Shown: piece by piece, positions 1 through 36,837 of the stretch
Layout of the letters: every line of letters starts with the position of its first letter
Position numbering within the stretch: the first letter of the stretch is position 1
NCBI GenBank assembly: GCA_022801925.1
Contig: JAAWTG010000027.1
Span: 1-36,837, forward strand
DNA: 36,837 bases
Source of the DNA: Clostridia bacterium
Lineage (GTDB): Bacteria > Bacillota > Clostridia > RUG12999
Reading direction: 5' to 3'
Position numbers and translations under genes: made by a program
The notes under the pieces: model-generated
The model's database searches: none
Told to the model about the DNA's origin: nothing
What the model saw: only the letters and a program-made list of their open reading frames with translations

Positions 1-1045
1 CAATGATATAAGCCGCGCCCATCTCCCGCATGATATGCGCCAATCCGTCGCCCGACGCTACCGACAAAATGGCATAGGGACGGCGCGGCGCGGCGGGCTG
101 TTCCGCTTCCTTGCTCTCTCGAATGCGTTCATTGTGCTGGTAACGCATGTTGTCAATTTTAATGTCGTTCAGCGCGCCCAATTCCAGCGCCGCTTCGAGC
201 ACCTGACCCGGGTGGTCGGTGTGAATATGCACCTTCACCACTTCAAAATCGTCAATCACCAGCATACAGTCGCCCAGCGGCGCAATCTGTTTTTTGAAAT
301 CCTCGCAAAATCCCGCGTCGCTCTTTTTCTCAATGATAAATTCCGTGCAATAGCCAAACGTGATTTCCTCCGGCGCAAGTTCCGCCGCCACCGGACGTTT
401 TGCCGGTTCTTCCGTTGCGGCTTGCCGCTGAATCACCTCGCCGCGTTCCAGATAGTATAGCATACCTTCTAAAATATAGACCAGACCCGCGCCGCCCGCG
501 TCCACAACACCCGCTTCTTTCAGCTTAGGCAGCATTTCCGGCGTCTGTTCCAGCGTGTTTTTCGCATAGTCCACCATGCGCCGGAACACGCCCGCCACAG
601 TGGATTCATCGCGCGCCGCACGCAGTGCGCCCATTGCCGCCGCTTTGGATACGGTCAAAATGGTGCCTTCCGTCGGTTTCATCACCGCGCCGTAAGCGGA
701 TTTGACTGCTTCGCGCATGATAGCGCCCATGTCAGACGCTTGCACCTGCTGTTTGTGTTCCATTCCTTTTGCCATGCCGCGCACCAGCTGGGACAAAATC
801 ACGCCCGAATTGCCCCGTGCGCTTTTCAGCATTCCCGTTGCCACTTTTTGCACCACTTCATTCAGCGGCAGCATATCGCTTGCTTCCGCCGCATTTGCCG
901 CACCGCGCATGGTCAACGACATATTTTTTCCTGTATCGCCGTCCGGCACAGGAAATACATTCATTGCATCAATTTCGTCCTGATGGTTTTCCAAATGGTT
1001 TGCCGCCGACACGGTCATCTGTGCAAATCTGCTTCCGTTTAACAT
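1..1045 (-). CDS. yloV: DAK2-domain protein YloV/FakA (fatty acid kinase catalytic subunit-like), 3' end outside window
   Basis: The N-terminal 348 residues are present and the C-terminus lies beyond base 1. Residues 30-42 read VFPVPDGDTGKNM, the metal/ATP-binding signature of DhaL/DAK2 domains; the aspartates of PDGDTG coordinate Mg. The rest of the DAK2 domain follows (GNSGVILSQ, then DAGGAGLVYILEG near residue 185), and then a middle domain containing HIHTDHPGQ. By family knowledge, YloV/FakA phosphorylates fatty acids bound to a FakB (DegV-type) partner. No FakB is visible here. The start is chosen because ATG follows an AAAGGGGG ribosome binding site, 22 bases after the yloU stop. The yloU-yloV pair is widely conserved in Bacillota, so co-transcription with the upstream two-component genes is likely. 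No frame damage is seen. Confidence 0.93.
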   Translation of the reverse strand, partial: MLNGSRFAQMTVSAANHLENHQDEIDAMNVFPVPDGDTGKNMSLTMRGAANAAEASDMLPLNEVVQKVATGMLKSARGNSGVILSQLVRGMAKGMEHKQQVQASDMGAIMREAVKSAYGAVMKPTEGTILTVSKAAAMGALRAARDESTVAGVFRRMVDYAKNTLEQTPEMLPKLKEAGVVDAGGAGLVYILEGMLYYLERGEVIQRQAATEEPAKRPVAAELAPEEITFGYCTEFIIEKKSDAGFCEDFKKQIAPLGDCMLVIDDFEVVKVHIHTDHPGQVLEAALELGALNDIKIDNMRYQHNERIRESKEAEQPAAPRRPYAILSVASGDGLAHIMREMGAAYII

Positions 1046-1067
1046 CTTCTATTCCCCCTTTGCACCG

Positions 1068-1415
1068 TCATTCCTCAATTTTCAGCGTTTCCACAATCAC
1101 ATTGACCACGCCGACCTCTACGCCCGTCATATCCTCCATCTGGTATTTGATGTTGCTGCGGATACTTTCGCTGACAGTGCTCATATTTACGCCATAGGAG
1201 GTGATGATATGCACATCTACAAACAGTTTGCTGTCCTCCACCTTAATTTTAATACCTTTTGACAGGTGGCTTACCGTATCGGATTTCAGTTTTTTTCCGC
1301 CAATTGCAAGTCCCACCACGCCATAACAGGAGGTGGTGATATTTGCAATCATCGTCAACATTACTTTGGTTGTAATTTTAATATCGCCCCGTCCCGTTTC
1401 CAATTTAATCGCCAT
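1068..1415 (-). CDS. yloU: Asp23/Gls24 family envelope stress protein YloU
   Basis: This 115-residue protein fills a single Asp23/Gls24 domain. It has the typical GDIKITTKV start, a central LSKGIKIKVEDSKLFVDVHI strand region and the C-terminal NVIVETL strand. No signal peptide or membrane segment is seen, so it is cytoplasmic. Family members associate with the membrane and are linked to cell-envelope homeostasis; the exact biochemical role of YloU is not known. Its ATG lies one base after the stop codon of the sensor kinase gene, and its ribosome binding site (AAGGAAGGG) is inside the last kinase codons, so translational coupling is likely. It precedes yloV, the usual partner. Confidence 0.92.
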   Translation of the reverse strand: MAIKLETGRGDIKITTKVMLTMIANITTSCYGVVGLAIGGKKLKSDTVSHLSKGIKIKVEDSKLFVDVHIITSYGVNMSTVSESIRSNIKYQMEDMTGVEVGVVNVIVETLKIEE

Positions 1416-1416
1416 T

Positions 1417-2925
1417 TTATTCCCTTCCTTTCGTCTGCTCCTCGTTGTTTTGCTGTTTTTGTTCTATCAGTTCCGGATTACTTTTCCATTCTTTTTGTTT
1501 ACCCTGCGCGCGCTCCAATGTGAACGTGAATACAGTATATTCCCCTTCTTTGCTGCCCGCCCAGATATCTTCTCCGCCCATGCGGATAATGCTTTTGACA
1601 ATGTATAACCCCAGTCCCACGCCTTTTTTATCGCTGCTGCGGGACTTGTCGGTTTTATAGAACCTATCCCATATATATTGCAGTTCCTCCTGCCGGATTC
1701 CTTCGCCGCTGTTTTTGACGGAAACATATGCTTTTTTGCCGCGTTCCTCCACTTGGAGCGACAGTTCTCCGCCCTCCGGCGTGAACTTAACGGCGTTGTC
1801 AATCAGATTGGTCAAAACGCGGGTGATGTCGTCTTTATCTGCCAGCACCATGCATTTTTCCTGTTCCACGGCGAGATTCACCTGAATTTCTTTTTCCGTG
1901 ATGTTGTTTTCAAACCGTATGACGCCGCGGCGCACTTCTTCGTTGATGTCAAACACGGTTTTGTTCACTTTTTTCGACCCTGATTCCATGCGCGAAATCG
2001 CCAGCAAATCATTCACCAGCCGCGACAGCCGCCGCACCTCCTGAATCACAATGGACAAATATTCGCCTCGTTTTTCCGCCGGAACGGTTCCATCGGCAAT
2101 GCCTTCCAGAAATCCAATGATGATTGTCATGGGCGTGCGCAGTTCGTGGGATACATTGGAGATAAAGCTGCTGCGCGTCTGTTCCAGATGGTCCAGCGCC
2201 TGCGTCATTTCGTTGAAACTTTGCGCCAGTTCTCCGATTTCATCGTCGCCCACCGCGGTGATACGTTCGGAAAAATTCCCTTTAGCAATGTTCTTCGCCA
2301 TGTCCCGCATTTGTTTCAGCGGCGTGGAAATGTAGCGCGCAAAAATATAGGACAGCACAAAGGCAATCACCAATGCCAGCACCATGGCAAACATAATCAT
2401 TTCCAGCATATCCAGACGCAGTTCGTCCAGATACGGCGTGGGCAAAACGCAAAACACGCCGCCCGTCACCTTGTCATTTGACACAATGGGGCTGCCCGCC
2501 ACCACAACCGTACTGCCGAAAATGGACGCAAATTCCGTCCGCGACAAAATCTTTTCCCCTTGCAGTACCGGCGCGACCAACGCCTGCGGCAACACGCGTC
2601 CCGTGAGTTTATCTCCCACAGAAGAGGATTGTTCCAGCACGCTGCCCGTTTGGTCAAACACAACAATATGCGCGCCGGTGTTTTGACTGTAGCTTTCCAG
2701 ATTCAGCCGGAACACGCGGGCAATCAGTCCTGCATATTCACTGCCGGACAGCATTTCCACCGTCATTTCCGCAATTCTGTCCGCACTGCGGCTGAGCGTT
2801 TCGCCTTCGCGTTTGGTATAATAATCGCCCAGAAACCAAAACAGTATCGAACTTATTATGACAAAACTTCCCAAAATTAATACCATAAACATGGCAATTA
2901 ATTTGGTACGCAAATTATTTCTCAT
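1417..2925 (-). CDS. Membrane sensor histidine kinase (HAMP-HisKA-HATPase)
   Basis: The 502-residue kinase has a first membrane helix at about residues 8-32, an extracytoplasmic sensor region of about 140 residues, a second helix near 174-195, and a HAMP domain at about 196-248. The HisKA domain carries the phospho-acceptor His260 in the context NVSHELRTPM. The HATPase domain has the N box (DNAVKFTPEGG) and G box (GVGLGLYIVKSI). The architecture matches PhoR/ResE-like kinases of Bacillota. The C-terminus has a charged tail rich in Q, N and E after the ATPase domain. It starts 3 bases after the response regulator stop codon, with GAGGTGA as ribosome binding site. The partner is certainly the adjacent regulator; the signal is unknown. 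The orientation and tight spacing place it in one operon with yloU and yloV. Confidence 0.93.
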   Translation of the reverse strand: MRNNLRTKLIAMFMVLILGSFVIISSILFWFLGDYYTKREGETLSRSADRIAEMTVEMLSGSEYAGLIARVFRLNLESYSQNTGAHIVVFDQTGSVLEQSSSVGDKLTGRVLPQALVAPVLQGEKILSRTEFASIFGSTVVVAGSPIVSNDKVTGGVFCVLPTPYLDELRLDMLEMIMFAMVLALVIAFVLSYIFARYISTPLKQMRDMAKNIAKGNFSERITAVGDDEIGELAQSFNEMTQALDHLEQTRSSFISNVSHELRTPMTIIIGFLEGIADGTVPAEKRGEYLSIVIQEVRRLSRLVNDLLAISRMESGSKKVNKTVFDINEEVRRGVIRFENNITEKEIQVNLAVEQEKCMVLADKDDITRVLTNLIDNAVKFTPEGGELSLQVEERGKKAYVSVKNSGEGIRQEELQYIWDRFYKTDKSRSSDKKGVGLGLYIVKSIIRMGGEDIWAGSKEGEYTVFTFTLERAQGKQKEWKSNPELIEQKQQNNEEQTKGRE

Positions 2926-2928
2926 GTA

Positions 2929-3606
2929 TTATTTCACCTCGAACTTATAGCCCACACCCCAAACGGTTTTCAGCGACCAGTTCTGTTCATAGGGTTCAAT
3001 TTTTTCACGCAGGCGTTTGACGTGCACGTCCACGGTGCGCGAATCGCCGAAAAAGTCATAGCCCCAAATTTCGTCCAGCAATTGCTCCCGCGTGAAAACG
3101 CGTCCCGGATTTTTTGCAAGATAGTAAAGCAGTTCCAGTTCCTTCGGCGGAATATCCACATGGTTGCCGCCCAATTTCAGTTCATAGGTGCTGAGGTTAA
3201 TGGACAAATTGGGGTAAACCACTTCCTGCTCTTCCTCCAGCGGCATGTTTTCGCTACGCCGCAGCACCGCGCGGATACGTGCCACCAGTTCGCGCGCTTC
3301 AAACGGTTTGACCATGTAATCGTCCGCGCCCAGTTCCAGCCCCAGCACTTTGTCAAACGTTTCGCCTTTGGCGCTGAGCATAATCACCGGCACTTGACTC
3401 ACTTTGCGAATTTGTCGGCAAACATCCCAGCCGTCCATTTCCGGCAGCATAACGTCCAGCACGATAAGCGAAGGCGCAATTGTTTTGAACTTCTCCACAG
3501 CGGTTTTTCCGTCATAGGCAAGTTCCACCTCAAATCCTTCCTTCTCCAAATACATACGGACTAAATCGCAAATGTTATAATCGTCGTCCACCACCAATAT
3601 TTTCAT
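2929..3606 (-). CDS. OmpR/PhoB-family response regulator
   Basis: The 225-residue protein has a receiver domain (residues 1-115) with the acidic pocket Asp7-Asp8-Asp9, phospho-acceptor Asp51 (LIVLDVMLP), Ser78 and Lys100. A winged-helix DNA-binding domain (about 128-225) contains the typical DSRTVDVHVKRLREKIE recognition region and the terminal VWGVGYKFE. It would be phosphorylated by the kinase encoded next to it and act as a DNA-binding transcription factor. The ATG at 3606 follows AAGGAGGA at good spacing. It resembles PhoP/ResD/YycF-type regulators, but the sequence alone does not say which regulon. It is the first gene of the putative four-gene operon with a promoter about 60 bases upstream. 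Confidence 0.94.
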   Translation of the reverse strand: MKILVVDDDYNICDLVRMYLEKEGFEVELAYDGKTAVEKFKTIAPSLIVLDVMLPEMDGWDVCRQIRKVSQVPVIMLSAKGETFDKVLGLELGADDYMVKPFEARELVARIRAVLRRSENMPLEEEQEVVYPNLSINLSTYELKLGGNHVDIPPKELELLYYLAKNPGRVFTREQLLDEIWGYDFFGDSRTVDVHVKRLREKIEPYEQNWSLKTVWGVGYKFEVK

Positions 3607-3665
3607 ACCGGTTCCTCCTTTGCGTCAGTTCTGCCCCAAACTCCCCTTTTTCAATGTTTTCCTCT

Positions 3666-3674
3666 ATTATAGCA
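3666..3674 (-). promoter_or_regulatory. Extended -10 promoter for the two-component operon
   Basis: On the minus strand the sequence TGC-TATAAT is a perfect -10 hexamer with a TG extension, about 60 bases upstream of the response regulator start. No convincing -35 hexamer lies at the right distance, as is common for extended -10 promoters. Confidence 0.6.
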
Positions 3675-3691
3675 CACATTTGTGAAAAAAT

Positions 3692-4096
3692 CTATTGTAA
3701 TTTAAAAAAAATATTGCTATAAGGGAAGGTGCTTCCTAATTGAAAAAATGGCGGAGTGCATGAGAAACAATTTATCATCTTATTTTGAGAAAAAGCTTTT
3801 CCGCCGTCAAGATTGATGTCGGAATAGGTAACGTCAGAAAGCCCTTGTTCGCGCGCAATATCTTTGCGATAATCGGTTCTAAGCTCCGGATAACCGTATA
3901 AGCAACTCGGTTCATATCGAAAGGAAATATATTTGTCCGAACCTGTTTTAACCGGCATAAAATCCCGCACCCAGATATCTTTTGTATTCGATATAAATTT
4001 ATATTTGATATCAAATAAATCAAGTGCGGCGAACAAATTGTCCGCCGCAGGTTTGTATGTAGGAGTAGTTTGCAAAAGAGAAGAAAAGTAGATCAT
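3692..4096 (-). pseudogene. C-terminally truncated agmatine deiminase-like gene
   Basis: The 134-residue product contains two signatures of the agmatine deiminase/peptidyl-arginine deiminase family (Pfam PAD_porph): DIWVRDFMPV, where the family has a D-x-W-x-RD motif, and INLDGG, which carries part of the substrate-binding site. Family members are about 340-370 residues. Here similarity stops soon after INLDGG, and the last 35 or so residues look like unrelated sequence, so the catalytic His and Cys of the C-terminal half are missing. The start ATG at 4096 sits one base after the stop of the upstream gene, an arrangement suggesting original translational coupling. A longer frame starting upstream is open but overlaps the neighbour. 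It is best read as a remnant. Confidence 0.6.
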
Positions 4097-4097
4097 A

Positions 4098-4745
4098 TTA
4101 TTCACCGATAACATATTTAGAACGATATCCCAACAGTTCACAGCATCTTTTCTCACGTTCTGTTCTAAATAAATCATCAAGATATTCTTTTACAATTCTT
4201 TCTTTGTTGTCAAAAGGATAGTTTTTTATTTCATGAATTGGCAGAGAGGCAAGAGGTAAATTTTTGTAATTTTCGTTTGTCAACCCTATACGATGCGTAT
4301 GATATATTTCTCCCTCTCTCTCACATTCTATAAGGACATCTTCTTGATTTTCGATATCCAATCCTGTCTTGATTAACTTTCCATTGATTTTTTCTTGCGT
4401 ACAGAATTCTCCATTAACTAAAGCGCTCTTTATTAAAAATGATAAATAATATTCTTTACTGTCGGTAAGACATATATCTATCCCACCGTTTATCTCTGTT
4501 TTTGCATGCTGATACAGCTTGCCCAAGTGATTTTGTTGTCTGGGACTCCTATGGGAGGTAACATCAGGGAAATTCATTTCATGATAATAATACGCTTCAA
4601 CCCAAAGCGGAATAATCACCAATTCCCCGACTTTAAGTGCATACTTCGTCAATAGTTCTTCATTGATTTCCTGTAAAATCTGAATCTGTTGTTTTTCATT
4701 TGTTTCCTGTTCTAAATTTTTTACCAATTCCATTAAGTCATTCAT
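4098..4745 (-). CDS. Hypothetical protein, 215 residues, unrecognised
   Basis: This is an intact open frame with a strong ribosome binding site (AAAGGAGG) before the ATG. No signal peptide or membrane helix is visible. The N-terminus is a charged helix rich in E, Q and N. The centre holds aromatic and glycine motifs (VEAYYYHEMNFPD, QQNHLGKLYQH, NGGIDICLTD, YYLSFLIKSAL), which look like a folded enzymatic or nucleic-acid-binding core. The C-terminus is charged and contains two adjacent cysteines (RCCELLGYR). A faint resemblance to stand-alone proteins annotated as DNA-3-methyladenine glycosylase-like came to mind but cannot be supported from the sequence. It lies in an AT-rich island with phage-like and truncated genes, suggesting acquisition by transfer. 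Confidence 0.6.
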   Translation of the reverse strand: MNDLMELVKNLEQETNEKQQIQILQEINEELLTKYALKVGELVIIPLWVEAYYYHEMNFPDVTSHRSPRQQNHLGKLYQHAKTEINGGIDICLTDSKEYYLSFLIKSALVNGEFCTQEKINGKLIKTGLDIENQEDVLIECEREGEIYHTHRIGLTNENYKNLPLASLPIHEIKNYPFDNKERIVKEYLDDLFRTEREKRCCELLGYRSKYVIGE

Positions 4746-4774
4746 CTTGATTTTCCTCCTTTAAATATCCATAG

Positions 4775-4942
4775 TCAATCCAAAATCCTCAAAATAACGG
4801 CAGGACCGCCGTCATCATTGATTTTCTTGTCACCCACAGTAATTACACATGATTCATAAGGTGCAACTGTTATTTTTTCAACACCCTCCCTTTTTACCAA
4901 TTCCTCCACTAATTCGCTTATTGAAAATTTTGATAAATCCAT
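4775..4942 (-). CDS. Small BC1881-family phage-type protein, 55 residues
   Basis: The short frame encodes a protein beginning MDLSKFSISELVEELVKREG and ending GPAVILRILD. The pattern (N-terminal STSELVxELxKREGV-like helix, a central VxPYE segment, terminal GPAxILxIxD strand) matches the BC1881 family of small proteins common in Bacillota prophages. Function is unknown. The predicted start has no good ribosome binding site and lies 21 bases after the stop of the upstream gene, so it may be translated by read-on of ribosomes. It supports a phage or mobile origin for this AT-rich island. Confidence 0.6.
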   Translation of the reverse strand: MDLSKFSISELVEELVKREGVEKITVAPYESCVITVGDKKINDDGGPAVILRILD

Positions 4943-4963
4943 TTTTACTGATTTTTCAACCGG

Positions 4964-5815
4964 TTAGTCCATGTCACATTCTTCTTCAAAATCGATATCT
5001 GATTCTATTAAATGATTGATATCGTACAAACGTGTGATATCCTCTTCTGTAATTTCTCTCTTTACTTGCGGAATTTGTGACATTTTCTCAATTGCCTCTG
5101 TGTATGCTTTTCCTATATCCGTCCAATCCGGCATTTTCTCCATTCCGGCAGTCAATCCGGTATCGGCAATGGTTTTGTTAATATGCCGGATTGTCTGCTG
5201 AAGGCTTTGTAGTGCCTCATATCGCCAACCGTTGATTTTCCATGGTGCAAATGTGCTTTTCAACAAAACAGCCAGCAGAGCCAATTTATTGATGGCGGAC
5301 AGAATGATAGCATCATATGTAAGCGGTTGTCCGTATCCATTATGATAATTTGTAAAAAGCTCGGCTATCTCAACGACGTTCTCCTTCGGTTGCTGCAACG
5401 GTGAAAATTCCGAAATTGCCTTATCGGCATTTTCAAGCTTCTGCCGGAAAGTTTTCAGCAAAATGCGCCGATAACCCGAAATGCTTCTTGGCATGCTGCC
5501 GCAACTAATCATAATATGTATCGTTGATAACTCCGCGCCAATATGAAAAAGCAAATTCTTATAAATGCCACGCTCAAAAATCTCGCTGATATCTGCGCCG
5601 AAAAGTATCAGGCATGTTACTTTTTTTAGTTTTGTTTGATAGTGGGTCTGCGCATTAAAAAAATGGAAGGTGCGCCAACATAACTCATCAAAATAGTGTG
5701 TGACGATAGCCGAGCCTTTCCAGCGTTCATTGATATTTGCTCCTTTAAAAATTGCCATAATAAACGGCACAAATTCTTGTTGTTCTCTCAGTTTTATTTT
5801 TTTCTTATTCGCCAT
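4964..5815 (-). CDS. Hypothetical protein, 283 residues, unrecognised
   Basis: I choose the ATG at 5815 because GGAGG lies five bases before it; an in-frame ATG 15 bases further upstream has no such site. The product starts with a basic segment (MANKKKIKLREQQE), is mostly predicted helical and cytoplasmic, and ends in a very acidic tail (ESDIDFEEECDMD). No known motif was recognised. The ATG overlaps the end of the truncated ATPase gene upstream, so the two frames are joined as in an operon. Possible explanations are a partner protein of the lost ATPase or an uncharacterised phage protein. Base composition is AT-rich like the rest of the island. Confidence 0.55.
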   Translation of the reverse strand: MANKKKIKLREQQEFVPFIMAIFKGANINERWKGSAIVTHYFDELCWRTFHFFNAQTHYQTKLKKVTCLILFGADISEIFERGIYKNLLFHIGAELSTIHIMISCGSMPRSISGYRRILLKTFRQKLENADKAISEFSPLQQPKENVVEIAELFTNYHNGYGQPLTYDAIILSAINKLALLAVLLKSTFAPWKINGWRYEALQSLQQTIRHINKTIADTGLTAGMEKMPDWTDIGKAYTEAIEKMSQIPQVKREITEEDITRLYDINHLIESDIDFEEECDMD

Positions 5816-5990
5816 AAGCGCCTCCTTCAAAGCTGCTTGGTGTTTCAGCTGAAAGGCGAATATTTATGAGATTTGCGCCTATTTTGTCGGCAAACTGTGT
5901 AATCATGACTATTTTCCCGATTTCCGGTGCGCCCATAAGCATTACAGGAATTTTTCCCGCCAAATAAAATATACCGGTATTCATATTCAT
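5805..5990 (-). pseudogene. N-terminal fragment of a MoxR/AAA-type ATPase
   Basis: The 61-residue product has the start of an AAA ATPase: a GKIPVMLMGAPEIGKI segment that aligns with a Walker A loop (GAPGIGKT/S in functional proteins). It continues with a helix (ITQFADKIGA) and NIRLSAETPSSFEGG, which resembles the strand and loop after Walker A in MoxR-type ATPases. The key Ser/Thr after the Walker lysine is Ile and the second Gly is Glu, and the frame stops before Walker B. The ribosome binding site (AAAGGGAG) and an upstream promoter-like sequence are intact. It is probably the scar of a deletion that fused the 5' end of the ATPase gene to the next gene. Confidence 0.55.
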
Positions 5991-6015
5991 CTCTCCCTTT
6001 GTTTATTATAAAAGC

Positions 6016-6024
6016 AGTATAGCA
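6016..6024 (-). promoter_or_regulatory. Extended -10 promoter for the AT-rich island genes
   Basis: On the minus strand TGC-TATACT lies about 26 bases upstream of the ATPase fragment start. It has the same TGTGC-TATAxT layout as the promoter of the two-component operon. The -35 region is weak. Confidence 0.45.
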
Positions 6025-6114
6025 CACCTTTTATTAAAACCTAAGTATATTATAATAAAAATAAATTATAGTCGTTTGTCACACAAATTTGTCTGCCATA
6101 ATTTCACAATACTA

Positions 6115-6143
6115 TTGATAAATTTCAGCCAATGTGATACAAT
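6115..6143 (+). promoter_or_regulatory. SigA-type promoter of ychF
   Basis: A -35 box TTGATA (6115-6120) and a -10 box TACAAT (6138-6143) are separated by exactly 17 bases. The predicted start of transcription is about 90 bases before the ychF start codon. Confidence 0.7.
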
Positions 6144-6161
6144 GTACGTTGTCACATTGGC
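6128..6161 (+). repeat. Perfect inverted repeat over the ychF -10 box
   Basis: GCCAATGTGA (6128-6137) and TCACATTGGC (6152-6161) are perfect complements with a 14-base centre that contains the -10 box and the likely start of transcription. A run of five T follows. It could be an operator for a dimeric repressor or, as RNA, a short terminator-like hairpin. Confidence 0.55.
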
Positions 6162-6240
6162 TTTTTCGTGCGGCTAATTGCCGGAAAGTATTTCCCGAAA
6201 ACGCCGCTAACCCTTGAAAATAAAGGAGATATGATTCGAT

Positions 6241-7335
6241 ATGAAATTAGGAATCGTAGGATTACCGAATGTCGGCAAAAGTACATTGTTTAACGCAATC
6301 ACCAAAGCGGGGGCGGAATCCGCCAACTACCCGTTTTGTACCATTGAACCCAACGTTGGCGTGGTGGCAGTGCCGGACGAGCGGCTGGACGCGCTCTCTG
6401 ACCTCTATCATCCTAAGAAAGTGACGCCTGCCGTGATTGAATTTGTCGATATTGCAGGGCTGGTCAAAGGCGCAAGCCGCGGCGAAGGTTTGGGGAATAA
6501 ATTCTTGTCCCACATTCGCGAGGTGGACGCGATTGTGCATGTCGTCCGCTGTTTTGAAGACCCCAACATTGTGCATGTGGACGGCTCTATCGACCCCATG
6601 CGCGACATTGAAACCATCACGCTGGAATTGATTTTCGCGGACATGGATTCCGTGAAAAAACGCATGGAACGGGCAACTAAAATGCTCAAAGCGGACAAGA
6701 AATATAAAATTGAACTGGACGTACTGGAGCGCATTATGACAGCGCTGGAAGCAGGACTCACCGCGCGGACAGTGGAACTGGACGAAGATGAAGAACTACT
6801 GATTCGCGACCTTTGTCTATTAACGCGCAAACCCATTTTATATGCCGCCAACGTGGCGGAGGACGATTTCAAAAACGGCATTGCGGACAACGCGTTTGTG
6901 CGGCAGTTAGCGGCAGTCGCGGAAAAAGAAGGCGCACAGGTGATGCCGATTTCCGCACGCATTGAAGAAGAAATTTCTGCACTGGATCCGGAGGACAAAC
7001 AGTTGTTTTTGGACGACCTCGGTATGCAAGAATCGGGTCTGGACCGTTTGGTGAAAGCAAGTTATACGCTGCTGGGATTGATTAGCTATCTCACGGCAGG
7101 CGAACCGGAGGTGCGCGCTTGGACGATTACGCGCGGCACCAAAGCGCCGCAGGCAGCCGGAAAAATCCATTCGGATTTTGAACGCGGATTTATCCGCGCC
7201 GAAGTGATTGCCTATGATGATTTGATGGAATGCGGTTCCATGGCAGTCGCACGCGAAAAAGGACTGGTTCGCTCAGAAGGAAAAGAATATGTGATGAACG
7301 ACGGCGATGTGGTGTTGTTCCGATTCAATGTATAA
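6241..7335 (+). CDS. ychF: Redox-regulated ATPase/GTPase YchF (Obg family)
   Basis: The 364-residue protein has the usual family length. The G1 motif GLPNVGKS lies at residues 7-14, the G3 motif DIAGLVKGAS near 69-78, and the nucleotide specificity region NVAED stands in place of NKxD, as in YchF (OLA1) proteins that prefer ATP. A coiled-coil insertion (SVKKRMERATKMLKADKKY) follows, and the C-terminal TGS-like domain contains the characteristic AWTITRGTKAPQAAGKIHSD and DVVLFRF. By family knowledge it binds ribosomes and affects stress responses. The ATG at 6241 follows AAAGGAGAT. It is transcribed alone from the promoter at 6115-6143. No damage is seen. Confidence 0.97.
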   Translation: MKLGIVGLPNVGKSTLFNAITKAGAESANYPFCTIEPNVGVVAVPDERLDALSDLYHPKKVTPAVIEFVDIAGLVKGASRGEGLGNKFLSHIREVDAIVHVVRCFEDPNIVHVDGSIDPMRDIETITLELIFADMDSVKKRMERATKMLKADKKYKIELDVLERIMTALEAGLTARTVELDEDEELLIRDLCLLTRKPILYAANVAEDDFKNGIADNAFVRQLAAVAEKEGAQVMPISARIEEEISALDPEDKQLFLDDLGMQESGLDRLVKASYTLLGLISYLTAGEPEVRAWTITRGTKAPQAAGKIHSDFERGFIRAEVIAYDDLMECGSMAVAREKGLVRSEGKEYVMNDGDVVLFRFNV

Positions 7336-7342
7336 TGTGGAC

Positions 7343-7620
7343 GCAAAGGAGGAACTCACGTGTGCCACGAAGTGGTATTCCGCTTTGCTTCGCGAAAGCG
7401 CATGGGGAGAATCGGAACTCCCCGCGTTTTTGGGTAACATTGCTCCAAAAAGCACATGATAAACACGGTAGTATTTATCAGTAAATCGCAATCCGCGTCG
7501 CGGCAGCGACAAGGATAACTCCCCCGTAGGGGAAAATCCTTTCCTGCGGCAACAGCACCCTCGCGCAGCGGGACAAACTCCCTTGTCCCACTGCGCCCAA
7601 TATCCTGTGGCGTTTTTTTC
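7343..7620. repeat. Mosaic of intergenic hairpin repeats
   Basis: The gap after ychF is filled with short palindromic modules that recur elsewhere in the window. One is a TGCCACGAAGTGGTA palindrome, also near 14918. Another is the GGAACTCCCCGCGTTTTTGG module (7414-7453), also at 15128-15166 and inverted near 18983-19024. A third is AATCCGCGTCGCGG plus CAGCGACAAGGATAA (7489-7518), also at 15169 and inverted near 18951 and 36541. A CCCCGTAGGGGAAAA hairpin follows. I see no gene in it; short open frames here are products of the palindromes. Confidence 0.7.
7563..7619 (+). terminator. Possible terminator structure after ychF
   Basis: GCGCAGCGGGACAA (7563-7576) pairs with TTGTCCCACTGCGC (7583-7596) with one mismatch. 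A second small stem (CGCC...GGCG) and seven T follow at 7597-7619. The two stems partly compete. The layout fits termination before the next promoter at 7642. Confidence 0.4.
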
Positions 7621-7641
7621 TAATTCTGTCACATTTGCCTA

Positions 7642-7670
7642 TTGACACTACCCTAGAAACAACTTATAAT
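7642..7670 (+). promoter_or_regulatory. Perfect-consensus SigA promoter (P1) upstream of sdpR
   Basis: TTGACA (7642-7647), a 17-base spacer and TATAAT (7665-7670) match the SigA consensus at all 12 positions. Transcription would begin near 7677 and give a leader of about 155 bases before sdpR. Confidence 0.85.
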
Positions 7671-7680
7671 ATAAAAATAA

Positions 7681-7705
7681 AAAAAGTCCCGCTATGGGTC
7701 TTTTT
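7681..7705 (+). terminator. Attenuator-like hairpin directly after P1
   Basis: AAAAAGTCCC (7681-7690) and GGGTCTTTTT (7696-7705) form a stem with one T:T mismatch and a 5-base loop, ending in a T run. It starts within the first few transcribed bases of P1. The GC part is only three pairs, so strength is uncertain. Confidence 0.4.
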
Positions 7706-7713
7706 AAAGCGAC

Positions 7714-7737
7714 ATATTTAGAGCAATATCTAAATAT
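7714..7737 (+). promoter_or_regulatory. SdpR/ArsR-type operator O1
   Basis: ATATTTAGA, six bases, TCTAAATAT: a perfect 9-6-9 inverted repeat. The same arms occur again at 7780-7803, so this is almost certainly a binding site for the ArsR-family protein encoded next. Confidence 0.8.
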
Positions 7738-7779
7738 ATATATTGAAGTCCGGCGTGGGATTTGGATTAGATATATCCG

Positions 7780-7803
7780 ATATTTAGAAAAACTTCTAAA
7801 TAT
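7780..7803 (+). promoter_or_regulatory. SdpR/ArsR-type operator O2 overlapping promoter P2
   Basis: ATATTTAGA, AAAACT, TCTAAATAT: the same 9-base arms and 6-base spacing as O1, 66 bases downstream. It overlaps the -35 region and spacer of the proximal promoter, a position expected for autorepression. Confidence 0.82.
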
Positions 7804-7813
7804 TAACTATAAT
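7784..7813 (+). promoter_or_regulatory. Proximal promoter P2 of sdpR
   Basis: The -10 box TATAAT (7808-7813) is perfect. TTAGAA (7784-7789) at 18 bases is a 4-of-6 match to -35. The transcript would have a very short leader before the ATG at 7832. Confidence 0.55.
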
Positions 7814-7831
7814 ACGATTGGGAGGAGCGTC

Positions 7832-8116
7832 ATGCATTGTGTATTCAAAGCGTTGGCGGATCCAACGCGCAGAGAAATTCTGGCGCTGCTGAGTGAAGGG
7901 GACTTGGCGGCAGGCGAAATCGCGGCGCATTTTAACATGTCGTGGCCCAGTATCTCTCACCATTTGTCCATTTTGAAGCAAGCGGAACTTATCGCTTGCA
8001 TTCGTGAGGGACAAAACGTGATTTATTCCATCAATACCACGGTCTTTCAAGAAATTATGTCTTGGATGATGACCTTGATGGACAGAGGGGAGGTACGTCA
8101 TGAAGAAAAACTTTGA
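7832..8116 (+). CDS. sdpR: ArsR-family repressor, SdpR type
   Basis: I choose the ATG at 7832 because GGGAGGAG lies just before it and the upstream extension crosses both operators. The 94-residue product is one winged-helix domain: ALADPTRREILALLSEGDLAAGEIA (helices 1-2), the recognition segment SWPSISHHLSILKQAELI, and the wing REGQNVIYSIN. SdpR-type proteins of Bacillus repress their own operon, and relief involves the membrane partner SdpI. No metal-binding cysteine pair of the ArsR/SmtB type is seen, which supports SdpR rather than a metal sensor. The gene overlaps the next one by 17 bases. Two perfect inverted repeats upstream are its likely targets. Confidence 0.88.
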   Translation: MHCVFKALADPTRREILALLSEGDLAAGEIAAHFNMSWPSISHHLSILKQAELIACIREGQNVIYSINTTVFQEIMSWMMTLMDRGEVRHEEKL

Positions 8117-8765
8117 CAAATTGTTTTTGTGGCTCAACGGTATATTGGCGACTGCCCACTATCTGATTGGGATTTTGTTCTATAAACAGTTGCCGGACAA
8201 CGTGCCGCTGTTCTACAATTTTTTGGGGCGCACCTTCGTCTACGGCGCCAAAACAATATTATGTTTCGGTATACCAACCGGATTCTTACTGCTCTTTTTG
8301 GTGCTGACTTTTGCGCCGCAGCTTGACCCGCGCAGCCGCAGTTATGCGCAAATTTCGCAGAGATACCAAACAATACAAAACATCATTTTGTTGTTTTTCA
8401 GCGCCGTCTATTGGAGCCATCTCCATTTGGCGCGCGGCTATACTCTAGCAGTGCTGACTTTTGTGCCCATATTAGGCGGTATGTTTCTGGCTGCTTTCGG
8501 CAATTATGCCGTCACGCTCCGTCCGAACTATATTGTCGGCATTCGCACGCCATGGGCGCTAAACAGCGAATGGAACTGGCGCAAAACACACCGGTTCGCA
8601 GGACGGCTTTGGGTCGCGGCGGGAATTGTCATCATTCTTTGCGGATTCCTCTATCCGCCCGCAGCAATTTGCTGTTTGGTGGCGGCAGTCCTCGCGCCTG
8701 TGATTTATTCGCTTGTGCTCTATTTGAAACAAGAATTGAACCATACCGGCGGCGGGAAATCGTGA
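8100..8765 (+). CDS. sdpI: SdpI-family membrane protein (immunity/signal transduction type)
   Basis: The 221-residue protein has about six hydrophobic segments (around residues 10-30, 57-76, 98-115, 119-140, 175-192 and 198-217). It also has the SdpI family signature in the loop before the last pair of helices: NYIVGIRTPWALNSEWNWRK followed by THRFAG. In Bacillus subtilis, SdpI protects from the SdpC toxin and sequesters the repressor SdpR at the membrane. No SdpC-like toxin gene is seen in this window, so a role in sensing envelope-active compounds is an inference. The ATG at 8100 lies inside the end of sdpR, preceded by GGGGAGG, indicating coupled translation. Confidence 0.88.
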   Translation: MKKNFDKLFLWLNGILATAHYLIGILFYKQLPDNVPLFYNFLGRTFVYGAKTILCFGIPTGFLLLFLVLTFAPQLDPRSRSYAQISQRYQTIQNIILLFFSAVYWSHLHLARGYTLAVLTFVPILGGMFLAAFGNYAVTLRPNYIVGIRTPWALNSEWNWRKTHRFAGRLWVAAGIVIILCGFLYPPAAICCLVAAVLAPVIYSLVLYLKQELNHTGGGKS

Positions 8766-8797
8766 CCGCTTGCCGCTTATCAGGAAAGGATGATACC

Positions 8798-9916
8798 ATG
8801 AAACGAATACTCAGTTTTTGTATGCTGCTTCTGTTACTCACCTCGGGCTGGGTTTTGGCAGAAGAACCGGAGGCGGAAACGCCCGCGCTGCCGGAAACGC
8901 TGACACTGGACGGCGCAATTGCCTATGCGGCGCAAAACCATCCGCAGGTGCTCGCTGCCCGCGCCGCGCTGGAAAAAAGCGAAGTCGCGGTGAAGGAGGC
9001 GGACAGTTCCTATCAGCAATATAAAACCAAAGCCGCCTATGGCTATGATATGTTCGCCGTGAAAAAAGGTCTGTATTTCACGCAGGCGCAGACCGGTCAG
9101 GTTATTGCGGAAAAAACGCTGCAACAAACCACCGAATCCGTCAAACTCGGCGTGAAAAGTGCGTTCTACAGCTATCTTTCCGCGCAGGAACGCGCGAAAT
9201 TGTTGGAGGAATCCCTCAAAACCACGCAGGCGCGTGTGGCGCAGAACCAGACGCGGTTTGACAACGGCATGATTACCAAAATGGATTTGAAAAGCGCGCA
9301 AATATCCGAAAAAAAGGCGCAGTCCGATTTGGAAAAAGCGCAGCGCGGCGTGGAGATTGCGCTCATGCAGCTCAAAAGCGCCGTCGGTATTCCGGTGCAC
9401 AGTCCTTTAACAGTGACCGGAACGCTGCAAACGCCCGCCATGCCGGAAACGCCGGTGGCGGAAGCCGAAACGCTGGCGCTGCAAAACAGTGCGGACATCA
9501 TTCGCGCCGAACAGCAAAAAATAGCGGACGAAAAGAATTTTGAAGTGACCGGCTTGTGGTACACGGAACGTACTTATAAATATTTGCAAGCACAAGCGGG
9601 CGCGCAGTCCAGCGCACATGCCTATGATGCGGCGGTGGAAAATACGCGTATCGGCGTACATAAAGCATACGATACCATGAAAAGCGCCTATGATACCTAC
9701 GCTTTGGCGCAGGAAACGCGCGACCTCAAAAAACAGGCGTATGAAATCAGCAAAACGCAATACGAACTCGGGCTTGCCACGCCGGTGGACGTGGAGGACG
9801 CATGGAGCGCGGCACAGAGCGCGGAAATGGACTGCTTTGACGCGCAGTTCGCCGTGATTATGGGCGCGGAACAATATGTCTTTTCCTACACGGTCGGCAG
9901 CATCGCGGGCGCATAA
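8798..9916 (+). CDS. TolC-family efflux protein lacking apparent beta-barrel segments
   Basis: The start at 8798 has GGAAAGGA before it and gives a signal peptide (MKRILSFCMLLLLLTSGWVLA). A longer frame reaching back to 8411 overlaps sdpI and is rejected. The 372-residue protein shows the two-fold helical pattern of the outer-membrane efflux family: LDGAIAYAAQNHPQVLAA at the start, a long amphipathic coil with TRFDNGMITKMDLKSAQ near 160, and in the second half TQYELGLATPVDVEDA. E. coli TolC is about 470 residues in mature form; here the stretches between the long helices, where each half normally has two beta strands, are only about 20-25 residues. The product may be an all-helical conduit suited to a single-membrane envelope. 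It probably works with the adaptor and pump encoded next. Confidence 0.8.
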   Translation: MKRILSFCMLLLLLTSGWVLAEEPEAETPALPETLTLDGAIAYAAQNHPQVLAARAALEKSEVAVKEADSSYQQYKTKAAYGYDMFAVKKGLYFTQAQTGQVIAEKTLQQTTESVKLGVKSAFYSYLSAQERAKLLEESLKTTQARVAQNQTRFDNGMITKMDLKSAQISEKKAQSDLEKAQRGVEIALMQLKSAVGIPVHSPLTVTGTLQTPAMPETPVAEAETLALQNSADIIRAEQQKIADEKNFEVTGLWYTERTYKYLQAQAGAQSSAHAYDAAVENTRIGVHKAYDTMKSAYDTYALAQETRDLKKQAYEISKTQYELGLATPVDVEDAWSAAQSAEMDCFDAQFAVIMGAEQYVFSYTVGSIAGA

Positions 9917-9969
9917 GCAAAGAAGAGTCGAACCGCGTGCGGCACATGGGGTTCGATTCTCCTTTGCTT
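9915..9969 (+). terminator. Long hairpin after the TolC-like gene
   Basis: AAGCAAAGAAGAGTCGAACC (9915-9934) pairs with 9950-9969 over 20 positions with one mismatch and one G:U. The 5' arm and loop begin with the same bases as the element at 27335. The stem overlaps the stop codon. The T-rich lower stem (CTCCTTTGCTT) may serve as the U-tract. It might reduce transcription into the adaptor and pump genes. Confidence 0.65.
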
Positions 9970-10037
9970 AAATTTCGAGGGAAACAACACATCGGGCGCA
10001 AAACGCGCTCTATCAAAACAGGGAGGACGATTCTAAA

Positions 10038-11594
10038 GTGAAGAAAGTAAAACCAATTGCAATAGTTTGTGCAGCATTATCGCTCCTGAGTCTCGCGGGC
10101 TGTGGGAACAAATCAGCAGAGGAAGAGGCGGCGACCAGCATCACCGTCGCACAAGTGCAGACGGGTGACATCAGTTCCTTCATCACCTACAGCGGCACGG
10201 TAAACGCGACGGCGGACATTGCCGTCACCCCCAAAGCCAGCGGACGTATCACTGGCGTGAACGTAGCGCTGGGACAGCAGGTGAACGCGGGCGACGTACT
10301 GTTCACCATTGAGGACACGGATTTGGCGTTGCAGGTGCGCCAAGCACAGGCGAATCTGGAAACGGCGCAGGCAACCTATGATAAAACCGTAGGCGGCGCG
10401 GCGCAGCAAAGCGAAACGCAGGCGCGGCAAGCATTGACGCAGGCGCAGCAGGAACTGTCCGACGCACAGACCGCTTATGACATGGCGGTGTCCCGCTCGG
10501 ACAATCAATCCAATCTTTTAAGCGCCAAAATCAATTTAGACCAAGCGCAGGCGGCATATGATCGCGCGGTGGAAAACCATAACAACAACACCATTATCAC
10601 CGCTGCGCAAGTGGCGCTGGACGCGGCGCAGACGACTTTGCAGCAGACGCAGAAACTCTATGAACAGGGCGGCGCAACCAAACAGGCGGTAGACCAAGCG
10701 CAGGACGCGGTGAAAAACGCGCAGGCGCAATATGACAGCGCGTCCACCAACGCACGGCAGGCGCTCGACACAGCCAAAAGCCAGTTTGATTTGGCGCAGC
10801 AGCAATATAACGACGCGGTGTGGGCGCAAAACAACAACCAAGAACTGGTGAGCGCAAAAAGCCGTTTGGAAAACGCCAAAACGGCGGTAAATTCCGCGCA
10901 GGAGAACTATAATCTCACCGTGGGCGTCATCAATCCGGAAAACCGCGTGAGTGCGGCGGCGTCCGTGGAAAACGCCCGCGCGGCGTTGGCGCTGGCGCAG
11001 GAAGCGCTGAACAATGCGACCGTACGCTCCCCCATTCGCGGTCAAGTGGCGGCGCTGGATTGCCACACCGGAGATATGGCAAATCCGTCCGCAACCCGCG
11101 TGCAGATTGTAGACCCCACCAGCGTGCAGGTGGAAATCAAAGTGGCGGAAAAGAACATCAACACCGTTTATGTCGGTATGCCGGCAAAAGTGGCGGTTGC
11201 ATCTGCCGGAATTGACGGTTTCGAAGCAACTGTTTCGGAAATCAGTCCGTCCGCCGACGCAGCAACGGGCATGTTCACAGTAAAAATTAATATGGATAAT
11301 TCCGGCGGACTGTTCAAAGCAGGTATGTTCGCGGACTTGCGGTTGGTTTCCGGCAATAATGCTGGCGCGCTGACCATTCCCACGCAGTCCATTCTGGACG
11401 AAAGCGGCAAAAGCGTGGTCTATGTGGTAAACGGCGACAAATTGCAGCGGCGGGAAATCACCACCGGTATTGCGCAGGACGACCGAACAGAAGTCGTTTC
11501 GGGGCTGTCAAACGGTGAAACCGTTGTGGTACGCGGAAAAGATTTCGTGGACGAGGACAGCAAATTTAAAATTATTGAAGATACCATACAATAA
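10038..11594 (+). CDS. RND efflux periplasmic-adaptor-type lipoprotein (HlyD/MFP family)
   Basis: Translation starts at a GTG after GGGAGG. The signal peptide ends in a lipobox (LSLAGC, Cys22), so the protein is a membrane-anchored lipoprotein of 518 residues. The first lipoyl half-motif (PKASGRITGVNVALGQQVNAG) is near residues 63-83 and the second (SPIRGQVAALDCHTGDMAN) near 330. Between them lies an unusually long region of Q/A-rich heptads (about 240 residues), giving a much longer coiled-coil hairpin than AcrA. The beta-barrel domain and a membrane-proximal domain (about 360-510) follow. It would bridge the pump and the TolC-like protein, and the long hairpin could compensate for the wall distance. 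The alanine- and glutamine-rich repeats are prone to length variation. Confidence 0.9.
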   Translation: MKKVKPIAIVCAALSLLSLAGCGNKSAEEEAATSITVAQVQTGDISSFITYSGTVNATADIAVTPKASGRITGVNVALGQQVNAGDVLFTIEDTDLALQVRQAQANLETAQATYDKTVGGAAQQSETQARQALTQAQQELSDAQTAYDMAVSRSDNQSNLLSAKINLDQAQAAYDRAVENHNNNTIITAAQVALDAAQTTLQQTQKLYEQGGATKQAVDQAQDAVKNAQAQYDSASTNARQALDTAKSQFDLAQQQYNDAVWAQNNNQELVSAKSRLENAKTAVNSAQENYNLTVGVINPENRVSAAASVENARAALALAQEALNNATVRSPIRGQVAALDCHTGDMANPSATRVQIVDPTSVQVEIKVAEKNINTVYVGMPAKVAVASAGIDGFEATVSEISPSADAATGMFTVKINMDNSGGLFKAGMFADLRLVSGNNAGALTIPTQSILDESGKSVVYVVNGDKLQRREITTGIAQDDRTEVVSGLSNGETVVVRGKDFVDEDSKFKIIEDTIQ

Positions 11595-11646
11595 CAAACG
11601 GCAAACAGGCAACTATCCATTTTAGAAAAGAGGAGAATATAAGCTT

Positions 11647-14600
11647 ATGTCTATTTCAGAAACCTCCGTCAAACGGCCTGTTGCAATGAGCATGGTGGTT
11701 ATGATTATCGTTGTCATTGGGCTTTATGCGCTAACAATGCTTCCCATTGACCTCTATCCCAACATTACCATGCCCATGATAGCCGTTCAGACGAACTATA
11801 GCGGGGTATCCCCCAGCGAAATCGAAGAGATGGTCACCAAACCCATTGAAAGCGCCGTGGCGCGCGTAAGCGGTATTGATACTATCAATTCCACTTCCAG
11901 TCAAGGGTCCAGCATGGTCATTGCACAATTTGACTATAGCGCCGATATGGACGTATGCGCCATGGAGACGCGTGAAAAAGTGGATTTAATCAAAGGGATG
12001 CTGCCCGCGGACGCGGACGACCCCATCATCATCAAAATGGACCCCAGTATGATTCCGATTGCTTCCTTCAGCGTCTCCATGGAAGGTGCGGATTTGGAAA
12101 AAACCAAAACCTTTGCGGATGGCGAAGTGGTAAGCGCACTGGAGGGGCTTTCCGGCGTGGGTTCCGTCACGGTCAGCGGCGGTCTGGAGCGGGAAATCCA
12201 AGTGAATATTGATCCGGCGAAGCTGCTGGGCTATAATCTGTCGCTGTCCAGCGTCACACAGGCAATCGGCGGTGACAACAAGAATCTGCCGGGCGGCGAT
12301 GTAGATTCCGGCGGCAAGACCATGAGCGTGCGTACTATTGGCGAGTTCACCGGCATGGAGGATATTGAAACGCTACCCCTGATTCTGCCGAACGGACAGA
12401 CGATTTATATGCGCGATTTGGCGGACGTGCAGGATACTTACAAAGAAAAGACCAGCGCCAGCCGCTTGCAGGGCGCGGAATGTATTTCCGTCAGCATTCA
12501 AAAACAGTCCGGCGCAAACACGGTGCAGGTTATGCAGAAGGTCAATGCGGCGCTGGAGAAACTGCGCGCGGAAAATCCACAGGTCAACATCAAAATGATT
12601 CTGGACCAAGGGGAAATCGTGGAAAACACCATCAAAACCGTCGCGCAAAACGCCATTTTCGGCGGACTGCTGGCGGTGGTGATTCTGTTTATCTTTTTGC
12701 AGAACATCAAAACCACGCTCGTATTGGCGGCGTCCATTCCGACATCCATCATTGCGACGTTTGCGGCAATGTATTTCATGGGTATCACACTCAACATTGT
12801 GTCGCTCGGCGGGTTGGCGCTCGGCGTGGGTATGCTGGTCGATAACGCCATTGTGGTGCTGGAGAATATTTTCAAATGGCGTTCCAACGGCAAAAGCGCG
12901 AAGGAAGCCGCGATTTACGGCGCAAAACGCGTCACGGGCGCGGTCATTGCTTCCACGCTCACCACGGTGGTGGTGTTCCTGCCGGTGGCGTTCACGGAGG
13001 GTATGACGAGCATTATCTTCCGCGAAATGTCGCTAACTGTTGCGTTTTCGCAGCTATGTTCTTTGCTGATTACACTCATGCTGGTACCCATGCTGGCGTC
13101 CAAACTGCTGCGCGGCGAAACAGCTTCCTCTCCGCGGATACAAAAGATGTTCACGCCGTTCAACCGCGGTCTGGAAAAAGTCTATGGCGGATATGAATGG
13201 CTGCTCCGCTGGGCGCTGAGTCACCGCAAACGTTTGGCGTTGATTACCGTCCTGCTGTTTATCGGCAGCATCTGTCTGGTGCCTATGATTGGCGCGGAAT
13301 TCATGCCGACTGTGGATTCGGGACAGTTCACCATTGACGTGGAAATGCCCAAAGGCACCGCGCTTGCGGAAACAGACCGCACGGTGAAACGGGTGGAGGA
13401 AATCGCGCAGGCGCACAGCGGCGTGGATGACGTATTCTCCACGGTTTCCGGCGATAGCGGCAGCATTAATGTGACGCTGAAAAAGGGCATGAAAACTAAA
13501 AAACCGATGGAGGAACTGCGAAAAGAAGTGTCCGAACAGGTGGCGGGTGCGAACATCACCATGACGGGCAGCGGTTCCATGATGGGCGGCAGCAGCGGCG
13601 GTCCTATCAATGTTAAAATCAAGGGCGAGGACTATGACGTAGCCGCCGGTATTGCAGACCAGATTCTGCTGGAAATGCAAAGTATTGACGGTATCCGCGA
13701 CGCCAAAAGCAGCGTGTCGGATACCAAGCCGGAGGTGCGGCTGTATTTGAACCGTCAAAACGCCGCGCAATACGGCATGACAAACGCGGCGGCAGCTTCC
13801 GCTATCCGCGCCGCGCTGGACGGTCAAGTCGCGGGACAATATACCGAGGACGGCACAGAATATGATATCCGTGTCAAGTTTCCTGACGAAGCAACGCAGA
13901 CGCTGGACGATTTGAAAAACATCAAACTCACCACGCCAAAAGGCGGCGTTATCACCATCAGCGAAATTGCGGACATTGAACAGACGGGCGGACCGCTGAG
14001 CCTGACGCGCGAAAACCAGAAAAAAATTGTCACAGTATCCGCGTCGCTCTACGGACGCAGTTTATCGGACGCCATGCAGAACATTCAAAAATCCATCAAT
14101 ACATTGAAACTGCCGGACGGATATACCGTGACAACAGGCGGCGACTACGAGCAAATGACGGAAGCGTTCGGCGGGCTGTTTTTGGCGTTGCTGCTGTCCA
14201 TTCTGCTGGTCTACATGGTGATGGCAGCGCAGTTTGAATCTCTGCTCCAGCCGTTTATCATCATGTTCTCCATTCCGCTGTCGTTTATCGGCGTGTTCTT
14301 GACGCTGTTCCTCAGCCGCAACACGCTGAACGTCACGGGGCTTATCGGTGTGATTATGCTGGTGGGTATCGTGGTAAACAACGCTATTGTGTTGCTGGAC
14401 TACATCAACCAGAACAAAAAAGATTGGGAAGGCAGCCGCATAGATTTGATTGTGGAAGCGGGCAAAAACCGTTTGCGCCCCATTTTAATGACAACACTCA
14501 CTTCTGTGCTGGGGTATCTGCCCTCTATCTTGTCGTTTAGCCAAGGGTCGGAAATGATGAAACCCCTTGCATGGGTTTTGATGGGGGGCTTAAGCGTTTC

Positions 14601-14730
14601 CACACTGCTGACGTTGGTATTCATTCCGACGTTCTATAGCTATGTGGAGGACAGAACCGAACGCCGGGCTAAGAAAAAAGAAGCAAAACGCGCGGCAGTC
14701 GGCGGCGGGACACAGGAATTGGAATTTTAA
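11647..14730 (+). CDS. RND-family efflux permease (AcrB/SwrC-like)
   Basis: The 1027-residue protein has the duplicated RND layout: an N-terminal helix, a large extracytoplasmic loop (about 40-330), a six-helix block, a second loop (about 550-840) and a second six-helix block. The TM4 motif is GMLVDNAIVVLEN with Asp399-Asn400. AcrB has two aspartates (DD) here, so one proton-relay acid is Asn, as is common in RND pumps of Bacillota. TM10 has VVNNAIVLLDYIN. SwrC (YerP) of Bacillus subtilis, linked to surfactin export, is the nearest characterised type I can name. The ATG follows AGAGGAG at good spacing and the gene is the last of the efflux cluster. The terminator at 14791 closes the unit. Confidence 0.95.
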   Translation: MSISETSVKRPVAMSMVVMIIVVIGLYALTMLPIDLYPNITMPMIAVQTNYSGVSPSEIEEMVTKPIESAVARVSGIDTINSTSSQGSSMVIAQFDYSADMDVCAMETREKVDLIKGMLPADADDPIIIKMDPSMIPIASFSVSMEGADLEKTKTFADGEVVSALEGLSGVGSVTVSGGLEREIQVNIDPAKLLGYNLSLSSVTQAIGGDNKNLPGGDVDSGGKTMSVRTIGEFTGMEDIETLPLILPNGQTIYMRDLADVQDTYKEKTSASRLQGAECISVSIQKQSGANTVQVMQKVNAALEKLRAENPQVNIKMILDQGEIVENTIKTVAQNAIFGGLLAVVILFIFLQNIKTTLVLAASIPTSIIATFAAMYFMGITLNIVSLGGLALGVGMLVDNAIVVLENIFKWRSNGKSAKEAAIYGAKRVTGAVIASTLTTVVVFLPVAFTEGMTSIIFREMSLTVAFSQLCSLLITLMLVPMLASKLLRGETASSPRIQKMFTPFNRGLEKVYGGYEWLLRWALSHRKRLALITVLLFIGSICLVPMIGAEFMPTVDSGQFTIDVEMPKGTALAETDRTVKRVEEIAQAHSGVDDVFSTVSGDSGSINVTLKKGMKTKKPMEELRKEVSEQVAGANITMTGSGSMMGGSSGGPINVKIKGEDYDVAAGIADQILLEMQSIDGIRDAKSSVSDTKPEVRLYLNRQNAAQYGMTNAAAASAIRAALDGQVAGQYTEDGTEYDIRVKFPDEATQTLDDLKNIKLTTPKGGVITISEIADIEQTGGPLSLTRENQKKIVTVSASLYGRSLSDAMQNIQKSINTLKLPDGYTVTTGGDYEQMTEAFGGLFLALLLSILLVYMVMAAQFESLLQPFIIMFSIPLSFIGVFLTLFLSRNTLNVTGLIGVIMLVGIVVNNAIVLLDYINQNKKDWEGSRIDLIVEAGKNRLRPILMTTLTSVLGYLPSILSFSQGSEMMKPLAWVLMGGLSVSTLLTLVFIPTFYSYVEDRTERRAKKKEAKRAAVGGGTQELEF

Positions 14731-14790
14731 ATACGTAAACGCTCAAAAGGGGGCCTCGGCTTTTAGCCGCCGCCGGAAGGGTCAACATAG

Positions 14791-14833
14791 AAAAAGGAGA
14801 GACGCATATCCATTTTTGCGTCTCTCTTTTTTT
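14791..14833 (+). terminator. Rho-independent terminator of the efflux operon
   Basis: GAGAGACGCA (14797-14806) and TGCGTCTCTC (14817-14826) form a perfect 10-base stem followed by seven T and preceded by AAAAAG. It is 60 bases after the RND stop codon. Confidence 0.88.
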
Positions 14834-14930
14834 GTGTCGTTTCCCCTTAGCCCTCTCCGGTTTTATCTCCCCCCGTTTCTCGCGAAAATATCCCCCAATT
14901 GTCGCTCCAGCTACGCGTGCCACGGAGTGG

Positions 14931-15007
14931 TATATCTCCCTTGAAAATGTCCTCCGACTTTGTGCTTTGCACCAAGTCTCCCCCTCTTACTTTTCTTGGG
15001 AGATATA
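14931..15007 (-). repeat. Covarying palindromic element, copy a
   Basis: Terminal arms TATATCTCCC (14931-14940) and GGGAGATATA (14998-15007) are perfect complements. Read on the minus strand, the inside begins AAGAAAAGTAAGAGG and ends GGAGGACATTTTCAA, with a central hairpin GACTTGGTGC-AAA-GCACAAAGTC. The same inner flanks with different stems occur near 19233, 34853 and 36742. It lies between convergent operons. Confidence 0.75.
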
Positions 15008-15081
15008 GTCTCCGCTCTTTGCCCCCTGCCGCCTACGCTCTCGCTGCGCACCGCTATTGCGGTACCCCACGGCTGTGAGGT

Positions 15082-15114
15082 ATAAAAACTTCGGTACACG
15101 CCCGAAGTTTTTAT
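15082..15114. repeat. Perfect 13-base hairpin
   Basis: ATAAAAACTTCGG (15082-15094), a 7-base loop and the exact complement (15102-15114). It is A/T-rich at the base and GC at the top, so a bidirectional terminator is possible in this convergent gap. Confidence 0.6.
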
Positions 15115-15127
15115 GACCGGAAAGTTC

Positions 15128-15223
15128 GGAACTCCCCGCGTTTTTGGGTAACATTGCTCCAAAAAGTACAATCCGCGTCGCGGCAGCGACAAGGATAATC
15201 CCCCGCAGGGGAAAAACCTTTTC
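15128..15223 (+). repeat. Intergenic repeat modules, second copy
   Basis: This stretch repeats the modules at 7414-7453 and 7489-7540 almost base for base, but joined without the roughly 35-base insert found in the first copy. The rest of the 14834-15283 gap holds palindromes and no convincing gene. Confidence 0.7.
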
Positions 15224-15283
15224 GGTAGGAATAACGCTCCGCGCAGGGCAAGCGATAAAAAGAATTTTTGTGCTTTGTTTCTG

Positions 15284-15326
15284 AAGCAAAAGAGAGTCGA
15301 TTCTTAGAATCGACTCTCTTTTGCTT
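15284..15326 (-). terminator. 21-base perfect palindrome at the 3' end of the lyase gene
   Basis: Positions 15284-15304 and 15306-15326 are perfect complements with one central base; the core is AAAAGAGAGTCGA. It overlaps the stop codon of the heparinase-type gene. The outer T-rich arm can act as U-tract in either direction, so it is probably a bidirectional terminator. The core recurs at 9915 and 27335. Confidence 0.7.
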
Positions 15327-17214
15327 ATTCTTCCACAATATGTACGCCATGGCTGTCCCAACGGAGGTGATACGCCTTGCCGTCCAATGAAAACGTACAA
15401 TCTTTTCCGTCAAAGAAGAGTCCTTCCGCAGCAGGGCATTTTCCGCTGAACGGGCACAGTACCGTCGCATATGCGCGCGTTTCTTCGCCGGCGGCGTCCT
15501 CCAGTTCCAGACGCGTGGAGGCGTGCCAAACGTCCACACGCTCGCCCACAATGCCCTCCAGCAAAGTTCCTCTCAAGCCGGACATGGGATAGACGGCAAT
15601 GTTCGCGTCTTCGTCCGCGCTCCTCCAGCCGCCGTCCACCGCTTGCACCTGCACGGAATTAAAGTGATAGTAAATCTGCACGCTGTCCTCCGGCTTTAAT
15701 CCCTCCAATCGGTCTAACACCACCACAAACGCGCCATCCACCAACGCCAGCGCACGGCGGTGTACCACCGGCGCATATTCAATATGGACAGCGGCGGCGT
15801 AACGCAGACGGTCGTTCTCCGTCGCGTCATAAATCTCTCCATACTTCTGAGCGCCGTAGGCAAAGGAACCTTGATATGCAAAATGGTCGCGGCGGTTCAC
15901 GGTCAGTGTATTATGATACGCAGGACTTTTCAGCCGGTAGCGCAACTCATTATCCTGATAGGTCACGATACCAGGGTCTACCAACAATGGTTTCCCTAGC
16001 GCAGACAAATCAAAGCCCATGGGGTCAATGTGCGCGTGCAAGTTCTGAATGGGCGTCCGGCAGGCGAACATCACACTGATATCGTCTTTTTCCCAGCCAC
16101 TACGCAAAAACACCTGTTTCAGCGGTTTTTGCCAGTTCAGGCAGGGTAAATCGACAGGCGCGGCGGTTTCCTCCAACTGTTCCAGCAACATTTCTAAATT
16201 GGGCAGCCGCCACAGATGGTCTGAAATTTCCCGCAAAACATCCTCTTTTCTGCTGTAGCGCGCCACGGCATGAAACCAGCGCATGTCGTGAAACACACCA
16301 TATCCATATGCGCCGGCAAGCGGCGCGTTATTTTTCGCCGCGGAATCACCCCAAGAAATAATTTCGCCGTTGGGTCGCAGCGCAAACGCGGAATAGTCCA
16401 GCGCGCGTCGGTACCGCTCCACATATTCCTTGCTGAACAAAAATCCATAGCGCGCCGCCAATAGAAAACTGTGTCCAAACCAGAACATGCAGCCGTTGTG
16501 ATACATAGGACAACCTTCAATCTGTCCGCCGCCCTCGGTGAGCTGTGCAGCGCTGCACCGTTCCAACTGGCGAATTGCCGTTTCTCTCCAGCGCGGCGCG
16601 TCCTGCTCTTGCGGAAACAGCAGCGCCACGCTGAGCAGTCCCAGCATTTCCATCAGAAAATGGTTGTGGTCTGCATTCGGCCACAAAACCGGCGACACTT
16701 CCTCCAACAACCGTGCATGTTCCAATAAACTGTCCCGATAAACCGTTTGTATCTCCGCCGAAAACAGCGAGTCGCCCTCCAAAAAATCCATCAGGAGCGG
16801 AAATGTTTTATAGGCACGGATACCAACTTCCAAAATACGCCATGGATGCGGTCCGCTGAAAAACACTTCCATCTCATGCACATCCCGTGGCACCTGCGGC
16901 GCAGGAACCGTTTCTATCCAATGCGCCAATTCGTCCAGCACTTTTTTCGCATATTTTTCTTCCCTTGTCAGCGCATATGCCGCCAGCAGCGGCTGCCAAT
17001 GCGTCATACGGTTGAGCTGCCACAAATATTCCTTGTCGCCCACCTTGTTGTCTGTCCAATCCACCGGATTACCCACAAACAGCGGTTTGGCGCCCGTGCC
17101 GGGCAGAATATGTTCTCCCCGCAGATACATGTCCGCACGCCGAATCGTTTCCTGCGCCACCTCCGGCAGCCGTTTTTGTATCAACGCCGCGCGGCGCTGC
17201 ATGTCCTGCCGCAT
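15325..17214 (-). CDS. Heparinase II/III-type polysaccharide lyase
   Basis: The 629-residue protein has an N-terminal helical toroid domain (about 1-350) and a C-terminal beta-sandwich. Motifs include NADHNHFLMEMLG near residue 182, with the Asn and His typical of the lyase active site, then EGGGQIEGCPMYH near 228. HAHIDPMGFDLSALGKPLL near 390 corresponds to the HxHxD...GxPLLVDPG motif of the heparinase II/III family. No signal peptide is seen, so it probably acts in the cytoplasm on imported oligosaccharides. The lyase reaction leaves a 4,5-unsaturated uronate, the substrate of the GH88 enzyme in this locus. Substrate (heparin/heparosan, chondroitin, alginate or another uronan) cannot be decided. 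The ATG follows AAAGGGGGAC. It lies 31 bases after the PHP gene. Confidence 0.88.
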   Translation of the reverse strand: MRQDMQRRAALIQKRLPEVAQETIRRADMYLRGEHILPGTGAKPLFVGNPVDWTDNKVGDKEYLWQLNRMTHWQPLLAAYALTREEKYAKKVLDELAHWIETVPAPQVPRDVHEMEVFFSGPHPWRILEVGIRAYKTFPLLMDFLEGDSLFSAEIQTVYRDSLLEHARLLEEVSPVLWPNADHNHFLMEMLGLLSVALLFPQEQDAPRWRETAIRQLERCSAAQLTEGGGQIEGCPMYHNGCMFWFGHSFLLAARYGFLFSKEYVERYRRALDYSAFALRPNGEIISWGDSAAKNNAPLAGAYGYGVFHDMRWFHAVARYSRKEDVLREISDHLWRLPNLEMLLEQLEETAAPVDLPCLNWQKPLKQVFLRSGWEKDDISVMFACRTPIQNLHAHIDPMGFDLSALGKPLLVDPGIVTYQDNELRYRLKSPAYHNTLTVNRRDHFAYQGSFAYGAQKYGEIYDATENDRLRYAAAVHIEYAPVVHRRALALVDGAFVVVLDRLEGLKPEDSVQIYYHFNSVQVQAVDGGWRSADEDANIAVYPMSGLRGTLLEGIVGERVDVWHASTRLELEDAAGEETRAYATVLCPFSGKCPAAEGLFFDGKDCTFSLDGKAYHLRWDSHGVHIVEE

Positions 17215-17245
17215 TTTATTGTCCCCCTTTTCTCTGCTCTACTGC

Positions 17246-18730
17246 TCATTTTTTGTTCACAAACACCGGCGATACCCATGCATATTGCTCGTTTTTCTGC
17301 CGCACTTCCACATAATAAACATCATGCTCCGTCTGCGGCGTATCTTTGACATTCGCCTGAAACCGGTACGCCGTATCCGGCACTGCCTGATGCACCAGAC
17401 AGGCATGGCTGTTGTAGCTGTCCATATGCATGGAGCGGGAACTTTCCAGCAGTTCTCCCACTGTCACATTCATTTGCCGCCCGTTCACCTCCAGCGAAAG
17501 CGCCGTTTTGGGGCTGCCGCTGACAGTCAGATTCACTGCCGCTGTCGCCGGTACGGTGCTGGACGGATTTTTAAATGTCTCCGCTGTAAATTCCACGCTG
17601 TTATCGCTGCACACGGCAATATGGTTGCGGAGATTGTTCACATCATCGTCCGCTTTGTCTTTTTCTGCCGGCGAAAGAACATTGCGTCCGCGGAAACACG
17701 GTTCCGCGTCCAAAAATTTCCCGCCGCGCACGCACGCCGCACATTCCCATAGATATCCTTCCTCGGTGTTTTTGCCCCAGCCCAGTTCAATACGGATTTT
17801 ATAGTTCCCTTCCGTTTCCGCTGATTCCGGCTGATGGAACACATAGAGCGGTTTCAGGTTTTTATATAACGTAACGCTGTCGATAAAATCGCACGCTTCC
17901 ACGTTAATATCAATGTCGCGCGCGTCCGCTGTGATTTCGCTGCCCATGGGCGCGCCGTTGACGGAAAATTGGCAGCGGATTTTGTCCCCAGTGACCGCAT
18001 AGGTTCGCCGCTGCAAAATGGCGTCCCACACCGCTTCTTTTGTCGCTTCTTCCGCCCAGACCGCTGCGCGTCCGTCGCCATAACTGCCCGGGTAGCCTGC
18101 ATGATGGTCGGTGGACGCGACAAATCCGAATTTATATCCGCGGCGCAATCCTTCCCATGCTGTGCTGCGTCCGTCACGCGGTCCCATGGTGTGGTAGTAG
18201 GGATAGGGCGCGCCGTCCGACATGCCGCAGCCATGCTTGGAATAGACTTCCACCACCGGAGAAATGGTTTCATCAAATTCATCCCAGTTGATACCGCGGT
18301 ATCCCGGCGTGTAGCCCATGTGGTGGGGAATCACAATGCCAGGACTGGGCGACACATTTTCCAGCAAATTTTTGGGAGACGCAGATGGGATTAGTGGTAA
18401 GTGATTGTCTGTGGAAAGCAAATGATAGTCCCCATAGTGGGAGGAGTGCATTTCGTAGCCCTGAAAAGTGATGAACTCTTCCGCCGCCGCTGCCGCTACA
18501 ATCGCGCGGATTTCCTCCCAGCGCGCTTTCAGTTTGGCAAACCCTGCCTTGTGATAGTCCACCAGAAACGCGCGCTCCGGCGTGCGCTCCGGAATATCGG
18601 GCCACATCGCATGTCCTGTCACCATACAAAAATCCAATTGTTCCCGCGCCGCGGCAAGCGCATGTTCCAGACTTCCATATCCATAGGTCATGCCGCAATG
18701 GTTATGGATATCGCCAAACAAAAGTTTCAT
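17246..18730 (-). CDS. PHP-type metallohydrolase, DUF3604/CehA-McbA-like
   Basis: The 494-residue protein begins with the PHP metal motif FGDIHNHCG (His9, His11) and continues with VTGHAMWPD, a conserved GYEMHSSHYGDYH segment, IPHHMGY and ASTDHHAGYPGSYGDGR, all consistent with a trinuclear metal centre. The C-terminal about 230 residues are beta-rich and probably form Ig-like modules. DUF3604 proteins often sit in polysaccharide utilisation loci, but their reaction is not established. No signal peptide is present, so it is cytoplasmic like its neighbour. The start has AGGAGGATAACT before ATG. It is followed 31 bases later by the lyase gene, suggesting that the two act on the same substrate. 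The sequence gives no support for a classical nuclease or polymerase PHP role. Confidence 0.82.
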   Translation of the reverse strand: MKLLFGDIHNHCGMTYGYGSLEHALAAAREQLDFCMVTGHAMWPDIPERTPERAFLVDYHKAGFAKLKARWEEIRAIVAAAAAEEFITFQGYEMHSSHYGDYHLLSTDNHLPLIPSASPKNLLENVSPSPGIVIPHHMGYTPGYRGINWDEFDETISPVVEVYSKHGCGMSDGAPYPYYHTMGPRDGRSTAWEGLRRGYKFGFVASTDHHAGYPGSYGDGRAAVWAEEATKEAVWDAILQRRTYAVTGDKIRCQFSVNGAPMGSEITADARDIDINVEACDFIDSVTLYKNLKPLYVFHQPESAETEGNYKIRIELGWGKNTEEGYLWECAACVRGGKFLDAEPCFRGRNVLSPAEKDKADDDVNNLRNHIAVCSDNSVEFTAETFKNPSSTVPATAAVNLTVSGSPKTALSLEVNGRQMNVTVGELLESSRSMHMDSYNSHACLVHQAVPDTAYRFQANVKDTPQTEHDVYYVEVRQKNEQYAWVSPVFVNKK

Positions 18731-18819
18731 AGTTATCCTCCTGATTTCTACTCATTATGAAGGGGGCGGAAGCCGGTAAACTGCGCCGGACCCCGTCCCC
18801 TCTCATTTTTTCATTGCAG

Positions 18820-19036
18820 TCGCTGCCGCGACTATGATGTACTTTTTGGAGCAAAAAATACCAAAATCCTTTTTATCGCTTACCCTTCCCAACGCCTCCG
18901 ATTTGCCTCCCTTGCCTAAAGGGAGGGGGACCAGCCGCAGGCTGGTGGAGGGATTATCCTTGTCGCTGCCGCGACGCGGATTGTACTTTTTGGCGCAAAA
19001 AGTACCAAAAACGTGGGGAGTTCCGATTCTCCCCAC
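18820..19036. repeat. Intergenic repeat modules in inverted orientation
   Basis: This region holds an ATGTACTTTTTGGAGCAAAAAATACC palindrome, an inverted copy of the GTCGCGGCAGCGAC module, a perfect palindrome GTACTTTTTGGCGCAAAAAG near 18983 and a GTGGGGAG/CTCCCCAC hairpin (19013-19036). These are the same building blocks as at 7343-7620 and 15128-15223. The gap 18731-19477 holds no supportable gene. Confidence 0.65.
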
Positions 19037-19077
19037 ACCCCTACAAACGGCCCTTGCAGGGGGCTTTAGTGCTTGTC

Positions 19078-19101
19078 GTTACTGTAGCTTTCTACAGTAA
19101 C
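19078..19101. repeat. Perfect 10-base hairpin with CTTT loop
   Basis: GTTACTGTAG (19078-19087), CTTT, CTACAGTAAC (19092-19101). Confidence 0.6.
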
Positions 19102-19129
19102 TAACCGGAATCGGACTACTTCTCATTCA

Positions 19130-19160
19130 TGGAATGTCCGGACACGTGCCGGACATTCCA
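19130..19160. repeat. Perfect 12-base hairpin
   Basis: TGGAATGTCCGG (19130-19141), a 7-base loop ACACGTG, and CCGGACATTCCA (19149-19160). Confidence 0.65.
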
Positions 19161-19232
19161 TACCTCTCAGACGCGGGCGTTTTGATAGAAACGCCGCGAG
19201 AGCAAACGCGGCAGGGGGGCAAAGAGCGGAGA

Positions 19233-19401
19233 ATGTATTCTTCCAAGAAAAGTAAGAGGAGGAGCGGGGGCAAGAACGGAAGATATTTCTCCCAAGAAAA
19301 GTAAAGGAGGAGGATTTTGACTATGTCAAAATCCGGGGGACATTTTCAAGGGAGAAATATCTGTAGTGGCGTTCGGGGGACATTTTCAAGGAAGAATACA
19401 T
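19233..19401 (+). repeat. Covarying palindromic element, outer part of nested copy c
   Basis: ATGTATTCTTCC (19233-19244) and GGAAGAATACAT (19390-19401) are perfect complements. Just inside are AAGAAAAGTAAGAGG and GGGGGACATTTTCAA, the conserved flanks of this family. The position of the central hairpin is occupied by a complete second element (19281-19362). Confidence 0.75.
19281..19362 (+). repeat. Covarying palindromic element, inner part of nested copy c
   Basis: AGATATTTCTCCC (19281-19293) and GGGAGAAATATCT (19350-19362) are perfect complements. Inside are AAGAAAAGTAAAGG, a perfect central hairpin GGATTTTGAC-TAT-GTCAAAATCC (19312-19334), and GGGGGACATTTTCAA. The central hairpin sequence is unrelated to that of copies a and b yet fully paired. 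Confidence 0.78.
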
Positions 19402-19477
19402 GCGGAGCGTACCTTGGGGGGACGATAACGACGGCGCATAAAACAAGCCGGAATAAGTCCCCCTTTTGAATACACTT

Positions 19478-21280
19478 TTATTTTTTCAGCAATTCATATA
19501 GCATTTTGCAAGCCTGTGCACGCGTTGCGTTTTGCTGCGGCTGGAAGGAACCGTCCTCCATACCGTTCACAATGCCGTTTGCCTGCATTTTACCAACCGC
19601 TTCCGCTGCATAGTCACTAATTGCCGCCGCATCGGTGAACGCTGCGCCTGTTCCACCGTCCAGCGAAACGCCCGCATACTGTGCGGCGCGCACGATAATC
19701 ACCGCCATATCTTCCCTTGTGATGTTGGCATTCGGACTAAATCCGCTGCCGGTGCCGTTCACAATACCACAGGCTGCCGCTGTGCACACTACATCATAGA
19801 ACCAGTCGCCCTGCACCACATCGTCAAACGCCACACTACCGGCATCCGCCGTAATTTCCAGCGCATTCACAATCATTTTCACAAATTCTGCGCGTGTCAC
19901 ACTGCTTTCAGGGTCAAACACGCCGCTTTCTTTACCATTGACCACACCGCGGTAATACAGGGCAAGAATGGGTTCCTGCGCCCATTCGGAACCTGCCAAA
20001 TCATAGAACACCTGCGTGTTCTCTGTGCCGGTACCGCTGCCCGTTCCGGTCCCGCTTCCTATCCCAGACCCTGTGCCGGAGGTCGTCGGAATACCCGTCC
20101 ATGAACCGCCTCCGCCGCTGCCGCCGCCATGTCCGCCTCCGCCCTGCGGCGGTGTTGTCGTAATCTTATCATCATCGTCTGTGCCCGCTGCATGTTCCTG
20201 CACCTTTGTCGCAAACTGCGTAGCAATCTCCGCCGCAGACGGCATGGTGAGTTTCATTAAATCGTTTATCACGCGCACCCGTTTCGCGTCTGACAACGCG
20301 TCATATGCCGTGAAATCAATGCCCAGTGTCGCCGCTTCCCGCCGCAGCACTTCCTGCATGGTACCGGACGCCGTGATATCATTGATATATCCAACCAGCG
20401 CCGCTTTTTCAAAAGATGCGCGTGCGGTCTGCACGTCCGCAAAATCTCCCTCCGCCGCTAACGCCTGATAGACAATCGTACGGTTCGCCGCTAAGTTGAT
20501 TTTTGCATAATTGCTGCCGTCTCCCATGGCAAATTGATAGTAGCTGCCATATTTTCCGATATATTCCTGCAATTTTGCCGCGTCTTTTGTGCTTTGCAGC
20601 AGTGCAAACGCTGCCGGCTGCTCAAACAGCCGCGCAATGCGGTTTGCGCTCGCCAAATTCTCTCCATCAATCGCCGGGTCGGCGTTCACAATCGCGCCAT
20701 AGATTTTTTCCGCTGCCGCACCGGTCAATGTTTTTTGTGCATCGTCCGCCAAATCGCCGTTCATACCCAATTTCACAGCAATGTCTTTCGTGAACATCTC
20801 CTGCAACGCTTCCGGCGATTTCACCGCCGCAATCGCACGCAGTACGTCCAATACATCGTTCCGGTTGGTGTAGTCAATCGTTCCGGTTTTGATGTCGCCG
20901 CACGCCAGAATAAACGGATATGCGCCCGTTTCGCCTTCCACGCCGTTCGGACCTTTGGTCATGTCAAATTCAATTTCAAATACACCGTCCTCAAAAGACT
21001 GCACGGTGTCTGTATAATATAGTTTTTCCTCCAGCACGTCCGTCGTTTGCAAAATGCCGCTCACATTGGTGCCGGGCACGAATACCATCAGCGTCACACC
21101 GGTTTCTTTCTTTGCCGTCAACGCGCCGGAAACGACGACAAATCCCGTTTCCACGTCCACATCAGGCACATCGATTTCTGCAAAAGCGCTGCCTGCTGCC
21201 AGCGAACCGACTGTGCATACCATCATGCATACCGCCGCTGCCAGCGCAATGAGTCTGCGTGCCAATTGATTTCTTTTCAT
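19478..21280 (-). CDS. Secreted surface protein with three C-terminal SLH domains
   Basis: The ATG at 21280 follows GGAGGG and opens a clear signal peptide (basic MKRNQLARR, hydrophobic core, cleavage near GSAFA); the 30 upstream in-frame residues are rejected. The 600-residue protein has a beta-rich N-terminal module (about 35-130, GFVVVSGALTAKKETGVTLMVF), a helical middle region, a low-complexity linker rich in Gly, Ser and Thr near 385-420, and three SLH repeats in the last 180 residues. These are marked by FDPESSVTRAEFVKMI, FSPNANITREDMAVII and FQPQQNATRAQACKML. SLH domains bind pyruvylated wall polymers, so this protein is wall-anchored. It follows the large LamG/X2 gene by about 100 bases and may help display a complex, though no cohesin or dockerin is seen. 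Confidence 0.9.
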   Translation of the reverse strand: MKRNQLARRLIALAAAVCMMVCTVGSLAAGSAFAEIDVPDVDVETGFVVVSGALTAKKETGVTLMVFVPGTNVSGILQTTDVLEEKLYYTDTVQSFEDGVFEIEFDMTKGPNGVEGETGAYPFILACGDIKTGTIDYTNRNDVLDVLRAIAAVKSPEALQEMFTKDIAVKLGMNGDLADDAQKTLTGAAAEKIYGAIVNADPAIDGENLASANRIARLFEQPAAFALLQSTKDAAKLQEYIGKYGSYYQFAMGDGSNYAKINLAANRTIVYQALAAEGDFADVQTARASFEKAALVGYINDITASGTMQEVLRREAATLGIDFTAYDALSDAKRVRVINDLMKLTMPSAAEIATQFATKVQEHAAGTDDDDKITTTPPQGGGGHGGGSGGGGSWTGIPTTSGTGSGIGSGTGTGSGTGTENTQVFYDLAGSEWAQEPILALYYRGVVNGKESGVFDPESSVTRAEFVKMIVNALEITADAGSVAFDDVVQGDWFYDVVCTAAACGIVNGTGSGFSPNANITREDMAVIIVRAAQYAGVSLDGGTGAAFTDAAAISDYAAEAVGKMQANGIVNGMEDGSFQPQQNATRAQACKMLYELLKK

Positions 21281-21335
21281 TGTTCCCTCCACCCGCTTTC
21301 TATCGTTTTCAGCCCTTCCGGCCGGTTCTTCTGTT

Positions 21336-21369
21336 TGTTTGGGAGGGACGCCGCGCCCGCTCCCAAACA
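21336..21369 (-). repeat. Hairpin between the two surface-protein genes
   Basis: TGTTTGGGAG (21336-21345) and CTCCCAAACA (21360-21369) are perfect complements with a 14-base loop and no T-run. It may stabilise or attenuate the mRNA between the large protein gene and the SLH gene. Confidence 0.5.
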
Positions 21370-21379
21370 CATCATTTCT

Positions 21380-24300
21380 TTATTCTCCGTCAATCGCCGC
21401 TAAAACGTCCAGCGTTTCGCCATTTTCGCCCATTCTCCAGATGAAATAGCGGACGCTGTAGTTGTTTCCTGACGGTTTATGCACAATTTCCTCTGCGGTC
21501 AGAGAAACCGTTTCACCTGTCCGGAGGGTTACTTGTTTCGTTTTTGCTGCCATGAGCGACGGCTTGCCGGTGCTGTTGTCATACAGCGCGCTCATTACCA
21601 GCGCACTATCGTCCGCGCTGTCCAGATTCTTTTTAATCGTAATGCCTGCCGCCTCGTTTTCAAGGTCGATAAAATAGTCGGAATCCGGACGCAGACCGGT
21701 CTGCGTACCCGGTACCACATTTGGCGTCACAAGACGCGTTCTGTCCGGCGCGCCTTCATAGATGTCCAGATTGTCAATATAGAGCGGTCCGAAGCCCTCC
21801 GCTATATTGATGCGAAGCTGTTTCGCCGTATAGGGATTGCCGTTCAGGTTGAAGGTCAAGGTTCCCGTTTCGCCTGTTGTGGTGTCGGTCACGGTCACAG
21901 TCGTGCTTGCAATGCCGGTTGTTGAACCGGTCGTTCCGACATGCACTTCCACATGGAACCAGTGATTCGGCGTATATTTCAGCGCCGGTTTTATATCTGT
22001 TGCATTTGCTTCAAAAATACCGTCTTTTCCAATTTGGAACGGACGTCTGCTGATTTCCGGAAGCTGAACCATTGCCATGTAATCGCCAACGCTATAGTCC
22101 TCTTTGGTGCCAAAGAAATCATAGGCGACCGTATAGCCCGTTTTATAGTCCGGCACTGTGCCAAGATTGATGTTCAACGCCCCGTTTTTCATTTTCAGAG
22201 TGTTGTTTTCTTTGGCACCGCGATAGGCATAGTCTTTTGCCAGCTTTGCCGTCCAAGTATAGTTTCCGTTTGCGCTGAGCGCAAAATCCTGTTTCTTTCC
22301 GGAAGCCGGCAATTCCCATGTTTCAAAGGTGTTTTGTTCCATGGTTCCCGCCAGTTTATCCACACCAAATGTCGCTGTCAGCGTCACATCTCCTGCCGGC
22401 ATGGTGATCGTCAACGGATTTTGCGTCTGCTGTGCGGCGCTCAAGGTGATACCTTCCGCCGTCCAACTTGTAAACTGATACCCTTTGTTTGCCGTTGCCG
22501 CTACCGTCACTTGCGTGCCCGCTTCAAATGCCGCGCCCGCCGTCTGCACTGCCGCGGTTCCCTGTGCGCTGTCAGACGTTGCCGCCGTCACGGAATAGGT
22601 TTGCAGACCCGGTGTGCTGTTCGCCACCGTAACCGTCACTGCCGGATTCGTGCCGCCGTCCATTGCAAAGGTCAATGTATGGGCACCCAATGATAACGTA
22701 TCCAGATAAGAGGTTGCAATGGTATAGGTATTGCCGCTTACGGTATAGTCCGTATCTTTTGCCAGTGTCGCACTGCCGTTTTTCAACGCGCTGAAGGTAT
22801 AATCACCCGCCGCTAACGTTACGGCAACCGCCTGATGGTCTGCGTGGCTGGCATATTTATCATAATTTGCCGCCGCAGGCGTTACGGACGCATTCGTTTT
22901 TGCCGCAAACGCCGCCGTGAGTGTCACGTCCGCGTCCGGCATGGTAATGGTCAGCGGATTCTGTTTTTGCTGCTGCGCACTCAAAGTGATTCCTGCTGCT
23001 GTCCAGCCCGTGAATTTATAGCCTGCTTTGGGCGTGGCTTCCACCGTCACGATTGCACCCGCTTCAAACCCATTTCCTTCTGTCGTCACTGCCGCGGTTC
23101 CCTGCGCACTGTCCGTCGAAGCCGCTGTCACTATGTGCGTGCCTGCCGGAGGTGGCGTAGTACCGGGCGCAATCGTCGGCGTCACCAGACGTGTTCTGTC
23201 CGGCGCGCCTAAATAGAAATCAAGGTTGTCAACATAAAAGTCAATGTTTTTCGCGGTTTGAATCTGGAAATATCCGCAAGCTCTTGCAGCAGCATTGGGA
23301 CCATAGTCATATGTTCCTGTTTTCCCTGCTGTGGTATCTGTCAAAATACCGATTGCATTCCCGCTCGCCGGCATATATAATTCTACATGATACCAATGAT
23401 TTGGCGTATACGTCATTGCCGCTCCGCTGTCATCTGTTACCGCTGTTCCGTTGAATGCAAAATTCCCGTTGGTTTCTATTGTGAACGCCCGTGTACCCGC
23501 CACATGAATGAGTTCTAAACGTGCGGGAGCAGTCGGGAAGGTCCCATAGAAATCATAGGCAAGCGTCCATGCCCCCGACACTCCTTGAGGTGTCAGCTTC
23601 ATAAACAGCGGCTGTCCGGTGCCTTTCAGCAGGAACGAGGTGTTTTGCACGGTTCCGTTGTCCGCCTTGTCCATTTGCAGCGTGCTATAGTTGCTGTAAG
23701 AATAGGCGCCGTTCGCGCTGCCGGAAACAAATGCTGTCGGCGGCGCTCCCTCCAAATCCTTCCATGTTTCAAAGGTATTTTGTTCAATCGTTTTGTTGAT
23801 ATTGATGGCAAGACGCGCCGATTTTGAGTCGTTTTTGCCGTCATATGCTACAATAAACGCCAGTGTAGTTGTTTTTCCTGCCTCTTTGGTATCCAGATAA
23901 GAGGTTTTAATCGTATATTTGTTACCGTCCACGGTATAATCTGTACCTTCTACCAATACTTCCGCACTGGTTTTCTTAATTTGTACAAACGTATAGTCAC
24001 CTGTATCCAGCGTCACTTCAATATCTTTGCGGTTCGGTGAACTTTGGTCATACGTTGCTGTCGTTTTATCAAGACTTGCCGTGCGCAGCGCTTTGAAATT
24101 CGCCGTCAGCGTCACGTCGCCTGCCGGCATGTTGAATGTGATTTCTTTTGCCGTCGCGTCCGCGAGTGTCACGCCGGTTGCCGTCCAGTTCACAAATCCA
24201 TATCCGCTGTTTGGCGTTGCCGTAACAGTCACTTCCGCGCCCTCTTTCACGCTGCCTCCCTCGGGACTTACCGCCACTTTTCCGCCTTCTCCGGCAGTGG

Positions 24301-25819
24301 CGGTCAATGTATGCGTCGGTGTATTGTCGCTTACCGTTACGGTCAGTGTTGGGTCGGCGCCGCCGTCCATGTCAAAGGTCAATGTGTTTTCCCCTGCCGG
24401 CAGCGTATCCAAATAGGAGGTTGCAATGGTATATTTGTTACTGTCTACTGTGTAGTCTGTATCTTTTGTCAGTGTCGTTTCTCCGTTTTTCAATGCAACG
24501 AAAGTATAGTCGCCTGCATTCAGCGTTACTTCAATTGCCCTACGCCCCGCGTCATTTACGTCATATGTCGCCGTGGTAGGTGTGATGGTCGCGTCTGTCT
24601 TTGCTGCAAATGCCGCTTCCAGCGTCACTGCACCTGCCGGCATGTTGAATGTGGCAGGATTTGCCGTAGCATCTGTCAATGTCACGCCGGTTGCCGTCCA
24701 GCCTGTGAATTTATAGCCGCTGCTTGGTGCTGCCGTGACTCGCACTTCCGCGCCCTCTTCAAATTCCGTACCGGTCGGTGACACGCTTACCGTTCCGCCT
24801 GCGCCTGTGGTAGCTGTTAATGCATATTTCGGCGCGACTGCCTGCTGTTCAAAGTTCGCCGTCAGCGTCACATCTGCGCTCTCCACTGCAATCTCCAGCG
24901 GATTTGCCTTCTGTTGTTCCGCGCTCAAGGTAATACCTTCCGCTGTCCAGCCTGTGAAAGCATAGCCGTCTTTCGCTTGCGCAGTCGCTGTGGCAGTTCC
25001 ACCGGTTTTCAGGTAGTTTTCCGCTTTGTTTGCGCCGCCTGTCACGGACACGGTTCCGGCGGTTTCATCTGCACTTACGCCCGATACTTTATAAGAGGTG
25101 GCATTTGGAATCATTGCCGCGCGGCTTAAATTCCCGCCTGCCGTACCGGTATAGATTTCAAAGTTGTCGATGTAGAGCGGGCCGCCGGTAGCGCCGGCAG
25201 GGAATATCTGAATCGTTTTGTTTGGTGCAGATATACCACTTACGTTAATCGACTTATTTGCCGTCTGTCCTGTCGCCAAATCTGTTATTGTCGCCTTCCA
25301 TTTGGTTTCCAGCGGTGTTGCCGCCGTGGACATAGTAAACTCCACTTTGGCATGATACCAATGTCCCGGTACGTAATCCACTGCTATATCGCTTGCATTT
25401 GTCTGGAATTTTTTTGTTGTTTGGTTAATGGAAATCGGTCTTTTGGCAATTTCCTTCATCAACATGAACCGTAATTCACCTGTACCCGTAAAGTCTGCTT
25501 CACCATACATGTCAAATTCTATGGTATAGCTTTCTGTCGGCGCAGCTTTCAAAACAATTTCATGCAATTTTTCCGACAGTTTCATACTCTTGTCTGTCGC
25601 CCCGCCGCCGGTCGCCGTCACCATTTTAAGCGCCTGCAGTGCACAAGTTATCGTTGCATTTGTACCGCCAAAATCCGTTGCCGTACCAGCCGCAATGTCC
25701 GCCATTTCTTCAAATGTTTCCGATACGATAATTTCTCCTGCCGCCGTAACCGCGGAAAACGGCAGTGCGGCTGCCAGCATGGCAAATACCAGTGCCAGCG
25801 ATAATAGTTTGTGTTTCAT
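21380..25819 (-). CDS. Large secreted multidomain protein: LamG-like, InlB B-repeat-like and X2-like modules
   Basis: The 1479-residue protein has a signal peptide (cleavage near VTA-A, residue 26). Three jelly-roll, concanavalin/LamG-like modules (about 30-225, 680-885, 1160-1375) share the pattern TFETW or TFEEM at the start, WYHxxV in the middle and GPLYIDNxEIY or FYVDNLDFY at the end. Between them are five modules with the GYxFTGWTAxGxTL signature of divergent InlB B-repeats and three X2-like Ig modules (DYTVxxxxYTIxTSYLDT). A C-terminal Ig-like module (about 1385-1479) resembles those ending many clostridial pectin or uronan enzymes. No catalytic domain or anchor was recognised, so a carbohydrate-binding scaffold is the best guess. 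It begins 13 bases after GH88 with GGAGGGAA as ribosome binding site. Confidence 0.85.
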   Translation of the reverse strand: MKHKLLSLALVFAMLAAALPFSAVTAAGEIIVSETFEEMADIAAGTATDFGGTNATITCALQALKMVTATGGGATDKSMKLSEKLHEIVLKAAPTESYTIEFDMYGEADFTGTGELRFMLMKEIAKRPISINQTTKKFQTNASDIAVDYVPGHWYHAKVEFTMSTAATPLETKWKATITDLATGQTANKSINVSGISAPNKTIQIFPAGATGGPLYIDNFEIYTGTAGGNLSRAAMIPNATSYKVSGVSADETAGTVSVTGGANKAENYLKTGGTATATAQAKDGYAFTGWTAEGITLSAEQQKANPLEIAVESADVTLTANFEQQAVAPKYALTATTGAGGTVSVSPTGTEFEEGAEVRVTAAPSSGYKFTGWTATGVTLTDATANPATFNMPAGAVTLEAAFAAKTDATITPTTATYDVNDAGRRAIEVTLNAGDYTFVALKNGETTLTKDTDYTVDSNKYTIATSYLDTLPAGENTLTFDMDGGADPTLTVTVSDNTPTHTLTATAGEGGKVAVSPEGGSVKEGAEVTVTATPNSGYGFVNWTATGVTLADATAKEITFNMPAGDVTLTANFKALRTASLDKTTATYDQSSPNRKDIEVTLDTGDYTFVQIKKTSAEVLVEGTDYTVDGNKYTIKTSYLDTKEAGKTTTLAFIVAYDGKNDSKSARLAININKTIEQNTFETWKDLEGAPPTAFVSGSANGAYSYSNYSTLQMDKADNGTVQNTSFLLKGTGQPLFMKLTPQGVSGAWTLAYDFYGTFPTAPARLELIHVAGTRAFTIETNGNFAFNGTAVTDDSGAAMTYTPNHWYHVELYMPASGNAIGILTDTTAGKTGTYDYGPNAAARACGYFQIQTAKNIDFYVDNLDFYLGAPDRTRLVTPTIAPGTTPPPAGTHIVTAASTDSAQGTAAVTTEGNGFEAGAIVTVEATPKAGYKFTGWTAAGITLSAQQQKQNPLTITMPDADVTLTAAFAAKTNASVTPAAANYDKYASHADHQAVAVTLAAGDYTFSALKNGSATLAKDTDYTVSGNTYTIATSYLDTLSLGAHTLTFAMDGGTNPAVTVTVANSTPGLQTYSVTAATSDSAQGTAAVQTAGAAFEAGTQVTVAATANKGYQFTSWTAEGITLSAAQQTQNPLTITMPAGDVTLTATFGVDKLAGTMEQNTFETWELPASGKKQDFALSANGNYTWTAKLAKDYAYRGAKENNTLKMKNGALNINLGTVPDYKTGYTVAYDFFGTKEDYSVGDYMAMVQLPEISRRPFQIGKDGIFEANATDIKPALKYTPNHWFHVEVHVGTTGSTTGIASTTVTVTDTTTGETGTLTFNLNGNPYTAKQLRINIAEGFGPLYIDNLDIYEGAPDRTRLVTPNVVPGTQTGLRPDSDYFIDLENEAAGITIKKNLDSADDSALVMSALYDNSTGKPSLMAAKTKQVTLRTGETVSLTAEEIVHKPSGNNYSVRYFIWRMGENGETLDVLAAIDGE

Positions 25820-25832
25820 TGTTTCTTCCCTC

Positions 25833-27008
25833 CTACCAGAATTTTACCCATTTATCTGTTTTGCGCATCAGCGCTTCCATGTAGTAGTAGTCTCCCCAAA
25901 TCACACACTCATCCACGCCGCGATTCGCCGGTTTTGCATAGACACCGTGCTGCAAAATCCCATTGGACTTTTGTCCCGCGGTGGTATAGTCCTGCGCAAG
26001 CGACCGCAGCATCCGGTCTGCTGCGCCGGTATAAATCTGTTTTAAATCTTCTCTCTCTATGTATTTTACTGCCTCGTCCAATCCGCAAGCTGCAATTGCC
26101 GCCGAACTGGAATCGCGCGGCTGTGTGCCGCTCGTGAAAATCAAATCCCAATAGGGCACGAAATCCTGCGGCAGACGGTTCAAATAATATGCCGTCACTT
26201 TTTCGTGCACCTCCATAGCAAGCGCGTCCTTCGTATAACCAAAACTCAGCGGCAGTCCGTAAACCGCCCACGCCTGCCCGCGCGCCCAGCAAGAATCGTC
26301 GCTATAGCCCTGATGGGTTTCGCCGTGGTGCGGCAGTCCCGTTTCAGGATCCATGAAAAACGTGTGGAAGGTGGACGCGTCCTCCCGTAGAATGTTATCC
26401 AGCGTTGTTTTCAAATGTTTTTTCGCCCGCTCTGTATATAGCGTATTGCCTGTTTCTTCGCCTGCCCAATAGAGCAGCGGTAAATTCATCATACAGTCAA
26501 TGATAAACCGATAGTTCGCAGGGTCGTCGATTCTGCCCCACGCCTGAAAGAACTCGCCTTTTTCTTTCCAGCGGCGCATGAGCGCGTCCGCCGCGCCCAC
26601 GGCAACATCTTTTGCATGTCCGTCGCCCGTGAGTTTATAATGCGCCACGCAGGAGAGGGAATACAAAAATCCTATATCGTGTGTGTCCATGTCTCCATGG
26701 CGCAGACGGTCTTCAAAATTTTCTGTGTGATGCTCCGCTACGCGGCGGTAACTGTCTTTGCCGGTCAGCGCATATGCCAGCCACAGCATTCCTGTGTAGA
26801 AACTGCACGTCCATTCATCGTTTGCGCCACCCGCATACCAGCCATTTTCGCTGGACGAGCGCGGAAACCGGTCTGTGAAACTGTCCATGGTTTCATCCAG
26901 CCGCTTGCAGCAAAACGCCAGCGCGTCCTCCGCCTCCTGACGCGTAAACGCCGGTACTTTCTGGAATACCTCCGCCTGGAGAATCGGTTCTTGTACAATA
27001 TGTTTCAT
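25833..27008 (-). CDS. Glycoside hydrolase family 88, unsaturated glucuronyl hydrolase
   Basis: The 391-residue protein is a typical-length alpha/alpha-barrel of GH88. The two conserved aspartates are at residues 111 (DTHDIGFLYSLSC) and 171 (FIIDCMMNLPLLYWA), matching the family positions of Asp88 and Asp149 in the Bacillus sp. GL1 enzyme. Further family motifs are CWARGQAWAVYGL and SAAIAACGL. The enzyme hydrates the double bond of 4,5-unsaturated uronates and releases them from oligosaccharides made by a lyase. No signal peptide is present, so it acts in the cytoplasm. It is the first gene downstream of a probable promoter at 27070 and is followed closely by the large surface protein. The lyase 8 kb downstream supplies the expected unsaturated substrate. 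Confidence 0.92.
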   Translation of the reverse strand: MKHIVQEPILQAEVFQKVPAFTRQEAEDALAFCCKRLDETMDSFTDRFPRSSSENGWYAGGANDEWTCSFYTGMLWLAYALTGKDSYRRVAEHHTENFEDRLRHGDMDTHDIGFLYSLSCVAHYKLTGDGHAKDVAVGAADALMRRWKEKGEFFQAWGRIDDPANYRFIIDCMMNLPLLYWAGEETGNTLYTERAKKHLKTTLDNILREDASTFHTFFMDPETGLPHHGETHQGYSDDSCWARGQAWAVYGLPLSFGYTKDALAMEVHEKVTAYYLNRLPQDFVPYWDLIFTSGTQPRDSSSAAIAACGLDEAVKYIEREDLKQIYTGAADRMLRSLAQDYTTAGQKSNGILQHGVYAKPANRGVDECVIWGDYYYMEALMRKTDKWVKFW

Positions 27009-27069
27009 TTGATATTTTGTTCCCCCTTCTCACGCAATTTCATTGTATTTTCCCCTATATTTTGCCTTC

Positions 27070-27099
27070 TTTATATGTAACTCCAATATATAACCTCAA
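27070..27099 (-). promoter_or_regulatory. Probable promoter of the GH88-surface protein operon
   Basis: On the minus strand TTGAGG, an 18-base spacer and TATAAA lie about 65 bases upstream of the GH88 start codon. Confidence 0.5.
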
Positions 27100-27334
27100 A
27101 ATGCTTCCCAAAACGGCAATCTTAACGCAAAGCGCCGCAGTTCGGGCAGCTGCCTGCCCTGCAGACCTGTTATTTATTTTTCCCCACAGAATCCCCTGAG
27201 ATTGAATACGTTCTTGTGCCTTTAGACATAAGGGAATCGAATCATATATGCCTTAACCCCGCCGCGTTTCCGAAAGAAACGCCGGGCGGGGTGGGCACCT
27301 ATCCGCTGCCTTTCACGAGACAGTTTTTATGCCT
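27100..27334. other. Non-coding gap between permease and GH88 genes
   Basis: No gene is supported. It contains an imperfect palindrome, CCCCGCCGCGTTTC with GAAACGCCGGGCGGGG (about 27257-27292). A related CGGCGTTTC-type hairpin occurs near 19185. No regulatory RNA was recognised. Confidence 0.5.
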
Positions 27335-27372
27335 AAGCAAAGGAGAGTCGAACCGCGTGCGGTCTCCTTTAT
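27335..27372 (-). terminator. Terminator-like hairpin after the ABC permease operon
   Basis: AAAGGAGA and TCTCCTTT enclose a small inner hairpin ACCGC-GT-GCGGT. The left arm and loop, AAGCAAAGGAGAGTCGAACC, repeat the hairpin at 9915 on the same strand. It directly follows the permease stop codon. Confidence 0.6.
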
Positions 27373-28257
27373 TTAACCTTTCACTGCTCCTACCATTACG
27401 CCTTTGACGAAATATTTTTGCAGGAAGGGGTAAACGAACAAAATGGGCAATGTCGCAACAACAATAACAGCGTATTTAATGGTTTCACCAACCACTTCCT
27501 GGTCTCCTACGCCCACGCCGCTGCTCGACGCCATGTTCGTTGTATCATTTTGAATCAGGATTTCCCGCAGTACAAGCTGCAGCGGGAATTTTTCTCTGGT
27601 GTTCAGATAAATCATCGCGTTGAACCATCCGTTCCAGTGCGCCACTGCATAGTATAGCACGATAACAGCAATGGTGGGCAGCGCCAGCGGCAGCACAATT
27701 CTTCCCAAAATGGTGAAATGTCCCGCGCCGTCAATTTTTGCGCTTTCCTCCAGCGAAACCGGAATTGCTTCAAACCCTGTCCGCATGATAATCAGGTTGA
27801 ACACCGAAATGGACGCGGGCAGAATGATAGCAAACAAACTGTCGTAAAGTCCCAAGTCTCTGACGTTCAAATAGCTGGGAATGAGCCCGCCTTGGAAAAA
27901 CATGGTGAATACAATAAACACCGTGACCACTTTTGCCGGCATGAAGTTTTTGCGCGACAACACATAAGCTGCCAGCGACGTCAGTGCGATATTAATACAG
28001 GTTCCGACAATCACAATAAACAGCGTGTTGCCATAGCCTTTGACAATCATGGGGTTTTTGAATACCATAGCATATGCCGCCATGTTAAACTTCAGCGGGT
28101 GCAGCAGCGGCCCCTGGTGCGCCATGAGTTCATAGGGACTGCTCAGCGATGCAAAAATGACGTGCAGAATGGGATAGAGCATGGTAAACATAATCACTAC
28201 CATGATGATGTAGTTGAACACCTCAAAAATATTTTGTCCTTTTGTTCTTCTTATCAT
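27373..28257 (-). CDS. CUT1 ABC sugar permease, LplC/YtcP type
   Basis: The start at 28257 has AAAGGAGG at good spacing; an upstream in-frame extension of 22 residues overlaps the previous gene's end and is rejected. The 294-residue protein has six predicted membrane helices, beginning FEVFNYIIMVVIMFTMLYPI. It carries the EAA loop EESAKIDGAGHFTILGRIVLPLALP near residues 170-195, where the ATPase contacts the permease. The C-terminus (FVKGVMVGAVKG) is typical of LplC/YtcP. It pairs with the next-upstream permease to import oligosaccharides delivered by the binding lipoprotein. No ATPase gene is local, so a shared MsmX-type ATPase is inferred. Confidence 0.93.
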   Translation of the reverse strand: MIRRTKGQNIFEVFNYIIMVVIMFTMLYPILHVIFASLSSPYELMAHQGPLLHPLKFNMAAYAMVFKNPMIVKGYGNTLFIVIVGTCINIALTSLAAYVLSRKNFMPAKVVTVFIVFTMFFQGGLIPSYLNVRDLGLYDSLFAIILPASISVFNLIIMRTGFEAIPVSLEESAKIDGAGHFTILGRIVLPLALPTIAVIVLYYAVAHWNGWFNAMIYLNTREKFPLQLVLREILIQNDTTNMASSSGVGVGDQEVVGETIKYAVIVVATLPILFVYPFLQKYFVKGVMVGAVKG

Positions 28258-28273
28258 TTCTTCTGCACCTCCT

Positions 28274-29224
28274 TTACCACAATGACGAGTCGTTCGCCCG
28301 TTTACTGATTTGGTTTGCCGCAATCAGCAGCAAGAAGTTAATCACCGAGTTGAACAGTCCCACCGCTGTGGAAAAGCTATAATCGTTTTGCAGCAAACCG
28401 CGGCGGTATACATAGGAACTGATAACGTCCGATGTGGAATAAATTGCTTCGTTATATAACAGAATGATTTTTTCATATCCCACGTTGAGCATACTTCCCA
28501 TACGCAAAATTAGCATCACCATAATGGTGGGAATAATGCTGGGCAGTGTGATATGAATGGTTTGTTTCCAGCGACCCGCGCCGTCCAATTCCGCCGCTTC
28601 ATACAGTTCCATGTCAATGCCTGTCAGCGCCGCCAGGTATACAATACTGCCCCATCCGACGGTCTGCCAGATTTCTGAAATAACATAGACCGGAACAAAC
28701 AAATTCGGTTTGTTCAGCATGGTTTCCCGCGGAAAACCGAAATAGCTTAAAAAGACAGTGATAACACCATTGTCCATGGTAAAATCACGAATCATGCCGC
28801 AGATAACAACCAACGAAATAAAATGCGGCAGGTATGTAAGCGTCTGTACGGTACGTTTGAACAGGTTGCAGCGGATTTCGTTCATCAGCAGCGCCAGAAT
28901 AATGGGCGCCGGAAACCCGAAAATCAACGTACTTAAACTAATAATCAGCGTGTTACCAACAATACGTCCAAAATAGGGGTCGGTGATGAAACTTGCAAAA
29001 TGCTCCAATCCAACCCAATCGCTTCCCAAAACACCTTTTCTGGGGTTGAAATCCTTAAACGCAATAATTGCGCCATACATGGGTTTATAATGAAACAGCA
29101 GGAAATATGCCACAACTGGAATCAGCATAATATAAAGCTGGTAATTGCCTCTGAAATCCGCCTTGAGACGGCTCCCAAAGCTTGGTTTGACATAGCCCTG
29201 CGCAGTAGCTAGGCTCCCTTTCAT
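28274..29224 (-). CDS. CUT1 ABC sugar permease, LplB/YteP type
   Basis: I choose the ATG at 29224 (MKGSLATAQ), with GGAG nine bases upstream; an open extension reaches back to 29428 but reads through a duplicated leader. The 316-residue protein has six membrane helices, starting YQLYIMLIPVVAYFLLFHY, followed by PMYGAIIAFKDFNPRKG, which is characteristic of LplB. The EAA loop is ELYEAAELDGAGRWKQTIHITLPSI. It ends NQISKRANDSSLW, typical of the family. The partner permease gene starts 17 bases after its stop. The 5' region between this gene and the binding protein holds two related hairpin/leader copies. Confidence 0.93.
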   Translation of the reverse strand: MKGSLATAQGYVKPSFGSRLKADFRGNYQLYIMLIPVVAYFLLFHYKPMYGAIIAFKDFNPRKGVLGSDWVGLEHFASFITDPYFGRIVGNTLIISLSTLIFGFPAPIILALLMNEIRCNLFKRTVQTLTYLPHFISLVVICGMIRDFTMDNGVITVFLSYFGFPRETMLNKPNLFVPVYVISEIWQTVGWGSIVYLAALTGIDMELYEAAELDGAGRWKQTIHITLPSIIPTIMVMLILRMGSMLNVGYEKIILLYNEAIYSTSDVISSYVYRRGLLQNDYSFSTAVGLFNSVINFLLLIAANQISKRANDSSLW

Positions 29225-29301
29225 AAAAATCTCCATTCCGCCGCCCTGCGTCGGCACAAATAAAATTTCTCTTATCGGCAGGGCAAGGAATGATAAGAGA
29301 T
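29212..29301 (-). repeat. Leader copy A: ribosome binding site, start and hairpin of the LplB-type gene
   Basis: This stretch covers the first codons, the ribosome binding site and a 9-base hairpin (TCTCTTATC 29268-29276 with GATAAGAGA 29292-29300). It is the near-repeat of 29384-29480. Confidence 0.7.
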
Positions 29302-29383
29302 TTTTTTGCGCATGTGCGTTTGCGAACCGAAGGTGAGCAAAATTTCGCACGCGCCATTTAATCCTGCCGGAGGCTAACGTGAA

Positions 29384-29480
29384 AGTTCCTTTCACGTTAT
29401 TCTCCATTCCGCCGCTCCGCATCGGCATATCATAGCACTGAAATTTCTCTTATCCGCAGAGGTTCAAAATGATAAGAGAT
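29384..29480 (-). repeat. Leader copy B: diverged duplicate of the LplB-type gene start
   Basis: It repeats TCTCCATTCCGCCGC...CGGCA and the same 9-base hairpin arms (29446-29454, 29471-29479). On the minus strand GTGAAAGGA with following codons mimics the ATGAAAGGG start of copy A, giving VKGTFTLASG against MKGSLATAQG. It looks like the remnant of a second permease gene start. Confidence 0.7.
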
Positions 29481-29485
29481 GGTTA

Positions 29486-29529
29486 GGCACAGGTGCAATT
29501 GTCTTATCCAAAGAAATGGCACCTGCGCC
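29486..29529 (-). repeat. Hairpin downstream of the binding-protein gene
   Basis: GGCACAGGTGC (29486-29496) and GCACCTGCGCC (29519-29529) pair with one mismatch. Such a hairpin after a binding-protein gene commonly protects its mRNA and lowers read-through to the permeases. Confidence 0.5.
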
Positions 29530-29581
29530 GTTTATTCCATTCAGAAGATTCTTTAAGAAAAATATTTCCTGTTTTGTTTGT

Positions 29582-31183
29582 TTATCGTGTCTGATAGCGT
29601 TTATATTGTGCGTTTTTGATTTCCAGAACGCGGTCAATGCCTTTGTTTCTCAGTTCGCTCACATAGGAATCAAATTCGCTCAGCGGTTTGATGCCCATGA
29701 TGAATTGCAGGAAGGTTTCACTCACATAGGTGTCAATGGCGTTGGTCAGTTTTGCCAGTTCACTGCTTTCCTCTTCCGTTGCACTGATGGTCGGCACTGC
29801 ATGGCTTTCCGCATTGGTGTTCACCCAAAGGTCAATTGCCTGTGTCTGTTCTTCGCGTTCATAGTATTGTTCCAAATAGCGTTTATCCTGCACAAATGGG
29901 CCGCTTCCCGCCGCACGGATATAACGCATGAGCGCGTTGGTTTTGGTTAAGCCTTCTTCGTTGTGCAGCACTTTGTCCGTATAGGTGGGATAGCCGTCCA
30001 CCATGTTATAGCTTTCGCCTTCCACACCAAAGTTATAGAGCAGTTTTCCTTCTTCGCCATAGGCAAAATCTAAGAATTTTGCCGCTACCTGCGGATATTT
30101 GCAGGCGGTTGTAATGGCTGCGCTGCCGCTGCTGACATAAGGCAGACTATATGCGCCGAATTCTGCTTTCTGTCCTTTTTCCAGCACCGGATACGGTGTT
30201 CCGACCAGCCGGTAGTTCTCCGCTTTTCCTTCGGAAGTAGCGCTCATCCATTTATCCAGTCCACTGCCCGCATAGGCAACGCTTGCGCCGGTTTTGCCTG
30301 TCAGCATATTAGTATCCAAAATTTTATTGTCGATGGTTGCAATGTTGTTGTCCAGCAATTTTTCGCTGTACCATTTCTGGAACGTTGCCAAAAATTCTTT
30401 ATATTCCGGCTGCGCGGGACCATATTTGATTTCATTGCCGTCAACATAATATTCACGCGCAATGCCGTACGCGCCAATGAATGGATTCATGGTTTTCAGG
30501 TTGTTCAGCAAGAAACTCAGCGGCGCCTGCGCCCCTTTTTCGTCACGGAACTTCACCAGCATGTTATACCAGTCGTCCATGGTTTCCGGCACGGAAAGAT
30601 TTAGTTCTTCCAGCCAGTCCGCACGCACCATGGGACCTGCGGACACCAACAGCGTTTCGTCGCCACGGATAAACGGAAAACAGTAGTAAGTTCCTTCGTC
30701 TGTTTTCGCCATTTTATCAATATCGGGATTTTCACTGTAATATTGTTTCAAGTTCACAATCGTGCCGTCGTCCATCAAATCGTTCAGCGGCAGAATCACT
30801 TCGTCGCCAACGGCTTTCTGCGCACCGCCCGGATAGGCATACCAATCGTTCATAATGATGTCCGGTAATTCATTGGACGCAATCATCAGATTCAGTTTTT
30901 CACTTTCCTGTCCTGCTGCCGGATGCTGAAATTCCACATTCGCACCTGTTTGTTTTAGCAGTTCTTTGGCAAACGGTGTGTCGCCCAGATTGGCAGCCGT
31001 TGCGCTTGTCATGGTGTCAAGCGGCAACCAATAAGTCAGTTTCACGTCTGTTTGCATAGGATATTTACTAATGTCCCCAACTTCTTCTGTCGTCCCGCCG
31101 CCGTTTCCGCATCCTGCCAAAAGTGTGGACGCTGCGAGACATGCCGCTAAAATTCCGCATACACATTTTTTTGTTTTTTTCAT
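29582..31183 (-). CDS. Extracellular solute-binding lipoprotein of the ABC sugar importer (LplA type)
   Basis: Of two ATGs six bases apart, the one at 31183 is at the better distance from GGAGG. The signal peptide ends in a lipobox (LLAGC, Cys25), followed by a Gly/Thr linker. The mature part of about 500 residues matches the large family-1 binding proteins of the LplA group: KLTYWLPLD near the start, LPDIIMNDWYAYPGG, YYCFPFIRGDE, and SGSAAITTACKYPQVAAKFLDF with the conserved lysine/proline segment. It would capture oligosaccharides outside the membrane and hand them to the permeases. It is the first gene of the transporter operon, with a SigA-type promoter at 31320-31348. Confidence 0.93.
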   Translation of the reverse strand: MKKTKKCVCGILAACLAASTLLAGCGNGGGTTEEVGDISKYPMQTDVKLTYWLPLDTMTSATAANLGDTPFAKELLKQTGANVEFQHPAAGQESEKLNLMIASNELPDIIMNDWYAYPGGAQKAVGDEVILPLNDLMDDGTIVNLKQYYSENPDIDKMAKTDEGTYYCFPFIRGDETLLVSAGPMVRADWLEELNLSVPETMDDWYNMLVKFRDEKGAQAPLSFLLNNLKTMNPFIGAYGIAREYYVDGNEIKYGPAQPEYKEFLATFQKWYSEKLLDNNIATIDNKILDTNMLTGKTGASVAYAGSGLDKWMSATSEGKAENYRLVGTPYPVLEKGQKAEFGAYSLPYVSSGSAAITTACKYPQVAAKFLDFAYGEEGKLLYNFGVEGESYNMVDGYPTYTDKVLHNEEGLTKTNALMRYIRAAGSGPFVQDKRYLEQYYEREEQTQAIDLWVNTNAESHAVPTISATEEESSELAKLTNAIDTYVSETFLQFIMGIKPLSEFDSYVSELRNKGIDRVLEIKNAQYKRYQTR

Positions 31184-31319
31184 GTTCATCTTCCTCCATT
31201 TTTTATACGCACGTTTTTATGTAGCTAAAAAACCGTCCGGCCAACATGTTCCTTTTAGAACTGGAATTTTTCCGTCTGCATGTCATGCAGATTTTGTCCG
31301 CTGCTGGCTTCATAATTTT

Positions 31320-31348
31320 ATTATACAATGATTTTTTTTCACCGTAAA
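31320..31348 (-). promoter_or_regulatory. SigA-type promoter of the ABC transporter operon
   Basis: On the minus strand TTTACG, a 17-base spacer and TATAAT. The start of transcription would be about 130 bases upstream of the binding-protein start, leaving a long leader in which no known riboswitch was recognised. Confidence 0.68.
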
Positions 31349-31520
31349 CAGGCACTTTGCCATATGAAGGGACACCTTCACAGACACCCCGCTTTTCATG
31401 CGCGTTTGCGCCATTTTGGTAATGTTTTCTCCTGCGGAATTGTCCCTGTTCCTGTGAAAGTGGGACTTCTGCCGCAAAAGCCGCATGCCCGTAAAATTTT
31501 TCTCTAATATCACGATTTCT

Positions 31521-31588
31521 TTACACAAAACTTTCTTAAGACGGGGGTTCTTACATTTCTATACCAAAAAAAGAAAGGGACTCCCCAT
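31521..31588. repeat. Duplicate of the region downstream of tRNA-Pro, distal copy
   Basis: This stretch aligns with 31816-31879: both contain TTCTTAAG, then CTTACATTTCTATACC, then an A-run with AGAAAGGGACTCCC. It is interrupted afterwards by other hairpins. The rest of 31349-31857 shows no supportable gene. Confidence 0.65.
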
Positions 31589-31711
31589 TCATGCGCCCAA
31601 GGCGCAACCACCAAAAAGCGACTTGCGCTTTTTGGTGAAAAGGAGGAGCAAGGCAGCGGGCGGATGTTTTTCTGCATAGAAAAACGGAGCAAAGCGAACT
31701 TTGCTCCGACG

Positions 31712-31729
31712 TGGTCGGAGTGACAGGAC
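31712..31729 (-). repeat. 18-base copy of the tRNA-Pro 3' end
   Basis: TGGTCGGAGTGACAGGAC is identical to 31900-31917, the CCA, acceptor and T-arm end of the tRNA gene. The rest of the tRNA is absent. Confidence 0.8.
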
Positions 31730-31815
31730 ACGCACGGCATAGCGCCGTGCTGCCCCCTTGCAGCATAGCTGCTGCGGGTTTTTTGCTAAAATCGTGCCAC
31801 TGGCACGATTTCTGC

Positions 31816-31879
31816 ACGCAAAAACCTTCTTAAGGTTCAACTCCTTACATTTCTATACCAAAAGAGAAAGGGACTCCCT
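31816..31879. repeat. Duplicate of the region downstream of tRNA-Pro, proximal copy
   Basis: This copy contains the terminator arm next to the tRNA. It matches 31521-31588 with scattered differences. Confidence 0.65.
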
Positions 31880-31902
31880 TCGGAAGCCCCTTTCTCTTTT
31901 GG
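31858..31902 (-). terminator. Terminator of tRNA-Pro
   Basis: CCAAAAGAGAAAGGG (31858-31872) and its exact complement (31888-31902) form a 15-base stem ending in TTTCTCTTTT on the minus strand. The stem overlaps the encoded CCA. Confidence 0.72.
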
Positions 31903-31975
31903 TCGGAGTGACAGGACTTGAACCTGCGGCCTCTTGACCCCCAGTCAAGCACGCTACCAGCTGCGCCACACCCCG
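31900..31975 (-). tRNA. tRNA-Pro (anticodon GGG)
   Basis: On the minus strand the 76 bases start CGGGGTG and end CACTCCG-A-CCA, forming a seven-pair acceptor stem with one G:U. The anticodon arm is CTTGA-CTGGGGG-TCAAG with anticodon GGG, which reads CCC and CCU. The T arm contains GGTTCAAGTCC. CCA is encoded. A SigA-type promoter lies about 33 bases upstream. The gene stands alone, and an 18-base copy of its 3' end lies 188 bases downstream. Confidence 0.97.
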
Positions 31976-32007
31976 AAATATATACCATTTTTTAAAACTA
32001 CCGTTCT

Positions 32008-32036
32008 ATTATAGCATAAAGTATTGCATTTGAAAA
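32008..32036 (-). promoter_or_regulatory. Promoter of tRNA-Pro
   Basis: On the minus strand TTTTCA, a 17-base spacer and TATAAT with the TGC extension. Spacing to the tRNA 5' end is 33 bases. Confidence 0.7.
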
Positions 32037-32124
32037 GCCCCTTTTTCAAATTTTTTAAAAAAATCTTCCCAAACTACCCCCTTTCTGTTTTTGCTGCATA
32101 TACTGAATACAGGGAGGGAACGGC

Positions 32125-32325
32125 ATGACGCCTTTTGAAATGACGGCACTGATTACGGTGCTTGCAAATGTGATGGCTGAAAATTTAAACAGTGAACAAC
32201 TGGGGTTTGTGTCCGCTGTTTTTGACCAGTTGGGCGATACACTGGATACCATCGCTTTGCAGCGGGCAAACCTGCAAACTGGCAATGGAAAACAAAAAGA
32301 GAAAGAAAACGTGGAGTTGATATAA
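32125..32325 (+). CDS. Small DUF6774-like protein, 66 residues
   Basis: The ATG follows GGGAGGGAAC. The product is a soluble helical protein with the pattern MTPFEMTALITVLANVMAEN followed by LGFVSAVFDQLGDTLDTIALQR and a charged tail (GKQKEKE). This resembles small clostridial proteins of the DUF6774 family, which share the FxQLGDTLxTIxxQR core. Function is unknown. It is followed immediately by a terminator, so it is probably a single-gene unit. Recognition of the family is by memory of the motif and was not checked by search. Confidence 0.7.
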   Translation: MTPFEMTALITVLANVMAENLNSEQLGFVSAVFDQLGDTLDTIALQRANLQTGNGKQKEKENVELI

Positions 32326-32362
32326 CCGGCGGCAGAAATCACTTGCTACCGGTTCTTTTTTT
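32324..32362 (+). terminator. Terminator after the small DUF6774-like gene
   Basis: AACCGG...GCA and TGC..CCGGTT form an interrupted stem overlapping the stop codon, followed by seven T. Confidence 0.75.
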
Positions 32363-32372
32363 GGTAAAAAAC

Positions 32373-32401
32373 TTGCAGCAGTCCTCAGATTATGATACAA
32401 T
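32373..32401 (+). promoter_or_regulatory. Promoter of the lipoprotein-reductase operon
   Basis: TTGCAG, a 17-base spacer and TACAAT with TGA extension, about 80 bases before the lipoprotein start codon. Confidence 0.55.
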
Positions 32402-32482
32402 ATATGCAAAGTCCCTGCGCTGTGTGTCAAACGCGCGGGGCGGCAGGGAATAAAAAAGCGCAAAGAAAGGGGAAATCAACAT

Positions 32483-33106
32483 ATGAAACAAACGATGAAA
32501 AAATGGGGTACGCTATGTCTATGCGCATTGTTATGTATTGCAATACTGGGGGGCTGTGCTACAAGACAGGAAAACCGGCAGCAGCAGGCTGAGGAAACGC
32601 TTGGTAAATTGATATCGGCGCTGAAAGCGGCGGATATCCCGACGGCGCAGCAATATATCGATATGGCAAGTTTGGAATCCGGCGGCATTGATTTCACCAG
32701 CGATGCCTATCTGCCGCTGGCAAAAGAGATGTTCGGAAAACTGGAATACGAAGTCCTTTCAGCAGAAGAAGCAGACAACGAAAATGTTCGTTTACATGTT
32801 AAAATCAAGGCGATAAACATGCAGCCGGTTATGGTGACATGGATTCAAAACTTAATGCAAAAGGCATTGACGCTAGGCGAAAGCGCGTCCCAGATGAGCG
32901 AAGAAGAACAGACGCAATTGGCGATGGACGGACTTATCGAAGCTGTTCAGCAGTCCGGCGGCGATTTGTTGGAATCAGAGGTAGATGTGAATGTGACCTG
33001 GGTGGATGGCGCCCCAAAAATCCAATCAGACCGGACATTTGCCAATGCTTTGATGGGCGGATTGATGGACGCGTCGGAGGGGCTCCAAAACAGCTTAAAT
33101 GAATAA
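32483..33106 (+). CDS. Hypothetical lipoprotein, 207 residues
   Basis: The signal peptide ends in a lipobox (AILGGC, Cys25), so the product is anchored to the outer face of the membrane. The mature part is about 180 residues, beginning with a charged helix (RQENRQQQAEETLGKLISAL). It has alternating helices and strands: LKAADIPTAQQYID, then a beta stretch VRLHVKIKAINMQPVMVTWIQ and VDVNVTWVDGAPKIQSD near the end. The layout, helix then a cystatin/NTF2-like sheet, recalls small clostridial lipoproteins of the DUF5105/DUF4878 kind, but the family is not certain. The ATG has AAAGGGG ten bases upstream. It is 29 bases ahead of the aldo/keto reductase gene. Confidence 0.75.
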   Translation: MKQTMKKWGTLCLCALLCIAILGGCATRQENRQQQAEETLGKLISALKAADIPTAQQYIDMASLESGGIDFTSDAYLPLAKEMFGKLEYEVLSAEEADNENVRLHVKIKAINMQPVMVTWIQNLMQKALTLGESASQMSEEEQTQLAMDGLIEAVQQSGGDLLESEVDVNVTWVDGAPKIQSDRTFANALMGGLMDASEGLQNSLNE

Positions 33107-33135
33107 ACCAAAATAAACGGAAGGAGAGAACCCGC

Positions 33136-34269
33136 ATGGAAAAACGGAACTATCGAAACTCCGGCGCAGAAATTTCTCTGCTGGGATTCGGCTGTATGCG
33201 TCTGCCTAAAGTAGACCCTGAAAAACAGGACATTGATTTTGTACAGGCGCAGGCATTGATTGACATGGCATATGCGCAGGGCGTGAACTATTTTGACACT
33301 GCTTATATGTATCATGGCGGGCAGTCGGAACTGTTCATCGGTCAGGCGCTGAAAAAATACCCACGCGACAGCTTCTATCTGGCAAATAAAATGCCGGTCT
33401 GGATGGCGGAAACCAAAGAAGATGTAGACCGTATTTTTCAAGACCAGCTAAAAAAATGCGGCGTGGACTATTTTGACTTCTATCTCTGCCATTCCCTCAA
33501 CCGCGGACACTGGAAACGGCTGCGGGAATTCGGCGTTTATGAATATTTAGAAGAACAAAAGAAAGCGGGCAAAATCCGCCAATTGGGATTCTCTTTCCAC
33601 GACAAACTGGATTTGATGGAAGAAATTCTGGAAACCTATACTTGGGATTTCGCGCAGATTCAGCTGAACTATCTGGATTGGGACATGCAAAACGCAAAAC
33701 GGCAGTATGAACTGCTGGAAGCGCATGGACTGCCCTGCATTGTGATGGAACCGGTACGCGGCGGCGCGCTAGCGACGCTCAGTCCTGAAGCGGCGGCGCT
33801 GCTGAAGGAAGCAGATCCCACGCGCTCTATAGCGTCTTGGGCGCTGCGCTATGCCGCGTCTTTGCCAAATGTCATGACGGTACTCAGCGGCATGAGTACG
33901 CCGGAGCAAGTGCAGGACAATTTACAGACCATGACGCCGTTTGTACCGTTGTCACAGGAGGAAACCGCGCTGGTATACCGTGCGGCGCGGCTCTATCTGG
34001 AAAGCCGAACTGTTCCCTGTACAGCGTGCCGCTATTGCATGGACTGTCCGGCGGGCGTGGATATTCCGTTGATGTTTCAGATTTTCAACCGTTTCAAAAT
34101 GACGGAAAACGGTGCGGACGCACGCAGTGCGTTTGCGGCGGCGGGCGAAGAAAAACAGGCGGCGCACTGCGTCTCCTGCCGGAAATGTACGCAGCACTGC
34201 CCACAGCTGATTGACATTCCGGCGCGGCTGAAAGAAGTCGAGGAACTGGCGCAGCGGGTAAGCCGCTGA
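33136..34269 (+). CDS. Aldo/keto reductase with C-terminal 4Fe-4S motifs
   Basis: The 377-residue protein has an AKR barrel with the catalytic tetrad Asp54, Tyr59 (NYFDTAYMYHGG), Lys85 (ANKMP) and His119 (YLCHS). The C-terminal extension of about 90 residues carries two cysteine clusters, CTACRYCMDCP and CVSCRKCTQHCP, each followed by a hydrophobic DIP segment. They probably bind two 4Fe-4S clusters, though the first has 2-2-2 spacing. Ferredoxin-like AKRs are common in anaerobic Clostridia; their substrates are mostly unknown. The start has AAGGAGAG ten bases before ATG. It is the last gene of a two-gene unit with the lipoprotein, closed by a bidirectional terminator. Confidence 0.93.
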   Translation: MEKRNYRNSGAEISLLGFGCMRLPKVDPEKQDIDFVQAQALIDMAYAQGVNYFDTAYMYHGGQSELFIGQALKKYPRDSFYLANKMPVWMAETKEDVDRIFQDQLKKCGVDYFDFYLCHSLNRGHWKRLREFGVYEYLEEQKKAGKIRQLGFSFHDKLDLMEEILETYTWDFAQIQLNYLDWDMQNAKRQYELLEAHGLPCIVMEPVRGGALATLSPEAAALLKEADPTRSIASWALRYAASLPNVMTVLSGMSTPEQVQDNLQTMTPFVPLSQEETALVYRAARLYLESRTVPCTACRYCMDCPAGVDIPLMFQIFNRFKMTENGADARSAFAAAGEEKQAAHCVSCRKCTQHCPQLIDIPARLKEVEELAQRVSR

Positions 34270-34272
34270 CGT

Positions 34273-34309
34273 AAAAAGAGGAAGAAACACCTTGTTTCTT
34301 CCTCTTTTT
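34273..34309. terminator. Bidirectional terminator between the reductase and thioredoxin genes
   Basis: A 17-base perfect stem (34273-34289 with 34293-34309) with a three-base loop and A/T-rich ends on both sides serves the two convergent genes. Confidence 0.9.
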
Positions 34310-34357
34310 CATTATAATGGAAACAGCTGCGTTCTTTGCCGATAAGACCGCCGTCTT

Positions 34358-34669
34358 TTATTTCAGCATTTCTTCCACCGCGGTTTTTGGCTGTACGCCG
34401 ACCGCCGTCTGCACCGGCTGCCCGTCTTTGAGAAGCACCAGCGTCGGAATGCTCATCACACCAAAACGCTGCGCCAATTCCGGTTCCTCGTCAATGTTGA
34501 CCTTGCCGACTTTCACGCTGCCGGCATATTGCTCCGCAATTTCGTCCACGACCGGAGAAAACATGCGGCATGGGCCGCACCACTCCGCCCAGAAATCCAG
34601 CAGTACCGGCTGGGAACCGGACAGAACTTCCGTATCAAAATTTGTTTTCGTAATGTTTATCACAGACAT
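34358..34669 (-). CDS. trxA: Thioredoxin
   Basis: I choose the ATG at 34669 (MSVINITKTNF), preceded by AAAGGAGC; an upstream in-frame ATG adds 16 unlikely residues. The 103-residue protein is a complete thioredoxin fold with the active site WCGPC (Cys31, Cys34), the buried Asp25 in LLDFWAEW, and the cis-proline segment SIPTLVLL. It reduces protein disulfides in the cytoplasm with thioredoxin reductase, whose gene is not in this window. It is transcribed alone on the minus strand. Confidence 0.97.
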   Translation of the reverse strand: MSVINITKTNFDTEVLSGSQPVLLDFWAEWCGPCRMFSPVVDEIAEQYAGSVKVGKVNIDEEPELAQRFGVMSIPTLVLLKDGQPVQTAVGVQPKTAVEEMLK

Positions 34670-34725
34670 ATAAATGCTCCTTTCATTTGAGATATATTTA
34701 TGTTTTAGGGTGTGCACTTAGAAAT

Positions 34726-34731
34726 ATTATA
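34726..34731 (-). promoter_or_regulatory. -10 box of the trxA promoter
   Basis: TATAAT on the minus strand about 57 bases upstream of the trxA start. No good -35 box is at the right spacing. Confidence 0.45.
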
Positions 34732-34852
34732 TGCTCATTTTCGCAAAAAATCTGTCATTGCAAACTTTTCGGTCATGAAACCTTCGGACATGCCCTCCAT
34801 AGCACACGTGTATACCAAGAAAAGCAAGCGGCGGATCGGGGCTGAAAGCGGG

Positions 34853-34929
34853 GGGTAGTTCTCCCCCAAAAAAGTAAGAGGGGGAGGAGCCGTAGGCGAC
34901 GGAGGACATTTTTAAGGGGAGAACTACCC
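34853..34929 (+). repeat. Covarying palindromic element, copy d
   Basis: GGGTAGTTCTCCCC (34853-34866) and GGGGAGAACTACCC (34916-34929) are a perfect 14-base stem. Inside are AAAAAAGTAAGAGG and GGAGGACATTTTTAA. Further out, CCAAGAAAAGCAAG (34814) and GGGGACAATTTC (34942) look like remnants of an outer, decayed copy. The rest of 34732-35033 holds no gene. Confidence 0.75.
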
Positions 34930-35033
34930 GGAGCAACCTTGGGGACAATTTCATACCAAAGGATCGGAAACCTCGCTGCCGCTGCGTTTCCTAGTCCCTA
35001 TGCCGCTCCATGGCACGCGCCAAGTTCCTTCTC

Positions 35034-35624
35034 CTAGGCAAACAACTGCGCGCACAGCTGGAACAGTTCTTCTTTGCCATAGAGACATTGCAGTGCGTCC
35101 AGCATTGCGCCCGTGGATAAATAGTCCGGCAGTCCGCAATGCGCCAACAGCTTCCGCCGCCGCGCTGCGCTGTCCGCACAGCCGGAAAGTCCGAGTTCAT
35201 AAAGATCCAGTTTGGTCAGCGGCTGTGCCGCCTGCGGTACATGCTCCTGCGGCGCGGCGCGCAGCACACAGTCAATGAGAATGTTGTCCGCAATCCCTTC
35301 CACGCCCAGCAATCCTTCCTTGCCCGGCACACGCTTACGTTTTTCGCGCCCCTGCACTTGCGGCGTATAGGCGTGTTTGATATAGGCGCTGCCGATAGCG
35401 CCTTGCAGATAGTTGCGAATCACCAGTCCCGCACCGTCCGCGTCCGTCAAAAGAATAATGCCTGTTTTATGCGCGGCGCGGCGCAGGGTCTCCAGCAACG
35501 CTTTGTTCTTAAAAATACGGAACCCTCCAACCGCAATGACCCATGTATCAAACAGTTCGGAGAGTTTTTGTTTGTCATATTTCCCCTCCACCACAAGGGG
35601 CTCCCGCAGCGGTATTTTTGCCAC
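35034..35624 (-). CDS. rnmV: Ribonuclease M5-like TOPRIM protein
   Basis: The gene uses a GTG start after AGGTGAT. The 196-residue product begins with a TOPRIM domain: VVEGKYDKQKL (catalytic Glu), VIAVGGF, and LLTDADGAGLVIRNYL (paired Asp). The C-terminal DUF4093-type half contains VEGIADNILIDCVL and LGLSGCADSAARRRKLLAHCGLP. RNase M5 matures the ends of 5S rRNA in Bacillota. No KsgA gene is adjacent in this window, although the two are often neighbours. The gene follows the PHP phosphatase gene by 16 bases, probably co-transcribed. Confidence 0.88.
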   Translation of the reverse strand: MAKIPLREPLVVEGKYDKQKLSELFDTWVIAVGGFRIFKNKALLETLRRAAHKTGIILLTDADGAGLVIRNYLQGAIGSAYIKHAYTPQVQGREKRKRVPGKEGLLGVEGIADNILIDCVLRAAPQEHVPQAAQPLTKLDLYELGLSGCADSAARRRKLLAHCGLPDYLSTGAMLDALQCLYGKEELFQLCAQLFA

Positions 35625-35640
35625 CCTATCACCTGCTTTT

Positions 35641-36435
35641 TTAAAGTTTCACCATTGTTGGTTTGCGCGCCTTGAATGTTGTGATATAGCGGAATCCCAA
35701 TGTCCGCAGAAACTCCTGTGCGTCCGCCATGTTTTGCCCTACCGCATGAGGCACATGCGCGTCGGAACCGGTTGTGATGATTTCGCCGCCCAAGTCGCGG
35801 TAGAGTTTCAAAATGGATTTAGACGGCATGGTGGTTCCCACCTGCTGCCGCAGTCCGGACGTATTCAATTCAATGCCTCTGCCGCCTTCAATCACGTTCT
35901 TCAAAATTTGACGGATATAGTCCATATACCGTCGCTCGGTATACGGAAATTTCTGTACTGCCGCATAGCGTTTTGGATAGTCGACATGCCCCAGGCAATC
36001 ATAGTAAGTCTCGCGCGAAAGCGCCAGCAGTTCACGGTAGTATTGTTCAAAAACATCATAGTTAAACCCGCTGTAGCGCACCAGCGCAAGGTCGATATCC
36101 CCTTCAATGTTATGCATGGAACCTATCACATAGTCAAACGGACGCGTTAAAATGCGTTTTGCCGCCGCTTGATACTTGTGGGCTTGTCCCAATTCCAGCC
36201 CATAAAGAACCGTCAGTTTTCCCTGCCACTGCTCTTTCATGCGCATGATTTCCGCCTGTACCGCATCCGCGTCATAGTTTTTCCGGCAGTCTTCATCTGC
36301 GGCAGTCGGGTCGAAATGGTCTGTAAGGGCAATTTCCTGCAACCCCTTTTGAACGGCTACGCGGCACACATCTTCCGGCTTTGCTTGGCTGTCCACAGAA
36401 TATTTGCTATGGGTATGGTAGTCTACCAGATACAT
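35641..36435 (-). CDS. PHP-domain phosphatase (histidinol-phosphatase-like)
   Basis: The start at 36435 has AGGAGG nine bases upstream and gives MYLVDYHTHSKYS, where the PHP HxH motif belongs at the N-terminus; the longer frame adds 11 residues and is rejected. The 264-residue protein carries LTDHFD, GLELGQ, GSMHN, GHVDYPKR, ELNTSG and TTGSDAH, the ordered metal-binding motifs of HisK-type PHP phosphatases. It probably hydrolyses a small phosphate ester. No histidine biosynthesis gene is near, so the assignment to histidinol phosphate is uncertain. The downstream RNase M5-like gene begins 16 bases after its stop. Confidence 0.88.
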   Translation of the reverse strand: MYLVDYHTHSKYSVDSQAKPEDVCRVAVQKGLQEIALTDHFDPTAADEDCRKNYDADAVQAEIMRMKEQWQGKLTVLYGLELGQAHKYQAAAKRILTRPFDYVIGSMHNIEGDIDLALVRYSGFNYDVFEQYYRELLALSRETYYDCLGHVDYPKRYAAVQKFPYTERRYMDYIRQILKNVIEGGRGIELNTSGLRQQVGTTMPSKSILKLYRDLGGEIITTGSDAHVPHAVGQNMADAQEFLRTLGFRYITTFKARKPTMVKL

Positions 36436-36540
36436 CCCGCACCACCTCCTAACATGCAATTCTATCACTAGCCGCTTGTGCGGCGATGATATGCTTTTTT
36501 GTGTAAAAAAAATATTTAAAACTTCTCTGCGCAGAGCGTT

Positions 36541-36720
36541 TTTATCCTTGTCGCTAATCGCGACACGGATTGCGATTTACTGATAAGCACTATCGTGTTT
36601 ATCATGTACTTTTGGAGCAAAAGGAACGTTTTCCCCTGCGGGGGAGTTATATCAGTCACGCAAGTGACTGATATGTACTTTTTGCCGACAAAAAGTACCA
36701 AAAACTTTCTGGCGTTCCGC
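36541..36720. repeat. Intergenic repeat modules, fourth copy (inverted)
   Basis: Positions 36541-36625 are the reverse complement of 7441-7520 with small differences, including the ACACGRTAGTRYTTATCAGT insert. Then follow a CCCCTGCGGGGG hairpin and a perfect GTACTTTTTG/CAAAAAGTAC palindrome (about 36675-36698). No gene is seen in 36436-36837. Confidence 0.7.
36649..36674. repeat. Perfect 11-base hairpin with GCAA tetraloop
   Basis: ATATCAGTCAC (36649-36659), GCAA, GTGACTGATAT (36664-36674). GNRA-type loops are highly stable in RNA. Confidence 0.65.
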
Positions 36721-36741
36721 TTCGCCCCCAATTGTCGTTAC

Positions 36742-36824
36742 GGATATTTACCCCTTGAAAATGTCCTCCGACTTTGTGCTTTGCACAAAGTCTCCCCCTC
36801 TTACTTTTCTTGGGGTAAATATCC
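36742..36824 (-). repeat. Covarying palindromic element, copy b
   Basis: GGATATTTACCCC (36742-36754) and GGGGTAAATATCC (36812-36824) are a perfect 13-base stem. On the minus strand the inside is AAGAAAAGTAAGAGG, a perfect GACTTTGTGC-AAA-GCACAAAGTC hairpin, then GGAGGACATTTTCAA. The inner part is nearly identical to copy a while the terminal stem differs. Confidence 0.78.
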
Positions 36825-36837
36825 TCCGCTCCTTTGC

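Follow-up and report, generated by a model that had tools for sequence, protein, structure and literature searches.

A TolC-family protein without barrel hairpins in the RND pump operon of an almost certainly monoderm Clostridia bacterium

The window, by which we mean the whole 36,837-nucleotide stretch of Clostridia DNA that was analysed, carries on its forward strand a likely operon with the gene order sdpR-sdpI-OEP-adaptor-RND, the third gene of which encodes a barrel-less OEP/TolC-family protein (8798-9916). Upstream of the operon is a perfect sigma-70-type promoter consensus (TTGACA-17-TATAAT; 7642-7670), a candidate based on consensus match; 16 sites were found where 6.5 are expected. 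The first gene encodes an SdpR-family autorepressor of the ArsR type (7832-8116; NCBIfam NF033789, 129.8 bits, cut-off 100). Its longest open reading frame begins at 7694, but since the NF033789 match begins at residue 50 the ATG at 7832 is the probable start. An SdpI-like membrane protein follows (8100-8765; Pfam SdpI, 73.5 bits), and downstream of the OEP gene are those for a 518-aa RND periplasmic-adaptor (membrane-fusion) lipoprotein with the lipobox LAGC (10038-11594; TIGR01730, 212.5 bits) and a 1027-aa RND permease of the AcrB type (11647-14730; Pfam ACR_tran, 856 bits, covering profile positions 1-1020 of 1021). The SdpR/SdpI pair of Bacillus subtilis is the model for reading control of this type, and by analogy the genes at the head of the operon suggest induction by membrane-active peptides or toxins.

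The OEP open reading frame extends from the ATG at 8798 to a stop at 9916 and encodes 372 aa, which match the Pfam OEP profile (PF02321) in three stretches at 101.4 bits (cut-off 22). The profile locates two OEP repeats, at 9083-9388 and 9566-9829, in agreement with an earlier note on this DNA that had described a 372-residue product with both helical repeats of TolC. A putative signal peptide was read by eye at residues 1-21 (8798-8860, +; ending ...VLA/EE) and no lipobox was seen in the sequence; the signal peptide indicates that the protein is probably secreted. Alignment and model place the adaptor-facing tip of repeat 1, with its conserved tip glycine, at residues 156-160 (9263-9277, +; RFDNG-MITKMDL) and that of repeat 2 at residues 324-328 (9767-9781, +; QYELG-LATPVDV), and the adaptor-docking tip motif YExG-x-x-T-x-x-D-L/V is found in both repeats (FDNGMITKMDLK and YELGLATPVDVE). 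The locus is also intact, at 99% identity, in a sister species of the same genus.

Hairpins were measured, for each repeat, as the number of residues from the NP-like motif at the start of the first helix pair to the tip glycine (RFxxG), in an alignment of 146 OEPs made up of those of Clostridia and of BamA-positive Bacillota together with Escherichia coli TolC. The distances (repeat 1/repeat 2) are 108/94 in the window OEP compared with 132/145 in TolC, so that the former has 24 and 51 residues fewer, and in the barrel-bearing OEPs of BamA-positive Bacillota neither repeat falls below 121. An AlphaFold2 (AF2) model from the single sequence (mean pLDDT 70, pTM 0.43) is helical, with six-residue links between the long helices at residues 80-85 (9035-9052, +) and 267-272 (9596-9613, +), which by model and alignment are the sites of TolC hairpins 1 and 2, respectively. 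Neither link shows a strand pair in this model, in which the second falls within a low-confidence stretch (residues 240-276, pLDDT <50). The claim of the earlier note that the links are too short for the strand pairs of TolC is thus borne out by both the distances and the predicted helices, although its figure of about 20-25 residues is only approximate. In a Foldseek search of the model against the PDB the first 44 matches, with E up to 0.1, all belong to the TolC/OprM family, with TM-scores to TolC of no more than 0.41. The window OEP therefore shares with E. coli TolC and Pseudomonas OprM the two OEP repeats, the conserved docking tips and the link to an adaptor and an RND pump, but lacks the two transmembrane β-hairpins per chain that form the 12-strand barrel, and resides in a cell without outer membrane or BAM machinery.

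The absence of an outer membrane is indicated by the genome as a whole. The host is represented by a 2.95-Mb metagenome-assembled genome (MAG), 96% complete, in which neither Omp85/BamA nor LpxC was matched, and no Omp85 above the family cut-off was found in any of 293 genomes of the class Clostridia (in a sample of 299 genomes from the phylum, 73 are Omp85-positive); the cell is therefore almost certainly monoderm. The earlier note had seen no outer-membrane genes in view and had named BamA or LPS genes elsewhere in the genome as evidence against its reading, and its picture of a single-membrane cell with a TolC-family protein lacking the barrel is supported here and placed in an RND operon. 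A Negativicutes origin of the DNA is ruled out by the lack of Omp85 and by its Clostridia kinship. The SLH surface proteins that the note mentioned are represented in the window by one at 19478-21370 and in the genome by at least 150 SLH repeats, and these proteins presumably form an S-layer.

That monoderm Firmicutes encode TolC-like proteins in pump operons has been described before (Stubenrauch et al., 2022, PLoS Biol; PMC8809574), on the basis of 12 examples, one of which was modelled by homology, with an S-layer location proposed. In that work S-layer genes co-occur with the TolC-like proteins, the operons include adaptor and pump, the Clostridioides difficile protein is released together with S-layer proteins, and part of the barrel is missing from its homology model. 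The idea of the earlier note is thus a rediscovery for monoderm Firmicutes. The window OEP corresponds to that group in its duplicated OEP fold with a putative signal peptide, its adaptor and pump operon in a Bacillota cell without BAM, and its putative S-layer proteins (from the SLH repeats above); the likeness of the C. difficile protein, including the missing part of the barrel, is by description rather than alignment. In the text of that paper that was consulted no mention was found of barrel-less OEPs in diderm Bacillota, nor did the open-access literature yield a later paper on barrel-less monoderm TolC-like proteins. A further parallel, again by description in the part of the source consulted, is the Mycobacterium MmpS5L5 system (PMC12501195), which shares an RND-type pump and a helical tube without a TolC barrel, the tube there being an alpha-helical coiled-coil of an apparently non-OEP protein. 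In 2022 the question was raised of how an RND pump with a TolC partner functions in a one-membrane cell, and the window provides a clean, compact case, with a single barrel-less OEP, an adaptor, an RND permease and a regulator of its own.

By profile search, OEP proteins are present in 90 of the 293 Clostridia genomes. All 67 Clostridia OEPs that were measured, a set exclusive of the window OEP and of a suspected contaminant, have a repeat-2 distance of 109 or less, none within the barrel-bearing range; the smallest value, 69, probably reflects a protein cut at the end of its locus, and several of the 67 carry insertions in repeat 1. Judged by these alignments, the second hairpin is absent across all Clostridia OEPs measured (n=67), a property of the whole class. 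The protein set aside is a barrel-bearing, Ser/Gly/Met-rich OEP on a 3.3-kb contig (L013) of a Clostridia MAG (G101), probably a foreign contig, and hence was not accepted as a true barrel-bearing Clostridia OEP.

The barrel-less type is not confined to monoderms. The OEPs of 40 BamA-positive genomes split sharply into barrel-bearing and short proteins (∼95/93), and each of the 27 short OEP genes in this first set is accompanied on its own strand by a longer one, mostly adjacent or overlapping, with the partner cut by the contig end at two loci. Because these 27 loci had partly been picked from the match table for looking paired, a profile built from the short proteins was run against a second set of 33 further BamA-positive genomes; at all 20 loci taken from among its best matches the short gene has a partner, a barrel-bearing OEP in 18 cases and one of intermediate length in two (155/113 and 156/113). 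In total, 47 of 47 diderm barrel-less OEP genes adjoin a longer OEP gene or lie within about 4 kb of one on the same strand, the paired genes often overlapping by a few bases, and many of the loci examined (L087-L106, L146-L152 and L196-L215) also show RND or ABC pump genes. Both partners mostly retain the adaptor-docking tip. Clostridia instead have short/short pairs or, as in the window, a single short gene. These gene neighbourhoods suggest a pairing rule, possibly new, whereby the barrel-less OEP of diderm Bacillota is encoded beside a longer one, in most cases barrel-bearing; no description of it was found in the open-access literature, to which the search was directed, most subscription papers lying outside its scope. 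Since the same type occurs in BamA-positive cells, a simple adaptation to the missing outer membrane does not account for barrel loss, and the absence of hairpins alone is no mark of a single-membrane channel.

A tree of the OEPs, restricted to alignment columns with an occupancy of 60% or more and so leaving out most hairpin positions, contains a group of 99 rows (SH-aLRT 94) that unites the window OEP, all 67 Clostridia short proteins, 26 of the 27 diderm short proteins and five others, of which four are barrel-bearing proteins of diderms and one is the suspected contaminant. Within the tree 23 diderm short proteins form one clade (98) and the window OEP clusters with 13 Clostridia short proteins (99). 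On this tree, a quick one whose branches are long and whose deep nodes are weak, the barrel-less type is likely to have arisen once, and no direction can be read from it. The possibility that one member of the monoderm pairs is a barrel-bearing OEP after loss of its barrel is unsupported, as both members fall in the barrel-less group.

The reading that we favour, and consider moderately probable, is that the window OEP forms a trimeric helical exit duct that sits on the adaptor of a monoderm RND pump and opens in the wall or surface layer. The protein would be secreted by the Sec pathway, as its signal peptide implies, and would assemble as a trimer in which the two helical repeats of each chain build a TolC-like alpha-barrel, as expected from its family. 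Its two conserved tip loops would dock on the lipoprotein adaptor, which in turn would sit on the RND permease, and at the opposite end the barrel of TolC would be replaced by the short helix-helix links seen in the alignment, predicted by the model to close it off. The tube would then have its far end within the peptidoglycan or the SLH surface layer rather than in a membrane, and a helical channel through the cell wall, as the earlier note proposed, is plausible. The SLH repeats of the genome, the release of the C. difficile protein with S-layer proteins and the surface-protein association across the class given below also favour this reading, against which the exceptions to that association count. 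Judging by the gene order, a switch of the SdpR/SdpI type that senses membrane-active toxins or peptides probably controls the pump. The protein would belong to a barrel-less lineage that also includes OEPs of BamA-positive Bacillota, there co-encoded with a barrel-bearing OEP.

This last point allows another, more tentative account, in which the barrel-less OEP is a spacer, a segment of the diderm periplasmic tube between the adaptor and the barrel-bearing OEP and the only segment retained in monoderms. The proximity of all 47 diderm genes to a longer OEP gene and the docking tips kept in most members of both kinds are consistent with such stacking, but co-encoding is no proof of it, tips in both members fit alternative use equally well, and the partial selection of the first 27 loci also weighs on the pairing. 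Should the two OEPs indeed form a single duct, the pump would have a new architecture and would bear a molecular trace of how Bacillota came to lack the outer membrane. The corresponding history, which we regard as possible rather than probable, is that barrel-less OEPs are an old, separate Bacillota pump subunit, paired in diderms; loss of the outer membrane would have removed the barrel-bearing partner, while the barrel-less one, in some cases duplicated into a short/short pair, would have persisted as a tube across the wall. On this view the window OEP would be a survivor from a diderm ancestor and not the product of barrel loss in place.

An equally doubtful alternative is that the links form a small cap, not inserted in a membrane, with affinity for polymers of the S-layer or wall, making the protein an S-layer-embedded duct of the kind proposed for C. 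difficile. SLH or CWB2 is present in 85 of the 90 OEP-positive Clostridia genomes compared with 112 of the 203 OEP-negative ones (odds ratio 13.8, Fisher 1e-12, a figure that ignores relatedness), and in two genomes genes for CWB2 cell-wall proteins are located no more than a few kb from a barrel-less OEP pair (L117 in G191 and L118 in G286). Aromatic residues (F/W/Y) are also more frequent in the links of Clostridia OEPs (0.10 and 0.15) than in the links of the diderm barrel-less type (0.02 and 0.06), a difference likewise uncorrected for phylogeny. The AF2 model, however, has no strands at the links, and among the five OEP-positive genomes with neither surface family is one (G047) with a clear OEP pair. 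That the window OEP has no channel function and is a relic or some secreted helical protein, as the lack of a membrane for its upper end to open through might suggest, is very improbable given a gene intact in two species of the genus, an intact pump operon with retained tip motifs, and the spread of OEP proteins among Clostridia genomes.

The exit duct that we favour would dock on an adaptor whose helical hairpin, by alignment, has about 233 residues in the window compared with 75 in AcrA (the AF2 model of the adaptor is poor, pLDDT 51). The idea that monoderm adaptors have a longer hairpin to span a thick wall was set aside, as hairpins in adaptors of BamA-positive genomes reach 259 residues, and hairpin length is thus not diagnostic. 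At the other extreme, adaptors with a hairpin of only about 42 residues were seen at L096, L105, L150 and L210-L212, all of them loci with a short/barrel-bearing OEP pair.

Elsewhere in the window, a modular intergenic repeat occurs at 7400-7543, 15126-15221, 18950-19035 and 36542-36620, on both flanks of the pump operon among other places, and at about ten more sites in the genome. A plasmid search gave only four weak matches. The region 15325-31189 is a polysaccharide-breakdown cluster with heparinase II/III, the SLH protein, GH88, an ABC permease, a solute-binding protein and a 1479-aa CBM_X2/InlB-repeat protein. Lastly, a short and seemingly truncated open reading frame at 3692-4180 contains the motif WVRDFMP, which we take to be reminiscent of agmatine deiminase.

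Follow-up and report, generated by a model that had tools for sequence, protein, structure and literature searches.

Palindromic repeats regularly nested within their own kind in the intergenic regions of a clostridial genus

A hairpin unit nested within a like unit

We describe a family of intergenic palindromic repeats of uncultured gut bacteria whose members are found regularly nested inside one another, and we favor, with modest confidence, a model in which a non-autonomous palindromic repeat enters runs of G; where the run is the one adjoining its own apex, the apex hairpin would be lost. The window (the whole stretch of 36,837 nucleotides analyzed) is contig C24 of a 2.95-Mb, 96-contig genome (G000), which we compared with the other two genomes of the genus (G001 and G002). 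All three are MAGs, and one of them is 85% complete. Positions 19233-19401 contain two hairpin units of like kind, one within the other, with perfect stems of 13 bp (inner) and 12 bp (outer). The features of this focal nest are as follows:

19214-19421, plus strand: outer unit, G-run to G-run, defined by sequence; the G001 ortholog is the outer unit without the inner one
19233-19244, plus strand: 5' arm of the outer stem (ATGTATTCTTCC), pairing perfectly with 19390-19401
19243-19263, plus strand: outer A box, found by pattern with no mismatch in its 17-nt core
19266-19379, plus strand: inner unit of 114 nt, from G5 to G5, occupying the position of the outer apex hairpin, defined by its junctions
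19281-19293, plus strand: 5' arm of the inner stem (AGATATTTCTCCC), pairing perfectly with 19350-19362
19312-19334, plus strand: inner apex hairpin (GGATTTTGAC-TAT-GTCAAAATCC, class ii), from sequence, apex classes and fold
19350-19362, plus strand: 3' arm of the inner stem (GGGAGAAATATCT), pairing perfectly with 19281-19293 over 13 bp
19375-19391, plus strand: outer B box with a G5 run at its start, found by box pattern
19390-19401, plus strand: 3' arm of the outer stem (GGAAGAATACAT), pairing perfectly with 19233-19244 over 12 bp

The nest is located between a gene matching DUF3604 (17246-18730, minus strand) and an SLH-domain gene (19478-21370, minus strand). Its two levels share an A box (CCAAGAAAAGTAA..) and a B box (GGGGGACATTTTCAAGG), and the inner unit is matched by our covariance model at 19262-19379 with 119.6 bits. 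RNA folding of 19215-19423 yields -65.5 kcal/mol, compared with a mean of -43.8 for shuffled sequences (z = -6.28), and none of 200 shuffles folds as well. The exact coordinates, the two perfect stems and the fold thus bear out the initial annotation, which had proposed an inner element nested in an outer one with conserved flanks at both levels. The multi-branched fold that it had also considered gives way to a ladder, with one pair of arms per level. Other palindromic repeat families occur in the same intergenic regions (at 19133-19161 and at other loci), namely GGAATGTCCGGACACGTGCCGGACATTCC, GTACTTTTTGGCGCAAAAAGTACC and CTCCCTTGCCTAAAGGGAGG.

Structure and covariation of the repeat unit

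The unit of about 110 nt consists of a G-run, a variable covarying stem, the fixed internal-loop boxes A and B, an exchangeable apex hairpin and a second G-run. In an alignment of 13 copies, its 5' half is composed of the G-run, CAAAGAGCGGAG, the variable stem, AA, GAAAAGT (the A box), AAGAGGRGGA and the apex hairpin, and its 3' half of CGGRGG, ACATTTTC (the B box), AA, the matching stem arm, CGTAGCGACAATT and the G-run. At the 5' foot of most stems stands GGAG, and at the 3' foot either GTAG or GGAG. The A and B boxes are almost invariant among the aligned copies. The stem arms vary from copy to copy and yet pair in 94.3% of cells, with both sides changed in 21 of the 32 pairs; none of 500 shuffles is as high, and when the partners are slid against each other, pairing is only 31-52%. 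The elements had initially been called covarying, and this description is correct at the level of the family. (A second alignment, A2, was set aside because of a duplicate row.) The unit as a whole forms one imperfect inverted repeat and so has the terminal inverted repeats that characterize MITEs, and it shows the covariation across copies that characterizes structured elements.

A second, tiny hairpin of about 17-19 nt (ACCCTCTGGGGCACGCGT or CCACTCCGTGGCACGCGT) is present within the stem arms of some main units: in copy a of the window (14907-14940 region), in loci L022, L126 and L033, and in both arms of L088. Comparison of L126 with L099 reveals it as a near-clean insertion. The unit at L010:1500-1690 is chimeric, with 5' and 3' arms of different stem types and an unpaired stem.

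Copies in the window and distribution of the family

Further copies and remnants in the window are the following:

About 14880-14895: B-like remnant of an outer unit beside copy a
14907-15029, minus strand: copy a, model match of 96.8 bits, 3' arm broken by a 19-nt mini-hairpin
34834-34946, plus strand: copy d, model match of 95.4 bits, flanked by remnants of an outer unit, a degenerate A box at 34815 and a B-like string at 34941
36725-36835, minus strand: copy e, at the contig end, model match of 122.4 bits

The string GGGGGATATTTTC beside copy a, flagged in the initial annotation as a sign of repeated nesting, is indeed B-like; it lies 59 nt from the first B box, and by our reading 19 of these nucleotides belong to the mini-hairpin insert, without which the distance is the usual 40. 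The outer remnants claimed for copy d are likewise present, spaced as in other nested pairs and kept in the sister genome G001.

The covariance model matches at least 50 places in this genome at E 0.01, and at E 0.001 at least 49, 35 and 15 places in the three genomes of the genus, these counts being lower bounds from 150 scored candidates per genome. Six genomes of two other genera gave no match at E 0.001 among the candidates scored, and the order-wide search covered the same 9 genomes. Among 84,980 species genomes, a collection that may omit the window's own genome, an exact pattern for the simple unit was found in 22 stretches, all in two MAGs of the genus. The family is genus-specific, with dozens of units, located between genes. 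A crude ORF-based count over the loci of G000 and G001 places 18 of 44 between convergent and 6 of 44 between divergent genes, the remaining 22 of 66 loci having no gene on one side. In this genome, 18 of 50 model matches lie within 50 nt of a contig end. A plasmid or phage origin was dropped, as neither collection contained a match; viral contigs contained no match to the exact pattern. A known RNA family was dropped as well, since Rfam 15 returned nothing above the gathering score except the window's tRNA (best weak match at the locus, E 0.67).

Nesting is regular in spacing and strand

We mapped 136 A boxes and 134 B boxes in the fetched loci of the three genomes using strict patterns, because looser ones gave false B boxes inside class ii apices; the stricter scan still includes one A-B pair at 12 nt. 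Neighboring A boxes within 80 nt of each other (n = 35) are spaced 49-55 nt in 33 cases, neighboring B boxes (n = 37) 40-42 nt in 35 cases, and A-B neighbors (n = 86) are mostly 42 or 34 nt apart. The two boxes are on the same strand in 172 of 174 neighboring pairs. Tandem units, in which a B box is followed by an A box, are present too (14 cases). In the 33 A-A pairs spaced 49-55 nt, there is never enough room for the outer unit's own apex, and hence the apex has been replaced, not merely displaced. Ladders reach five A boxes at the start of contig C49 in the looser scan, or six by reading, and the deepest ones extend to contig ends. The focal nest is one of few in which both stems are intact; elsewhere, outer arms are often eroded or replaced. 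The linker GAAAATGGGGGCAAGGAGTGTAAG recurs in nested pairs at three loci (L022/L088, L023/L093 and L096), which implies that nests are also copied whole and that copying of ready-made nests explains part of the pattern. Two nests are identical in two separately assembled MAGs (L016/L095 and L023(-)/L093).

Orthologous and paralogous sites with and without nesting

The focal site exists in three states: no unit (G002), an outer unit ending in a simple apex (G001) and the nest (G000). The sequence reads ..GGAGGAGCGGGCATAGCCCGCGGGGGACATTTTC.. in G001 and ..GGAGGAGCGGGGGCAAG...GGCGTTCGGGGGACATTTTC.. in G000. The G001 apex, GCGGGC-ATA-GCCCGC, is native, as the same apex class is found with other stems elsewhere, and the G000 linker GGAGCGGGGGC retains its first bases (GAGCGGG). 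These sequences favor a change from simple to nested, although G002, which lacks any unit, does not polarize the inner step. A second site, the C77/C49 locus, comprises two levels and a simple class ii apex in G001, and at least three levels in G000, the further ones located at that apex; the G000 locus was joined from two contig ends, and its arms are unequal, with four A and three B boxes. Among paralogs, the nested outer unit of L023(-) shares stem and flank with the simple copy L122/L151 and differs in the apex, and L088 and L025 form another pair differing at the apex. The initial annotation had envisaged insertion at the apex of a like element and suggested a search for empty outer elements in close strains. 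The outer unit of G001, with its own small apex hairpin, is such an element. Insertion is supported at two sites, with the amendment that the apex is replaced. Clean target duplication at the inner junctions is not demonstrable because G-runs flank every unit.

Among the sites compared, copy d, L016/L095 and L023(-)/L093 are conserved, and others differ or are absent. Single boxes are gained or lost as well: relative to L015 (G000), L109 (G002) contains an additional A unit, and B units differ between L126 and L099.

G-runs and a proposed mechanism

Nearly every unit has G-runs (G4-G6) on both sides. When the flanks were joined with one G-run, 31 of 47 queries gave a junction-spanning match, many of these being nested outer units; units with flanks below 70 nt or lacking two G-runs were excluded. 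By eye, at least six are clean single-run sites, at which the host repeat of the query occurs without a unit (L023+, L019, L105, L088-5969, L089-1580 and L101). The G-run could be either the target or part of the element. GGGGG starts 24 of 33 outer B boxes as compared with 22 of 69 innermost ones (Fisher p = 1.3e-4, on related, not independent, copies; identical copies were dropped first, and orthologs of differing sequence were retained); the run of the outer boxes may also come with the inner unit. Many linkers resemble what would remain of the two G5-carrying apex classes (GAGC.., GAGAAAAT/C..), as inexact products of collapse, with AAAAT or AAAAC found where AAAATTC would be expected. These data fit entry into G-runs, from which a uniform orientation would follow, but are equally what microhomology at G-runs would produce.

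From these comparisons we infer insertion of whole units, its direction in time, collapse of the apex as part of the process, and an enzyme. In our model, a unit would enter a G4-G5 run in one orientation and afterwards have a G-run on each side. In units of two apex classes, the B box itself begins with such a run, which adjoins the apex hairpin, and a unit entering this apex-side run would create a nest of the same orientation. The old apex hairpin would collapse or be removed in the same or a later step, a few bases staying behind as linker. Repeated entry could build ladders of four or more levels; recombination between copies may later swap apices and copy whole nests, and the repeated boxes may be lost one by one, on one arm.

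Our searches for a mobilizing enzyme covered the Y1 and reverse transcriptase families. A RAYT-type Y1 transposase (PF01797) was found in none of the three genomes of the genus, in a search whose controls were positive in 5 of 14 cases, and a REP system driven by RAYT/Y1 was dropped for this reason. Reverse transcriptases gave four matches (G000 C8, G001 C24 and C149, G002 C78). The contigs of all four are free of covariance model matches, and with three of the loci read, linkage to a reverse transcriptase was dropped. The match on G000 C8 (L165:1243-2382) is a 379-aa reverse transcriptase gene downstream of a gene that, from reading its sequence, we take to be ThiF-like; a match of the same size is present in G001. 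The locus catalogues contain no unit with long cargo. Tn3-type ends are inverted, and they were dropped as a model because the G-runs are direct.

Alternative explanations

A possible, if less probable, alternative is that a unit acquires the A-to-B segment of another copy, through recombination or template switching that uses the boxes and G-runs as anchors, so that nests can spread without transposition. The orthologous units L126 and L099, with the same stem and flanks and a wholly different apex, speak for such a swap. More than one apex class occurs with 11 of 41 distinct 11-nt 5' arms (9 of 39 without the two mini-hairpin arms) among 87 units, two with short upstream sequence having been excluded. 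The absence of the apex from every regular nest, the near-identical linkers at several loci and the L010 chimera of two stem types also agree with segment exchange. It leaves unexplained, however, how the first nest arose and why single units are found in host repeats that lack them elsewhere, and the boxes are just 15-25 nt, which is short for ordinary homologous recombination. Insertion with apex loss is favored over exchange of the A-to-B interior, and probably both act.

Selection on the helices for a cellular role, such as transcript stability, termination or protein binding, with nesting as by-product or tuning, appears improbable. The strong covariation, the invariant internal-loop boxes and the placement of 18 loci between convergent and 6 between divergent genes speak for such a role; but at many compared sites, presence, number of levels and apex vary between genomes that are 94% identical, and no Rfam family matches at the gathering score apart from the tRNA.

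Growth of one hairpin by tandem duplication and slippage, which the initial annotation had named as the outcome that would count against insertion, is very unlikely. Single A units come and go (L109 versus L015), as do B units (L126 versus L099), and the loss of single boxes looks like slippage between repeated A boxes. In intact nests, however, each level has its own matched arms, unlike those of the level outside it, and the stems of nested levels occur elsewhere as free-standing units. Slippage on one arm cannot make a matched arm on the other side and is thus refuted as the origin of nesting. Finally, an artifact of short-read assembly at repeats, to which the many matches at contig ends and the unequal arms of the one joined locus might point, is hardly credible, as the focal nest lies in mid-contig and two further nests recur unchanged in a second MAG.

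Relation to known repeats

Twintrons are introns inside like introns, with splicing chemistry. The clostridial units resemble them in that one element is inserted, time and again, into a part of another of its kind; nothing like splicing chemistry was seen here. Nested palindromes are already known from Volvox organelles, and REPs and MITEs are the nearest bacterial kinds. In Volvox carteri, short palindromic repeats in noncoding organelle DNA are 'in many instances' reported as one 'inserted within another palindromic repeat', building larger repeats of up to 633 nt, some of them at several places (PMC2670323). Our units are likewise short hairpin repeats in noncoding DNA, one inside another; unlike the Volvox repeats, which are those of organelles, they are bacterial, and they have a fixed nesting point, orientation and spacing, conserved boxes and variable stems (PMC2670323). 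The GC clusters of yeast mitochondria (GC42) are described as mobile palindromes with short flanking repeats, subject to merger and shuffling of units, with stand-alone and merged forms at one site in different strains (PMC4478555). All of these traits have counterparts here, including site states that differ by strain; the GC clusters are mitochondrial and are described as merging, whereas regular nesting over several levels is the feature of the clostridial units (PMC4478555).

Like REP/REPIN-RAYT systems, our units are dispersed intergenic bacterial palindromes, and GGAG or GTAG, which tags REPs, is present at the foot of most of their stems; REPs, however, are 20-40 bp long and associated with RAYT, whereas the clostridial units are about 110 nt, have covarying stems, nest in themselves and come from three genomes without Y1 (PMC3116915, PMC3733652). 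With bacterial MITEs they share small size, non-autonomy, intergenic location, inverted-repeat structure and short direct repeats at the ends; they differ in their modular apices, in self-nesting and in that the Y1 and reverse transcriptase searches identified no parent transposon, and their G-runs could be target or element (PMC10969869). The word 'nested' is absent from the main text of that review (PMC10969869), and among the open-access papers covered by our searches we found no account of regular self-nesting bacterial palindromes.

It is conceivable, though doubtful, that the repeats represent a class of bacterial mobile hairpins recognized by structure (conserved internal loops and a stem of free sequence), which targets the apex-side G-run of its own kind, replaces the apex and builds ordered Russian-doll hairpins without a REP-type transposase. 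If the proposed insertion is right, the nested palindromes known from organelles of algae and yeast would have a bacterial counterpart in this family, in which the nesting point is fixed and relatives have been caught both before and after nesting. The long-standing question of how short palindromes without genes spread and grow would become testable in a chromosome, and many contig breaks and fast-changing intergenic regions in these gut bacteria would be accounted for.

Rearrangements around the repeats

Larger composites are gained or lost as whole blocks: some 250 nt with a unit and the small palindromes around it (L149:16860-17138) are absent from L153 of G001, where the flanks are almost directly joined. 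The intergenic block at the right end of the window (36559-36837, L021:1-277) matches G001 C12:2204-2663, a different site beside the focal locus, and is absent from the orthologous site in G001. Copy a is located at a rearrangement (window 14994-15284 versus L089 of G001): its flanks are about 7 kb apart in G001, and part of the DNA between them lies on contig C95 in G000. This could reflect recombination between units or an assembly join. G000 and G002 are 97% identical at L015 (G000 C49), L095 and L109 (G002 C252), against roughly 70-91% at most other places compared, and such identity raises the possibility of recent transfer between species at these loci.
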